A stretch of 52,656 nt of DNA from Sphingomonadales bacterium (GTDB taxonomy: Bacteria; Pseudomonadota; Alphaproteobacteria; Sphingomonadales; Sphingomonadaceae), in the NCBI GenBank assembly GCA_027486895.1, contig JAIXOE010000011.1, positions 1 through 52,656 of the forward strand. The letters are read 5' to 3'. Position 1 is the stretch's first letter, and the number at the start of each line of letters is the position of its first letter. Positions 1-52,656 of the stretch are shown piece after piece. The translations under genes were made by a program, and so were the position numbers. The notes beneath the pieces were generated by a model, which worked only from the letters and a program-made list of their open reading frames with translations, did no database searches and was not told where the DNA came from.

Positions 1-135
1 ATCGTCGACATGTACATGACTGGCAAGATCGAGATCGACCCGATGATCACCCACGTCATGGGGCTTGAGGATATCAACAAGGCATTCGAATTGATGCATG
101 CGGGGACAAGCATCCGCAGTGTCGTGGTGTTCTGA
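1..135 (+). CDS. adhC: S-(hydroxymethyl)glutathione dehydrogenase (class III alcohol dehydrogenase), C-terminal end only
   Basis: Only the last 44 residues are in the window; the start lies upstream. The readable tail (IVDMYMTGKIEIDPMITHVM, then a GLEDINKAFELMHAG segment and a final SIRSVVVF) is the characteristic C-terminus of zinc-dependent, glutathione-dependent formaldehyde dehydrogenase. In that family the enzyme oxidises S-hydroxymethylglutathione, formed from formaldehyde and glutathione, to S-formylglutathione using NAD. The stop codon at 133-135 is followed directly by the ATG of fdsG at 136, so the two are almost certainly co-transcribed. This makes a formaldehyde to formate to CO2 series in front of two N-demethylation operons that release formaldehyde. 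Catalytic and zinc-binding residues lie outside the window and cannot be checked. Confidence 0.85.
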   Translation: MVDMYMTGKIEIDPMITHVMGLEDINKAFELMHAGTSIRSVVVF

Positions 136-546
136 ATGACCTCAATCGCTGATATAGTCGCCGAACATGAACACCGGGAAGGCCCGCTCTTGCCCATCCT
201 GCACGATGTGCAAAAAGTGTTCGGCCATATCAGCGAAGATGCCATGCGCGACATTGCACACGCGCTGAACCTGACACGCGCTGAAGTTTACGGCGTCGTC
301 AGCTTCTACCATGATTTCCGAAAAGAAGCCGAAGCAAGGTCGGTACTGAAACTGTGCCGCGCGGAGGCTTGCAAGGCGCGCGGTGTAGACGCTTTGGTGC
401 CGATTGCCGAAAGCCAGAGCCGTGTGAAAGTGGAAGCTATCTATTGCCTTGGCCTGTGCTCGGTTGGTCCCGCTGCACTGGTCGACGACCAAGTCTACGC
501 CCGATTGGACAGCGCGCGCCTTCGTAATTTGCTGGAGGCAATGTGA
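136..546 (+). CDS. fdsG: NAD-dependent formate dehydrogenase, gamma subunit (NuoE-like)
   Basis: This 136-residue protein is homologous to the NuoE/HoxE 24-kDa subunit of complex I and carries one [2Fe-2S] cluster of thioredoxin-like fold. The four cysteine ligands are visible as C74-x4-C79 and C104-x3-C108. The N-terminal helical segment (PLLPILHDVQKVFG) is typical of the family. With FdsB it forms the NADH-producing module of the soluble cytoplasmic formate dehydrogenase. The ATG at 136 directly follows the stop of the upstream formaldehyde dehydrogenase. The 3' end overlaps the GTG start of fdsB by 4 bases (GTGA), which suggests translational coupling. The length is slightly below the usual 150-160 residues, but the core is complete. 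Confidence 0.93.
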   Translation: MTSIADIVAEHEHREGPLLPILHDVQKVFGHISEDAMRDIAHALNLTRAEVYGVVSFYHDFRKEAEARSVLKLCRAEACKARGVDALVPIAESQSRVKVEAIYCLGLCSVGPAALVDDQVYARLDSARLRNLLEAM

Positions 547-1985
547 CGGTCCGGATATCCGACGATGCTGTCGCGCTCGCCTGCGGAGCTGATGCCGTTG
601 CGGCTGCTTTTGTCGCCGCGGGCGTCGAAGTCGAGCGCGTTTCCAGTTGGGGCATGCACTGGTTGGAGCCATTGGTTGAAATTGATGGCGTGGGCTATGG
701 TCAAGTCTCGGCCGATCACGTCGCTTCGATCTTAGGCGGCACCGCACAGTCCATAGGCCGGATTGAAGACCACCCCTTCATTTCTAGGCAGAACCGACTG
801 ACGTTTGCGCGGGCGGGCAAAACGCGACCTACTTCGCTCGACGATTATTACGGCTCCGGTGGCTGGCTTGGCCTCGCCCAAGCACGCGCGATGGGTGCTG
901 ACGCTACCATCGAAACATTGATGGCATCGGGCCTTCGCGGCCGCGGCGGCGCGGGTTTTCCGGCTGGCATCAAGTGGCGGACGGTCGCAAACGCGGCGGC
1001 CGACCAAAAATATATCGTCTGCAACGCCGATGAAGGCGACAGCGGAACCTTTGCCGACCGGATGGTGATGGAGGGCGATCCGTTCATGCTGATCGAGGGC
1101 ATAGCGATTGCTGGTTTCGCGGTCGGCGCAAGCAAAGGCTATATCTACATCCGTTCCGAATATCCGCACGCCATTGCCAAAATGGAAACAGCTATCAGTC
1201 TTTCTGCGCATTTGATTGCGCCATTTGTGGTGGAAGTGCGCGTTGGCGCTGGCGCATATATTTGCGGTGAAGAAACCTCGCTCTTGAACAGCCTTGAAGG
1301 CAAGCGTGGCGAAGTGCGCGCCAAGCCTCCCCTGCCCGCGTTGGAGGGCCTGTTTGGCAAGCCAACGGTGGTCAACAATGTGCTGACGCTGGCTGCCGTG
1401 CCATGGATATTGGCGCATGGCGGGGAAGCTTATGCTGCGTACGGTATGGGCAGGTCAAAGGGGACGATGCCCGTCCAGCTTGCCGGCAACGTCAAACATG
1501 GCGGCCTATTCGAAGTCGCGTTCGGTATTACGCTTGGCGAGCTCGTCAACGGTATCGGTGGCGGCACGGCAAGCGGTCGCCCGGTGCGCTGCGTTCAGGT
1601 CGGTGGGCCATTGGGCGCGTATATTCCGCCTGCCCAGTTCGATCTGCCCTTCGATTATGAAGCGTTCGCCGCGGCGGATGCGCTGATCGGCCATGCAGGG
1701 ATCACCGTTTTTGATGATAGCGTAGACATGGCCCAAATGGCGCGCTTTGCCATGGAATTCTGCGCCATCGAAAGCTGCGGCAAATGTACACCGTGCCGAT
1801 TGGGCAGCACGCGTGGCATCGAGACGATCGACCAGATTATCGCCGGCAATAATGTCGACGCCAATCTGGCTTTGCTCACCGACCTGTCCGAAACCATGAA
1901 GTTCGGTTCGCTTTGTGCCTTGGGCGGGTTCACGCCTTATCCTGTGATGAGCGCCATCAAGCATTTTCCGGAGGATTTCCGATGA
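543..1985 (+). CDS. fdsB: NAD-dependent formate dehydrogenase, beta subunit (NuoF-like, FMN and NAD binding)
   Basis: This 480-residue diaphorase subunit matches NuoF. After a short N-terminal domain it shows the FMN/NADH-binding glycine-rich stretch GLRGRGGAGFPAGIKW (about residues 123-138), the CNADEGDSGTFADR segment, GAYICGEETSLLNSLEG, and the [4Fe-4S] motif ESCGKCTPCR with a later partner cysteine in GSLCALGGF. It passes electrons from the FdsA clusters to NAD. The start is GTG at 543, chosen because it overlaps the fdsG stop and has the ribosome-binding site GGAGG at 534-538. The stop overlaps the ATG of mobA. The N-terminal thioredoxin-like part seen in many FdsB/HoxF proteins is short here (about 120 residues). 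Confidence 0.95.
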   Translation: MTVRISDDAVALACGADAVAAAFVAAGVEVERVSSWGMHWLEPLVEIDGVGYGQVSADHVASILGGTAQSIGRIEDHPFISRQNRLTFARAGKTRPTSLDDYYGSGGWLGLAQARAMGADATIETLMASGLRGRGGAGFPAGIKWRTVANAAADQKYIVCNADEGDSGTFADRMVMEGDPFMLIEGIAIAGFAVGASKGYIYIRSEYPHAIAKMETAISLSAHLIAPFVVEVRVGAGAYICGEETSLLNSLEGKRGEVRAKPPLPALEGLFGKPTVVNNVLTLAAVPWILAHGGEAYAAYGMGRSKGTMPVQLAGNVKHGGLFEVAFGITLGELVNGIGGGTASGRPVRCVQVGGPLGAYIPPAQFDLPFDYEAFAAADALIGHAGITVFDDSVDMAQMARFAMEFCAIESCGKCTPCRLGSTRGIETIDQIIAGNNVDANLALLTDLSETMKFGSLCALGGFTPYPVMSAIKHFPEDFR

Positions 1986-2527
1986 GACGGCTTGGCGCGA
2001 TCATTGCCGGAGGCAAGGCTACGCGCTTTGGGAGCGACAAGGCTGCTGCACTGTTAAACGGACGACCGCTGATCGAACATGTCGCTGACGGTTTACGTAA
2101 ACAGGTCGACAAGTTGATTGTCTGTGGACGCGTATGGCCTGGCATGGATTGCGTAGAAGACAATCCATTTCCTGACATGGGGCCTTTGGGTGGCCTGAAC
2201 GCAGCGTTTCGTTATGCGCAGCAAAACGGGTTCGAGGAGGTGGTAACCGCTGGTTGCGATGTTGTCCCCGTGGCGCATTTCCCGGAGGAACATACCTACG
2301 AAGGTGCCATCTATATCGACGGGCATTATCTGTTTGGCGTGTGGCCTGTCGCGCTTGCACCAATCCTTGAACAACATCTGCGCAATCAGGATGATCTCTC
2401 GATGCGAAGCTGGATCGCAATAACCGGCGCGCAAGCAATCACATCCGCAGATGTTTTTCACAACTTGAATACGCCCCGGGAGCTGGCGCAATATGCTGCT
2501 CAACGGTCGAATATTGTTATAAGGTAG
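1982..2527 (+). CDS. mobA: Molybdenum cofactor guanylyltransferase-like protein (MobA family)
   Basis: The ATG at 1982 overlaps the fdsB stop (ATGA) and has GGAGGA at 1970-1975. The 181-residue product begins MRRLGAIIAGGKATRFG, the nucleotide-binding signature of MobA-type transferases, followed by a conserved lysine (SDKA) and a DMGPLGGLNAAF segment that is standard for the family. MobA attaches GMP to molybdopterin to give the bis-MGD cofactor used by formate dehydrogenase FdsA. The position inside the fds operon, between the beta and alpha subunit genes, indicates dedicated cofactor maturation. The final acidic motif of the family is less obvious: the C-terminal region (about residue 85 onward, ending RSNIVIR) is short compared with the usual 190-210 residues. 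Confidence 0.88.
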   Translation: MRRLGAIIAGGKATRFGSDKAAALLNGRPLIEHVADGLRKQVDKLIVCGRVWPGMDCVEDNPFPDMGPLGGLNAAFRYAQQNGFEEVVTAGCDVVPVAHFPEEHTYEGAIYIDGHYLFGVWPVALAPILEQHLRNQDDLSMRSWIAITGAQAITSADVFHNLNTPRELAQYAAQRSNIVIR

Positions 2528-2531
2528 AAAC

Positions 2532-5390
2532 ATGACGTACCAGCCGCAAAAGGATTTCGGAACACCGGAAAGTCGTTCGGACGAAGCCGTTTCGCTTACG
2601 ATTGACGGCCGCAATGTGACCGTGCCCGCAGGAACAAGCGTCATGCGTGCGGCTGCAGAACAGGGCACGTCCATTCCCAAATTATGCGCCACCGATAGCG
2701 TAAAAAGCTATGGCTCATGCCGTTTGTGCTTGGTCGAAATAGATGGCCGTAGAGGAACGCCAGCGAGTTGCACGACCCCTGTTGAACCCGGCATGGTCGT
2801 TCGCACCCAGACCCCGCATCTGGCGAAACTGCGCAAAGGCGTGATGGAGCTTTATATCTCCGACCATCCGCTCGATTGCCTGACATGCGCCGCCAATGGT
2901 GATTGCGAATTACAGGACCAGGCAGGCGCCGTTGGATTGCGCGATGTTCGCTATGATGTGCAGGCGACACATCTTGGACAGGAAAAAGATCACTCGAACC
3001 CATATTTTGATTTTGACCCAAGCAAATGCATCGCCTGCTCACGCTGCATCCGCGCCTGCGACGAGGTGCAGGGCACGCTTGCACTGACGATGGAGGGCAG
3101 AGGCTGGGACTCCAAAATATCCGCAGGTCTATCGAGCGACAATTTCCTTGGCTCGGAATGCGTGTCATGCGGCGCCTGTGTGCAAGCATGCCCGACGGCA
3201 ACGCTGGTTGAGAAAAAGGTCGTTGAAGTCGGTACACCCGAGCGTAGCGTAGTCACCACCTGCGCCTATTGCGGCGTTGGTTGCACCTTCCGCGCCGAAA
3301 TGCGCGGTGAACAACTGGTGCGAATGGTACCCTACAAGGACGGCAAGGCCAATCGCGGTCATAGCTGCGTCAAGGGCCGCTTCGCCTGGGGCTATGCGCA
3401 GCATCAGGAGCGCATCCTTAAGCCCATGATCCGCAAGTCGATCAGCGATCCGTGGCGCGAAGTCGAATGGGACGAGGCCTTTGCCTACACCGCGTCCGAA
3501 CTGAAACGGATTAGCGACAAATATGGCCGCAATGCCCTTGGCGGCATCACTTCAAGCCGGTGCACCAATGAAGAAACCTTCCTTGTGCAGAAACTGGTGC
3601 GTGCAGGCTTTGGCAATAATAATGTCGATACCTGCGCACGCGTGTGTCATTCGCCGACCGGATACGGCCTAAAAACCACCTTTGGCACAAGCGCTGGGAC
3701 GCAGGATTTCGACAGCGTCGAGGACAGCGATGTCATCCTGATTATCGGCGCGAACCCGACCGACGGACACCCTGTATTCGCAAGCCGGATGAAGCGCCGT
3801 TTGCGCGGTCAGGATGGGCGCCAGGGCGCTAAGTTAATCGTTATCGACCCGCGCCGTACCGACATTGTGCGTTCGCCGCATATCGAGGCGCAGCACCATC
3901 TTCCACTTCGCCCCGGCACTAATGTTGCCGTGCTGACGGCGATGGCACATGTGATCGTCACCGAAGGTCTGGCGGATGAAGCATTCATTCGGGAGCGTTG
4001 CGACTGGGATGAATATAGCCATTGGGCCGAGTTCGTTTCGCAAGCCCGCAACAGCCCCGAAAATCTGCAGCCTGTTACTTTGGTTGATGCAGAAGAGCTT
4101 CGCGCAGCCGCGCGGTTATATGCCACGGGCGGGAATGGAGCGATCTATTACGGTCTGGGCGTCACTGAGCATTCCCAAGGCAGCTCGACCGTTATGGCAA
4201 TCGCGAACCTGGCGATGGCAACGGGCAATATCGGGCGGCGCGGCGTTGGCGTAAATCCGTTGCGCGGACAGAACAACGTTCAGGGCGCCTGCGATATGGG
4301 CAGCTTCCCGCACGAGCTTGCCGGATATCGCCACATCAGCGATGGCGACGCACGGAAATTGTTTGAAGATGACTGGGGCGTGACGCTTGATCCGGAACCC
4401 GGCTTGCGCATTCCCAACATGCTCGATGCAGCGGTCGATGGCGTGTTCAAGGCGCTTTATTGCCAAGGGGAAGACATCCTGCAATCAGACCCCAACACGG
4501 CGCATGTCTCAGCTGGGCTGGCGGCGATGGAATGTGTGATTGTCCACGATCTTTTCCTGAACGAGACCGCCAACTACGCGCATATCTTCCTGCCCGGATC
4601 AACCTTCCTTGAAAAAAATGGCACGTTCACCAATGCCGAGCGCCGCATTCAACCCGTGCGCAAGGTGATGACACCGATAAACGGTTTGGAGGACTGGGAA
4701 GTCACGCAGCGGCTGGCGCAAGCGATGGGGCTGGACTGGAATTATAGCCACCCGTCCGAAATCATGGACGAAATTTCGCGGCTGACCCCAACCTTTGCTG
4801 GCGTGTCCTTTGACCGGTTGGACGAAGCAGGCTCGCTGCAGTGGCCAGTGACTGCAGACGCCCCCGATGGGTCACCAATCATGCATGTTGACGGCTTCGT
4901 CCGGGGCAAAGGCAAGTTCGTGGTGACGGACTATGTACCAACGGACGAAAAGACAGGTCCGCGCTTCCCATTATTGCTGACGACTGGCCGCATATTGTCG
5001 CAGTATAATGTCGGCGCACAAACGCGGCGGACTGAAAATGTCGTTTGGCACCCCGAAGACTTACTGGAAATTCATCCGGTCGATGCAGAGGATCGCGGTA
5101 TAAAGTCAGGCGATTGGGTGAAGCTTGCCAGCCGTGCCGGAGAAACCACATTACGTGCCGATGTTACGGACCGTGTTGCGCCCGGCGTCGTCTACACGAC
5201 ATTCCACCATGCGGTAACGCAAGCCAATGTGGTCACAACCGACTTTAGCGACTGGGCAACAAACTGCCCCGAATATAAAGTCACCGCTGTCCAAATTAGC
5301 GCGTCCAACGGCCCAACCGAGTGGCAGGAAGAATATGAAGCGTTATCCACGCGCTCTCGCCGGGTTGAAACTGGAATTCCTGCAGAATGA
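2532..5390 (+). CDS. fdsA: NAD-dependent formate dehydrogenase, alpha (catalytic) subunit, Mo-bis-MGD
   Basis: This 952-residue catalytic subunit oxidises formate to CO2 in the cytoplasm. Its electron chain is readable in order: [2Fe-2S] ligands C52, C63, C66, C80; a His/Cys cluster H112, C116, C119, C125; two ferredoxin-type [4Fe-4S] clusters C166/C169/C172/C176 and C210/C213/C216/C220; and the cluster of the molybdenum domain C244/C247/C251/C279. The molybdenum ligand is cysteine C372 followed by the catalytic-site histidine H373 (ARVCHSPT), so no selenocysteine is needed. The C-terminal third is a molydopterin dinucleotide-binding domain (GPRFPLLLTTGR). The ATG at 2532 follows mobA by 4 bases. 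The stop overlaps fdsD. Confidence 0.97.
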   Translation: MTYQPQKDFGTPESRSDEAVSLTIDGRNVTVPAGTSVMRAAAEQGTSIPKLCATDSVKSYGSCRLCLVEIDGRRGTPASCTTPVEPGMVVRTQTPHLAKLRKGVMELYISDHPLDCLTCAANGDCELQDQAGAVGLRDVRYDVQATHLGQEKDHSNPYFDFDPSKCIACSRCIRACDEVQGTLALTMEGRGWDSKISAGLSSDNFLGSECVSCGACVQACPTATLVEKKVVEVGTPERSVVTTCAYCGVGCTFRAEMRGEQLVRMVPYKDGKANRGHSCVKGRFAWGYAQHQERILKPMIRKSISDPWREVEWDEAFAYTASELKRISDKYGRNALGGITSSRCTNEETFLVQKLVRAGFGNNNVDTCARVCHSPTGYGLKTTFGTSAGTQDFDSVEDSDVILIIGANPTDGHPVFASRMKRRLRGQDGRQGAKLIVIDPRRTDIVRSPHIEAQHHLPLRPGTNVAVLTAMAHVIVTEGLADEAFIRERCDWDEYSHWAEFVSQARNSPENLQPVTLVDAEELRAAARLYATGGNGAIYYGLGVTEHSQGSSTVMAIANLAMATGNIGRRGVGVNPLRGQNNVQGACDMGSFPHELAGYRHISDGDARKLFEDDWGVTLDPEPGLRIPNMLDAAVDGVFKALYCQGEDILQSDPNTAHVSAGLAAMECVIVHDLFLNETANYAHIFLPGSTFLEKNGTFTNAERRIQPVRKVMTPINGLEDWEVTQRLAQAMGLDWNYSHPSEIMDEISRLTPTFAGVSFDRLDEAGSLQWPVTADAPDGSPIMHVDGFVRGKGKFVVTDYVPTDEKTGPRFPLLLTTGRILSQYNVGAQTRRTENVVWHPEDLLEIHPVDAEDRGIKSGDWVKLASRAGETTLRADVTDRVAPGVVYTTFHHAVTQANVVTTDFSDWATNCPEYKVTAVQISASNGPTEWQEEYEALSTRSRRVETGIPAE

Positions 5391-5599
5391 ACACCGTTGA
5401 GCGCCTTGTTTACATGGCCAACCAGATTGCGACCAATCTTGCGACCGATGACGCGCCGGTTGCGGCGGTGGCCGATCATATTCAGCAGTTCTGGGACCCA
5501 AGGATGAAGCGGCTGATATTTGCGCATGGGACCGAGGGCCTCTCTCCAGTTGCCGCCGCCGCCGTCCGCAAATTGGCAGACGCCCAAAATGCTGCCTGA
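5387..5599 (+). CDS. fdsD: NAD-dependent formate dehydrogenase, delta subunit
   Basis: This small 70-residue protein matches FdsD in length and in the pattern RLVYMANQIATNL ... HIQQFWDPRMK. FdsD co-purifies with soluble formate dehydrogenase and is thought to help assemble or stabilise the Mo cofactor-bearing complex. The ATG at 5387 overlaps the fdsA stop (ATGA). Its 3' end overlaps the start of fdhD by 11 bases. No metal-binding motif is visible. Identification rests on size, sequence and the conserved place directly after fdsA. Confidence 0.9.
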   Translation: MNTVERLVYMANQIATNLATDDAPVAAVADHIQQFWDPRMKRLIFAHGTEGLSPVAAAAVRKLADAQNAA

Positions 5600-6389
5600 A
5601 GAGGGCTCCAAGCCGTTCCAGTTTTCGGTGCTTCGGCCAAGTGGCAGCACGAACGAAGTGATACAACGGGCCGTCATCATCGAAGCCCCTGTCGCGATCG
5701 AATATAATGGCATCGGCTATGCCGTCATGATGGCGACACCTATCGACCTTGAAGATTTCGCCGTGGGCTTCAGCCTATCGGAGAGGTTGATTGCCCGCGC
5801 CGACGAGATTTTGGCAATTGACATGCACCAGGCTGAATTGGGCTGGATATTGCGCATCCAATTGCCGCAGGAGAATGCCGAAAAAGTGATCGCCCGCGCG
5901 CGACAACGTGTCTCCGAAAGCAGCTGCGGTTTGTGCGGCATGGACAATCTCGAAGAAGTCATGCGGCCTTTGCCACGGATAACCGCGCAGATTGAAGTAA
6001 TTGATGATGCAGTTTTTGCGGCATTGTCCGCATTGCGCGCCCATCAGACGTTGAATGCCCAAACGGGTTCCGCGCACGCAGCGGCGTTTTGCGCGCCTGA
6101 TGGCACTATCCTTATGACCCGCGAAGACGTTGGCCGGCATAATGCGCTCGACAAATTAATTGGCGCGCTCGCCCGTGCGGACATAGACATAGCCGCAGGG
6201 TTCATCTTGTTAACCGCGCGCTGCAGCCTCGAGTTGGTCCAAAAGGCCATTCTCGCCAACTGCCCGACGCTCGTCACAATCTCGGCGGCGAGCGACCTTG
6301 CCATCGACGTAGCCGGTAAATCCGGCCTTCGCCTGATCAGCCTGGCGCGTGCGGACTCGGCTCTTGCCGCAATGCCCCAAACCGGCTGA
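5589..6389 (+). CDS. fdhD: Formate dehydrogenase accessory sulfurtransferase FdhD (FdsC)
   Basis: The chosen ATG at 5589 gives 266 residues and overlaps fdsD by 11 bases; the frame stays open further upstream, but only inside fdsD. FdhD carries sulfur from a cysteine desulfurase to the molybdenum centre, giving the sulfido ligand that formate dehydrogenase requires. The conserved CxxC is present in SSCGLCG (about residues 117-123), and the family motif REDVGRHNALDKLIG lies in the C-terminal half. It is the last gene of the fds operon. Its last 53 bases overlap the 3' end of the opposing LysR gene, so there is no room for a terminator between them. Confidence 0.93.
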   Translation: MLPEEGSKPFQFSVLRPSGSTNEVIQRAVIIEAPVAIEYNGIGYAVMMATPIDLEDFAVGFSLSERLIARADEILAIDMHQAELGWILRIQLPQENAEKVIARARQRVSESSCGLCGMDNLEEVMRPLPRITAQIEVIDDAVFAALSALRAHQTLNAQTGSAHAAAFCAPDGTILMTREDVGRHNALDKLIGALARADIDIAAGFILLTARCSLELVQKAILANCPTLVTISAASDLAIDVAGKSGLRLISLARADSALAAMPQTG

Positions 6390-7251
6390 TGAGCCAGCTG
6401 CGAAACATCGAAATCGCCGGGTCGGACAAGTCATCGGCGTGGAGTTTTAGATAATAGCCATAGCCGTCTTCGATGACGGCATCATAAGGCATCACAAGCC
6501 GCCCGTCGGCGATTTCCCGCGCAAACATATCAACATCACCCAAAAACACGCCGCTTGCGGTCATGGCATATTGCGCAGCGGCAATTGTGGTATCGAACGC
6601 GAGCCCGCCATGTGTCGCCATGGTCAGCCCACTCTGCCGAAGGTAGGCCGTCCACAACAAATCGCGCGGCTCGCCGTCCAATTTAAGGTGAAGCAGTTCC
6701 TCGCTTTCCAAAAACTGTTCCAATGATTTGCCCTGACTGGCAATCGCAGTAGCTGGCGAACACAAAGGCGCAACGCGGACCATCCAGAGAAGGTCTGTAA
6801 TCCGATCATCAACATTGGGCCGGTCATATGCAATCGCCATGTCAAAATCGGTCGCCGGCAAACCGGTGACATGTGCGCTTGAAACATCAAGCCGGATGTC
6901 CGGATATTCGGCACGAAAATCGCGCAGCATTGGCAAGAACAGCTGCTGCAACAAGGATGGCGGCACATGAAGCCGAAGCGAACGGCTGGTCACTTCATCA
7001 TTGCGGATAGAATTCATGGTTTGCTCAAGCCGGTCGAGACATTTGCTCACGACTGGCAACAGTTCTTCACCTGCGGGTGTTAGCAATAGCCGCGACGCAT
7101 CGCGGACGAAGAGTTGCTTTCCAAGCAATTCCTCAAGTCCCCCGACGTGGCGGCTCATTGCACTTTGCGACACCGAAAGCGCCGATGCACCGCCGGTAAA
7201 ACTCAAATTCTGGCCCACCGCTTCAAACGCACGCAAGGCATTCAACGGCAA
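6337..7251 (-). CDS. LysR-family transcriptional regulator (GcvA-like)
   Basis: This 304-residue regulator has an N-terminal winged helix-turn-helix (PLNALRAFEAVGQNLSFTGG, then SVSQSAMSRHVGGLEELLGK, residues about 2-50) and a C-terminal LysR substrate-binding domain. It is most like GcvA, the type often found next to glycine/methylamine genes. It is transcribed away from the Rieske oxygenase operon at 7428 and probably controls it. The start is uncertain. Residue 1 is a TTG at 7249-7251 with no clear ribosome-binding site. The frame stays open for 15 more codons upstream, and that stretch (NRRW before LPLNALRAF) resembles the usual GcvA N-terminus, so a rare start such as ATT near 7266 is possible. 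The 3' end overlaps fdhD tail-to-tail. Confidence 0.88.
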   Translation of the reverse strand: MPLNALRAFEAVGQNLSFTGGASALSVSQSAMSRHVGGLEELLGKQLFVRDASRLLLTPAGEELLPVVSKCLDRLEQTMNSIRNDEVTSRSLRLHVPPSLLQQLFLPMLRDFRAEYPDIRLDVSSAHVTGLPATDFDMAIAYDRPNVDDRITDLLWMVRVAPLCSPATAIASQGKSLEQFLESEELLHLKLDGEPRDLLWTAYLRQSGLTMATHGGLAFDTTIAAAQYAMTASGVFLGDVDMFAREIADGRLVMPYDAVIEDGYGYYLKLHADDLSDPAISMFRSWLISRFGALRQEPSPHAPG

Positions 7252-7427
7252 CCAACGACGGTTAATATTACTGCGGTTGGAAATGGGATCGACCTTTCAA
7301 AAGCGCATGAGTTTGCTGCACGGACCCTGCCCGACATTTTGAGATAGGGCTATGCGAAAATGCGATTTTATTAGACAGGTCAAGTGGCCCATTCACCAAA
7401 CGGGGAAAAATAATCAAAGGCATAAAA
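7252..7427. promoter_or_regulatory. Divergent control region between LysR gene and Rieske operon
   Basis: This 176-base region separates two divergent genes. It contains GGCTATGCGAAAATGCG at 7348-7364, which fits the T-N11-A form of LysR sites. CATTTT at 7335-7340 and AAAATG at 7357-7362 form inverted arms around it. GGCTATGCGA (7348-7357) recurs exactly at 19554-19563 in front of the second LysR gene. A TTAATATTAC element sits at 7262-7271. The Rieske gene has an AAAGG ribosome-binding site at 7416-7420. No confident -35/-10 pair could be assigned by eye. Confidence 0.5.
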
Positions 7428-8639
7428 ATGGATTTAGGGCGGATTGACGCGCTGTTCCAGCAGCGTCGCGAAGGACATACCTTACCGCAGGGTCTGTATA
7501 CCGACCCTGATAGCTTCGATTTCGACATGAACGCTATTTATGGGCAAAGCTGGCTGATGGCGGGCTTGGAATGCGAACTGCCCAAAGCCGGAAGCTATCT
7601 GTCGATGATGGTCGGCAAATGGCCTGTTGTCATCACGCGCGATCGCCAGGGCGAAATCCACGCCTTCCACAACAGTTGCCGCCATCGCGGTTCCATGATT
7701 TGCGCCGTCGGAAGCGGCACCGCACCAAAGCTGGTTTGCCCTTATCATCGCTGGACATATGATCTGGACGGCTCGCTATTTGCTGCAAACCGGATGGGCG
7801 ATGATTTCGAAAAAGCCGATCACGGTCTGAAGCCGGTTGCCATCGAATGCATCGCGGGCGCCATCTTCATTTGTTTGGCCGAAACACCGCCGCCAATTGA
7901 CGATTTTCGCGAAAAGCTTGAAGAATATGCAGCGCCGCATAACCTGAAAGATGCAAAGCTGGCGCATGAGAGCGTTCTGGTCGAAAATGCCAACTGGAAA
8001 CTGGTCATGGAGAATGGCCGGGAATGCTATCATTGCAGCACCGGCCACCCCGAGCTTTCAAAAACATTTCCGGTAGGAATGTCGAAGCATTTTGACAGCG
8101 GCCATGACGCGCGGGTTATCGCTTTCGAAGAGAAAATGGACGCGCTTGGCCTCCCGCAAACCCCTGTTGAGGGGCATTACTGGCAAATCGCCCGATTTGC
8201 CTTGAACGAAGGCTGCGTTTCGATATCGGGCGATGGCAAGCACCTTTCCCAAAAGCTGATGTGCGAAGCAAACGGCGGCGACATTGGTTCGATGCGCTGG
8301 GCAATCGACCCGCACTGCTTTGTGCATTGCGCGGCGGATCATGTTTTCATGTTCAGCGCTATGCCCGTTGGCCCCAACGAAACGCATGTGACCGGCAAAT
8401 GGTTTGTGCACAAAGACGCGGTTGAGGGCGTCGATTATGACGTCGACAAGCTGATCGCCTTGTGGACTACAACCAATCTGGAAGACAAAGCACTTGCCGA
8501 AAATAATCAGGTTGGCGTGAACAGCCTCGGCTATACGCCTGGTCCCTATTCGCAAGAAGCGGAAATGCTCGCCCAGCGCTTTACCGACTATTATTGCGAT
8601 AAAGCCCGTGAATATATTGACGCCCATGGCAAAGGATAA
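7428..8639 (+). CDS. Rieske [2Fe-2S] aromatic-ring-hydroxylating-type oxygenase, N-demethylase of quaternary amine (GbcA/Stc2-like)
   Basis: This 403-residue protein is an oxygenase alpha subunit. The Rieske ligands are C84-x-H86 (NSCRHRG) and C104-x2-H107 (CPYHRWTYDLDG). The mononuclear iron site is in GRECYHCSTGHPEL with H202 and H207; the third (Asp) ligand should lie in the C-terminal half. In this family (glycine betaine GbcA, stachydrine Stc2, carnitine CntA) the enzyme hydroxylates an N-methyl group, releasing formaldehyde and a tertiary amine. The substrate cannot be read from sequence. It is clearly paralogous to the Rieske protein at 26164-27366 (shared HTLP, DDFxKADHGL, NWKLVMEN segments). 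No ferredoxin reductase gene is adjacent. It is first in an operon with a PLP lyase, two flavoproteins and soxBDAG. Confidence 0.9.
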   Translation: MDLGRIDALFQQRREGHTLPQGLYTDPDSFDFDMNAIYGQSWLMAGLECELPKAGSYLSMMVGKWPVVITRDRQGEIHAFHNSCRHRGSMICAVGSGTAPKLVCPYHRWTYDLDGSLFAANRMGDDFEKADHGLKPVAIECIAGAIFICLAETPPPIDDFREKLEEYAAPHNLKDAKLAHESVLVENANWKLVMENGRECYHCSTGHPELSKTFPVGMSKHFDSGHDARVIAFEEKMDALGLPQTPVEGHYWQIARFALNEGCVSISGDGKHLSQKLMCEANGGDIGSMRWAIDPHCFVHCAADHVFMFSAMPVGPNETHVTGKWFVHKDAVEGVDYDVDKLIALWTTTNLEDKALAENNQVGVNSLGYTPGPYSQEAEMLAQRFTDYYCDKAREYIDAHGKG

Positions 8640-9885
8640 AAACAAGGGGTTGCGTCCCGAAACGCTGGCCGTCGCTTATGGCTATGACCCGGAAATGGGC
8701 ATGGGATCGGTAAAGCCACCGATTTTCATGACATCCACCTTTGTCTATCCAACGGCGCAGCATGCCAAGAACGTGCATGAGGCGTATTTTGACGGCACGG
8801 GGCCACTGGTTGGCGAAACCAACCACATATATTCGCGGTTGGGGCATCCAGGGTTGGACTTCCTCGAAAAGCGCCTCGCGGCAATCGATGGCGCCGAGGA
8901 AGCGGTTGCCTATTCCAGCGGCATGGCCGCGCATTCGAGCATTGCGCTTGCACATGTTCGCCCCGGCGACAGCGTGTTGCATGGCCGCCCGATCTATGGC
9001 GGGGTCGATATGCTCTACAACAGCATCATGCCGCAATTCGGATCGCATGCAACGGCCTATATTGACGGCACTGATGAAAACAATGTCCGCAAAGCGGCGG
9101 ATGAAGCGATGTCTAAGGGACCGCTTAAGCTCATTATCGCCGAGTCACCCGCCAACCCGACCGCAGCCTTGGTTGATCTCGATCTGATGGTACGGATTGC
9201 GGACGAAGTTGGTGCCAAGCAAGGACACCGACCGCTTGTGGTGGTCGACAACACCTTGCTCGGGCCATTTGCGCAGCGTCCCATCGAACATGGGGTCGAC
9301 CTGTGCATGACCTCGCTGACGAAATATTGCGGCGGACATAGTGATCTGCTCGCGGGCGGAATTACGGGTCGCAAGGAACTGATCGACCATCTGCGAATGC
9401 AGCGCACGACGTGGGGCAATCACCTTGATCCCTACACGTCGTGGCTGGTGCTGCGATCTTTGGAATCTGTGGCTGTCCGTACCGAGCGGGCGATGGAAAA
9501 TGCGCGCGGTGTTGCAGAATTTTTGCGTGATCATCCAAAGGTCGCGGGCGTGACCTATTTGGGTTTTCTTGAACAAGGCACACGCCCTCGTGCTGTCTAT
9601 GACCGGCAGTGCAAGGCAGCCGGTTCGACGTTCTCGTTCCACCTGCACGGCGGCGAGGCCGAGGCCTTCCGTATGCTTGATCGCTTAGAGCTCCTCAAGC
9701 TGGCTGTCAGTCTGGGCGGTTCCGAAACGCTTATTTGTCATTCGGCGAGCACAACGCATTATGCCGTTGCGCCCGAGCAGCGGCTGGCTGGCGGCATTAC
9801 CGACGGCACTATCCGGCTGTCTGTTGGACTTGAACATGTAGATGATTTGATCGGCGATTTGCGCCAAGCGCTAGAGGCAGTGTGA
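8626..9885 (+). CDS. PLP-dependent gamma-lyase/synthase of the Cys/Met metabolism family (substrate unknown)
   Basis: This 419-residue fold-type I PLP enzyme has its Schiff-base lysine at K233 (SLTKYCGGHSD). Y69 and R71 (IYSRLGHP) are the phosphate-contacting pair supplied by the neighbouring subunit, and Y124 (PIYGG) is the stacking/acid tyrosine. Two residues after Y124 it has glycine, not the cysteine that marks methionine gamma-lyase, so methionine is unlikely to be the main substrate. Enzymes of this family eliminate or replace a gamma-substituent of homoserine-type amino acids (O-acyl, S-alkyl or O-substituted). Its place between a Rieske N-demethylase and N-methyl amino acid dehydrogenases suggests a homoserine-derived, N-methylated substrate. 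ATG 8626 was preferred over GTG 8608; it overlaps the Rieske stop by 14 bases. Confidence 0.87.
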   Translation: MAKDKNKGLRPETLAVAYGYDPEMGMGSVKPPIFMTSTFVYPTAQHAKNVHEAYFDGTGPLVGETNHIYSRLGHPGLDFLEKRLAAIDGAEEAVAYSSGMAAHSSIALAHVRPGDSVLHGRPIYGGVDMLYNSIMPQFGSHATAYIDGTDENNVRKAADEAMSKGPLKLIIAESPANPTAALVDLDLMVRIADEVGAKQGHRPLVVVDNTLLGPFAQRPIEHGVDLCMTSLTKYCGGHSDLLAGGITGRKELIDHLRMQRTTWGNHLDPYTSWLVLRSLESVAVRTERAMENARGVAEFLRDHPKVAGVTYLGFLEQGTRPRAVYDRQCKAAGSTFSFHLHGGEAEAFRMLDRLELLKLAVSLGGSETLICHSASTTHYAVAPEQRLAGGITDGTIRLSVGLEHVDDLIGDLRQALEAV

Positions 9886-11348
9886 TGGAACTGAATTTTA
9901 CCGGAACCGATTTATGCGCGATAAACGGAACGCGTAGCGCGCCCGAAACGCATTATGATACTGTCGTTATTGGCGCTGGACCAAGCGGCGTGGCTGCGGC
10001 CATCGATGCGGCCACAGCCGGAGCAAAGGTGCTGCTGGTCGATGAAAATCCGGTCTCGGGCGCTGTGATGGGCAATGATGTTCCGCTCTATTTTGGCGGA
10101 CGGATGACATCGGCAACGCAAAATGCAGAGCGCATGCTTGAGGCGATATTCATGAGCATGCCCGCGCTAGAAACGGCAATGGACGCAGGGGTCGAGTTGC
10201 TACTCGGTACGACAGCATGGGGTGTTTACCGCAACGGTCCCGGCGTCGCCAGCCTGCCGCAGCAAGTTGTTGGCCTTGCCGATTCCGAACGCTCTTGGCT
10301 GGTTGGTTTTGATAAAATCATTCTCGCCACCGGCGCGCGGGATTTGGCGATGGCCTTTCCCGGATGGAACCAGCCAGGCGTTATGGGCGCGGCGGCACTT
10401 CAAATGCTGCTTACCCGTTACGAAGCATTTGCGGGACGGCGCATGTTGGTATTGGGGTCGCATGATCTCGCGCTCGAAACGGCGTTGCTTGCAAAGGACC
10501 GTGGCGTCGACGTTTTAGGCCTGATTGAAGTCCGCGACGCGCCGCAGGGACATTCCGATCTGGTCGCCAAGGTCGCGGCCGCTGGCATCATCATCCACTG
10601 CGGACAGACCATTACAGCGGCAAAAGGCGGCATTAACGGGGTCGAAAGCGCGACGCTCAAAACCGGAGAAGAGATCGCCTGTGATACCATCTGCGTCGCC
10701 ATCGGCCTGATCCCCTCAATCGAACTGGTTGATGCAATGCATGGGCCCCGCGCGCTCAGCGCAATGCGGGGCGGTTACATTCCGGCCGGTGAACCCACGG
10801 TGTCGGCTGTCGGCGATTGTGCAGGGCTTGCGGATAGTGGTTTCGACCATATCGCTTACCGGATGGACTGGATGCGCGCGCTGTCGTCAGTCAGCGCCGA
10901 TGACACGATCATCTGCCAGTGTGAAGAAGTCACGCGCGCCGATTTGATCGGTGTGCAGCCCCCCAATTATCTGTCGCGCCCGGCGCCAATGTGCGCCCGT
11001 TCGCTCGATACCCTGCTTGAGGACGGCCCGGCCAACCCGGACCAGATCAAGCGGCTGACACGCGCGGGCATGGGTGTGTGCCAAGGCCGCCGCTGCCGCG
11101 ATCAGGTGGCGATGTTGCTCGCGATTGAAGCAGACAAGCCATTCGGCTCAATCCCGCTCGCTAGCCACCGAGCGCCTGTTCGTCCGCTGCCGCTCAAGAT
11201 CCTCGCGGAATGGGATGAACCAGCAGAAATGGATGCGGCATGGGACGTCTGGTTCGGTATTCCGACCGCCTGGGTGCCGCACGAGGATATTGGCACCCCC
11301 TATCAGGATGAGCATCGCGAAATGCTTTACACAGGTATGTACAAATGA
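9885..11348 (+). CDS. FAD/NAD(P)-binding oxidoreductase with BFD-like [2Fe-2S] region (HcnB/OoxA-type alpha subunit)
   Basis: This 487-residue protein begins with a dinucleotide-binding motif (VVIGAGPSGVAAA, about residues 28-40) and a second one near the middle (LVLGSHDLALETA). A cysteine-rich segment follows, with CQC (CQCEEVTRADLI) and CQGRRC spaced as in bacterioferritin-associated-ferredoxin-like [2Fe-2S] domains. This layout is that of the A/alpha subunits of opine oxidases, hydrogen cyanide synthase HcnB and D-hydroxyproline dehydrogenase, which pair with a DAO-family beta subunit. That partner is the next gene, overlapped by 4 bases (ATGA at 11345). ATG 9885 overlaps the PLP gene stop by 1 base and has AGAGG upstream. 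It may oxidise an N-methyl or secondary amine, or feed electrons to the Rieske enzyme. Confidence 0.85.
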   Translation: MELNFTGTDLCAINGTRSAPETHYDTVVIGAGPSGVAAAIDAATAGAKVLLVDENPVSGAVMGNDVPLYFGGRMTSATQNAERMLEAIFMSMPALETAMDAGVELLLGTTAWGVYRNGPGVASLPQQVVGLADSERSWLVGFDKIILATGARDLAMAFPGWNQPGVMGAAALQMLLTRYEAFAGRRMLVLGSHDLALETALLAKDRGVDVLGLIEVRDAPQGHSDLVAKVAAAGIIIHCGQTITAAKGGINGVESATLKTGEEIACDTICVAIGLIPSIELVDAMHGPRALSAMRGGYIPAGEPTVSAVGDCAGLADSGFDHIAYRMDWMRALSSVSADDTIICQCEEVTRADLIGVQPPNYLSRPAPMCARSLDTLLEDGPANPDQIKRLTRAGMGVCQGRRCRDQVAMLLAIEADKPFGSIPLASHRAPVRPLPLKILAEWDEPAEMDAAWDVWFGIPTAWVPHEDIGTPYQDEHREMLYTGMYK

Positions 11349-12481
11349 GCGGGTCAGAAGTTGTCATCGTCGGCGGCGGCGTCACAGGCTTAAGCGCCGG
11401 TTGGTGGCTGGCACGGTCAGGCGTTAAGGTTACCGTACTCGATAAGTTTATCGTTGGCTGGGAAGCATCTGGACGTAATGGCGGGGGCGCATCGCATTAT
11501 GCCAGCCCCTTGTTCGATGAAGAACAAAGGATGTGGCCGCAAATGGACGAACTGCTCGGCTATCCTACCGAGCACCAGAAAGAACGCATCATCATCGCGA
11601 TGACCGAGCGGCAGTGGGAGCAATATCGTTTCGTTGCCGAACGGCATAAGCGCCTGAACCATGCGGTTGAGCTGCTTGATACTAAACAGGTCCTCGACGC
11701 GGTACCGCTGGCCAGTGAAAAAGCTTTCGGCGGGGTTCATTACAAATTCGGTGGCCATGCCAATCCGCAACGCACCACGCAAGCTTATGCCTGGGCGCTG
11801 CAGGATCTGGGTGGCACGATCGTTCAGCATAGCCCGGTCACCGGCTTTGAAACGGCTGGAGGAAAAGTGACGGCGGTCAAAACAGCAACCGCCACGTACG
11901 GCTGCGATAATGTCGTGGTCGCCGCTGGCCCACAAATTCCGCAACTAATGGCGCAGCTGGGTGTCAATGTGCCGCTCGCTGCTGCACGGGCCGAGATGAT
12001 CATCACTGAGCCTGCGCCGATGATGCCGCTAACTGGTGTTGACGGGCACAAGCTTTATGGCCGCCAAACGATGCGCGGCAATCTGGCGTATGGCGGCGGC
12101 CCACATGAATGGCTTGATATGGACGCAGATGGTCCCGCCGCGCGACCATCCACGCCGCTGGCCCGTAACCTTGCGAAGCGATTGGCGGAAATGCTGCCAA
12201 AGGCCGCGCATCTGAATGTTATTCGCAGTTGGGCTGGGATCATCGAAAACTCCCCCGACGGCCGTCCAATCATCGACCGCCTCACCAGCCCCGACAATGT
12301 CGTGGTCGCGTCAATGTCGAGCGTCGGTTTTGGTTTATCACCCGCGTCGGGCCACGCGATCCGCGATTTGGTGATAGATGGCAAATGCTCGTTCGCGGAT
12401 ATCGATATTCTCAAACTATCGCGTTTCGATAATCTTGAGGCCGATTGGCGCGAAAAGCGCGGGTGGATGCCGATTTCATGA
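11345..12481 (+). CDS. DAO-family FAD-dependent oxidoreductase (HcnC/OoxB/DadA-like beta subunit)
   Basis: This 378-residue flavoprotein starts with the FAD-binding motif VVIVGGGVTGLSAGWWLA and continues with the glycine-rich EASGRNGGG segment. Near the C-terminus it has RSWAGIIENSPDGRPIID, the standard second FAD contact of the D-amino-acid-oxidase/sarcosine-oxidase superfamily. It is the likely catalytic beta subunit partnering the 9885-11348 product, as in opine oxidase or D-hydroxyproline dehydrogenase. Expected chemistry is oxidation of a secondary or tertiary amine C-N bond. Here that could be removal of an N-methyl group as formaldehyde. No covalent-flavin histidine motif like that of SoxB is visible. 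The stop overlaps soxB (ATGA). Confidence 0.85.
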   Translation: MSGSEVVIVGGGVTGLSAGWWLARSGVKVTVLDKFIVGWEASGRNGGGASHYASPLFDEEQRMWPQMDELLGYPTEHQKERIIIAMTERQWEQYRFVAERHKRLNHAVELLDTKQVLDAVPLASEKAFGGVHYKFGGHANPQRTTQAYAWALQDLGGTIVQHSPVTGFETAGGKVTAVKTATATYGCDNVVVAAGPQIPQLMAQLGVNVPLAAARAEMIITEPAPMMPLTGVDGHKLYGRQTMRGNLAYGGGPHEWLDMDADGPAARPSTPLARNLAKRLAEMLPKAAHLNVIRSWAGIIENSPDGRPIIDRLTSPDNVVVASMSSVGFGLSPASGHAIRDLVIDGKCSFADIDILKLSRFDNLEADWREKRGWMPIS

Positions 12482-13734
12482 GCCGATATTCGGCTTTCGG
12501 ATTGCTGCGCGGTGCCTTTAACGGGCAAAAGCATTGGCAGCCTGCGTGGCGCGATCCGGAGCCTAAGACGCATTATGATATCATCATCATCGGCGGCGGC
12601 GGGCATGGGCTGGCGACGGCCTATTATCTTGCCAAAGTCCACGGTCTGAAAAACATCGCGGTGCTGGAAAAAGGCTGGATCGGCGGCGGCAATACCGGGC
12701 GCAACACAACAATTGTCCGGTCAAATTATCGGCTAAAGCCATTGCACGACCTGTTTGAATTCGGCCTGAAGATGTGGGAGCATCTCAGCGACGAGTTGAA
12801 TTACAATGTGATGTTCTCCCCTCGCGGCGCGATGTTTCTAGGTCACAGCGACGCCGATATGACCAAGCTTGCAGAACGCGGCGACGCGATGCGGTGCGAC
12901 GGGATCGATGCCGATTTGATGACTCGCGACGAAGTTGCAAAGCTTGAACCGTTGCTCGACATGTCACGCAGCGCGCGCTTCCCGATTGAGGGAGGCTTGA
13001 TTCAGCGGCGCGGCGGAACCGCCCGCCATGATGCCGTCGCCTGGGGCTATGCGCGCGGAGCCGACAGCCTTGGCGTGGACATCATCCAGAAGTGTGAAGT
13101 CACAGGCTTTATCCGTGATGGCGATGCGGTGGTAGGCGTCGAAACCACGCGCGGGCGGATCAACGCTGGCCGCGTTGGCATTTGCGTTGCGGGCAATAGC
13201 GGCCATGTTGCCGGGCTGGCGGGGATCAAGCTACCGGTGGAATCCCAAACGCTGCAGGCGATGGTCACCGAAGGCGTAAAGCCGATGCTGAACAGCGTCA
13301 TCATGTCACAATCACTGCATTGCTATATCAGCCAATCGGACAAGGGCGGCATCGTCTTCGGCGGTGACCCTGACAATTGGCCAAGCTATGCGCAGCGCGG
13401 CAACCCGATGGTGATGGAGCATGCAGTGGCACAGGGCCTTGCGCTCGTACCTGCGTTATCACGCTTGCGTATGGTTCGGACGTGGTCGGGCGTGACCGAC
13501 ATGAGCTTTGACGGCGCGCCGATTATTGGCGAAACGCCCGTTGAGAACCTCTTTCTGAACGGCGGCTGGTGCTATGGCGGGTTCAAGGCGACACCTGCAT
13601 CTGGCTGGACCTATGCGCACACGCTGGCAACCGGCAAGCCGCATGCGCTGAACGCGCCGTTCGCACTCGACCGTTTTGAACGCGGCGCGACAATTGATGA
13701 AACAGGGACCGGCCCGATGCCGAATAGCCGCTAA
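12478..13734 (+). CDS. soxB: Sarcosine oxidase, beta subunit (first copy)
   Basis: This 418-residue subunit of heterotetrameric sarcosine oxidase starts with YDIIIIGGGGHGLATAYYLA (FAD binding, about residues 33-52) and has GWIGGGNTGRNTTIVRSNY. H184 in RRGGTARHD is at the position where FMN is covalently attached in characterised SoxB. The C-terminal motif GGWCYGGFKATPASGW is also typical. The enzyme oxidises sarcosine or a similar N-methyl amino acid, giving glycine, H2O2 and 5,10-methylene-THF or formaldehyde. The start at 12478 overlaps the preceding gene by 4 bases. An upstream in-frame start would overlap it further and lacks support. It is followed by soxD, soxA and soxG in the canonical order. 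Confidence 0.93.
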   Translation: MSRYSAFGLLRGAFNGQKHWQPAWRDPEPKTHYDIIIIGGGGHGLATAYYLAKVHGLKNIAVLEKGWIGGGNTGRNTTIVRSNYRLKPLHDLFEFGLKMWEHLSDELNYNVMFSPRGAMFLGHSDADMTKLAERGDAMRCDGIDADLMTRDEVAKLEPLLDMSRSARFPIEGGLIQRRGGTARHDAVAWGYARGADSLGVDIIQKCEVTGFIRDGDAVVGVETTRGRINAGRVGICVAGNSGHVAGLAGIKLPVESQTLQAMVTEGVKPMLNSVIMSQSLHCYISQSDKGGIVFGGDPDNWPSYAQRGNPMVMEHAVAQGLALVPALSRLRMVRTWSGVTDMSFDGAPIIGETPVENLFLNGGWCYGGFKATPASGWTYAHTLATGKPHALNAPFALDRFERGATIDETGTGPMPNSR

Positions 13735-13997
13735 TGATGCAGATAACTTGCCCCCATTGCGGCCCGCGCGCGCAGGCTGAATTTGTCTATGAACGCACTG
13801 TCGATTCTGTGGTGGCGCTTGATGCGTCACCCGAAGATGCAATGCGCACGCTCTTCACCCGCGATAATCCACGCGGTGTTGATGACGAAATCTGGCGTCA
13901 TACTTATGGCTGCCGCGCGTGGATGGTCGTTACCCGTCACCGCGTTACCAACGAAATCAGCGCAATCCGCGCGGTTGGGCCGGAGGTGCTGCCATGA
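13734..13997 (+). CDS. soxD: Sarcosine oxidase, delta subunit (first copy)
   Basis: This 87-residue zinc-binding subunit has CPHCG near the N-terminus (C6, C9) and a later H/C pair in WRHTYGCRAW, matching the zinc site of SoxD. DNPRG ... EIWRH is the usual core. The start is the ATG at 13734, sharing one base with the soxB stop; a second ATG follows at once at 13737, and either is possible. The stop overlaps soxA by 4 bases. It is needed for assembly of the SoxBDAG complex rather than catalysis. Confidence 0.92.
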   Translation: MMQITCPHCGPRAQAEFVYERTVDSVVALDASPEDAMRTLFTRDNPRGVDDEIWRHTYGCRAWMVVTRHRVTNEISAIRAVGPEVLP

Positions 13998-16732
13998 TCA
14001 ACTTCAGCTTCGACGGTAAAAACTATACGGCGCAAAAAGGCGACACACTCGCCGCTGCGCTCTTGCGAAATGGCATTGGCCTGGTTGGCCGCAGTTTCAA
14101 ATATCATCGCCCACGCGGGATCATGACCGCGGGTGTCGAGGAACCCAACGCACTTGTCACCATCGGTGAAGGTGGGCGAACTGAACCAAATACCCGCGCC
14201 ACTGATGTGTTCGTGTACGAAGGACTGGTCGCCAAAAGCCAGAACCGATGGCCGAACCTGTCATTCGATATCGGCGCTGTATTTGGCTTGGCCGCCCCGG
14301 TCATATCGGCCGGTTTCTACTACAAGACCTTTTTCGGCTCCGCCAAACGATGGATGTTCTACGAACATTTCATCCGCAGAGCGGCGGGTCTCGGCAATGC
14401 GCCGACAGAAACAGACCCAGACCGTTTTAGCCAACGTGCAGCCTTTTGCGATGTGCTCGTGGTCGGCGCGGGACCAGCAGGCCTTTCCGCCGCTCTTGAA
14501 GCGGTCGAAGCAGGCAAGCGCGTCATCCTCGTTGAACAGGACAATATCCTAGGCTCATCGCTAATCCGAGATCCACAGGAACTCGATGGTGCATGGGTGG
14601 AAGCGACCGCCGAACGCATCCGCGCCGCTGGAGGACGCATCCTCACACGCACCACCGCGTCTGGATATTGGGAGCATGATCTGGTCACGCTAACGCAGCG
14701 CATAGCAGAACCTGGTCAAATCCCTTTGCAAGGCGTTGCACAGCGACTGTGGCATATTCGGGCCGCTAAAGTGATACTTGCCACCGGCAGCATTGAACGC
14801 CCGATGGCCTTTGCGCACAATGATCGCCCGGGCGTGATGCTATCGCAAGCCGTGCGGACTTATGTGCATCGCTTTGGCGTGGTTCCGGGCAAACGCGTTG
14901 TGATCGCAACCAACAATGATGACGCATACAAAACTGCGCACGCGCTACAAGCGGCTGGGGCCGAGGTCGTTGCCATCCTCGATGCGCGGCCAGCACCGGC
15001 GGGAGCCGACAGCGGCTTGCCAGTCCACAACAATGCCGTTCCGCTTTCGACCGAAGGCGCGCGCCATTGCCTGAAAAGCGTGACCGCGCTTGTCGATGGC
15101 CAAGCGCAAAGCTGGCATGCTGATTTGCTCGCGGTGTCCGGTGGCTTCACGCCTGTCGTTCACCTTCACATGCAGGCAGGAGGCACGCTCGACTGGAACG
15201 ATGCCGCTCAAGCCTTTGTCCCCGCAATATCGCGTCAGAATGTAACGACAATCGGCGGTGCAGCAGATCCAAAGCCCGTGTTTAAAATGGTGCCTGTTTC
15301 CAAGCCCAAGAAAAGCTTCATCGATTTTCAGAATGATGTGACGCTGTCGGATGTCGACCTGGCGTGGGCCGAGGGCTATCGCTCTGTCGAGCATCTCAAG
15401 CGCTACACCACGCTTGGCATGGCAACCGATCAGGGCAAGCTGAGCAATATGGCGGCCCTCGGGCGCTTGGCCGAGAAGCAAGGCGTGGCCATTCACGAAG
15501 CTGGGCTAACCACATTCCGGCCGCCTTACACACCAGTTACGATGGGCCTTCTCGCTGGCGCTGGTGCGAAAGATGCTGGCGCGCATGTCCGCCGCCTTGC
15601 TTTGTACGATGTGCACGCGGCGAAGAACCCGATTTGGCAGCCATTAGGTTATTGGTTCCGTCCCCGCGCTTATCCGGCGGGCAGCGAAACACTGGCGCAA
15701 GCGGCGCTGCGTGAAGCAAAGGCCGTGCGGTCGACTGTCGGGATGACCGATGTTTCCACGCTCGCCAAGTTCGAAGTGAGCGGCCCGGACGCTGCCGCAT
15801 TTCTTGAGATCATCTGCGCAACTACGGTGAATAAACTTGCCGTCGGGCGCGGGCGATACACGTTCATGCTGCGTGAAGACGGCTTTGTGTTCGACGACGG
15901 AACCGTCTGGCGGTTGGAAGAGAACCGCTATCTGTTGACCAGTTCAACCGGTGGCGCGGACCGGATGGCGACGCATATCTCATATGTCCGCCAATATCTC
16001 TGTCCGCATTTGCGCGTGTCCGCCGTCAATGTGCAGGAGCATTATGCCGGGATTGCTGTCGCCGGGCCAAAGGCCAAGGTGGCGCTATCTGCATTGATCG
16101 GCGAGGAGCCTCCGCGCCATATGTCAACTGTTCCAGCGGTCATTGCGGGCGTCCCGGTTATCATTCTGGCCGCCAGCTACAGCGGGGAACGTGCTTTCGA
16201 AATCTATGTCGAAGCAAGCCACGCAGGAGCCGTTTGGGCAGCGTGCGAGACCGAGGTGATGGAGCAAGATGGCGCATTATACGGCCTTGAAGCCATGGAA
16301 TTTCTGCGCATTGAAAAGGGCCATCTGGTCGTCGGCGGTGAAGTTGATGGGCGGATGACCCCGCACGATCTTGCGCTCGACAAGATGCTCAATAAGACGG
16401 GCGGCTATGTCGGGGCTTCCGGCCTGTCACGCCCTGCCTTGTCTGAAACCGGACGGCGGCAATTGGTTGGTCTTGAAGCCATTGACGGGAACAATATTCC
16501 CGAAGGTGCAATGCTGGTCACACACGAAGGTGTGTCGCCTCAGGGCCATGTCAGCGCCGCTGCGTTTCGAATCATTGAAGGCGGGTCGATTGCGCTTGGC
16601 CAATTGACCGACGGCTTTGCGCGCCACGGCGAAGAGCTGATCGCAACCTCGCCAACGCGCGGTCAAAAGGCGCGGGTCCGCGTTGTGGCACCGCATTTCT
16701 ATGACACGGCTGGGGAGCGCTATCGTGACTGA
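13994..16732 (+). CDS. soxA: Sarcosine oxidase, alpha subunit (first copy)
   Basis: This 912-residue alpha subunit begins with a ferredoxin-fold domain lacking cluster cysteines (FDGKNYTAQKGDTLAAALLR, then FKYHRPRGIM). It then has an NAD-binding flavoprotein-like domain (VLVVGAGPAGLSAALEAVEA, about residues 155-175) and a GcvT-like aminomethyltransferase domain in the last 350 residues (AKFEVSGPDAAAFLE, YAGIAVAGPKAKV, FLRIEKGHLVVGGEVDG). The GcvT-type domain binds tetrahydrofolate and takes up the one-carbon unit. ATG 13994 overlaps the soxD stop. It is about 40 residues shorter than the second copy at 21784-24645, mainly at the N-terminus and between domains. Confidence 0.95.
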   Translation: MINFSFDGKNYTAQKGDTLAAALLRNGIGLVGRSFKYHRPRGIMTAGVEEPNALVTIGEGGRTEPNTRATDVFVYEGLVAKSQNRWPNLSFDIGAVFGLAAPVISAGFYYKTFFGSAKRWMFYEHFIRRAAGLGNAPTETDPDRFSQRAAFCDVLVVGAGPAGLSAALEAVEAGKRVILVEQDNILGSSLIRDPQELDGAWVEATAERIRAAGGRILTRTTASGYWEHDLVTLTQRIAEPGQIPLQGVAQRLWHIRAAKVILATGSIERPMAFAHNDRPGVMLSQAVRTYVHRFGVVPGKRVVIATNNDDAYKTAHALQAAGAEVVAILDARPAPAGADSGLPVHNNAVPLSTEGARHCLKSVTALVDGQAQSWHADLLAVSGGFTPVVHLHMQAGGTLDWNDAAQAFVPAISRQNVTTIGGAADPKPVFKMVPVSKPKKSFIDFQNDVTLSDVDLAWAEGYRSVEHLKRYTTLGMATDQGKLSNMAALGRLAEKQGVAIHEAGLTTFRPPYTPVTMGLLAGAGAKDAGAHVRRLALYDVHAAKNPIWQPLGYWFRPRAYPAGSETLAQAALREAKAVRSTVGMTDVSTLAKFEVSGPDAAAFLEIICATTVNKLAVGRGRYTFMLREDGFVFDDGTVWRLEENRYLLTSSTGGADRMATHISYVRQYLCPHLRVSAVNVQEHYAGIAVAGPKAKVALSALIGEEPPRHMSTVPAVIAGVPVIILAASYSGERAFEIYVEASHAGAVWAACETEVMEQDGALYGLEAMEFLRIEKGHLVVGGEVDGRMTPHDLALDKMLNKTGGYVGASGLSRPALSETGRRQLVGLEAIDGNNIPEGAMLVTHEGVSPQGHVSAAAFRIIEGGSIALGQLTDGFARHGEELIATSPTRGQKARVRVVAPHFYDTAGERYRD

Positions 16733-17216
16733 TGTAACAATCACATTACTACCCGCCTCACCGCTCCATGCTCTGGAGATATGGAGCAATCCGGCGTCTG
16801 TTGCCAAAAGGTTCAAGGCGGCATGCGGCTTTGCGCTGCCGGCAACGGGCTGTTCTGACGGCAACGACAAACTCCGCGTGATCCGCTATGAACCTACCGT
16901 CTGGCTGGTCGAGGGCGACGCATCGGCACTATCCGGAATATTGTGGGATGACGGTGCATTGACGGCTATCGGCGGCGGTATCGTTCGCATCCGCCTGTCA
17001 GGCGATGGCTGGCGCACGCTCCTGATGGAAGGCGGCGTTTTCGATGCGGAAAGCCCCAGTTTCGCTGCTGGTTGCAGCGCCGCAACAATCATCGATCACG
17101 TCAATGTCCGCCTACATGTCGTGGATGATGACATCTGCGACGCCTATGTTCCGCTAAGCTATAGCGAAGCGATCATCCATTTTTGGAAAACCGCAGCGCT
17201 TAGTTTGGCGCTTTAG
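16725..17216 (+). CDS. soxG: Sarcosine oxidase, gamma subunit (first copy)
   Basis: This 163-residue protein is in the usual SoxG position, with weak but recognisable similarity to the gamma-subunit family (WLVEGDASAL, IVRIRLSGDGWRTLLMEGGVFD, HVNVRLHVVDDD). The best start is GTG at 16725 (TDVTITLLPAS), which overlaps soxA by 8 bases and has the ribosome-binding site GGGGAG at 16712-16717. An ATG further upstream would overlap soxA much more. It closes the first operon. Its last 17 bases overlap the 3' end of the opposing hydrolase gene, leaving no terminator between the two convergent operons. Confidence 0.85.
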   Translation: MTDVTITLLPASPLHALEIWSNPASVAKRFKAACGFALPATGCSDGNDKLRVIRYEPTVWLVEGDASALSGILWDDGALTAIGGGIVRIRLSGDGWRTLLMEGGVFDAESPSFAAGCSAATIIDHVNVRLHVVDDDICDAYVPLSYSEAIIHFWKTAALSLAL

Positions 17217-18510
17217 GTAAGTGCCTTAGCGTCATGCCGCGCGCGTGCCGCCGCTGGAATCCCTTCCACAACGTCACCCCCGCATCGCCCGGGCTATATG
17301 CGCCCCACGGTGTCCCAGCGGGCGCATTCCATTCCCCTTCATCCGAATTTTCTACCGGCACATTGAGGTAAGAACCTTTGCTTTCGTCGTTGCGTAAATG
17401 CACCGCCAGAAATGCGGAGATAAAATGCAGGTTAATCGCATTGATCCGGTCTCGTCGCCAGATCGGGTCTTCGAACCAGTCCATGTCCCAAACCGACCCG
17501 CGCATTTCACGCGGCGCCGGGTTGAGCGCAATCGAATGGCCTGCTTGCTTGTAGGTGAGCAAGTAGCGGTCCGCATTTACGGCGCCACCAAAGACAGCCA
17601 GCGCGCCCGTTTTATAGTCAACAGTAAAGTCGCTATCGCCCTGAATTAGAAGCAGCGGCGCCGTTAGCGCGGCGAGGCCATCTGCACCCCATGCGCTACT
17701 TGGAGCGCCTCCAGCGGGTGCCAATGCCACAATAGCCCTAACACCTGCCAATTTCACTGCATCGGCATCTGCGCCGCCCCGCGCTGATCTCTTTAACGCC
17801 CCGCCTGCAACCAGCCCCATATTCGGCCCCAGCGGGTCAAGCGTTGCGCCGCCTGCGGTCAGTACGCCATAACCGCCCTGAGAGTAACCGATAAGCGCGA
17901 CATTATCCGGATCGATCAGTTCCCCCAAATAGTCCCGCAGCTGACTGGCCACAAAAACGATGTCGCGCGGTCGGTTAAAATTCGGTGCAGCGCGAGTGGT
18001 GGTGGTGGTGGATACGACGTAAGGATTTGGGTCGCGATGATGAATTGCAGCAACGACATAGCCTTTTGACGCAAGGTTCTCGGTCAACCACGTCATGACT
18101 GCGGGATTATTGCTATAGCCATGGCTGATGATCACCAAAGGATGCCTGTTACCAGCAGCCTTCGCGCCGCCAATCGCAAGGCCCTCTTGCGTGAAATTTA
18201 CCGGCGGAAGCGGTGGCTCGGCCCATAGACTTCCACGATAGGTAACGGTCTTTTTGCCGTTTTTGACCGACGCCGGATACCAGATATCCACCTGTAATTT
18301 ACGATCGTGGTTAGGAACCACAGCGCCGCTAGAATCTCCATTTTCGACATCCGGCTGATCCTGATGCGTGAACGTGACGGAGCGAAAGCCAACGCCGTAA
18401 TTGCCCAATGCAGCTAGTTCTGGGGCATCTGCACTGGGGACGCTGGGAACGCCAGCGTATATAGGGGCACTCAGCAAAATCAGAATGGAAGCAACAATAC
18501 GCCTTATCAT
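17200..18510 (-). CDS. Secreted alpha/beta hydrolase (dienelactone hydrolase / PAF-acetylhydrolase-like)
   Basis: This 436-residue protein begins with a signal peptide (MIRRIVASILILLSAPIYAG), so it acts in the periplasm or outside. The hydrolase fold shows the oxyanion region VIISHGYSNN, the nucleophile elbow GYSQGG (S210), an acid in IQGDSDF (D292 or D294) and the histidine in KQAGHS (H325). The overall plan resembles the bacterial platelet-activating-factor acetylhydrolase / dienelactone hydrolase superfamily; substrate unknown, probably an ester. ATG 18510 overlaps the LysR stop by 4 bases, so it is translationally coupled to that regulator and lies at the end of the second N-methyl operon. 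Such a protein could release acyl chains from a betaine-type lipid or hydrolyse a choline/carnitine ester, but this is inference. Confidence 0.8.
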   Translation of the reverse strand: MIRRIVASILILLSAPIYAGVPSVPSADAPELAALGNYGVGFRSVTFTHQDQPDVENGDSSGAVVPNHDRKLQVDIWYPASVKNGKKTVTYRGSLWAEPPLPPVNFTQEGLAIGGAKAAGNRHPLVIISHGYSNNPAVMTWLTENLASKGYVVAAIHHRDPNPYVVSTTTTTRAAPNFNRPRDIVFVASQLRDYLGELIDPDNVALIGYSQGGYGVLTAGGATLDPLGPNMGLVAGGALKRSARGGADADAVKLAGVRAIVALAPAGGAPSSAWGADGLAALTAPLLLIQGDSDFTVDYKTGALAVFGGAVNADRYLLTYKQAGHSIALNPAPREMRGSVWDMDWFEDPIWRRDRINAINLHFISAFLAVHLRNDESKGSYLNVPVENSDEGEWNAPAGTPWGAYSPGDAGVTLWKGFQRRHARGMTLRHLPKAPN

Positions 18511-19496
18511 GCCATCAACTCCTCACCTTCGACCGAAGCAGATGGCCAAGCCAGTTGCTGCGCCATCCATGGATATTCATCGATTAGCGGTGGGAAGGTT
18601 TGTTCTTGCAAAATCTGCTGGCACAAAGCCGCTGTTAGGCTGGGAATATCCCCCAATTCATCGATCCGCGCGACGACCTGAATCGACCGTGAAAACCGCC
18701 CCCTGGTCATTGGCTCGGCCCGCAATTGGGAAAGCAGTTCCGGAACCGCGGCCAAGCAGACTGGAGTGGTAATCGTCCAACCAAGTCCGGCTGCCACCAA
18801 TGCCAATTGCTGATGCGACGATTCCACTTCAACCGTCTGCGGAAGTTTCAGCTTCATCCGAACAATCTGGCGCTCGATCTGCTGCCCTGTTCCCGTAAGC
18901 CGCGAGAACCGGATGAACGGCAACGACGACGGCAAGCCGACAATATCCAGTGGCTCTCGAAAATCTTTAGGAAAAACAAGAATGAAGCTTTCCTCAAACA
19001 CCGGGTGCAGTTCCACTGTATCGCGATGCTCAAGATTGAAGCTACCGGTTACGAGCATATCAATATCCCGCGCCAGAAACTCGCCCTGATGCTCCATGGA
19101 GATACCAGATCGAATATTCCACCGTTCCGCCCGCGATCCGAGACTATGCAAAATGGGTGCTGTCAGCTGGTTGGCAAGGCTGAACGACATCGCGACCGTA
19201 ATGCTTGATATTGGCAAGCTTGCGCCTTCGCGGACTTCGTCATAGGCCAGTCGGGCATGGGCAATTAGCTTTTGTCCGCGCGCGAACAACGACTTGCCGC
19301 TGGCCGTTAGGCCCAATGGCCGCATCGTGCGGTCAAATAACGACGCCCCGATACCAGCTTCCAGCTTCGCAATTGTCTGTGAAACCGCCGATTGTGTTAC
19401 CTGCAAATGGGCCGCGCATTGCGACATGCCGCCAAGCTCGACGGTCATCACGAATACCTCGAGTGCGTGCAGATCAAATTCTTGTGGCAGTTTCAT
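18507..19496 (-). CDS. LysR-family transcriptional regulator
   Basis: This 329-residue regulator has an N-terminal winged helix-turn-helix (HALEVFVMTVELGGMSQCAA, then VTQSAVSQTIAKLEAGIG) and a LysR effector-binding domain. ATG 19496 has the strong ribosome-binding site GGGAGGG at 19504-19510. It belongs to a different LysR subgroup from the 6337-7251 protein. Placed between a BCCT transporter gene and a secreted hydrolase gene, all on the minus strand, it probably responds to a substrate or product of this catabolic region. Inverted repeats just upstream (19521-19602) look like its own operator. The last 4 bases overlap the hydrolase start. Confidence 0.87.
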   Translation of the reverse strand: MKLPQEFDLHALEVFVMTVELGGMSQCAAHLQVTQSAVSQTIAKLEAGIGASLFDRTMRPLGLTASGKSLFARGQKLIAHARLAYDEVREGASLPISSITVAMSFSLANQLTAPILHSLGSRAERWNIRSGISMEHQGEFLARDIDMLVTGSFNLEHRDTVELHPVFEESFILVFPKDFREPLDIVGLPSSLPFIRFSRLTGTGQQIERQIVRMKLKLPQTVEVESSHQQLALVAAGLGWTITTPVCLAAVPELLSQLRAEPMTRGRFSRSIQVVARIDELGDIPSLTAALCQQILQEQTFPPLIDEYPWMAQQLAWPSASVEGEELMA

Positions 19497-19671
19497 GCAG
19501 CAACCCTCCCAAGCGTGCAGGCATAGCCAATGGCTAATATTACCTCAGCTAATGGCTATGCGACACGGTTGGTAATAGTGCTATGCATTTTCGACATAGC
19601 CAGATTATGAGTCAAGTGCGTTGCAGGCTTGCATCACTTTGCTGAACATCGCCCAGCGGTGAAATGTTAGC
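19497..19671. promoter_or_regulatory. LysR promoter region with repeated CATAGCCA / TGGCTATG elements
   Basis: In this 175-base region upstream of the LysR gene, GCATAGCCA (19521-19529) and TGGCTATGC (19553-19561) form a 9-base perfect inverted repeat. A further palindrome, GCTATG at 19580-19585 and CATAGC at 19595-19600, has the T-N11-A spacing of LysR sites. Read on the minus strand, the last element is GGCTATGTCGAAAATGC, which matches the 7348-7363 element with one inserted base. CTAATATTA lies at 19534-19542. The region probably holds an autoregulatory LysR operator. A clear terminator for the upstream BCCT gene is not visible. Confidence 0.6.
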
Positions 19672-21255
19672 TTAGATTTCGCCGCCGCAGTCCGGATTGC
19701 GATGCAGCGCCAATAATCCTCTCAGCGTGCCCAGACACATGCACAGCAAAACCAAAGTCAGCGGCAAGCCGGTGGCAATTGCACCGGCCTGAAGCGAAGT
19801 GAGCCCTCCACTGAGTAAAAGAACAACACCAATGCCGCCCACTGCGACCAACCAGATGGTCTTTTGCCGAAGCAGCGTATCGGTGCGTCCGCCCGCGGTC
19901 ATGGTATCTATCACCAAAGTGCCCGAGTCCCAGCCCGTCACAAAAAATATCAGGATCAAGCCAATGGCAACAAAGGACGTGACCTGCGCCCAAGGTAAAG
20001 TGCCGAGCAGCACAAATAGCTGCGTATCGAGTGACGCTTTGCTCAAGTCTGCACCATTGCCAGCCACGATTTGCGCGATGCTTGCGTCACCAAAAATCGT
20101 CAGCCACAAGATGCCAAGCAGGCTGGGCGCGATCATCGCCCCGGCGATGAATTCACGCACTGTCCGGCCCAATGAAATACGGGCCATGAACATACCCACA
20201 AACGGTGCCCAGCTGATCCACCACGCCCAATAATAGACCGACCAGTCGTTATAAAAGCCGGTATCGGTGCGGCCAACCGGGTTCGATAATGCCGGCAGAA
20301 ATTTGAGATAGTTGAATATATTGGTCGCAAGATCACCCATGAGCTGAAGCGTGGAACCAGTGGTCAGCACAAACACCAACAAAGCAAAGGCAACCCACAT
20401 GTTGACCTCGCTCAAAATGCGGATGCCACGATCAATGCCGCCCCGGATCGACATAAACGTAATTCCCGCCATTACCGCAATCAACGCCAGGATTGTGAGT
20501 GACGAGCTTGTTATCCCGTACAGGTAGACGATCCCCGCCATCGCTTGCTGCGCGCCAAGCCCAAGAGACGTGGCAAGCCCGAAGATGGTCGCAAGCACCG
20601 CAAGCACTTCAATCACATCGCCTGTGCGACCCCAAACAGCCTTTCCGAACATGGGGTAGAATGCCGACCGCATCGACAAGGGCATGTTGAAATCAAAGCT
20701 GAAGACCGCAAGCGCGAGACCGGTGACCGCGAAAATGGCCCACGGATGTAGCGCCCAATCAAAGATCGTGGCTGCCATCGCGATGCTGCGTGCGGCCTGT
20801 GCGTCGCCAACAGCGCCGCCCAACGGAGCTGCCGGACCACCAGCCATTGAAGATGTGAAATGGGTTACAGGCTCACCCACGCCATAGAAAACCAACCCGA
20901 TGCCCATGCCAGCGCCAAACAGCATCGCAAACCACGATAACCGCGAATAGTCAGGCACCGCTCCTTTACCGCCTAATCGGATTTTACCGAGAGGCGACAC
21001 TGCGACGACAACGCAAAATAGCAAAAGCAAATTGCCCGACATCATGAAGAACCAGTCAAAATGGGCAACCGCGCCGCTGCGCAAGCCTGCAAACAGGTCC
21101 GCCGATGCTTTTGGCGCAAACAGGCTAAATAGGATCACCGCGAGCGAAATGAATGCCGTCGGAAAAAAGACAGCAGGATTGATATGCATCCCACCCCAAT
21201 GGCGATTGGATTGACCGTAGTTTCCCAGATCTATTGCTTTCTCCCAATCCGCCAT
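19672..21255 (-). CDS. BCCT-family betaine/carnitine/choline transporter
   Basis: This 527-residue membrane protein has about 12 hydrophobic segments and the family signature WSVYYWAWWISWAPFVGMFMAR, whose tryptophans form the trimethylammonium-binding aromatic box (as in BetP and CaiT). GAGMGIGLVFYGVGEP in TM3 is the usual substrate-site loop. The N- and C-terminal tails are short, with no long osmosensory tail as in BetP, which favours nutrient uptake over osmoprotection. ATG 21255 has GGGGAGGG directly upstream. It lies between soxG and the LysR gene on the same strand, so it likely imports the quaternary amine that the operon degrades. Glycine betaine is the simplest guess. Confidence 0.93.
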   Translation of the reverse strand: MADWEKAIDLGNYGQSNRHWGGMHINPAVFFPTAFISLAVILFSLFAPKASADLFAGLRSGAVAHFDWFFMMSGNLLLLFCVVVAVSPLGKIRLGGKGAVPDYSRLSWFAMLFGAGMGIGLVFYGVGEPVTHFTSSMAGGPAAPLGGAVGDAQAARSIAMAATIFDWALHPWAIFAVTGLALAVFSFDFNMPLSMRSAFYPMFGKAVWGRTGDVIEVLAVLATIFGLATSLGLGAQQAMAGIVYLYGITSSSLTILALIAVMAGITFMSIRGGIDRGIRILSEVNMWVAFALLVFVLTTGSTLQLMGDLATNIFNYLKFLPALSNPVGRTDTGFYNDWSVYYWAWWISWAPFVGMFMARISLGRTVREFIAGAMIAPSLLGILWLTIFGDASIAQIVAGNGADLSKASLDTQLFVLLGTLPWAQVTSFVAIGLILIFFVTGWDSGTLVIDTMTAGGRTDTLLRQKTIWLVAVGGIGVVLLLSGGLTSLQAGAIATGLPLTLVLLCMCLGTLRGLLALHRNPDCGGEI

Positions 21256-21284
21256 TGCACCCTCCCCAAGGTTTCAAGCAACTG

Positions 21285-21791
21285 TCAATGGCTGGCCGCC
21301 GCCGTGAATGCCGCCCATAGCCATGCAGCAAAACTGCGCCAAACCTCGACATGGAAACGGTCTTCATCATCTCGGATGATTATGATTTCGACCGTCTCAT
21401 AAATTGTCCGCGTGGCGCGGCCGACAACGAAATTGTCGAGATTAAGCGGGCAACCTGTCATCAGCAGTTCCGCTGCGCGCGGTCCTTCGACCACGAGGCA
21501 TATCGACCGATCGCTGATGTCTGTGATGGCAACCGGCAAACCCGCACCCGATGGAATTGTCGCGCTGACTTCTGCACGCAGCAACCATTCGTCGGGGCCA
21601 AGGCAAGCAATCCCGCCCTCAGTCGCGCCAATTTTCTTGGGCACTTTTACGTTGAGCAAGGTTTCCAGAGTTTGCGCAGTCCGCGCCCGCAGCGAATATC
21701 GATTCTGCGGCGCTGCAAGGCTAATCGTAACCCCCTCAGCGATAAATGGCGTCGAAGGAACAGGTTCGTTCCTTATGAGGACGTCAGACAT
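21285..21791 (-). CDS. soxG: Sarcosine oxidase, gamma subunit (second copy)
   Basis: This 168-residue gamma-subunit homologue has the family segments CLGPDEWLLRAE, AITDISDRSICLVVEGPRAAELL and GCPLNLD. The ATG at 21791 is preferred (MSDVLIRNEP) because it follows GGAAGGAG at about 21799-21806 and overlaps the soxA stop by only 8 bases; an upstream ATG at 21815 would cost 32 bases of overlap. This copy is closer to textbook SoxG than the one at 16725-17216. It is followed at 21255 by the BCCT gene after a 29-base gap. Confidence 0.9.
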   Translation of the reverse strand: MSDVLIRNEPVPSTPFIAEGVTISLAAPQNRYSLRARTAQTLETLLNVKVPKKIGATEGGIACLGPDEWLLRAEVSATIPSGAGLPVAITDISDRSICLVVEGPRAAELLMTGCPLNLDNFVVGRATRTIYETVEIIIIRDDEDRFHVEVWRSFAAWLWAAFTAAASH

Positions 21792-24645
21792 GCAGCCGCG
21801 CTCCTTCCGCATCATAAAAAACCATGCCGCTCACTTTCGCCTCATGCGTTTTGCCCGGCATCGGAATATATAGCGTATCGCCCATCATCCCTTGCCCACC
21901 GGCCACTAAGGCAAGAGCAATCGACCGACCAAGCGCTTCGCTCCAATAAGAAGACGTCACATGGCCAATCATTGTCATCGGGATCGGCTGGCGCGGATCG
22001 GCAACAATCTGCGCGCCTTCTTCCAAAACGACATTCGGATCATCGGTTAGTAGACCGACCAACTGCTTACGGCCCGACGCAACAATATCAGGCCGCGCCA
22101 TTGATCGTTTGCCGACAAAGTCTGGCTTTTTCTTGCCTACCGCCCAATCGAGGCCTGCATCAAATGGGGTTACTGTGCCGTCGGTATCTTGCCCCACGAT
22201 GATGAAGCCTTTTTCGGCGCGCAGCACGTGCATAGCCTCCGTGCCGTAGGGCGTGATGTTATATCTCGCGCCCTCCGCCATCAACCGTTCCCACAATGCG
22301 CGGCCATAAGCGGTCGGCACGTTGATTTCAAAACCCAGTTCACCAGTGAAACTCACCCGGAACAGGCGCGTTGGAATGCCGCAGATTGTTCCTTCGCGGA
22401 TCGCCATATGCGGGAAAGCGTCGGCGGACAGGTCAATGCCGTCCACCAAAGGTTCCAATAATTTACGCGCATTCGGACCTTGCAGCGCAATGACGGCATA
22501 TTGCTCGGTCGTGCTGGTTAGCCAAACATCAAGATCAGGCCATTCGGTCTGGAGATAATCCTCCATCATGTTCAGCACTCGCGCGGCGCCGCCGGTCGTG
22601 GTGGTCAAATGAAAGCGGTCAGGAGCCAACCGCGCCGAAACACCGTCATCGGTGATGAAGCCATCCTCTTTCAAAAGCAGCCCATAACGGCAACGCCCTG
22701 GCTCAAGCGCTTTCCAAGGGTTGGTGTACATACGGTTGAGGAATTCCGCTGCATCCGGGCCAACGACTTCAATCTTGCCCAAGGTCGACGCATCAAAGAT
22801 GCCGAGTGACGACCGTACAGCAACGCATTCGCGGTTAACCGCCGCGTGCATGTCCTCACCCATTTTGGGGAAGTAACGCGCGCGCCGCCATTGGGCGACC
22901 AGTTCGAACACCGCGCCATTTTCGTCGGCCCAGCCGTCGATATTGGTCGTCCGCGTCGGTTGAAACAATGCACCCTTCGCATGGCCCGCCAACGCGCCAA
23001 AAGTCTGCGGCGTATAAGGCGGGCGAAAGCTTGTGAGGCCAATATCAGTGACCGGCTTGGCCAGCGCCGTCGATGCAATCTGCAAGCCATTGAGGTTCGA
23101 TGTCTTGCCCTGATCGGTCGCCATGCCGTTCGTCGTGTAGCGTTTGATATGTTCAATAGACCGAAAGCCCTCACGCACCGCCAGCTTGATGTCTTTCGCA
23201 GTGACATCATTCTGGAAGTCGACAAAGGCCTTGATCCGGCTTTGGTCCTTTAGTGTCGGCAACACATCAATGATCGCGCCGCTGCCAAAATCCCAGTCGC
23301 CTGAACACGCCCCGGCACAGCGAACATTCTCGTTCGGTTGATCGGGAACATAAGCGCCGATGTCATCGCGCCATGCAAGCGAGCCTTTGCTGTGCGACCA
23401 CAAATGCACGCTGGGCGTCCAACCACCTGCCATCAACAGCGTATCGCAATCCATGCGCGCGCTGAGATTATCGCCATTATTGCATATCTGGATGGATGTG
23501 ACCTGATGCCTACCATTTACGCCAGTGACGCTATGGTTCAGGTAAACCTTGATATCCAAGCGGTCCGCTTCTTGCGTTAGCGCGCTATCCACGTCTTTGC
23601 GCACATCGATAATCGCTTTTATGCCGACACCCGCTTTCGCCAACGCGAACACATCGTGCCAGCCGCTGTCATGTGCGGCCATAAGCGCGACCGACCTGCC
23701 AACCGCAACGCCGTATCGATTGGCAAAAACCTTCGCGGCGGACGACAGCATTACGCCGGGCGTGTCGTTGCCGTCAAAAACGAGAGGTCGTTCAATCGCA
23801 CCTTGCGCAAGCACCACTTCGCCTGCCCGTATGCGCCATAGTTTTTCGCGCGGGCTGTCCGAATTGTCCGGCGAGTGATCGGTCAACCGCTGCACCGCGC
23901 CAATAAAGTTGTCGTGATAATAGCCGAACGCGGTGGTGCGGGCGAGTATCGTGACATTGGGCGCATCGATTAGCGCTTTGCGACTGCGCTCCAACCACGG
24001 CCACAACGATGGATCGGCCAAAGCGCCGCCGCCAAGTTCATCCTGTTCATCGATCAGGAATATGCGCTTGTTCGAACCCATAACCTCCAATGCGGTATCA
24101 ATTCCGGCGGGTCCGGCGCCAACAATCAACAGATCGCAATGGGCATAGGTTGATGCATAAGTGTCAGGGTCTTCGGCAGTCGGTGCATCGCCAAGCCCCG
24201 CCATTTTCCGGATCGCTGGTTCATACAGCTTCTCCCAAAAGGAACGCGGCCACATGAAGGTTTTGTTATAAAAACCGGCCGGAAAAAACATACCAAGCCG
24301 GTCGTTGATCGCGCCAAAATCGCGCTTTAGCGACGGCCACCGATTTTGGCTGAACGCATTCAATCCGGCGTGAATTTCGACGTTCGTCGCGCGCAAATTG
24401 GGGGTGAAGCGACCCGCGCCCCGATCTACCGATATGAGGGCGTTTGGCTCCTCACTGCCCGCTGCCATGACTCCGCGCGGGCGGTGATATTTGAACGATC
24501 GGCCAAACAGGGTAACGCCATTGGCTAACAGCGCCGACGCCAGCGTGTCGCCAGCAAAGCCCTGATAGGTCTTACCGTCAAAGCTGAACTGAACAGACTG
24601 ACCCCGGTCAACGCGCCCGCCGGTTTCAAGACGAAAGCCACTCAT
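21784..24645 (-). CDS. soxA: Sarcosine oxidase, alpha subunit (second copy)
   Basis: This 953-residue alpha subunit has an N-terminal ferredoxin-fold domain without cluster cysteines (FDGKTYQGFAGDTLASALLA, FKYHRPRGVM). An NAD-binding domain (LLIVGAGPAGIDTALEVM, about residues 173-190) carries the glycine-rich motif, and a C-terminal GcvT domain (GKIEVVGPDAAEFLNRMYTN, LGFEINVPTAYG, VLRAEKGFIIVGQDTDGT) uses tetrahydrofolate. ATG 24645 overlaps the soxD stop by 4 bases. Compared with the copy at 13994, it has a longer N-terminus and an extra stretch after the NAD domain. The two copies share order and motifs but differ throughout, which points to old duplication or separate acquisition. Confidence 0.95.
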   Translation of the reverse strand: MSGFRLETGGRVDRGQSVQFSFDGKTYQGFAGDTLASALLANGVTLFGRSFKYHRPRGVMAAGSEEPNALISVDRGAGRFTPNLRATNVEIHAGLNAFSQNRWPSLKRDFGAINDRLGMFFPAGFYNKTFMWPRSFWEKLYEPAIRKMAGLGDAPTAEDPDTYASTYAHCDLLIVGAGPAGIDTALEVMGSNKRIFLIDEQDELGGGALADPSLWPWLERSRKALIDAPNVTILARTTAFGYYHDNFIGAVQRLTDHSPDNSDSPREKLWRIRAGEVVLAQGAIERPLVFDGNDTPGVMLSSAAKVFANRYGVAVGRSVALMAAHDSGWHDVFALAKAGVGIKAIIDVRKDVDSALTQEADRLDIKVYLNHSVTGVNGRHQVTSIQICNNGDNLSARMDCDTLLMAGGWTPSVHLWSHSKGSLAWRDDIGAYVPDQPNENVRCAGACSGDWDFGSGAIIDVLPTLKDQSRIKAFVDFQNDVTAKDIKLAVREGFRSIEHIKRYTTNGMATDQGKTSNLNGLQIASTALAKPVTDIGLTSFRPPYTPQTFGALAGHAKGALFQPTRTTNIDGWADENGAVFELVAQWRRARYFPKMGEDMHAAVNRECVAVRSSLGIFDASTLGKIEVVGPDAAEFLNRMYTNPWKALEPGRCRYGLLLKEDGFITDDGVSARLAPDRFHLTTTTGGAARVLNMMEDYLQTEWPDLDVWLTSTTEQYAVIALQGPNARKLLEPLVDGIDLSADAFPHMAIREGTICGIPTRLFRVSFTGELGFEINVPTAYGRALWERLMAEGARYNITPYGTEAMHVLRAEKGFIIVGQDTDGTVTPFDAGLDWAVGKKKPDFVGKRSMARPDIVASGRKQLVGLLTDDPNVVLEEGAQIVADPRQPIPMTMIGHVTSSYWSEALGRSIALALVAGGQGMMGDTLYIPMPGKTHEAKVSGMVFYDAEGARLHV

Positions 24646-24914
24646 CGACGCGGTTCCCCGGCTTTATATGTTGTTTCAAATTTATCGGTCACAGTATCGC
24701 GTACCGCGTTGAAGAAACGGCCGCAGCCATGCACATGCCGCCAGCGTTCATGATGGCGCCCGCGCGGATTGGCGCGAATGAAAAGATACGCCTCCCACTC
24801 TTCGTCGCTTTGGCTCGACGGGTCCAATGGGCGGGCAACATGCGCTTGTCCGGCATTGGCAAACTCAATCTCGGGGCGCTTCTCGTCGCAATAAGGGCAA
24901 TGAATTAAGATCAT
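24642..24914 (-). CDS. soxD: Sarcosine oxidase, delta subunit (second copy)
   Basis: This 90-residue zinc-binding subunit has CPYCDEKRPEIEF at residues 6-18, with C6 and C9 as zinc ligands. The conserved core FIRANPRG ... RWRHVHGCGRFF follows, with the other ligands among its H and C residues. It is closer to the family consensus than the 13734-13997 copy. The ATG at 24914 shares one base with the soxB stop, and the stop overlaps soxA (ATGA). Confidence 0.94.
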   Translation of the reverse strand: MILIHCPYCDEKRPEIEFANAGQAHVARPLDPSSQSDEEWEAYLFIRANPRGRHHERWRHVHGCGRFFNAVRDTVTDKFETTYKAGEPRR

Positions 24915-26167
24915 CAGTGTGCCACCGCCGCCGCTGCCGCCTCATCAATCAATCGACCATTGCGGAAGCGGTCGAGATTGAATGGAGCATTGATGGGATG
25001 CGGTTCGTCCTTTGCCATTGTGTAAGCCAGCAAATCGCCTGCCCCAGGCGTCGCCTTAAAGCCGCCAGTGCCCCAGCCGCAGTTGACATAGAGTCCCTTG
25101 ACCGGTGTCTTGCCCAATATCGGTGAACGGTCGGGCGTTACATCGACAATCCCGCCCCATGTCCGCAACATCCGCATCCGCCGGTAAATCGGAAAAATCT
25201 CGCAAATAGCGGCCAGCGTATGTTCCACAATATGCAGCGCCCCGCGTTGTGAGTAGCTGACATATTGATCCGTTCCAGCGCCAATCACCAACTCACCTTT
25301 GTCAGACTGGCTCATATAGGCATGCACGGTATTTGACATAACGACGCAAGGGAACGTAGGTTTGATAGGTTCGGAAACGAGCGCTTGCAGAGGATAGCTT
25401 TCGAGCGGAAAATCCAGCCCGGCCATTTGCATGACCACCGAAGTGTTACCTGCCGCCGACACGCCGACACGTTTTGAGGCGATATAGCCTCGCGTCGTCT
25501 CAACGCCCTCGACTGCGCCATCGGCACCACTCCGGATGCCCGTTACGGCGCAATTCTGAATAATATCGACACCCAAGGCAGCAGCCGCACGGGCATAGCC
25601 CCAGGCCACCGAGTCATGCCGCGCGGTGCCGCCGCGCCGCTGCAGCGCCGCGCCGAGGACCGGATGCCGCGCGTCGGGCGAAATGTTCAAAGGCGGGCAA
25701 TAGGCCTTGGCCTGCTCTGGTGTCAGCCATTCATTATCAACGCCATTGAGACGGTTCGCATTGATATGCCGTTGAAGGCTTTGCACATCATGCACATTGT
25801 GCGCGAGCATCATGACGCCGCGCTTGGAATACATGACGTTGTAGTTGAGTTCCTGGCTCAAGCCGTCCCAAAGCTTCACCGCGTGATCATAAAGATGCGC
25901 GCTTTCATCATAGAGATAGTTAGACCGGATAATCGTTGTGTTACGCCCGGTATTGCCGCCGCCGATCCAGCCTTTTTCAAGCACAGCGACATTGGTAATT
26001 CCATATTTTTTGGCGAGATAATAAGCAGCCCCAAGACCATGCCCGCCACCGCCGACGATAATGGCATCATAAGCCGGTTTTGGTGCCGCGTCGGGCCATT
26101 GTTCAGGCCAATCCTGATGTCCGCCAAGCGCTTTGGCGAAGAGGCTGAAAGCACTGAAACGGGTCAT
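24914..26167 (-). CDS. soxB: Sarcosine oxidase, beta subunit (second copy)
   Basis: This 417-residue beta subunit has the FAD-binding motif YDAIIVGGGGHGLGAAYYLA, GWIGGGNTGRNTTIIRSNY, the RRGGTARHDSVAWGYA segment with the histidine expected to carry covalent FMN, and GGWGTGGFKATPGAG-type C-terminal residues (NCGWGTGGFKATPGAG). It catalyses oxidative demethylation of sarcosine to glycine. ATG 26167 overlaps the Rieske stop by 4 bases (ATGA), so the demethylase and the oxidase are coupled. It shares its closest family with the 12478-13734 protein. Confidence 0.95.
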   Translation of the reverse strand: MTRFSAFSLFAKALGGHQDWPEQWPDAAPKPAYDAIIVGGGGHGLGAAYYLAKKYGITNVAVLEKGWIGGGNTGRNTTIIRSNYLYDESAHLYDHAVKLWDGLSQELNYNVMYSKRGVMMLAHNVHDVQSLQRHINANRLNGVDNEWLTPEQAKAYCPPLNISPDARHPVLGAALQRRGGTARHDSVAWGYARAAAALGVDIIQNCAVTGIRSGADGAVEGVETTRGYIASKRVGVSAAGNTSVVMQMAGLDFPLESYPLQALVSEPIKPTFPCVVMSNTVHAYMSQSDKGELVIGAGTDQYVSYSQRGALHIVEHTLAAICEIFPIYRRMRMLRTWGGIVDVTPDRSPILGKTPVKGLYVNCGWGTGGFKATPGAGDLLAYTMAKDEPHPINAPFNLDRFRNGRLIDEAAAAAVAH

Positions 26168-27366
26168 GATATGGTCTCAAGCGCGGCCTTGGCGTGGCTC
26201 ACGTAGAAATTCTTGAAGTCCTCGACCAGCTTTTCCTCCACGGCATATCGACCTTGAATATAACCATCATTGGATATGCCGCGATGATTGATCATCGAAA
26301 AATATCCATCCTGTTGATTGGTTTTGCGCCACAATGCGGCCAGATGATCCGGATCAAAATCGACGCCCTCAATCGCATCTTCATGCACCAGCCAGCTGGT
26401 GCGCAGCAATGTCTTGTCAGCCGAAATGGGCGTCAGTGAAAATGTCACGACGTGGTCGCAGCAGAAATGGTGCCAGCTATTGGGTTGAGTCCAAACAGAC
26501 AGGCTAGACGTTTCAGGCGCAGTAAATGGCCCAATCAATTTTTGACACGCCAGCTTGCCATCGATCGATTGTGTTACCGCGCCATTCGCCAGCGCCAGCC
26601 GCGCAATCCGGTGCCACCAGCCGTCGGGAAATTCGATCAGGTCATGATCGATACCAATTGCTTTCCACTGTTCATGCTTGGCCGCATCATCTGGTGCATC
26701 CTTACCAAACCCTGTTGTTCCAAGCACGCTAATCAGTTCAGGATGGCCAACATCGCAGTGGTAACATTCACGATTATTTTCCATCACCAATTTCCAGTTG
26801 GCGTCTTCGATATAATTGTCTTGAAAAACGACCTTAAGATTTTCGAGGTCATACACCGCAATCTGTGCGGATATGTCGGCCTTCACGCGGTCAATCGGCG
26901 GCGGATTGTCGCTCAGGCAGAGGAAAATCAGCCCGCCGACATTTTCCAACGCCACCGGCGACAGGCCATGGTCCGCCTTGTCGAAATCATCCGCCATGCT
27001 GCGCGCAGCCAACAACTGCCCATCAAGGCCATAGGTCCACTGATGGTAGGGACACATTAATCGCGGCGCCCGTCCGCGCTGTTCCAGGCAGATTTTGGCC
27101 CCGCGGTGCCGGCAGCTGTTCCAGAACGCGCGCACTTGCATGTCGCGGCCACGCACGATGATGATGGAATTATGCGCCAGTTCGAACACGAAAAAATCAC
27201 CCGGATTTTTCACATGCGCGACGGTGCAGGCGTAAAGCCAGACGGACTTCAGCATGACCTGCGTGTCAAATTCGAACGCCTCGTCACTGACATACAACTC
27301 GCGCGGCAGGGTGTGGCCCTTGCGATCCCGAGCGAGCAAGTCAGCGATGGGGGCGAAACCAGACAT
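26164..27366 (-). CDS. Rieske [2Fe-2S] oxygenase, probable glycine betaine demethylase (GbcA-like)
   Basis: This 400-residue oxygenase has Rieske ligands C85/H87 (NSCRHRG) and C105/H108 (CPYHQWTYGLDG), and the mononuclear iron site NRECYHCDVGHPEL with H203 and H208. Family members demethylate glycine betaine or related betaines to the dimethyl compound plus formaldehyde. The next upstream gene encodes a DMGDH-type enzyme and the next downstream genes encode sarcosine oxidase. The operon therefore provides three successive N-demethylations, which fits glycine betaine to glycine. It lacks the GbcB reductase gene normally found beside GbcA. It is 4 bases downstream of the DMGDH gene. Confidence 0.9.
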   Translation of the reverse strand: MSGFAPIADLLARDRKGHTLPRELYVSDEAFEFDTQVMLKSVWLYACTVAHVKNPGDFFVFELAHNSIIIVRGRDMQVRAFWNSCRHRGAKICLEQRGRAPRLMCPYHQWTYGLDGQLLAARSMADDFDKADHGLSPVALENVGGLIFLCLSDNPPPIDRVKADISAQIAVYDLENLKVVFQDNYIEDANWKLVMENNRECYHCDVGHPELISVLGTTGFGKDAPDDAAKHEQWKAIGIDHDLIEFPDGWWHRIARLALANGAVTQSIDGKLACQKLIGPFTAPETSSLSVWTQPNSWHHFCCDHVVTFSLTPISADKTLLRTSWLVHEDAIEGVDFDPDHLAALWRKTNQQDGYFSMINHRGISNDGYIQGRYAVEEKLVEDFKNFYVSHAKAALETIS

Positions 27367-27370
27367 CGGT

Positions 27371-29878
27371 TTAGCTCTTCAGTGCAATGTTGTCAGGGTC
27401 GAACGGCGAGTCCGCGATGATCGTCGCCTTGTGGCGCACGCCCAGGATCGCGATTTCAAACTCGGTGCCCGGAATGGCCAAATCAGGCTGGACCATAGCG
27501 AGCGCAAGCGACTTGCCGACACGCCAGCCATAACCGCCAGAGGTAACGCGCCCGACGACATCATCACCATGATAAATTGGCTCCGACCCGCGTGCATCGG
27601 CGTCGGCTACATTGTGCACTTCCATCGTCACCAACGTGTTTGCGTTGCCGCTTTCCTGCCATGCAAGTAGAGCATCACGCCCATGGAATGTCTGTTTCTT
27701 CAGGCTGACAAACCGCTCCAACCCGCTTTCAAAAGCGGAATACTCAACCGACAATTCACGCGGGATCAGTTTGTAGCTTTTTTCAAGCGCCATCGATGTC
27801 ATCGCGCGAATGCCGAACGGTTTGATCTCAAACTCGGCGCCGGCCTCCATCAGCTGGTCAAAAATGTAATTCTGCATCTCGATGGGATGATGGATTTCCC
27901 AACCAAGCTCACCAATGAAGTTGACGCGCAGCGCATCCACCTGCGCCAAGCCGATGCTCATTTTCTTGCCCGTCAGCCATGGGAAGGCATCATTGGATAG
28001 GTCTGTGTCAGTCAGCTTAGCCAACACGTCACGCGAACGTGGCCCCGCCAGTACAAGCACGCCCATGGATGTTGTCAGCCGTTCAAAGCTGACCGACCCA
28101 TCGCGCGGCATCGCCTTTTTCAGATAATCATGGTCATGCCGCTCATACGCGCCTGCAGAGACCAAATAATAACGCTGCGGCGCGGCTTTGTAGACGGTGA
28201 ATTCGCTGCGCACGCCGCCCTTGTGGGTGAGCAGATAGGACAGTGTGACGCGTCCGACTTTCTTCGGCACCGCATTTGTCAGCAACTGGTCAAGCCAGCC
28301 CTCCGCACCCGGCCCTGAAATCTCGCATTTGGCAAATGCGCTCATATCCTGAATGCCCACTTTTTCGTGCACATGGCGACATTCATTGCCGACATGTTCG
28401 AAATAGTTGGAACGACGGAACGACCATTTCTCCCGGACGGGCACGCCTGCAACGACCGGATGATTGTCGTTCAAAAGTACGTCAGGCTTGTCGAGATCGG
28501 CCTCGGTCAGTTCATAGCCCTCCGGCGCAAACCAGTTGGGGCGTTCCCAACCGAACACGCTGCCGAACACCGCCCCGAGCGCCTTCATCCGGTCGTAGCA
28601 AGGGGTCCGCCGCAATGCGCGTCCCGCTTCGCGCTCTTCATCGGGATAATGCACGGTGAAGACCTTGGCATAGGCCTCTTCGTTCTTTTCAATGAGGAAT
28701 CCGCGTCCGGCATAATCGCCAAAGCGGCGCGGATCGACGCCCATCATATCGATGGTCGGTTCACCATCAACAATCCAGTGCGCCAATTGCCAACCAGCGC
28801 CCCCTGCGGCGGTAACGCCAAAACTGTGACCTTCGTTGAGCCAGAAGTTTTTAAGGCCCCAAGCAGGGCCAACAATGGGCGACCCGTCGGGCGTATATGC
28901 AATTGCGCCGTTATACACTCTCTTGATGCCAACCTCGCCAAAGGCTGGCACGCGCTTCATTGCGGCGAGGATATAGGGTTCGAGTCGTTCAAGCGCATCG
29001 GGGAACAGTTCATATTCGCTGGTTGCAGCAGGGCCATCCACATAACAGGCAGGCGCACCCAACTCATATGGCCCCAACAACAGCCCGCCAGCTTCCTCAC
29101 GCATATAATAGCTCGCGTCGGATTCCCGCAGGACGCCCATTTCTGGCAAACCCGCTTTTTTGCGCGCCATGATTTCCGGATGCTGCTCGGTCACGATATA
29201 CTGATGCTCGACAGGGATCACCGGGATATCGAGGCCTACCATTGCCCCTGTCTGACGCGCGAAATTGCCGGAGCACGATACAACATGTTCGCAGGTGATG
29301 TCGCCCTGATCCGTCGAGATAAGCCATTCGCCATTTGGCTGTTGCGTGATCGCATTGACTGTCGTGTTGCGATAGATGGTCGCACCGCGTTGCCGCGCAC
29401 CCTTGGCCAATGCCTGCGTCAGATCGGCGGGTTGGATATAACCATCATCGGGATGCTGGATAGCGCCAATGACACCGTCCATGTCGGCAAGCGGCCAGAT
29501 TGCTTTGACGTCGTCAGGGCTCAGGAAATTGACGTCGACGCCAATGGTGCGCGCGACGCCCGCATAATAATGATACTCATCCATCCGGTCTTTAGTGGTC
29601 GCCAGCCGGATGTTCGTGACTTGCGAAAAACCTGCATGAAGGCCGGTCTCTGCCTCTAGCGTCGGGTATAATCCTACCGAATATTGATGCAGCTTTCCGA
29701 CTGAATAGCTAAGGTTAAAAAGAGGCAGAAGACCGGCTGCATGCCAGGTTGAGCCGGACGTCAACTCCTTTCGCTCAAGCAACACGACGTCGCTCCACCC
29801 CATTTTGGCAAGATGATACAAAGTGCTTACGCCGACGACGCCGCCACCAATTACAACTGCTCGTGCCGTGTTCTTCAT
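27371..29878 (-). CDS. Dimethylglycine/sarcosine dehydrogenase-type FAD oxidoreductase with GcvT domain
   Basis: This 835-residue protein has the DMGDH/SDH architecture. An N-terminal FAD-binding DAO domain (VVIGGGVVGVSTLYHLAKMG, residues 8-27) carries STWHAAG, with H46 at the position of covalent 8-alpha FAD attachment. A middle domain with NEGHSFGVTAAGGAGW follows, and the C-terminal half is a folate-binding GcvT/aminomethyltransferase domain (FAKCEISGPGAEGWLD, LGWEIHHPIEMQNY). It would remove one methyl of dimethylglycine as formaldehyde or methylene-THF. ATG 29878 was chosen because it starts 7 residues before the FAD motif and has GGTGG upstream; a TTG at 29920 would add 14 residues. It is the first gene of the minus-strand operon ending at the hydrolase. 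Confidence 0.9.
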   Translation of the reverse strand: MKNTARAVVIGGGVVGVSTLYHLAKMGWSDVVLLERKELTSGSTWHAAGLLPLFNLSYSVGKLHQYSVGLYPTLEAETGLHAGFSQVTNIRLATTKDRMDEYHYYAGVARTIGVDVNFLSPDDVKAIWPLADMDGVIGAIQHPDDGYIQPADLTQALAKGARQRGATIYRNTTVNAITQQPNGEWLISTDQGDITCEHVVSCSGNFARQTGAMVGLDIPVIPVEHQYIVTEQHPEIMARKKAGLPEMGVLRESDASYYMREEAGGLLLGPYELGAPACYVDGPAATSEYELFPDALERLEPYILAAMKRVPAFGEVGIKRVYNGAIAYTPDGSPIVGPAWGLKNFWLNEGHSFGVTAAGGAGWQLAHWIVDGEPTIDMMGVDPRRFGDYAGRGFLIEKNEEAYAKVFTVHYPDEEREAGRALRRTPCYDRMKALGAVFGSVFGWERPNWFAPEGYELTEADLDKPDVLLNDNHPVVAGVPVREKWSFRRSNYFEHVGNECRHVHEKVGIQDMSAFAKCEISGPGAEGWLDQLLTNAVPKKVGRVTLSYLLTHKGGVRSEFTVYKAAPQRYYLVSAGAYERHDHDYLKKAMPRDGSVSFERLTTSMGVLVLAGPRSRDVLAKLTDTDLSNDAFPWLTGKKMSIGLAQVDALRVNFIGELGWEIHHPIEMQNYIFDQLMEAGAEFEIKPFGIRAMTSMALEKSYKLIPRELSVEYSAFESGLERFVSLKKQTFHGRDALLAWQESGNANTLVTMEVHNVADADARGSEPIYHGDDVVGRVTSGGYGWRVGKSLALAMVQPDLAIPGTEFEIAILGVRHKATIIADSPFDPDNIALKS

Positions 29879-29972
29879 ACCATCCACCAAGTCTCGTGAT
29901 GGCGCCCCTATGTCAGACAAAAAGCTTGTGCGGCAATCGGATTGCGCCGTCGAAACGTAGCAACAGGTTTTT

Positions 29973-29989
29973 CTAATATTAAATATTAG
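29973..29989. promoter_or_regulatory. AT-rich perfect palindrome upstream of the DMGDH operon
   Basis: CTAATATT and AATATTAG at 29973-29980 and 29982-29989 are perfect inverted arms around one central base, about 95 bases upstream of the DMGDH start. It is a plausible operator or part of a promoter for the minus-strand operon. CTAATATTA also occurs in the LysR promoter region at 19534-19542, and TTAATATTAC at 7262-7271. AT-rich palindromes arise by chance more easily than GC-rich ones, so this is tentative. Confidence 0.4.
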
Positions 29990-30075
29990 TGCAGGTTACA
30001 TGGCGACCGCTGGCCACCGGGGTCATCCGCCCAAGCAACCGCATTTTTATGCTATAAATCAGCCTACGCAGGCAT

Positions 30076-30288
30076 TCAGTTAATAGGCGTGTGCGATTCT
30101 CGCGGGTATGCAGAGTCGCCATGTTCCGCTTCATCGCGGATTTCCGCTATGTTGCGTTCGCGCTGACCTTCCATGGGATGGCGGTTTTCCGGCTTTCGCA
30201 AAAAGCGCAGCAGAAGGACAATAGCCACGATCAATCCAATGATCAGCGTTCCAAATCCGAGTGCGGATGTCATTTCGGGGGTATTCAT
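30076..30288 (-). CDS. Small single-span membrane protein, unknown function
   Basis: This 70-residue protein is predicted from ATG 30288, which follows a GAGG ribosome-binding site; an ATG at 30300 would add four residues. One hydrophobic segment (ALGFGTLIIGLIVAIVLLLRFL, about residues 9-30) is followed by a basic and then strongly acidic/basic hydrophilic tail (RHPMEGQRERNIAEIRDEAE). This is an inner-membrane topology with a cytoplasmic tail. No family recognised. It is 67 bases downstream of the TspO gene on the same strand and could be co-transcribed. Coding potential is supported only by the ribosome-binding site and the coherent TM plus charged-tail design. Confidence 0.55.
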   Translation of the reverse strand: MNTPEMTSALGFGTLIIGLIVAIVLLLRFLRKPENRHPMEGQRERNIAEIRDEAEHGDSAYPRESHTPIN

Positions 30289-30355
30289 GGGGCACCTCAT
30301 TCATGTGTCGTCGAATAACCTGACGCACATGAGAAGGTTCCAAAATTGGGTGAGC

Positions 30356-30877
30356 CTACACTCCGGCCCGTTTTCCGAACGGTGCGTTCAGGTGGACAAT
30401 CTTGAGGTTCAGCAAAGCTGCAAAGCTTACCCACATAAAGTAAGGCACGATCAGCCAGCTTGCCAGAACGGAGAATTGGCGCAGCTCAATACATAACGCC
30501 AATACCGAGCCCCAAAGAAAGACGACTTCAACCAATGCCCAGTCAGGACGCCGAAGATTAAAAAACAGCGGTGACCACAAGAAGTGGCAGACGAAGTTTA
30601 CTGCGTAGAGAATGATTATGGCGGTGCGTTCTGCATCGGTGGTCGCACCCTGCCATGCTAGAATGCCGGCCCAAGCCGATAGGCCGAGGATCAACGTCCA
30701 TGCAGGCCCAAAAAGCCAATCCGGTGGTTGCCATGACGGCTTTTTAAGGTTCCGGTACCACGGCCCGATGGTAGTTAAAACACCACCGGCACCGCCCAAT
30801 ATGACGGCCCATAAAATGAATATGATGATGTAAGTGTCTGGCACGCTCTGCTTATGGTCTCGGGATCGCCGTGGCAC
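30356..30877 (-). CDS. tspO: TspO/MBR family tryptophan-rich sensory protein
   Basis: This 173-residue protein has five hydrophobic segments and the family motifs PWYRNLKKPSWQPPDWLFGPAW (loop after TM1, with the conserved KPSWxPP) and NFVCHFLWSPLFFNLRRPDW, plus PYFMWVSFAALLNL in the last helix. TspO binds porphyrins and cholesterol-like molecules in the membrane and modulates pigment or stress responses in alphaproteobacteria. The N-terminus is longer than usual. The start used is GTG 30877, but its ribosome-binding site is weak, and a GTG about 11 codons downstream (before PDTYIII) would fit the family length better. Confidence 0.88.
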   Translation of the reverse strand: MPRRSRDHKQSVPDTYIIIFILWAVILGGAGGVLTTIGPWYRNLKKPSWQPPDWLFGPAWTLILGLSAWAGILAWQGATTDAERTAIIILYAVNFVCHFLWSPLFFNLRRPDWALVEVVFLWGSVLALCIELRQFSVLASWLIVPYFMWVSFAALLNLKIVHLNAPFGKRAGV

Positions 30878-30990
30878 AAGTGATCATAATGACAAGGCCG
30901 CTTTCGTTAGAAACAACGAAGCATATTTTGAGCAATGGAACTTGTGCACGCAGCGGGGGTTTCGAAGGAAACTGACGAAAGCTAAATCAC

Positions 30991-32064
30991 TTGAAATATA
31001 TCACCTTAATATTCGCGCTCGGTATACTCGCCGGGTGTGACCGCAACGACAGTGGTGACGCAGAATCCAGCGCCACGGGCGCTTCAAACGCTCCTGCCGA
31101 CAATCCTTCAGTATTTCTCGCGGCAAAAGGTGATGTGCCACTGTTGCCAGAAACGCTTGAAATGTTGCCGGCGCAGTTGGCTCTGGATCGCTTGGGCTAT
31201 TCCTCTGGTGTGCTTGACGGGAACGCGCACCAGCAGTTCGAAATGGCGTTGAAGGGCTTTCAAAAGGCCAATAACCTAGCCGAAAGCGGCGCATTGGACG
31301 CGGCAACGCAGGCGGCTTTGGCCAAGGCAAATGTGGGACCGCCAACCCGCTTGGTTCGCATCCCTGTCGCCTTTGCAGGCCAGACTTTCTTTGCGGATTT
31401 CCCTAAAGATGCTGCCGATCAAGCCAAATTGCCCACACTTGGCTATCGCAACCTTATGGAAGCGCTGGCTGAACGTTTTCACACCACGCCGGAAACGTTG
31501 GTGGCCCTGAATTCGCCCAAAACGCAGATTGGCGCGGGCAAAGTGATCGTCGTACCCAATCTTCCTGATCAAGCCGCACCAAGCTCTGAAGTGGCCGAGC
31601 GCGGCTGGGGCGAAACACTTATTTCATTGGGTGTGGCTGCCGACCAACCTGAGGTGGATAGCATCTTGGTCGACAAATCCGACGGCTGGCTGCGCGCGTT
31701 GGATGAAGAGGGTAAAATTATCGCACAGTTTCCCGTCACTACTGGAAGCTCGCACGATCCGCTGCCGATTGGCAAATGGACCGTGAAGGGCGTCGCGCGA
31801 AATCCGGAATTTCATTATAATCCCGAACTGTTCTGGGATGTAAGCGACAGCAAGGGCAAGCAGCTTTTGCCACCCGGACCTAATAGCCCGGTTGGCGTAG
31901 TCTGGATCGACCTGTCAAAACCGCATTATGGTATCCATGGCACTGGCGAGCCTGCCACCATCGGCCGTACGGAAAGCCATGGATGTGTCCGGCTGACCAA
32001 TTGGGATGCAGCCCGCGTCGCCGGAATGGTGCGTCCCGGAACTAAGGTCGTTTTCCAGAAATAA
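30991..32064 (+). CDS. L,D-transpeptidase (YkuD family) lipoprotein
   Basis: This 357-residue protein has a lipoprotein signal (LIFALGILAGC, lipobox cysteine at residue 16), a peptidoglycan-binding domain (QLALDRLGYSSGVLDG, residues about 60-110) and a C-terminal YkuD catalytic domain with the motif IHGTG ... SHGCVRLTNWD, in which the cysteine is the nucleophile. The family forms 3-3 peptidoglycan cross-links or anchors proteins in the periplasm. The only reasonable start is TTG at 30991 (MKYITLIFA). The 3' end is 6 bases from the stop of the convergent carotenoid-oxygenase gene. Confidence 0.92.
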   Translation: MKYITLIFALGILAGCDRNDSGDAESSATGASNAPADNPSVFLAAKGDVPLLPETLEMLPAQLALDRLGYSSGVLDGNAHQQFEMALKGFQKANNLAESGALDAATQAALAKANVGPPTRLVRIPVAFAGQTFFADFPKDAADQAKLPTLGYRNLMEALAERFHTTPETLVALNSPKTQIGAGKVIVVPNLPDQAAPSSEVAERGWGETLISLGVAADQPEVDSILVDKSDGWLRALDEEGKIIAQFPVTTGSSHDPLPIGKWTVKGVARNPEFHYNPELFWDVSDSKGKQLLPPGPNSPVGVVWIDLSKPHYGIHGTGEPATIGRTESHGCVRLTNWDAARVAGMVRPGTKVVFQK

Positions 32065-32069
32065 GGCGA

Positions 32070-33524
32070 CTACAGGACGGTCCGGTCGGCCCAATGCGCG
32101 TGCGTTCCGCTGCTAATCTTGTGCGGCAGTGCAATTCGGCACACCGGTCCGTCTTCAAAACGCTTGCAGTCAATGAGGATGCATTCTGACGTTCCACGGT
32201 TTTCGTCCGTCACAAAGCTGACGAGATACCCGTCGTCTTCGTCTACTGCGCCCACACGCGGCGCAAATGGCGCTTCGCTGGCATAGCGACCATCGTCGAG
32301 TTTGACCTCCCAAGACTCGCCGGTCGTAAGATCATGTTTAACGAAACCTGTGAACAGGAACCAACCCGGCTTGGACGTCGTGCTATAGGCATAACGATAG
32401 GGCAGCCCCAAATAGCGCTGGTTCATCATCCCAAATTCGAGAATGCGATCATCCAATCGCTCTTCGCGCGTAATGCCATCCTTCAAGTTAAAGCGCCAAC
32501 GATGCAGCTTCGGCTTAAAGCTGTGTTCGTCAACATAGGCCATCATATGGCCGTAGCCGTCGGCATTTTCGATGGGTGGCGGATAGGGATCTTCTTCGAA
32601 ATAGCCGTCGAGAATTACTTCATCCCCATCTTCATAAGCATTGATGAAGTGAAGGACAAAGGTTGGGTCAGCTTCAAACCAGCGAATGTCTTCGGGTTGC
32701 CCATAACGCGGAATGAGCGCGAAACGCGATGGCAGCCCTTCGTGAAGCCGCGTCACATGAACGTCGCGCTTGAGCAATTCTTCATCCCAGAACAAAGGGA
32801 AGTCACACAATATCGACCAGTTTTCGGTGAACATCATATCGTGCGGCAAACGTGGTCCGGGGAGCGGGATAGGCACATAATGTGCAAGCTTTCCGCTGCG
32901 GTCGACCACGCCATAATGCATATAAGGCGCGTATTTGGAGTAGTTGAAAAATAGCAACTCGCCAGTGCGTTCATCGACTTTGGGATGCGCTGAAATGCCG
33001 TCCAAAGGGACCCATGAAGCGACGCCTTCCTGCTCCAGCGTCTCGGGGTCGAGAACATAGCCCTCGCCGCACTGGTAGAAAGTGGACACAGCCTTGCCAG
33101 CGTGCACGATGATGTCGGTGCTAGATGAATCCTTGAGGCTGCCATGTGCGCCAAAGCCGGGGCGTTTCGACACGCTCACCTTGTCCATCAGCCCGCCCCA
33201 GAGCGAGCCTTCTGCATCCTGCTCCGCCTGAAAACAGCGGGTGCGGACGAACCGGTTGCGATAGCTTGCCTTGCCACCAGAAAAATCAATCTGGTGGATC
33301 ATGCCATCACCATCAAAGGGGTGATAACGCCCCAATGGCTGATGCAGTTGGTTTTCGGTGTTGCGCAGATACACGCCGTCAATGTCATCCGGAATCCGGC
33401 CTTCAATCACGTCAAGGTCAGTCGCAGTTACTTCTTCATGCTGCGGTGTCCACGCGCCATTGAGATAGGGATGGTTGCTCGGCTGCAGCGTTGCTTTCAC
33501 CGGTTGCAATTTTTCTACCTGCAT
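32070..33524 (-). CDS. Carotenoid cleavage / lignostilbene dioxygenase-family oxygenase
   Basis: This 484-residue beta-propeller oxygenase has the four iron-binding histidines recognisable at H180 (ISAHPKV), H228 (PHDMMFTEN), H292 (VLHFINAYE) and H475 (SGTHAHW). The family cleaves C=C bonds of carotenoids, apocarotenoids or stilbenes with O2. Sphingomonads use such enzymes on lignin-derived stilbenes, but no ligninolytic gene is nearby, so the substrate is open. ATG 33524 has the ribosome-binding site GAGGAG just upstream. It sits 17 bases after the ALDH gene on the same strand, so the two may be co-transcribed. Confidence 0.9.
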   Translation of the reverse strand: MQVEKLQPVKATLQPSNHPYLNGAWTPQHEEVTATDLDVIEGRIPDDIDGVYLRNTENQLHQPLGRYHPFDGDGMIHQIDFSGGKASYRNRFVRTRCFQAEQDAEGSLWGGLMDKVSVSKRPGFGAHGSLKDSSSTDIIVHAGKAVSTFYQCGEGYVLDPETLEQEGVASWVPLDGISAHPKVDERTGELLFFNYSKYAPYMHYGVVDRSGKLAHYVPIPLPGPRLPHDMMFTENWSILCDFPLFWDEELLKRDVHVTRLHEGLPSRFALIPRYGQPEDIRWFEADPTFVLHFINAYEDGDEVILDGYFEEDPYPPPIENADGYGHMMAYVDEHSFKPKLHRWRFNLKDGITREERLDDRILEFGMMNQRYLGLPYRYAYSTTSKPGWFLFTGFVKHDLTTGESWEVKLDDGRYASEAPFAPRVGAVDEDDGYLVSFVTDENRGTSECILIDCKRFEDGPVCRIALPHKISSGTHAHWADRTVL

Positions 33525-33541
33525 CTCGCTCTCCTCAGGCG

Positions 33542-35032
33542 TCAGCCTAGGTCGAAAGTCACCCCTTGCGCAAGCGGCAGTTCATTCGAGTAGTTAATCG
33601 TGTTGGTCGCGCGGCGCATATAGGCCTTCCACGCGTCCGAACCGGATTCGCGGCCACCGCCGGTTTCCTTTTCCCCGCCAAATGCCCCGCCGATTTCAGC
33701 CCCGGATGTGCCGATATTGACGTTGGCGATGCCGCAGTCGCTTCCTTCTGCAGACAGGAACCGTTCGCACTCGCGGACGTCTGTCGAGAATATCGCTGAC
33801 GAAAGCCCCGCGCCGACACTGTTTTGAAGTACGATGGCCTGGGTCAGGTCGTGATAGCGGAAAATGTAGAGGATGGGGGCAAAGGTTTCGCGCAATGCCG
33901 GGCCGGCATGCGCAGGCATTTCGACAAGCGCGGGCCGGACATAGACACCATCCATGTCCATCCGTCCGCCGCCAGTGATGCTTGCTCCAAGCTCTCTCGC
34001 TTCGTTGAGGGCGACGTGCATGCCCTCATATGCTGCGTCATCAATGAGTGGTCCTGCAAGGTTGCTGCCGTCCAGCGGGTCACCAACCGCCATTGATGTG
34101 CTTGCGGCGGTCAAGGCCGCGACAAAATTGTCATAGACCGCATCATGGACAAAGACACGGCGCAGGCTGGTGCACCGTTGCCCACTTGTTCCGAACGCCG
34201 AGAACAGCACACCGCGCAACGCCAATGCGAGGTCCGCCTTGTCACTGATGATCGCGGCGTTATTGCCTCCAAGTTCTAATATCGTTCTTGCAAAGCGCGA
34301 TGCTGCAACCTGCCCCACCTTGCGGCCCATTTCTGTGCTGCCGGTGGCCGAGATAAGCGCGATGCGCGGGTCTGCGACCAACGCCGCGCCAACGTCGCGG
34401 CCACCTTGCACGATCTGCGAAAGATTCGCCGGAGCATCGCCGAATTCAGCTGCGGCGCGCTCGAAAATCGCTTGCACCGCCACGGCGGTCAGTGGAGTTT
34501 TCTCCGATGGTTTCCAGATAACGCTATTGCCGCAAACAAGTGCCAGCGCCGCATTCCACGCCCAGACGGCAACTGGGAAATTGAACGCAGAAATCACCAG
34601 CGTCGGTCCCAAGGGGTGCCATTGTTCCATCATGCGGTGGCCGGGACGTTCACTCGCGATGGTGAGACCATGTAGCTGGCGCGACAAGCCAACAGCGAAG
34701 TCGCAAATGTCGATCATCTCCTGCACTTCGCCGAGACCCTCGGACAAGGGTTTGCCACATTCGATGGTGACAAGGCGCGCGAGGTTTTCCTTGTTTTCGC
34801 GCAAGGCATTTCCGAACAAGCGAACGAGTTCGCCGCGACGTGGTGCCGGAACATTACGCCATTTTAGAAAGGCCTCGGTCGCATTCGCACACGCCACATC
34901 AATATCTGGCACAGAGGCAGTTGGTACCGACCCGATGTTGCTTCCGTCGATGGGCGAGTATGATGCCAGATCACCCGAAATTTGCGTTCCGAGGTTTTTC
35001 AGAATCTTCTCTACATCTGCCGCTAACGTCAC
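33542..35032 (-). CDS. amaB: ALDH7-family aldehyde dehydrogenase, probable L-aminoadipate-semialdehyde dehydrogenase (AmaB)
   Basis: This 496-residue aldehyde dehydrogenase has catalytic E253 (ELGGNN) and C287 ([12 protein letters not shown]). The block [20 protein letters not shown], continuing [13 protein letters not shown], is highly specific for the ALDH7/antiquitin clan. Members oxidise alpha-aminoadipic semialdehyde (piperideine-6-carboxylate) to aminoadipate in lysine degradation. The glutaryl-CoA dehydrogenase gene, which acts later in the same route, is transcribed divergently 108 bases away, which supports a lysine-catabolism role. ATG 35032 has a purine-rich site (GGAGAG) upstream. 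The enzymes between these two steps are not in the window. Confidence 0.87.
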
Positions 35033-35140
35033 TGGTCTCTCCTGTTTAATTGGCCCCCAAATAGACTGGTTACAGACATTTTGCCAGCTTGCCCGAAGCC
35101 CACAAAAAGTTTAGCGCCCACCCAACATTGGAGAAACCTT

Positions 35141-36325
35141 ATGGCCGAATTGGCAACATTTGATTGGTCCGACCCTTTCCGTCTGGATGCGCAGCTTACC
35201 GAAGACGAACGCATGATCCGCGATACCGCGCACGCCTTTGCGCAAAGCGAGTTACAGCCACGCGTCATCGATGCATATCGGACCGAATGTGATGCGCCTG
35301 AACTTTTCCCGCTCATGGGCCAAACTGGCCTGCTGGGTGCAACCATTCCCGAAGAATATGGCGGCGTCGGCGCATCGTATGTTGCTTACGGTCTGATTGC
35401 GCGTGAAATTGAACGCGTCGATTCTGGCTATCGGTCGATGGCGTCAGTGCAATCGTCACTCGTGATGCATCCCATCTATGCATATGGTTCCGAAGAGCAG
35501 CGCCGCAAATATCTCCCCGGCCTGGCTGCGGGTACCCTCATTGGTTGCTTCGGATTGACCGAACCAGACGCAGGGTCCGATCCTGCTGGCATGCGCACGT
35601 TCGCCAAAAAAGTTGATGGCGGCTATGTGATCAACGGATCGAAAACTTGGATATCGAACGCGCCTTTCGCCGATGTTTTCGTCGTGTGGGCGAAATCAGA
35701 AGCACATGGCGGTGGTATTCGCGGTTTTGTGCTCGAAAAGGGCATGAAAGGCCTGTCCGCACCAAAAATTCAGGGCAAACTATCACTCCGCGCATCGACC
35801 ACCGGCATGATCATGATGGACAATGTTGAGATTAGCGAAGATGCATTGCTGCCGAACGTGCAGGGCCTGAAAGGTCCATTTGGCTGCCTCAACCGTGCGC
35901 GCTACGGCATTAGCTGGGGCGCATTGGGGGCTGCCGAATTCTGTATGCATGCCGCGCGGCAATATGGCCTTGATCGCCATCAATTTGGTAAGCCGCTCGC
36001 CGCAAACCAACTGTATCAAAAGAAGCTCGCGGACATGATGACTGATATTGCATTGGGGCTTCAGGCATCATTGCGCGTGGGCCGTTTGATGGACGAAGGC
36101 CAGTTGGCACCCGACATGATTTCGATCGTGAAGCGGAACAATGTCGGCAAGGCGCTCGATATCGCCCGCGCTGCGCGCGACATGCACGGTGGCAATGGCA
36201 TTAGCGAAGAATATCAAGTCATGCGGCACATGGCGAACCTCGAAACGGTCAACACCTATGAGGGCGCGCATGACGTCCATGCCTTGATTTTGGGCCGCGC
36301 TATCACGGGTATTGCAGCGTTCTGA
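35141..36325 (+). CDS. gcdH: Glutaryl-CoA dehydrogenase
   Basis: This 394-residue acyl-CoA dehydrogenase has [13 protein letters not shown] (FAD/CoA contact), [16 protein letters not shown] and the C-terminal [20 protein letters not shown], in which the glutamate of YEG is the catalytic base and the NTYEG(T/A)HD block is characteristic of GCDH. It oxidatively decarboxylates glutaryl-CoA to crotonyl-CoA. The start is ATG 35141 with GGAGA at 35130-35134; the frame runs upstream but without a better site. With the divergent aminoadipate semialdehyde dehydrogenase it forms part of a lysine (or tryptophan) breakdown pathway. Confidence 0.95.
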
Positions 36326-36333
36326 TAAAAAAT

Positions 36334-36361
36334 GGGCCGCCAAGCTATACAGCGGCGGCCC
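36334..36361 (-). terminator. Hairpin terminator downstream of the DUF3617-like gene
   Basis: An 8-bp perfect GC-rich stem is formed by GGGCCGCC (36334-36341) and GGCGGCCC (36354-36361) with a 12-base loop. On the minus strand the stem is followed within two bases by six T (A-run at 36327-36332), the form of an intrinsic terminator for minus-strand transcription. It also lies 8 bases after the gcdH stop and may stop + strand transcripts, although no T-run follows on that side. Confidence 0.7.
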
Positions 36362-36473
36362 AGTGTTGGCTTTGCAGCCTGCTAGGGAGGAAAGCGTATC
36401 TCCTAAAAGACACGCCCTCTTTTAACGCGAAGATGGTAATTATTTCATTAACGCCGCAGCGATGGCCATTGGC

Positions 36474-36881
36474 CTAACAAGGACCAATCTTTCGGCCTTC
36501 GACCGAAAATGAAAACGGCGCATTATTCCGAATGCCCTGCGATTGAATGTGAACGATACGGTTAGATTCCTTGCGGATGGTCGTCAGGCCTTGCCCCTGC
36601 CCTTTGCATGTGTAGCTAACCGTAACTGCATTCGCCGTGGAACGGATAACGTACCGCTCACAGGTGACACCTGAATGCTCGATTTGGGTTAATACTTCGG
36701 GGTTACCGAGGCATATCTTTGTTAATGGTGCCTCGGCCCCAACTGCCCGCAAGTTCCATTGCCCGCGTTCCAAGGTATTCAATAAGGACAAATCATTTGC
36801 CTGCGCGAACGCAAATGCGGCTGACGTCAGCGACAGTAAAATCGCGCCAGCGAGGCAATATTGGGAGAGCTTTAATGTCAT
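36474..36881 (-). CDS. Secreted DUF3617-like protein
   Basis: This 135-residue protein is predicted from the ATG at 36881 (MTLKLSQYCLAGAILLSLTS). It has a signal peptide ending near SAAFAFAQA and a mature part with four cysteines (KICLGN, VTCERY, YTCKG, final GPC) that could form disulfides. The GQWNLR ... CLGNPEVL pattern resembles the DUF3617 family of sphingomonad periplasmic proteins of unknown role. A longer frame starting at 36947 would precede the signal peptide with unlikely residues. A terminator-like hairpin lies downstream on its strand (36334-36361). Confidence 0.75.
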   Translation of the reverse strand: MTLKLSQYCLAGAILLSLTSAAFAFAQANDLSLLNTLERGQWNLRAVGAEAPLTKICLGNPEVLTQIEHSGVTCERYVIRSTANAVTVSYTCKGQGQGLTTIRKESNRIVHIQSQGIRNNAPFSFSVEGRKIGPC

Positions 36882-37020
36882 AAACTTCAATCCATAAACC
36901 AGCCATTTTTTCGTTGAAGCGACCTGTTTATTGTCGAGACATATCACAAAATGTTACATTTTGCACGATAGAATGTGGTTTATGAACGATGAGTGACCAA
37001 ATCAGGTCACAGCGTTTTGA

Positions 37021-37941
37021 TCAGTTGTTGAAACTTGCCAAACTCACCGGAAACCGGCGTGAACAAAATTCGCAGTCAACGACGATATCTCCAGCATCAT
37101 CCGCCATGTCTGCACGGTCTTCTGCCGGAAATTTCGAGATCACGTCCCGGATATGTACCGGGTCGCATCGACAGCCCTTTGACAATGGGTCGCCTTGCTC
37201 AATACGTACTTCCTGTTCTTCGTGGAACAAGCGCCAGACGATTTCCTCCAGCGGCAAAGCTGGATCAGCAAGTTCCGCAGTGGCAATGGTGGACGCAATG
37301 ATTTCCACATGCTCCCATTCGGGGTGGTCAAGCCGGACATGTAGCCGTTCCCGTCCTTCCTCCCCTTCAGGAAGATGCTGGACGAGCAGACCGCCAGCGA
37401 CGCAACGGCCGTTCACATGGTCAACGGCAACACGAATGAGCGTCGGGATTTGTTCAGACTGCACAAAATAGTTCGCGGCGGCATCGGCTAACGTATCCCC
37501 CTCAAGCGGCACGATACCTTGATATCGCCCGCCACCCTCAACCGCTGGCTTCATCCGGTCGAAGGTGATGGCAAGATACCCCTTGCCGAAGATACCAAAT
37601 AAAGTGGAATCGTCGGGCAGTGCAGCGACCGTCGCCGGATCAAACTGCGCATATCCGCGCAACGCTCCATCCTTATAATCGCAGGCCATCAGGCGGATGG
37701 CACCCTTTTCGGTCTGGGTTTGCAAGGTCAGTTGGCTGCCCTTTTCCTTCAGCGAGGCACCCAGCAAAGCAGTCAGCACAAGCGCCTCCGCAAGGGTTTT
37801 CTCAATGAGAGGAGGATATGCGTGTGCAGCCAATATCTCGGCCAACACGTCGTCGAGGCGCACCAACCGTCCGCGTGCGTCACGCGTAGGAATGGAAAAG
37901 CGCAAAGGCTGATTACATAAGGTTTCGGATTGTTCGGTCAT
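37021..37941 (-). CDS. hslO: Redox-regulated chaperone Hsp33
   Basis: This 306-residue cytoplasmic holdase is activated by oxidation. The C-terminal zinc-binding redox switch is present as C257-x-C259 and C290-x2-C293 (CRC ... CEFC). The central domain has the family motif AVDHVNGRCVAGGLLVQHLP. ATG 37941 overlaps the argF stop by 4 bases (ATGA), so it is the third gene of the argD-argF-hslO operon, an arrangement common in alphaproteobacteria. An earlier frame opening at 37959 would overlap argF further. Confidence 0.94.
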   Translation of the reverse strand: MTEQSETLCNQPLRFSIPTRDARGRLVRLDDVLAEILAAHAYPPLIEKTLAEALVLTALLGASLKEKGSQLTLQTQTEKGAIRLMACDYKDGALRGYAQFDPATVAALPDDSTLFGIFGKGYLAITFDRMKPAVEGGGRYQGIVPLEGDTLADAAANYFVQSEQIPTLIRVAVDHVNGRCVAGGLLVQHLPEGEEGRERLHVRLDHPEWEHVEIIASTIATAELADPALPLEEIVWRLFHEEQEVRIEQGDPLSKGCRCDPVHIRDVISKFPAEDRADMADDAGDIVVDCEFCSRRFPVSLASFNN

Positions 37942-38867
37942 CACAGTTGTCCAAAACACCAGCGTAGGATTGATTTTTGCGCATGTAGCCGGTTTTCCGC
38001 TTCATCCCAGATAACCGATTGTGGACCATCAATGACAGCATCCGTAACTTCTTCCCCGCGGTGCGCAGGAAGGCAGTGCAGAAATTTGGCATCCGCCTTC
38101 GCCATCGCCATAAGCTGCTCATTTACCTGATAGGGCATCATCGCCGCCATTTTGTTGTGGGCGTGCTCTTGTCCCATCGAAACCCATGTATCAGTGACGA
38201 TAACGTCCGCGCCATTCACGGCTTCCGCCGCATCGCGCGTCTGTGTGATGTTAGAACCTGCGGCTCGTGCGCTCTCGATAAAGCTACTGTCGCTGTCATA
38301 ACCCTGCGGCACCGCAATCCGCACATTGAATTTAAACAAGCCCGCGGCCTCGACGACTGAGTTGAGCACATTGTTGCCATCGCCAAGCCACGCAAGCTCA
38401 AGCCCGGGTAATGGCTTTCCATGCTCGGTTATCGTCAAAAGGTCAGCGACAATCTGGCACGGGTGAGACAAATCAGTCAGTCCGTTTATTACCGGTACGC
38501 TGGCATAATGCGCTAGCTCTTCAACCTTTGCATGATCGTCGGTGCGGATCATGATAGCGTCGACATAGCGCGACAGAACGCGTGCGGTATCCGCGATGGA
38601 TTCGCCGCGCCCAAGCTGCATTTGGCCAGACGCCATAAAAATGCTGTCGCCGCCCAGCTGCTTCATCGCCATTTCAAATGACGTACGCGTGCGGGTCGAA
38701 TTTTTTTCGAACACCATCGCGAGGGTATGTCCGGCCAATGGCGCATCGGCGTCTGCCTTGCCCTTGGGCCAGCCTTGTCGCGCAGCTTTGCGGTCCATGG
38801 CGTCGTTGAGCATGGCAGCAATGGCATCGCCGCCAGCGTCTGCCAGATTAAGGAAGTGGCGCGTCAT
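37941..38867 (-). CDS. argF: Ornithine carbamoyltransferase
   Basis: This 308-residue transferase makes citrulline from ornithine and carbamoyl phosphate in arginine biosynthesis. The carbamoyl-phosphate site STRTRTSFE, the DLSHPCQ segment and the ornithine-site cysteine motif [11 protein letters not shown] are all present. The N-terminal [14 protein letters not shown] is standard for this branch. ATG 38867 overlaps the argD stop by 4 bases and the 3' end overlaps hslO, indicating a coupled operon. Confidence 0.96.
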
Positions 38868-40051
38868 GCCGCCTGTGGCATCTGGTAACTTGCCGCACCA
38901 GCCGAAAGCTTTTCCATGAAAATCTGGATTTCGGTATCGGTAATGTTCAACGGCGGCAGGACACGGAAAGTGTTATCACCAGCGGCAACCAACAGCAGTC
39001 CATGATTGTCACGCAAATGGGCGACGAACGCGCGCGTTTCGTGAGTCATCATCACGCCAAGCATCAAGCCCTTGCCACGCACGCCGGTAAACAGGTCAGG
39101 ATAGTTGCCAATGAACTGTTCAAGTGAAGCGCGCACTTTATCGCCAGTCGAGCGCACATTTTCGAGAAACTCGTCGTTCGCCACGACATCCCACACCGCT
39201 TGGCAAGCAGCCATCGCAAATGGGTTACCGCCGTACGTCGAACCATGCGTGCCAACGACCATGCCCCTGGCTGCATCTTCAGTAGCAAGGCACGCACCCA
39301 CAGGGAAACCGCCGCCCAAGCCTTTTGCCGTCGCCATAATATCGGGGATGATGCCATATTGTTCGTAAGCATAAAGCGTACCCGAACGCGCAACACCGCA
39401 CTGCACTTCGTCGAGGATGAGCATGATGCCATGTTCATCCGCAAGCGCGCGCAATCCCTTCATAAAGGCATCCGACGCAGGGCGAACACCGCCTTCACCC
39501 TGAATAGGCTCGACAAGGAGTGCCGCCGTCTTGGGTCCTACTGCTGCCTTGGCGCCTTCAAGGTCGTCGAAGTCGACATATTTGAAGCCTTCCAGAAGTG
39601 GGAGAAAGCCCTTGTGCATCTTTTCCTGATTGCTGGCGGAAATCGTCGCCATTGTCCGGCCATGAAAAGCGTTTTTGAACGTTATGATTTCAAAGCGGTC
39701 GCTGCCTTGGCTCTGATGATACGCACGCGCAGTCTTTATGGCGCACTCGACCGCTTCGGCCCCAGAGTTCGTGAAAAACACGGTGTCCGCAAAGGTGGTA
39801 TCAACCAGCCGCTGCGCAAATGCCTCACCTTGCGGGCTGCCATACAGGTTTGACACGTGCATAAGCGTTGCCGCCTGATCCTGAATGGCTTTGGTCAAAT
39901 GCGGGTGGCCGTGCCCAAGCAAGTTCACAGCGATGCCTGCTGCGAAATCGAGCGCGCGGCTGCCGTCTTCAGAAATCAACCATGCGCCCTCGCCTCGCAC
40001 CGGCCGGAAACCGCAACGCGGATAGACGGGCATCAAAGGCGTAATCGACAT
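38864..40051 (-). CDS. argD: Acetylornithine aminotransferase family protein
   Basis: This 395-residue class III PLP aminotransferase has the PLP lysine in [25 protein letters not shown] (contact for the pyridine nitrogen is the aspartate) and the typical N-terminal [15 protein letters not shown]. The start [15 protein letters not shown] at 40051 is chosen because AAGGAA lies at the right distance; a longer frame begins at 40090. It converts acetylornithine to acetylglutamate semialdehyde (and possibly succinyl-diaminopimelate). It is followed by argF in an overlapping operon. Confidence 0.95.
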
Positions 40052-40227
40052 GGTATTGTTCCTTCCAACCAAATGCTTGGCATATTCCAAAAGCCAAAAA
40101 GCGGCCCCGCGGGACCGCTTGATTTTGCCCTGCTGCTATAAGCTTGCAAATATGGCAAATCAACCCGTGCGACCGTTGGCATATCTCCCCTGTTATCCGC
40201 CTATTGGAGCAACATCGCCTGCAGGGC

Positions 40228-40344
40228 TTAGAGGCCCTTGTCGCGCTTCGCTGCTGCGATCCGCCGCTTAAGATAACCGAACAACAGCAGGTGCACCGCC
40301 AGCAATAATAAAACGACAATCAAGATGATTTTGCCAACGCTCAT
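40228..40344 (-). CDS. Very small membrane protein (38 residues)
   Basis: A short frame from ATG 40344 to TAA at 40228 encodes 38 residues: a hydrophobic helix (IILIVVLLLLAVHLLLFGYL) preceded by MSVGK and followed by a strongly basic tail RRIAAAKRDKG. It is preceded by an AAGGA ribosome-binding site 7-8 bases upstream. The transmembrane helix with a basic cytoplasmic tail is a common design for small membrane proteins. No family recognised. It lies between the AOX gene and argD on the same strand. Confidence rests on the ribosome-binding site plus the amphipathic design, not homology. Confidence 0.55.
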   Translation of the reverse strand: MSVGKIILIVVLLLLAVHLLLFGYLKRRIAAAKRDKGL

Positions 40345-40389
40345 GCGCGTATCCTTAGCATCTGCTCGCCCCTCAACAAGCGGGAACTA

Positions 40390-41076
40390 TCACAGCAAAC
40401 CGGCATCCAGCGAGACATGTGGCGGGCATGCCATAATCGCCTCATGATCGGCATCGCGGCCTGACAACGTGTTCGCCATATAATGGTTGGTATCGCGATG
40501 GTGCGCTTCGTCGGCCCGTATGATGACAATAACATCGCGCAGCGTCGTGCCCTCCGGCAAATTCCAATAGCTCAGGGCGATGGGGGGTGCGGGCGGATTG
40601 GAATGCCTGCCATCATCAATTTCGGCCAGATACAGCGTATAACTCAACACTGCCTCTTCTTCAAAATAGCCCACCAGACGGTGCGCGGTTTTGCCGGAGA
40701 CGAGATAGAGGACGAAGAAGAAAATATAGAAGACCCACTGCACGGCCAGGATGATAAAGCGTTCAAATGCCGACGGCTGCGCGATTTCGATGAACGTCAT
40801 CAGATGCATGCGTTCATTCTCTGCTTCATCCATCAGGGTGCGGATCCAGCCCCTGTCATCCTGCATCAGGCGAAGCGCACGCAGATGTGACAGTGTTGCA
40901 CCGACCATCCCCGGCACACCGGCAACGGTCTCTAACACGATGGCACGATTGCCGTACCGTTTAGCGAAGAAAGTATCCGCGCCCCAGCGCAGCGTCTTGG
41001 TTATGCGCAATGCAAACCAATCTGAGAAGCCATTGGCCTTGTGATGTGTCGGTTGAATATCGCTGCAATATGACAT
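40390..41076 (-). CDS. aox: Alternative oxidase (AOX), diiron ubiquinol oxidase
   Basis: This 228-residue protein has all diiron ligands of the alternative oxidase family: E49 (LET), E88 and H91 (NERMHL), E140 (EEEAVLSY) and E190 with H193 (DEAHHRD). One or two hydrophobic helices (about 107-127) attach it to the membrane surface. AOX oxidises ubiquinol with O2 without pumping protons, giving cyanide-resistant respiration. The start is ATG 41076 with GGAAC upstream; a longer frame at 41115 is possible. AOX is present in only some alphaproteobacteria, including Novosphingobium and relatives. No regulatory gene is beside it. Confidence 0.92.
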   Translation of the reverse strand: MSYCSDIQPTHHKANGFSDWFALRITKTLRWGADTFFAKRYGNRAIVLETVAGVPGMVGATLSHLRALRLMQDDRGWIRTLMDEAENERMHLMTFIEIAQPSAFERFIILAVQWVFYIFFFVLYLVSGKTAHRLVGYFEEEAVLSYTLYLAEIDDGRHSNPPAPPIALSYWNLPEGTTLRDVIVIIRADEAHHRDTNHYMANTLSGRDADHEAIMACPPHVSLDAGLL

Positions 41077-41244
41077 GGGCTTGTTCCAATGTTCGGATGG
41101 CGTCTTAACGCGCATCAGGCGACATCGGGCAATGCAATATCAGAATGCGCCGAGTTTACATTTTTGCAACTCAGGCCTTTTCAGCAACATAGCTGGCAAC
41201 CGCCACAACGGTCCGTCGTGTTTTTGCGGAAACGGTCCGGAGAC

Positions 41245-41442
41245 CTAGTCGCCACCCCCACCATCGCAGCCGCCACCGTCGGCCGGACTGCAGTCGACGG
41301 CGCTGTCTGTTGCTATAAAATTGGTACCGCTATCGCCGTCCTCCCGCTTCCGCACAGCCTGCGACTTGCTTGACTGGACGCTATAGAACACCACGGCAAG
41401 ACTGATCATGACCGCAACCATCGCAACTGCAAACGCTGTCAT
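41245..41442 (-). CDS. Small membrane protein with Gly/Cys tail
   Basis: This 65-residue protein is predicted from ATG 41442 (MTAFAVAMVAVMISLAVVFYSVQ), with GGAG 6-8 bases upstream; an in-frame ATG at 41454 would overlap the mipZ stop. One N-terminal membrane helix is followed by a charged linker (KREDGDSG) and a glycine- and cysteine-rich end (GGGCDGGGGD). No family recognised. It follows mipZ directly on the same strand with one intervening base. The tail pattern is reminiscent of the GGG/C-rich ends seen on small sphingomonad exported proteins, but the meaning is unknown. Confidence 0.55.
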   Translation of the reverse strand: MTAFAVAMVAVMISLAVVFYSVQSSKSQAVRKREDGDSGTNFIATDSAVDCSPADGGGCDGGGGD

Positions 41443-41443
41443 C

Positions 41444-42427
41444 TCAAGCTCCATTTTCCGACGGACTAATTACCCGATTCAGGGCCTCGCTCGGCAAATT
41501 AAGCGCGCGCAGCATGGCCCAGATTTCCTCGCGCGCTTGCGGTTGCAAACGCCCCAACTCGGGAAGTGCTTCCAAATCAAACAATGTCAGGCCCTGCGGA
41601 AACAGCTCGCGATACGTTACGCGTTCGCGCAATCCCGGCACAAGCCGGAAGCCTGCGACCGGCGCAATTTTTTCCAATGCGTCGCGCACCTTGCGCTCGT
41701 TTTTCGTACCCAGACTGCGTGACCGGTTCTGCATGACGACCCAGTCAAGCGGCTTTGGCCGTAATGCGAGGCCGGGCTCTTTCAAATGTTCGACAAGCCG
41801 CGCGAAATTGCCCAGCGTTTTAAACTCGCCACTGCGTGGATCAATCCGACCAAGCATATCGAGATCAATGAAGCTGTCATTCACAGGTGTGACGATCGTG
41901 TCCGCCATAAAAATAGCGCGCCGCGCGATAGGCGAGTCATGCCCGCCTACGTCAATGACAATGAAGCTATGCCGGATGCGCGCCATGCGCAGCTTTTCCT
42001 CAAGCTCGCTTTCATTTTGCTGCGCGAGCATGATCTGCTCGGGGCCCGGCAGCTTCACGCCATATTCGGTTGCGCTTTCGATGCGCGCCCAAAGTGCCCG
42101 GTGTAGCGTTAATTGCCTCAGGTCGACGTCAAGCGCGGCAACACTCTCGCCAGCATTGCACAAGGCGATGCAGGTATGAAACGCTGAGGTCGATTTCCCC
42201 ACGCCACCCTTTTCATTTGCGAAAACAATGATGTGCCCTTTGGAGGACGAAACCGGATATTTAAGCCACGCAGGTTCCGGTTGTGAATCCAGCGAGAGGT
42301 CAAACGCGCTGGGTCCCATCGCAGCAACCGGCGGTGGCGGCCAAGGTACTGGGGGCACCACCTCCCTCGGCGGCGGCAACAGCTTTTGCCGACCAACATA
42401 ATGTCTAAAGCGGTCAAATAGTCCCAA
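41444..42427 (-). CDS. mipZ: Division-plane positioning ATPase MipZ
   Basis: This 327-residue ParA/MinD-family ATPase has the deviant Walker A NEKGGVGKST (residues 71-80), ALDVDLRQ and the IDVGGHDS Walker B-like segment. MipZ forms a gradient from ParB at the poles and inhibits FtsZ at positions other than midcell in alphaproteobacteria. An N-terminal extension of about 60 residues is proline-rich (PPPREVVPPVPWPPPP). The start is TTG at 42427, supported by a CGGAGG ribosome-binding site. It is transcribed in the same direction as glmS, 68 bases downstream of it. Confidence 0.92.
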   Translation of the reverse strand: MGLFDRFRHYVGRQKLLPPPREVVPPVPWPPPPVAAMGPSAFDLSLDSQPEPAWLKYPVSSSKGHIIVFANEKGGVGKSTSAFHTCIALCNAGESVAALDVDLRQLTLHRALWARIESATEYGVKLPGPEQIMLAQQNESELEEKLRMARIRHSFIVIDVGGHDSPIARRAIFMADTIVTPVNDSFIDLDMLGRIDPRSGEFKTLGNFARLVEHLKEPGLALRPKPLDWVVMQNRSRSLGTKNERKVRDALEKIAPVAGFRLVPGLRERVTYRELFPQGLTLFDLEALPELGRLQPQAREEIWAMLRALNLPSEALNRVISPSENGA

Positions 42428-42495
42428 CGCGCAACCTCCGAGCGATTCAAATGATGGCGAAATGCCCGGATGCTTTCAACGTCTTTCGGCTGAAA

Positions 42496-44319
42496 TCACT
42501 CCACCGTAACCGACTTTGCCAAATTGCGCGGTTGGTCGACGTCAGTGCCCTTCGCGCAGGCGACGTGATAGGCAAGCAACTGCACCGGAACGGCATACAC
42601 CAATGGCGCGATGAGCGGGTGGACGCTTGGCATTTCGATAGTGGCAAGGCAGCCCTCGCCGGCTTCAGCAATGCCCTCGGCGTCAGAAATCAGGACAACC
42701 TTGCCGCCGCGTGCGCGCACTTCCTGCATGTTGCTGACGGTCTTTTCGAACAAAGGCCCGCTTGGTGCGAGGACGATGACGGGCACGGCTTCGTCGATAA
42801 GCGCGATGGGTCCATGCTTCATTTCACCAGACGCATAGCCTTCGGCATGAATGTAGCTAATTTCCTTCAGCTTCAACGCGCCTTCCATCGCCAATGGATA
42901 ATCGGGGCCACGGCCAAGATAGAGCACGTCGCGTGCTGGCGCGATTAGGTGTGCCATCGCGGCAATATCATCATCATGCGCCAATGCAGCGTTCAGGGCG
43001 GCTGGAGCTTCGATCAGGTGGCGCACGATCTCGCGTTCTTCCTCTGCGGTCAGCTTGCCTTTGACGAGCGCCAAATGTGCGGCGAGTGCGGCCAACACAG
43101 CGAGCTGGCAGGTGAAAGCCTTAGTCGAGGCAACGCCGATTTCGGGGCCAGCATGCGTGGGGAGCAAAAGGTCCGCCTCTCGCGCCATCGACGACGTCGG
43201 AACGTTCACGACAACCGCGATGGTCTGCCCATTTTCCTTGCAATGGCGCAGCGCGGCCAGCGTGTCTGCTGTCTCACCCGATTGCGAGATGAACAGCGCA
43301 AGGCCACCTTCTTCCAACACGGGATCGCGATAGCGGAATTCGGACGCGACATCGATGTCCACCGGCACACGCGCAAAAGTCTCGAACCAATATTTGGCGA
43401 CCATGCCAGCGTAATAAGATGTGCCGCAGGCCACGATGGTGATACGTTTCACGCCCGCAAGGTCGAAATCCATCTGCGGCAAGGCCACGGTCTGTTCAAC
43501 AGGGCGGATATAGCTCGAGAGTGTCTGCGCGACCACGGTGGGCTGCTCAAAAATCTCTTTCTGCATATAATGGCGATAATTGCCCTTTTCGATTTGTGCT
43601 GCGGACACGCCGCTGGTGGTGATTTCACGCTCGACCGGATTATTGTCCTTATCGAAAATCTGCGCGCCATCGGCAGCAACGACAACCCAGTCGCCCTCTT
43701 CCAAATACGCAATCTGCTGAGTCAACGGAGCGAGCGCCAGCGCATCCGAACCCAGATAGGTTTCGCCGTCACCATAGCCGACGACCAAAGGCGAACCGAG
43801 CCGCGCGCCAATCAAAAAATCGGGAAATTCGCGAAACGCAATCGCCAGCGCAAAGGCGCCACGCAAACGCGGCAGCACGGCTTTCACGGCGTCCGCAGGA
43901 GAATGCCCAGCCTCAACCTGTTCGGACACAAGATGCGCGACAACCTCAGTATCGGTTTCGCTTTCGAACGTCCGACCGCGCGCGATGAGTTCATCGCGGA
44001 GCTGCTTGAAATTCTCGATAATGCCATTGTGTACCAGCGCCACTTCACCCGTCGCATGGGGGTGGGCGTTGCTCGTCGTCGGCGCACCATGGGTTGCCCA
44101 ACGGGTATGCGCGATGCCGATATTGCCAGCGGCATCGTCGGTTTTCAGAACGTTGACCAAGTTCGCAAGCTTGCCCTCCGCGCGGCGGCGAACAAGTTGG
44201 CCATCATGCACGGTGCAAACGCCAGCGGAGTCATAGCCCCGATATTCCATCCGCTTCAGCCCGTCGACCAGCCGGTCCGAAACAGCAGATTTGCCAACAA
44301 TTCCGATAATGCCGCACAT
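42496..44319 (-). CDS. glmS: Glutamine--fructose-6-phosphate aminotransferase (isomerising)
   Basis: This 607-residue enzyme begins MCGIIGIVG, with Cys2 as the N-terminal glutaminase nucleophile. It then has two SIS domains (GTSYYAGMVAKYWFE, SQSGETADTLAAL, STKAFTCQL) and the C-terminal KSVTVE of the family. It makes glucosamine-6-phosphate for peptidoglycan and LPS. ATG 44319 lies only 16 bases downstream of the stop of a PIN-toxin gene; its promoter or leader must therefore be inside that module or further upstream. Its usual partner glmU is 1.6 kb upstream on the same strand. Confidence 0.97.
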   Translation of the reverse strand: MCGIIGIVGKSAVSDRLVDGLKRMEYRGYDSAGVCTVHDGQLVRRRAEGKLANLVNVLKTDDAAGNIGIAHTRWATHGAPTTSNAHPHATGEVALVHNGIIENFKQLRDELIARGRTFESETDTEVVAHLVSEQVEAGHSPADAVKAVLPRLRGAFALAIAFREFPDFLIGARLGSPLVVGYGDGETYLGSDALALAPLTQQIAYLEEGDWVVVAADGAQIFDKDNNPVEREITTSGVSAAQIEKGNYRHYMQKEIFEQPTVVAQTLSSYIRPVEQTVALPQMDFDLAGVKRITIVACGTSYYAGMVAKYWFETFARVPVDIDVASEFRYRDPVLEEGGLALFISQSGETADTLAALRHCKENGQTIAVVVNVPTSSMAREADLLLPTHAGPEIGVASTKAFTCQLAVLAALAAHLALVKGKLTAEEEREIVRHLIEAPAALNAALAHDDDIAAMAHLIAPARDVLYLGRGPDYPLAMEGALKLKEISYIHAEGYASGEMKHGPIALIDEAVPVIVLAPSGPLFEKTVSNMQEVRARGGKVVLISDAEGIAEAGEGCLATIEMPSVHPLIAPLVYAVPVQLLAYHVACAKGTDVDQPRNLAKSVTVE

Positions 44320-44335
44320 GAATTTATTGCTTTCG

Positions 44336-44701
44336 TTAGATGGTATAGGGGATTCGGATGCCTGGCATCTCTGCCGGAAAATCCTTTGTATTTCGTGTAA
44401 TCAGGATCGCGCCATTCACCTGCGCGGTAGCGAGGATATAGGCATCCATCAATTTCATCGGCGATCGATATCGGATGTCAGCAGCAGCAGCGGCAATTCT
44501 GGAATCAATTTCGACCACTTCGAAGGGTGAAATGATTTGCTGGACAGTGTCGCGCCGCTCAAGCGACTCACCTGCCAATATTTCAGTCCAAACCACGCGA
44601 CTGATCCTGTGTTTTTTGTATCGTGAGAGCTCAGAGATAGCCTTGGGGTTATCTCTGAGCCAGTCGATCAGAATATTGGTGTCAAAAAACGGGTCTGCCA
44701 C
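44336..44701 (-). CDS. PIN-domain ribonuclease, VapC-like toxin
   Basis: This 121-residue PIN-domain protein has the acidic catalytic set D7 (FFDTNI), E40 (WTEILAG), D86 (LMDAYI) and D107 (TKDFP). VapC-type toxins are Mg-dependent ribonucleases that cut tRNA or rRNA. The GTG start at 44701 is 3 bases after the stop of the ribbon-helix-helix gene, as in typical antitoxin-toxin pairs. It lies 16 bases upstream of glmS. Confidence 0.9.
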   Translation of the reverse strand: MADPFFDTNILIDWLRDNPKAISELSRYKKHRISRVVWTEILAGESLERRDTVQQIISPFEVVEIDSRIAAAAADIRYRSPMKLMDAYILATAQVNGAILITRNTKDFPAEMPGIRIPYTI

Positions 44702-44704
44702 AAA

Positions 44705-44950
44705 TCATATATCTTCGTAAGGCCTGCGGTCTTCTCGCATTGCCCTTTGATATTCAACTGCGTCACCAATATCCGTCCGATGCTTCCAAAGACCAGCGCC
44801 GCGGGCGATCCAGTCTTTATTATCCGCGTTATGCACCAGGTAAAGCTTGACAGCGTCACGAATTGCTGCGGCACGCGAACGCTTTCCTTTGGCCGCCAGC
44901 GCGTCCAGCTTCTCGATATCGTCGTCAGGAATGTCAGTAAGAATTCTCAT
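44705..44950 (-). CDS. Ribbon-helix-helix antitoxin-like protein (second of two)
   Basis: This 81-residue protein has an N-terminal ribbon-helix-helix (MRILTDIPDDDIEKLDALAA, then KGKRSRAAAIRDAVKLYL) and a C-terminal part (WIARGAGLWKHRTDI, EYQRAMREDRR) of the kind that binds a PIN toxin. It is clearly paralogous to the preceding gene product (44947-45324): both have the RSRAA(A/V)(I/L)R(D/E)AV helix and a WxA(A/R)G(F/A)GLW block. ATG 44950 overlaps that gene by 4 bases. Function: cognate antitoxin and repressor, inferred. Confidence 0.8.
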   Translation of the reverse strand: MRILTDIPDDDIEKLDALAAKGKRSRAAAIRDAVKLYLVHNADNKDWIARGAGLWKHRTDIGDAVEYQRAMREDRRPYEDI

Positions 44951-45324
44951 TTGTCACCCGCTTCGTTCACTATCAACTCTGAATATTTGCGTGCAGCCAT
45001 GTCGAGATAAATCTGCTGCTGATGATCGTCATATTCATCGAACATGTCCGGCGATTCAGCGCGCACTTCTTCATAATCATCGTCCCACGGACGCGTCCAT
45101 TCCGCACGCCTTTTTCGGTCCCACTCAACCGGGTCGATTTCAACCCCGTGCCGTGCCCACAACCCGAAACCAGCCGCCAACCAATCCTTAGGTGTTTCCG
45201 CGCGATACGCCTCAACGGCCTCACGCAAAACAGCGGCACGCGACTTGCCCTGTTCGGCAGCAAGTTGGTCGAGCCATTTGATGGCTTCATCAGGCAGATC
45301 AGCGAGTATACGAGTCATTGACAT
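44947..45324 (-). CDS. Ribbon-helix-helix antitoxin-like protein (first of two, with acidic extension)
   Basis: This 125-residue protein begins with a ribbon-helix-helix fold (RILADLPDEAIKWLDQLAAE, SRAAVLREAVEAYRA) followed by DWLAAGFGLWARHGVEIDPVEWDRKRR and a very acidic, unusual C-terminal tail (WDDDYEEVRAESPDMFDEYDDHQQ) of about 40 residues not found in the second copy. Two starts are possible (ATG 45324 or ATG 45318). An obvious palindromic repeat at 45327-45348 lies immediately upstream, suggesting autoregulation. Its gene is the first of the antitoxin-antitoxin-toxin module. Confidence 0.75.
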   Translation of the reverse strand: MSMTRILADLPDEAIKWLDQLAAEQGKSRAAVLREAVEAYRAETPKDWLAAGFGLWARHGVEIDPVEWDRKRRAEWTRPWDDDYEEVRAESPDMFDEYDDHQQQIYLDMAARKYSELIVNEAGDK

Positions 45325-45326
45325 AC

Positions 45327-45348
45327 TGATATCATATCATGATATCAT
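45327..45348. promoter_or_regulatory. Operator-like repeat of TGATATCA in front of the antitoxin genes
   Basis: Two copies of the self-palindromic octamer TGATATCA lie at 45327-45334 and 45340-45347 (13 bases centre-to-centre), the second extended to ATGATATCAT (45339-45348). This is the typical layout for ribbon-helix-helix repressor sites. It lies between the RHH gene start at 45324 and the stop of the upstream gene at 45350, so the promoter probably extends into that gene. Confidence 0.6.
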
Positions 45349-45349
45349 G

Positions 45350-45913
45350 TCAAGCAGCGCTTGCGGTTGATGGAATTTTGTGTGCTATTTTTGCAATGAT
45401 CGCGCGGGCTTCGGCTTCTTCAACGCCCGAGCCAAATCGAAAAGTCTTCGCTCCATAATCAAATTTTAGCGTCCCGAAATTCGCTCCGTGATAGAACGGA
45501 ATAGAAATCTGAAAATAGCGCATCAAATTGCCAGCAGCATCTACGGTAAGCTTTCGAACATCTGCTCCCCGATACAATTTCATCCTCTTGAATCCGAGCA
45601 TTTGATAGCCAACTTCAAGGTCATGCCCAACTGTGCGCACAAGTTCCTTTCCAGTTAGTTGCCAAGATATGGTCGCAGCAGCAAAGATCCATCCAATTAC
45701 CCACCCGCACAACCAGAAAATCAGGAACAGGCTGAAGTCGCTTAACAGCGACGTAAAAGCCATAATGCCACCCAACGTCCACATACACAGCCAGAATATC
45801 AAAAATGGGATCACAAACCAGTTTCGCCGCGCCGGAATCTCGATCTGTTCATGACCGTCTACGAAACGAGTTTTGAAGCGTTCCGTCGCAACTTTCTCAT
45901 AAACGTGGGTCAC
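45350..45913 (-). CDS. Membrane protein with two TM helices and PH-like domain, unknown function
   Basis: This 187-residue protein has a short N-terminal cytoplasmic part, two hydrophobic segments (WFVIPFLIFWLCMWTLGGIM and FSLFLIFWLCGWVIGWIFAA, about residues 32-80) and a C-terminal domain of about 100 residues (ELVRTVGHDLEVGYQMLGF ... FGTLKFDYGAKTFRFGSG) resembling bacterial PH-like domains that follow membrane anchors. ATG 45913 overlaps the glmU stop by 4 bases (ATGA), so it is coupled to glmU. Its 3' end abuts the toxin-antitoxin promoter. Confidence 0.72.
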   Translation of the reverse strand: MTHVYEKVATERFKTRFVDGHEQIEIPARRNWFVIPFLIFWLCMWTLGGIMAFTSLLSDFSLFLIFWLCGWVIGWIFAAATISWQLTGKELVRTVGHDLEVGYQMLGFKRMKLYRGADVRKLTVDAAGNLMRYFQISIPFYHGANFGTLKFDYGAKTFRFGSGVEEAEARAIIAKIAHKIPSTASAA

Positions 45914-47253
45914 TTACCTTCCTTCTTCTTCCGCATCGCATCGTGGAACCGGTCTGCCCATCCCGGTTTCACGAGTTGCTCGGCGCGGACCATGCGGAGT
46001 TCGCCGTCGGCCACGTCGCGTGATACAGCGCTTCCTGCCGCGACAATCGCATCGCGGCCAATTTTTACCGGCGCAATCAAGGCACTGTTCGATCCGATAA
46101 ACGCGCCCTCACCAATCACCGTCTGATATTTGAAATAGCCGTCATAATTGCAGGTGATCGTGCCCGCGCCGATGTTTGCGCCCGCGCCAATGGTTGCGTC
46201 GCCCAGATAGGTCAGATGGTTGGCCTTCGCGCCCTTGCCCAGATGCGCTTTTTTGGTTTCGACGAAATTGCCGATCTTGGCCTTTTCCTCCAGCACCGTG
46301 CCGGGACGGAGGCGGGCAAAGGGGCCAATTTCGCAGCCGCTGGCGATGGTCGTACCTTCGATATGGCTGTTTGCGCGGATTTTGACATTGTCTGCCACGC
46401 TAACACCGGGGCCGAAAAAAACATTGGGTTCAATCAGCACATCGCGGCCAAGCTGCGTGTCCCATGCGAACCACACTGTCTCCGGCGCGATCAAAGTCGC
46501 GCCGTCGTCCATGGCCTGCACGCGGCGGCGCTTTTGCCATTCGCCTTCCATCTCTGCCAATTGCGCCCGGCTGTTGATGCCAGCGACATCGAACGGATCG
46601 GTCGTGACAGCAACGCAGATACGGCCATCGGCGTTCGCAATGTTGACGATATCGGTGAGATAATATTCCTTCTGCGCATTGTCGTCCGTCACGCGATCAA
46701 GCAATCCAAACAGATCGCGCGACTTTACCGCCATCAGGCCGGAATTGGACAGCTTTAGGGCTTTTTCAGCCTCGGTCGCGTCCTTCTGCTCGACCATTTT
46801 GATGATACGGCCATTTTCCACGATGACGCGACCATAGCCTGTGGGGTCTTCTGGCTCGAACGCGAGCACGACCACCGCTGGCGCATCGGCGGCGTTCAAG
46901 CGCTCGACCATCGCGTGCATGGTGCCGGTTGGCACGAACGGCACATCGCCGTAAAGAATGAGGACATCGCCATCAAAGCCAGCCAACGCGCCTTGTGCCT
47001 GCTGGACGGCATGGCCTGTCCCATGTTGCGGTTCCTGCACCGCGAGTTCTGCGGACCCTGCCAAGGCAGCCTCAAGCTGATCCTTGCCACTGCCGACCAC
47101 AACAACCTTTTTGGCTGGGCTCAGGGCATCAACCGACGCCATCAGGTGCATCAGCATTGGCTGGCTGGCGATGGGATGCAGCACCTTGTGCCGGTCGGAT
47201 TTCATGCGAGTGCCCTTGCCGGCGGCAAGGATGATGGCAGCTAATTCAGTCAT
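45910..47253 (-). CDS. glmU: Bifunctional UDP-N-acetylglucosamine pyrophosphorylase / glucosamine-1-phosphate N-acetyltransferase
   Basis: This 447-residue enzyme has the nucleotidyltransferase motif ILAAGKGTRMKSDRHKVLH at the N-terminus and a C-terminal left-handed beta-helix made of hexapeptide repeats (RPGTVLEEKAKIGNFVE, LGDATIGAGANIGAGTITCN, VIGEGAFIGSNSALI). It makes UDP-GlcNAc from GlcN-1-P. ATG 47253 is taken as start (MTELAAIILAAG); in-frame ATGs 2, 4 and more residues upstream are less likely. It is the first gene of the minus-strand block; gph is divergent. Confidence 0.96.
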   Translation of the reverse strand: MTELAAIILAAGKGTRMKSDRHKVLHPIASQPMLMHLMASVDALSPAKKVVVVGSGKDQLEAALAGSAELAVQEPQHGTGHAVQQAQGALAGFDGDVLILYGDVPFVPTGTMHAMVERLNAADAPAVVVLAFEPEDPTGYGRVIVENGRIIKMVEQKDATEAEKALKLSNSGLMAVKSRDLFGLLDRVTDDNAQKEYYLTDIVNIANADGRICVAVTTDPFDVAGINSRAQLAEMEGEWQKRRRVQAMDDGATLIAPETVWFAWDTQLGRDVLIEPNVFFGPGVSVADNVKIRANSHIEGTTIASGCEIGPFARLRPGTVLEEKAKIGNFVETKKAHLGKGAKANHLTYLGDATIGAGANIGAGTITCNYDGYFKYQTVIGEGAFIGSNSALIAPVKIGRDAIVAAGSAVSRDVADGELRMVRAEQLVKPGWADRFHDAMRKKKEGK

Positions 47254-47314
47254 GTGCATTGCCATGCCAGCAAATTGTTGCGGTTTCCAGAACTTGCGGC
47301 CAATTGGGACCGAT

Positions 47315-47992
47315 ATGACAAAATTTCCTTTCGACATCATCGGGTTCGACCTTGACGGCACTTTAGTGGACACCAGCGGTGATCTGACGGCGGCGGTCAA
47401 TCATGTGCTTGAGAGCGTTGGCAGGCCCACCCTATCGGCTGAAACGGTCAAACAGCATATTGGCGGCGGGGCAAAGCTGATGCTGCAACAGGGGCTGGAG
47501 GCAACCGGCGGCATACCGGACGGCGATTTCAAACCGCTCTATCGCCAGATGTTGGCCTATTACGAAGCGAATGTGTCGGTCCACAGCCGCCCGTTCGACG
47601 GCGCGCTAAAATTGCTGGATGAACTGGACGCAATGGGCGTCCGTTATGCGGTGGTGACCAACAAGTTTGAGAGCCTTGCGGTCAAATTACTGAACGACCT
47701 GAACCTCGCGCATCGCATGGGCTGCATTTTAGGTGCGGACACTTTGGGCAAGGAAAATGCGAAGCCTTCGGGCGCGCCTATCTTTGAAATGGTCAAAAGA
47801 TGTGGCGGAGGCCGTGCAGCCTATGTCGGCGATTCCATCTATGATGTCATGGCGGCAAAGAACGCCAGCATACCAAGTGTTGCCGTGAGTTTTGGATTTT
47901 TACATGGCCCTGTAGAGGAGATGGGAGCCGATGCCATCGTCGACCATTTCGATGAACTGATCGGAAGTCTTGAACGGCTAGGTTCGAGATAG
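47315..47992 (+). CDS. gph: Phosphoglycolate phosphatase (HAD family)
   Basis: This 225-residue HAD hydrolase has the nucleophile motif FDLDGTLVDT, a C1-cap region (HIGGGAKLMLQQGLEA), the lysine and DDS-like third motif YVGDSIYDVMAAK. It dephosphorylates 2-phosphoglycolate. ATG 47315 begins MTKFPFDIIGFDLDG; the frame is open upstream but overlaps glmU on the other strand and lacks a better site. It is divergent from glmU (62-base gap). Confidence 0.9.
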   Translation: MTKFPFDIIGFDLDGTLVDTSGDLTAAVNHVLESVGRPTLSAETVKQHIGGGAKLMLQQGLEATGGIPDGDFKPLYRQMLAYYEANVSVHSRPFDGALKLLDELDAMGVRYAVVTNKFESLAVKLLNDLNLAHRMGCILGADTLGKENAKPSGAPIFEMVKRCGGGRAAYVGDSIYDVMAAKNASIPSVAVSFGFLHGPVEEMGADAIVDHFDELIGSLERLGSR

Positions 47993-48005
47993 TTCACCAA
48001 ATTTT

Positions 48006-49016
48006 CTAACTTTTGCGCCATTTGGTCCACAAATGACGCACTAGCATCCGTGGCGGCATACGCATCCAGTGCGAGCGGACGTAAAACAACAGTCGCAAGA
48101 AGGGGCGGGTTCCCCTGCCCCACGCATCGCGCGCGGTGAAGCGGTTGATATAATATCCATCCTGCCAATGCGTTTTCCGCCAATCGGCAGGGACTTCCGT
48201 CCCATATAGCTGATGCGCCAAGCGGGCCGCGCGCTGGACCGCCACCCATAACCCATGATGCGCGGTACGCGACTGCAGTTCTGACCAGAAATTGTCGTCT
48301 GCAAATTCGTCCAGCAGGCAGTGAATGTCCCACAAGTTCCGCAAACCACCATCCAATTCGCCATCGGCAAATAGATGCGCCGCGCTGTGGATCACCATGT
48401 CGGCATGCGAAAAAACAAATAGTCCGTTGTCGAGCGCAACAGCGTTTGAAAGCATCGACGCGGCGTCAGGCTTCGGCTTCGCGGTTAGAGGCAGGATCGT
48501 ATGATGCACGTCAATCATGCGGTCGCGGTCCTTATGGATCAGCGGCGGAAGCTCGTGCATGTGTTCACGGTAATACGCATCATCATAGGGATCAGGTTTG
48601 ACCCATTCCCAGCCCGCCGCCAGCAATGCCGCCTCAACCTGCGGCAAGGCATCGCGTGCAACCATGATGTCGAGGTCGCCGATATGCCGGCCTTCAGACG
48701 CCTTTAGGCCAGCAGCGGCGTAAGCCGTACCCTTCATAAGTACGACTTTGCCGTCAATGTCAGCAAGCGCGCGACGGGCGCAGTCCGCTTCCCACAAGGC
48801 CGAGCGCCTCTGATATTCTGCATTGATGCGCGCTTCATCGAGGATGCCGACTATCTCCGGCGGAACCGCGATGCCGTTTAACCGCCGCGCAACTGTTCCC
48901 AGCAGCTGCTCAACGCGCGCAATGGAAACCAACACATTCCAGATATCTGCGTCCCACGTCGCGCTCGTCGTAGGGCGGCGCAAAGCTTCGACAAGGATCA
49001 TACCGTCGATTTTCAT
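48006..49016 (-). CDS. Nucleotidyltransferase family protein of the HprK-related (HPr-rel-A) gene set
   Basis: This 336-residue protein matches the uncharacterised nucleotidyltransferase family (NTP_transf_5-like). It has VVLMKGTAYAAAGL, GRHIGDLDIMVARD (with paired aspartates DLD as in nucleotidyltransferase active sites), WEWVKPDPYD and MIDVHHTILP. ATG 49016 overlaps the kinase stop by 4 bases (ATGA). In other sphingomonads this protein occurs with the HprK-like kinase and a PqqD-like protein. The substrate is unknown. It is the last gene of the unit. Confidence 0.8.
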   Translation of the reverse strand: MKIDGMILVEALRRPTTSATWDADIWNVLVSIARVEQLLGTVARRLNGIAVPPEIVGILDEARINAEYQRRSALWEADCARRALADIDGKVVLMKGTAYAAAGLKASEGRHIGDLDIMVARDALPQVEAALLAAGWEWVKPDPYDDAYYREHMHELPPLIHKDRDRMIDVHHTILPLTAKPKPDAASMLSNAVALDNGLFVFSHADMVIHSAAHLFADGELDGGLRNLWDIHCLLDEFADDNFWSELQSRTAHHGLWVAVQRAARLAHQLYGTEVPADWRKTHWQDGYYINRFTARDAWGRGTRPFLRLLFYVRSHWMRMPPRMLVRHLWTKWRKS

Positions 49017-49867
49017 GCAAGGTCATCCCAGAGTTGGTTCACCAACGTCAGCGCTTCGTCGCCATTGCGATAGTCAATGGCGCGCGCCGGAACGCCTTTT
49101 ACAAAGCCTGTGAGCGCGCCAAATCCAGCCTCTCCCAACGCAACATAGTTCGTCGACGCCTGAGTAAGCCGAGCGAATACCTCGCTTGGCGCGACAGGCC
49201 GTACTGCAGATTGAAATCCGAAACTCGGGAACAAAAGCAGCGCTGGGCGCGCGGCCACGCCCATTGATTGCACGGCGTCGCGGGGCGGAACCAGATGACG
49301 GATATCGCCCTTTGGCGTGCCGCACATGAGTGGTCCAAAGCGGTCAGCAGCGACCTGCGCTTGCATGGCGTCGATAGCTTCATTCTTAAGGCTGATCAGA
49401 CGCGGGAACGGCGTTGCCTCCCCCGTCACCAGATCGAGCAGAACAAACTCGTCACCCATGAAGCGCCAACCCATATGCCCAAGCATCGCGGACAAGGTTG
49501 ACTTACCCGAACCCGATTCGCCCGTCATAATGAGCGCTTTGCCATCCTTCTCCACCGCGCTGGCATGCAGCAATAAATGCCGCCGCCAGCCCAGAGCCAT
49601 TTGCAAGTTCATTGCCATTTCTGCGGCAAGCAACGCCTGAGTGAGCGGAAGCGGTGCCGCATCGGGCAGCATATAATCGCCATTGATCGCGACCGACGGA
49701 CGGATGTAGCGCCGCCAAGGGCTTACCGCCTCAAGTCTGACGGAATAGTCAGTAATCGTTGGCGTCGGATAATCACGATACAGCTCAGCCAAGGTCCGGA
49801 TCGGGGCCTCCCACACCGACCCAATGCGAAAACCAGCTGGCCCTACCTGAACACGAAATTCATGCAC
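49013..49867 (-). CDS. HprK-related kinase (HPr-rel-A type)
   Basis: This 284-residue protein resembles the C-terminal P-loop domain of HPr kinase/phosphorylase: LLHASAVEKDGKALIMTGES followed by GSGKSTLSAM (Walker A) and MGDEFVLLD with the acidic residues of the HprK active site. There is no HPr or PTS gene nearby. The start GTG 49867 (HEFRVQVGPAG) is preferred because it follows GGAG at a suitable distance and overlaps the PqqD gene stop by 8 bases; a TTG start at 49882 is also possible. The target may be a peptide or small molecule rather than HPr (inference). Confidence 0.82.
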   Translation of the reverse strand: MHEFRVQVGPAGFRIGSVWEAPIRTLAELYRDYPTPTITDYSVRLEAVSPWRRYIRPSVAINGDYMLPDAAPLPLTQALLAAEMAMNLQMALGWRRHLLLHASAVEKDGKALIMTGESGSGKSTLSAMLGHMGWRFMGDEFVLLDLVTGEATPFPRLISLKNEAIDAMQAQVAADRFGPLMCGTPKGDIRHLVPPRDAVQSMGVAARPALLLFPSFGFQSAVRPVAPSEVFARLTQASTNYVALGEAGFGALTGFVKGVPARAIDYRNGDEALTLVNQLWDDLA

Positions 49868-50150
49868 GGATACGCTCCACAATCCCTAGTTCGGCCATTT
49901 CCTCAAGACGGGCAGCGATAACAGCTTCAACCTCGGCATCATCGACTTCGAATGTGTCTGCTATGCGCCGAGCGATATCGGCAGCGGTCACCGGCGCGGT
50001 ATCCATGCATGCCAAAATCTGCGGCACGGGCTCGGCCACAATGTGCGTCATTCCTGACCGCCGGTGATAGATGACCGTCATGGCATCCAGTGGCTCAATG
50101 ATGAGCTGCGGATTATCGTCACGCAAATAAGTTGTCGGCAGGGCTAGCAT
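49860..50150 (-). CDS. PqqD-like peptide-binding protein (HPr-rel-A system)
   Basis: This 96-residue protein is of the PqqD fold: IVAEPVPQILACMDTAPVTA followed by DIARRIADTFEVDDAEVEAVIAARLEEMAELGIVE. In the PqqD family the winged-helix-like domain (RRE) binds a precursor peptide and presents it to a modifying enzyme. The N-terminal 40 residues differ from classic PqqD. ATG 50150; the stop overlaps the kinase start. The partner peptide is not identified, but the upstream gene is a candidate. Confidence 0.78.
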   Translation of the reverse strand: MLALPTTYLRDDNPQLIIEPLDAMTVIYHRRSGMTHIVAEPVPQILACMDTAPVTAADIARRIADTFEVDDAEVEAVIAARLEEMAELGIVERIRA

Positions 50151-50186
50151 ATGGTTGCAATAACGCAGCCAATCTTAATTTCGGGT

Positions 50187-50591
50187 TTAGCGCGCCATTT
50201 GCAGGGAAGCGTAGCAGGTAAAACCGCTTTGTCCGCTTTGTAGCCTACGGATGTAATTTACATAGGCCTGATTCTGGTCGTAACTCGTGCCCGGCAGGCT
50301 GCGGCCTTGCAGCGCTGCCTTCACCTGTTCACCGGTAAATTTCTGGCCGTTGGTTGGAAACGAGCCCGGCGTATCGCGCGGCACAAGCTTGCCATAGGCA
50401 TCAATGTTCATTCCGGTGCCATGTGGCCCGGGAACTGGAATTTCGCAATTCAACACCGATGCCGCCGATTGCGCAAGCGCCGGCCGTACTGACACGATCG
50501 CGGAGGCCGTGACCGCACCGAGCATGAGCGCGCGGCGGCGCGTTGCCACGCTGTTCAAGCCAGCATCAGGGGTCTTTTCAGCGTCTTCCAT
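50187..50591 (-). CDS. Tat-exported small protein next to the PqqD/HprK-like genes
   Basis: This 134-residue protein has a twin-arginine signal: ATRRRALMLGAVTASAIVSVRPALAQ (RRRALML in place of the RRxFLK motif), so it is probably exported folded. The mature part (about 90 residues) has two cysteines (VLNCEIPVPG near its start and GFTCYASLQ near the end) that could form a disulfide, and otherwise polar, glycine- and glutamine-rich sequence (GQKFTGEQVKAALQGRSLPG). No family recognised. ATG 50591 is preceded by GGAAG-like sequence. It lies 36 bases upstream of the PqqD-like gene on the same strand and may be its functional partner. Confidence 0.7.
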   Translation of the reverse strand: MEDAEKTPDAGLNSVATRRRALMLGAVTASAIVSVRPALAQSAASVLNCEIPVPGPHGTGMNIDAYGKLVPRDTPGSFPTNGQKFTGEQVKAALQGRSLPGTSYDQNQAYVNYIRRLQSGQSGFTCYASLQMAR

Positions 50592-50732
50592 ATCCTCGTC
50601 CTATCATATCGAATTCGTTTTTCCACCGGCGATGCTTGCACGGAAAAGCTGCGTCTATATGTGGGACAGTCTAGCCGCTAATAGCTAACAAGGGATTGCC
50701 GATCATCGGGCTGACATGGACGGGTTAATATA

Positions 50733-51986
50733 TTGAACAGTTGGTTTTCTCCCCGCGTACTTTTTGCCTTTGGCCTTGCTTTTGTAGGCGCTGTTTTTGC
50801 CGGGCAGATGCTTGGTGCTGCCGAACGCATACTTGTCGTATTCGTTTCCATGCTGATCGCTTTGTTCGTTGTGGTCGAAGGGCATGATCATGATGAAGCC
50901 GTTATCGATACGCCTCGGGTGGACGAAACGCGTGCTATCGATGCTGCCTCAATAACCTCGCACCCCCAGTTACAGGCGTTCATTGACGCATCGACCGATG
51001 CGATATTGATGGTTGAAAACGCCCGCGTTACGGCTGCGAATCTGGTCGCTCTTCGGTTATTAGGTGGCAATATTGTCGGCCAAAATGTTCGGATGGCATT
51101 TCGGCATGCCGGAGCAATTGAGCGGCTGTCCGATCCCGAGGCGAATCACAGCGGCCACCCCATAAAGCTTGCGGGCATAGGCCAGAAAAACCAATTGTGG
51201 GAGATGCGGATCCAGACGATGGGGCCAGGGCAAAAAATCGTCCATTTGGCCGACCGCAGTGGCGCTCAAGCTGCCGAAAAAATGCGTGTCGATTTCGTGG
51301 CCAACGCCAGCCACGAACTTTTGACGCCGCTCGCTGCTATTAAGGGATTCATTGAAACATTGGATGACCCCGCCGCTGGCGACGACCCCGCTACACGCGG
51401 TCGCTTTTTGGGCATCATGGCGAAAGAAACCGATCGCATGCAGGCGTTGGTGCGCGATCTGATGTCGCTCAGCCGCATCGAAGCCGAAAAATATGACCCG
51501 CCGCAAACGCCCGTTGATTTTGCCCAGATCGTCATGGAAACCGTCGACCAACTTCGCAACAGCCAGAAAGACCGCGGGGCAGATATCGCTGTCGACATCA
51601 CAGCAGATTTGCCTTCTGTGATGGGTGATGCAGGCCAATTGCGCCAACTTGCCAACAACATTCTGAACAACGCCATGAAATATGGAAAAGACGGAACTCC
51701 AGTGCTGGTCTCGATCATATCATCGCGATCGGGCGCGATGCTGAACTTCGCGGTCGCGGATGAAGGCGACGGGATTGCACCCGAACATCTGCCGCGCTTG
51801 ACTGAACGCTTTTATCGCGTCGATTCGGGGCGCAGTCGCCTGGTCGGCGGAACTGGTCTGGGGCTTAGCCTCGTAAAACATATTGTCGACCGGCACCGTG
51901 GTCATCTCGAAATCCGCAGCACTGTCGGAAAAGGGACAACGGTTTCGATTTTGCTTCCCGTTGCGCAAGTCGGAGCGTCACAATAA
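50733..51986 (+). CDS. phoR: Phosphate regulon sensor histidine kinase PhoR
   Basis: This 417-residue kinase has two N-terminal membrane helices (residues about 8-50), a PAS-like region (FIDASTDAILMVENARVTAANLVALRLLG), and a His-kinase core: H-box NASHELLTPLAAIKGF, N-box NNILNNAMKY, G1 VADEGDGIAPEHLPRLTERF and G2 GGTGLGLSLV. In the H-box the usual arginine after SHEL is leucine (SHELLTPL). The start is TTG at 50733; no strong ribosome-binding site is visible. It is directly upstream of pstS, the standard phosphate-starvation arrangement. Confidence 0.9.
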   Translation: MNSWFSPRVLFAFGLAFVGAVFAGQMLGAAERILVVFVSMLIALFVVVEGHDHDEAVIDTPRVDETRAIDAASITSHPQLQAFIDASTDAILMVENARVTAANLVALRLLGGNIVGQNVRMAFRHAGAIERLSDPEANHSGHPIKLAGIGQKNQLWEMRIQTMGPGQKIVHLADRSGAQAAEKMRVDFVANASHELLTPLAAIKGFIETLDDPAAGDDPATRGRFLGIMAKETDRMQALVRDLMSLSRIEAEKYDPPQTPVDFAQIVMETVDQLRNSQKDRGADIAVDITADLPSVMGDAGQLRQLANNILNNAMKYGKDGTPVLVSIISSRSGAMLNFAVADEGDGIAPEHLPRLTERFYRVDSGRSRLVGGTGLGLSLVKHIVDRHRGHLEIRSTVGKGTTVSILLPVAQVGASQ

Positions 51987-51996
51987 TGTAATACAA

Positions 51997-52014
51997 GCGT
52001 CATTTATCAGCCAT
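51997..52014 (+). promoter_or_regulatory. Candidate Pho box upstream of pstS
   Basis: GCGTCAT-TTAT-CAGCCAT reproduces the 7-4-7 layout of PhoB sites (consensus CTGTCAT-AWAW-CTGTCAT) with five of seven matches in each half and an AT-rich spacer. It lies 68 bases upstream of the pstS start. Confidence 0.55.
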
Positions 52015-52081
52015 CTGCACCCGCTAATGGCGCCGAGAGCGCAGTTCGTTCTGTACCGAATCCACTATGGGGACATCCGTT

Positions 52082-52656
52082 ATGATCAAGAAAATTTCAC
52101 TTGTTGCCATCAGCGCGCTCGCGCTTACGGCATGTAATGACCAGGCCAGCACGGGCGGGGCCGCTGGTGGCTCGCGTCAGGAAATCCGCATTGTGGGTTC
52201 ATCGACCGTATTTCCATTCGCCAAGGCAGCGTCTGAAGCATTCGCAAAAGCGGATACATCGCGCAAATCGCCCGTTCTGGAATCGACCGGTACCGGCGGC
52301 GGAATTGAACAATTCTGCAAAGGCGTAGGCGCAGAAACGCCAGATATCGCAAATGCTTCGCGTCGTATGAAGAAAAGCGAATTCGAAAATTGCCAGAAGA
52401 ACGGCGTTAAGGACATTGTTGAAGTTCAGGTCGGCATCGACGGTCTGGCGCTTGCACAGTCGAATAAGGGCACCAAGTTCGTATTGTCGACCGCTGACGT
52501 CTACAAGGCGCTTGCAGCTAATCCGTTCGGCAAGCCACAGACTGCAAAGCTCTGGTCCGACGTTAACCCGTCGCTGCCTAAATTGCCGATCTCGGTTTAT
52601 GGCCCGCCAACAACTTCGGGTACGCGCGATTCTTTCCATGAGCTGATCATGGAAGC
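52082..52656 (+). CDS. pstS: Phosphate ABC transporter substrate-binding lipoprotein PstS, N-terminal part
   Basis: The first 191 residues are in the window; the gene runs off the end. A lipoprotein signal (MIKKISLVAISALALTAC) is followed by the phosphate-binding motif RIVGSSTVFPFA with the conserved serines, STGTGGGIEQFC and the second phosphate loop PPTTSGTRDSF. PstS captures phosphate in the periplasm for PstCAB. ATG 52082 has GGGGAC upstream. It is about 95 bases downstream of phoR. Confidence 0.94.
   Translation, partial: MIKKISLVAISALALTACNDQASTGGAAGGSRQEIRIVGSSTVFPFAKAASEAFAKADTSRKSPVLESTGTGGGIEQFCKGVGAETPDIANASRRMKKSEFENCQKNGVKDIVEVQVGIDGLALAQSNKGTKFVLSTADVYKALAANPFGKPQTAKLWSDVNPSLPKLPISVYGPPTTSGTRDSFHELIME

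Follow-up and report, generated by a model that had tools for sequence, protein, structure and literature searches.

Gene content of the locus

Eight reading frames were confirmed on the plus strand at positions 7428-17216 of the window, the whole stretch of 52,656 nucleotides that was analysed; the listed frames abut or overlap. Domain and family profile matches bore out the families and the gene order of the original prediction for all eight: a Rieske oxygenase, a Cys/Met-family PLP enzyme, an FAD protein pair which we take to be HcnB/HcnC-like, and SoxBDAG, compactly arranged on one strand. RO1 (7428..8639), a Rieske non-haem iron oxygenase with the domains Rieske and Ring_hydroxyl_A, is a predicted alpha-betaine N-demethylase (Me3 to Me2). 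The PLP enzyme (8608..9885) belongs to the PRK07049 branch of the Cys/Met family according to its family match, has the catalytic Lys239 and falls in a clade of its own; translation more likely starts at an ATG (8626) within the listed frame, which opens with GTG (8608). The next two genes code for a two-subunit dehydrogenase, dhA (9882..11348) for the HcnB-like FAD/[2Fe-2S] subunit with the domains Pyr_redox_2 and SO_alpha_A3/BFD-like, and dhB (11345..12481) for the HcnC-like flavoprotein subunit with a DAO domain; together they are predicted to perform the step from Me2 to Me1. The sarcosine-oxidase-type beta subunit gene soxB1 (12445..13734), with a listed start within the 3' end of dhB, is the candidate for the step from Me1 to NH2. 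On the NCBIfam models for heterotetrameric sarcosine oxidase, SoxB1 scored over the cut-off (654.8 > 529.45), while SoxD1 (13734..13997; 79.8, cut-off 116.5), the alpha subunit SoxA1 (13919..16732; 1010.4, cut-off 1164) and SoxG1 (16683..17216; 37.3, cut-off 143.95) were recognisable but under it. SoxA1 has ferredoxin-like, FAD, A3 and folate-binding GCV_T domains.

Upstream, a LysR-type regulator (6337..7251, minus strand; HTH_1, LysR_substrate) is divergent from the operon; its best NCBIfam match was GcvA with 183.6, below the cut-off of 288. The predicted adjacent fds operon is real: FdsG-, FdsB- and FdsA-like proteins, named by domain content, and FdhD are encoded at 136..6389 on the plus strand. 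These genes are a possible sink for the C1 units released by the operon; 18 of 49 related loci have an FdhD homologue close to the operon. The convergent downstream neighbour (17200..18510, minus strand) is an alpha/beta hydrolase with PAF-AH/PETase-like matches, seen in 14/49 loci, and its N-terminus resembles, judged by eye, a signal peptide. A TonB receptor homologue was likewise present in 14/49 loci. Neither gene is universal, and the two give a hint of a larger or lipid-linked substrate. An FAD_oxidored (PF12831) neighbour occurred in 13/49 loci and in family G416. Its homologue in the window's genome (82%) is encoded on a different contig, and we did not count this protein in the pathway.

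A second operon on the minus strand (op2, 18507..29920) served for comparison. It comprises a gene similar to DMG dehydrogenase (27371-29920), the Rieske oxygenase RO2 (26164-27366), soxB2/D2/A2/G2 (21285-26167; SoxB2, SoxD2 and SoxA2 above cut-off), a BCCT importer (19672-21255) and a LysR regulator, LysR2 (18507-19496). Op2 is probably the glycine-betaine pathway, and from its resemblance to that route the first operon probably encodes a pathway parallel to it. The BCCT gene, some 9.8 kb beyond the PLP gene, falls at the margin of the 10-kb flanks and was seen in 2/49 loci.

Conservation and variants of the gene set

The PLP protein served as query for the set of 49 loci; the presence of its own gene is therefore given in them, and neighbours were counted only in loci whose contig leaves room for the gene. 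The Rieske gene was kept in 46/47 loci, L054 being the one miss, dhA in 42/42 and dhB in 41/41, soxB and soxD each in 38/38, soxA and soxG each in 33/33. A LysR homologue was present in 30 of the 49 loci. In an independent search with dhA, own genome excluded, the PLP gene was in the fetched locus of 10 of 14 genomes; the fetched stretches of the other four (G116, G147, G352 and G430), two of them short, had no PLP or Rieske gene, nor was either seen in the fetched stretch of L109. In L054 and L127 the RO1 gene is missing where it would be expected, which counts against the explanation that we favour.

The core was also found in three further families, G416, G100 and G795. In all seven further loci read, including loci without SoxBDAG, the PLP gene adjoins dhA, and the LysR regulator adjoins the core (7/7). 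A single-chain DAO oxidase replaces SoxBDAG in G100 and G795; the best NCBIfam match of the G100 oxidase was N-methyl-L-tryptophan oxidase (171.5, below the cut-off of 257). In G100 a GbcB-like reductase is placed between the Rieske oxygenase and the PLP gene, and a divergent OpuAC-type (betaine-type) importer is present; when the order to which G100 belongs was searched, no genome other than G100 came up. In G416 the core is followed by a gene for a formaldehyde dehydrogenase, whose score exceeded the cut-off (639.7 > 543.95). On the plasmid of N. capsulatum, no SoxBDAG genes turned up next to the core. Near the G795 core there is an ABC system of the sugar type with a LacI regulator beside it, which we did not count in the pathway. 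On one plasmid each of Paracoccus denitrificans and Ancylobacter, dhAB occurs without the PLP gene, near a Rieske oxygenase, glycine-betaine ABC genes and a GbcB-like reductase with 39-40% identity to that of G100. Two Rhizobium plasmid regions had no Rieske, dh or sox genes annotated.

Chance does not account for the grouping of the genes: where the contig has room, the 49 loci retain the neighbours with a single miss, and further families have the core as well. The gene set was predicted to be a new catabolic operon, and a lack of conservation had been named as refuting this; in the fetched loci it is conserved.

Divergence of the operon enzymes

The best solved match of RO1 was 3vca (44.0% identity), which we take to be the stachydrine demethylase Stc2. 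The Rieske motif CxH...CxxH at residue 84 is kept in 52/52 orthologues, as are each of the iron ligands H202, H207 and D353, which align with Stc2 H204, H209 and D360, and the cysteines C200/C203, which align with Stc2 C202/C205. Such a Cys-X-X-Cys beside the mononuclear iron is a feature of some group V Rieske oxygenases (PMC10952381), and group Vb carries an Asn where CntA has Tyr203 (PMC7948474). RO1 shares with group Vb (GbcA/BmoA, Stc2) the CxxC, the His/His/Asp ligands and the Glu at the bridging position. In contrast, the group Vb Asn (Stc2 position 199, placed in register with CntA by way of the paired cysteines in the Stc2 alignment) is replaced by Gly in 32 and by Ala in 20 of the 52 operon oxygenases, and the site of Stc2 Trp305 is Phe in 52/52. 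RO2, Stc2, L107 and L108 have the Asn. RO1 is thus a divergent relative rather than a plain Vb member. As electron donor of the GbcB type, a PF00175 search of the window's genome gave just a 250-aa frame on contig C26, and the G100 reductase as query, in a search without positive control, had no match there.

A second, divergent glycine-betaine operon, with the PLP enzyme as a hitchhiker for sulfur amino-acid metabolism, would be in line with the GbcA equivalog NF058607, on which RO1 outscores RO2 (448.2 versus 390.5 bits, both under the cut-off of 670), with SoxBDAG as the usual sarcosine oxidase and with the nearby BCCT gene. However, op2 already presents a full set for this substrate, the missing Asn in RO1 is accompanied by 33 sites at which SoxB2 and TSOX agree while SoxB1 is fixed for a different residue, and the PLP gene adjoins dhA even in loci without SoxBDAG. 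We regard this reading as quite unlikely.

The PLP protein matched Cys_Met_Meta_PP and scored above the cut-off of NF005455/PRK07049 (520.8 versus 504 bits). With this branch, whose nearest solved structures are 5ijg and 7swh, the operon proteins share the catalytic residues, the PLP-binding Lys239 and the carboxylate-binding Arg being kept. They differ in forming a separate clade (support 93/94), and the 20 non-operonic loci of the broader relatives had no Rieske, dh or sox matches. At 19 sites one residue is present in at least 90% of the 55 operon rows and another in at least 80% of 21 others. Tight grouping with a housekeeping enzyme, the other outcome named as refuting the prediction, did not appear in the tree with the paralogues tested. 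A housekeeping PLP enzyme was rejected as the main reading in view of the own clade and of four other genes similar to the Cys/Met family in the genome.

Residue 115 of methionine gamma-lyase from C. freundii is presumably an active-site Cys in the wild type; its equivalent is Gly in 55/55 operon proteins, thus the PLP protein is not a classical methionine gamma-lyase. This substitution bears on the possibility that the same cascade acts on an S-substituted betaine, e.g., methionine betaine, from which the PLP enzyme would release a thiol. Membership in the Cys/Met family, methionine gamma-lyase as second-best NCBIfam model (336.2, below the cut-off of 549.7) and a Val kept in 55/55 at the position of residue 338 of this enzyme agree with a thiol substrate, yet no thiol-handling gene stood out in the part of the flanks scanned, and a literature search on methionine betaine demethylation found nothing among the papers covered. 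Considering also the lost Cys, an S-substituted substrate appears unlikely.

Proposed pathway and known systems

A cascade of three N-demethylations followed by a PLP-dependent cleavage is likely. The operon, which some sphingomonad bacteria carry in conserved form, probably serves the aerobic catabolism of an alpha-trimethylammonio acid with a leaving group in the side chain, most likely of the homoserine-betaine class. We infer the order of the steps, the gamma-elimination and the substrate. RO1 would remove the first N-methyl group oxidatively, the FAD/[2Fe-2S] dehydrogenase dhAB the second, and SoxBDAG, or in two lineages the single-chain protein resembling N-methyl-amino-acid oxidases, the third. 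The freed primary amine could then form the aldimine with the PLP enzyme, which would eliminate the gamma-substituent to yield 2-oxobutyrate and ammonia; the genome has a methylmalonyl-CoA-mutase-family gene, which belongs to a route that handles the propionyl-CoA formed from 2-oxobutyrate. Oxidation of the formaldehyde and formate would fall to the Fds-type formate dehydrogenase encoded next to the operon or to enzymes elsewhere. Three formaldehydes had been predicted; the third is in doubt, because the folate-binding GCV_T domain of SoxA1 suggests that this methyl group may leave on tetrahydrofolate, as methylene-THF.

While the general scheme stood, the O-substituted trimethylhomoserine or DGTS substrate of the original prediction did not gain the same footing, as the sequence does not identify the gamma-substituent. 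Homoserine betaine or its glyceryl ether, the glyceryl-trimethylhomoserine of betaine lipids, fits best, and other gamma-substituted betaines are candidates as well; the assignment to the homoserine-betaine class is tentative. Another alpha-betaine, proline-betaine-like or aromatic, with beta-elimination, replacement or racemisation of the freed amino acid by the PLP enzyme, is suggested by the nearest solved relatives of RO1, which we take to be stachydrine demethylase and a homologue, and by the closeness of the G100 oxidase to N-methyltryptophan oxidase. Proline betaine, however, needs just two demethylations, with a secondary amine left, and the Cys/Met family acts mostly on gamma- or beta-substituted L-amino acids, which makes such a substrate improbable.

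Algae, e.g., Chlamydomonas, have betaine lipids in their membranes, as do bacteria starved of phosphate, and cyanobacteria use homoserine betaine as an osmolyte. A literature search turned up no described pathway for the catabolism of the betaine-lipid (DGTS) head group. The operon might, though less likely than not, represent the first recognised pathway for the full breakdown of homoserine betaine and the glyceryl-trimethylhomoserine head group, with a PLP gamma-lyase breaking the homoserine C-O(ether) bond after three oxidative N-demethylations. If true, this would be a common trait of Sphingorhabdus and Novosphingobium, possible feeders on the debris of algae and cyanobacteria. Betaine-lipid synthesis by the organism itself was rejected, as a PF11899 (BtaA-type) search of its genome had no match; the control search matched 1/14 genomes. 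The three demethylase systems and the PLP enzyme present a concrete, testable gene set for a betaine head-group route.

Among PLP enzymes, canavanine gamma-lyase, which releases homoserine and hydroxyguanidine from canavanine (PMC10018355), is likened to the operon enzyme by its description; the consulted part of that report mentions no N-demethylases alongside. For dhAB, we take HcnABC and the D-hydroxyproline and opine dehydrogenases as comparison systems. A Pyr_redox/BFD-like subunit and a DAO subunit are common to them, but between dhA and dhB there is no space for a separate small ferredoxin gene, and dhAB is associated with Rieske oxygenases. The aerobic catabolism of glycine betaine (gbcAB - dgcAB - soxBDAG), with BCCT uptake in Vibrio natriegens (PMC12093977), shares the sequence of a Rieske enzyme first, a flavoprotein second and a tetrameric enzyme of the sarcosine-oxidase type third. 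The operon differs by the HcnBC-like pair in place of DgcAB, the PLP enzyme inside, the fixed-site changes in RO1 and SoxB1, and a genome in which no GbcB-like protein was found. Even with another betaine as substrate, the combination of Rieske oxygenase, HcnBC-like pair, N-methyl-amino-acid oxidase and PLP enzyme is a module distinct from glycine betaine breakdown.

Gene content and conservation among sphingomonads

Frame listing together with domain and family profiles bore out the predicted operon of eight abutting or overlapping frames on the forward strand (7428-17216): a Rieske oxygenase (RO1), a PLP enzyme of the Cys/Met family, dhA (FAD/[2Fe-2S] subunit), dhB (DAO flavoprotein subunit) and soxB1-D1-A1-G1, SoxB1 being the sole Sox subunit over its NCBIfam cut-off. 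The first codon of the PLP gene is probably the ATG at 8626, which gives an overlap with the stop of RO1. Ahead of the operon lies a divergently oriented LysR gene, and the adjacent fds genes were present upstream as FdsG-, FdsB- and FdsA-like genes with FdhD. Convergent with soxG1 lies an alpha/beta hydrolase (17200-18510) with PAF-acetylhydrolase/PETase-like matches and, by eye, a signal-peptide-like start, which might release the head group of an ester-linked lipid. In the same window an RPE65-family carotenoid oxygenase adjoins an aldehyde dehydrogenase (32070-33524 and 33542-35032).

The assembly comprises 2.87 Mb. Its PLP protein shares 94 % identity with the homologue of Sphingorhabdus rigui and 95 % with those of two sphingomonad MAGs, and its close named relatives are Sphingorhabdus. 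A genome-contig scan with this protein, which reaches close relatives only, yielded 49 loci from Sphingorhabdus, Novosphingobium, one Sphingopyxis MAG, Sphingomonadales/Sphingomonadaceae records and one record titled only Pseudomonadota; the PLP gene was given in advance in all of them because it was the query. Counted on the same strand in loci with contig room, the neighbours were kept almost throughout: RO1 in 46 of 47 (absent from L054), dhA in 42/42, dhB in 41/41, soxB1 and soxD1 each in 38/38, soxA1 and soxG1 each in 33/33. The alpha/beta hydrolase had homologues in 14 of the 49 loci. Of 37 genomes in the genus, counting the own one, 25 contained a match to the PLP protein at 78 % identity or above, one of them partial. 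A protein search found at least 120 close clusters (94-97 % identity); 7,500 of its 7,999 scored candidates fell under E 1e-100, with paralogues mixed in.

A search free of PLP bias, with dhA as query (E <= 1e-70), gave matches in 8 of the 246 genomes from the order, in 7 of 385 from the class and in 4 of 398 from the phylum, the own genome counted each time. The PLP gene was in the fetched locus of ten of the 14 other dhA-positive genomes (G001, G006, G008, G100, G416, G716, G795, G887, G901, G938) and was not found in the fetched dhA loci of G116, G147, G352 and G430. The module is patchy, not universal.

Several genes accompany the operon in other genomes. A TonB-dependent receptor divergent to RO1 (L067, 5562-8246; homologues in 14 of 49 loci, two only 34-35 % identical) suggests outer-membrane uptake of a larger substrate. 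Novosphingobium and G416 have a PF12831 FAD-dependent oxidoreductase beside the operon (L067, 18752-20185; L110, 13898-15262), and an 82 % homologue lies at a contig edge of the window's genome (G000:C26:19-1380, L137). In the Novosphingobium MAG locus L065, which kept RO1, FTHFS and two MttB-family (PF06253) methyltransferases adjoin the operon (2732-7751), a possible second demethylation route.

Other operon versions and the dhAB pair

Seven further loci (L106, L110, L111, L126, L127, L128, L129) all contained PLP, dhA, dhB and a LysR homologue, and six the Rieske gene, absent from L127. Same-strand SoxBDAG genes followed the core in L126, L127 and L128 (no soxG match seen in L128); in L110 sox genes were convergent, and the fetched stretch of L106, a Novosphingobium capsulatum plasmid, gave no sox match. 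Two lineages lack SoxBDAG and have an N-methyl-amino-acid-oxidase-like protein: dhB is followed by a single DAO oxidase in L111 (genome G100) and L129 (G795), the L111 protein best matching N-methyl-L-tryptophan oxidase (171.5, cut-off 257) and the L129 protein being 54 % identical to that of L111. L111 also carries a GbcB-like reductase between the Rieske and PLP genes (213.5, cut-off 500) and a divergent OpuAC/permease/ATPase importer, whose binding protein had as only solved match 7yle, titled glycine betaine/proline ABC transporter binding protein. Beyond the core of L110 lie an S-(hydroxymethyl)glutathione dehydrogenase (639.7, over the cut-off of 543.95) and an esterase-family gene.

dhA-like genes occurred on 22 plasmid records, four of which were examined (N. 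capsulatum, Paracoccus denitrificans, Ancylobacter, Rhizobium). On the Paracoccus (L107) and Ancylobacter (L108) plasmids, dhA (40 and 42 % identity) and dhB (58 and 60 %) have a Rieske oxygenase, a GbcB-like reductase, glycine-betaine ABC genes and MmgE/PrpD close by, with no PLP gene in the cluster examined; this is probably another betaine pathway. The arrangement supports dhAB as the step following a Rieske N-demethylase. Against an exclusive association count the Rhizobium plasmid (L109, 34/39 %) and L112-L115, in which no Rieske match was found, L112 and L115 being short contigs. Plasmid relatives of the PLP protein numbered 397 records, 396 below 60 % identity, including 165 from Salmonella and 127 from Rhizobium.

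Residues and phylogeny of the operon proteins

Instead of grouping with the paralogues in the tree, the operon PLP proteins formed one side of a single branch, supported at 93/94 and recovered in 93 % of 200 bootstrap trees. The tree held 49 rows, 25 operon and 24 other: the window and 48 rows chosen from 93, with duplicates and near-identical sphingomonad rows left out. All 55 operon proteins keep the equivalents of Tyr58, Arg60, Tyr113 and Lys210 of C. freundii methionine gamma-lyase, and 54 keep Arg374 (one gap). Position 115 is Gly in 55/55; the 21 non-operonic relatives have Gly (16) or Ala (5). At the thresholds set, 19 sites separate the two groups. Rieske, dh and sox matches were all absent from the fetched stretches (9.8-19 kb each) of 20 PLP paralogue loci.

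The 52 aligned operon Rieske proteins, many of them near relatives (L107, L108 and the duplicate L130 left out, RO1 and RO2 of the window compared separately), retain both cysteines of the CxxC motif together with the aligned His/His/Asp iron ligands. In CntA, Tyr203 contacts the ammonium group through a pi-cation interaction; glycine-betaine and stachydrine enzymes have Asn instead (PMC7948474). In the register of the paired cysteines reported in PMC10952381, this position is Gly (32) or Ala (20) in the operon proteins and Asn in RO2, the stachydrine demethylase Stc2, L107 and L108; that of Stc2 Trp305 is Phe in 52/52. Aligned by sequence alone, 42 SoxB1 proteins have another residue in at least 90 % at 33 sites where the sarcosine-oxidase reference TSOX agrees with SoxB2, a single sequence; these sites include the Gly-Thr ahead of the conserved GGFK motif, replaced by Cys-Tyr.

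Conservation, residue divergence and the oxidase replacing SoxBDAG uphold and strengthen the original prediction of a catabolic operon with three demethylating systems and a PLP enzyme.

Substrate and comparison with the glycine-betaine route

Because PLP enzymes need a primary amine to act on, three methyls have to come off a trimethylated substrate first; the three N-demethylation-type systems would remove them before the PLP step. Cys/Met family membership implies a gamma (or beta) leaving group. In Stc2, but not in CntA, the carboxylate of the substrate is bound at the iron (PMC7948474), which suggests alpha-betaines as substrates for the relatives of RO1. Taken together we favour a homoserine-type betaine, with a leaving group that we infer. 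Methionine betaine may be the substrate instead; for homoserine betaine, trimethylhomoserine or methionine betaine, searches among openly licensed papers listed no such pathway. It counts against the scheme that searches of the window's genome found no electron donor for RO1 and that L054 and L127 lack RO1 at the expected position.

Homoserine betaine is described as a Trichodesmium osmolyte (PMC13403184, PMC6753628), and a Chlamydomonas lipase frees glyceryltrimethylhomoserine from lyso-DGTS in vitro (PMC11711679); both candidate substrates are therefore plausible in nature. The ecological link is loose, since Trichodesmium and the reef records belong to the sea, while ponds or a bloom appear in the titles of several loci (L034, L041, L063, L075). 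Searches among openly licensed papers listed neither a pathway for betaine-lipid breakdown nor a betaine-demethylation operon of Rieske, sarcosine oxidase and lyase; PMC10315480 and PMC10132767 concern DGTS synthesis or remodelling. The predicted betaine-lipid head group is a good, testable guess.

On the opposite strand, a second operon (18507-29920) encodes a dimethylglycine-dehydrogenase-like protein (DAO, FAO_M and GCV_T domains), the Rieske oxygenase RO2, soxB2-D2-A2-G2 (SoxB2, D2 and A2 all over NCBIfam cut-offs), a BCCT transporter and a LysR gene. RO1 (448.2) and RO2 (390.5) both score below the GbcA cut-off of 670, thus we infer its glycine-betaine label. It resembles the published glycine-betaine route of Rieske (gbcAB), DMG dehydrogenase (dgcAB) and soxBDAG, for which Vibrio natriegens relies on BCCT uptake (PMC12093977); the eight-gene operon beside it therefore seems to serve a different methylated compound in parallel.
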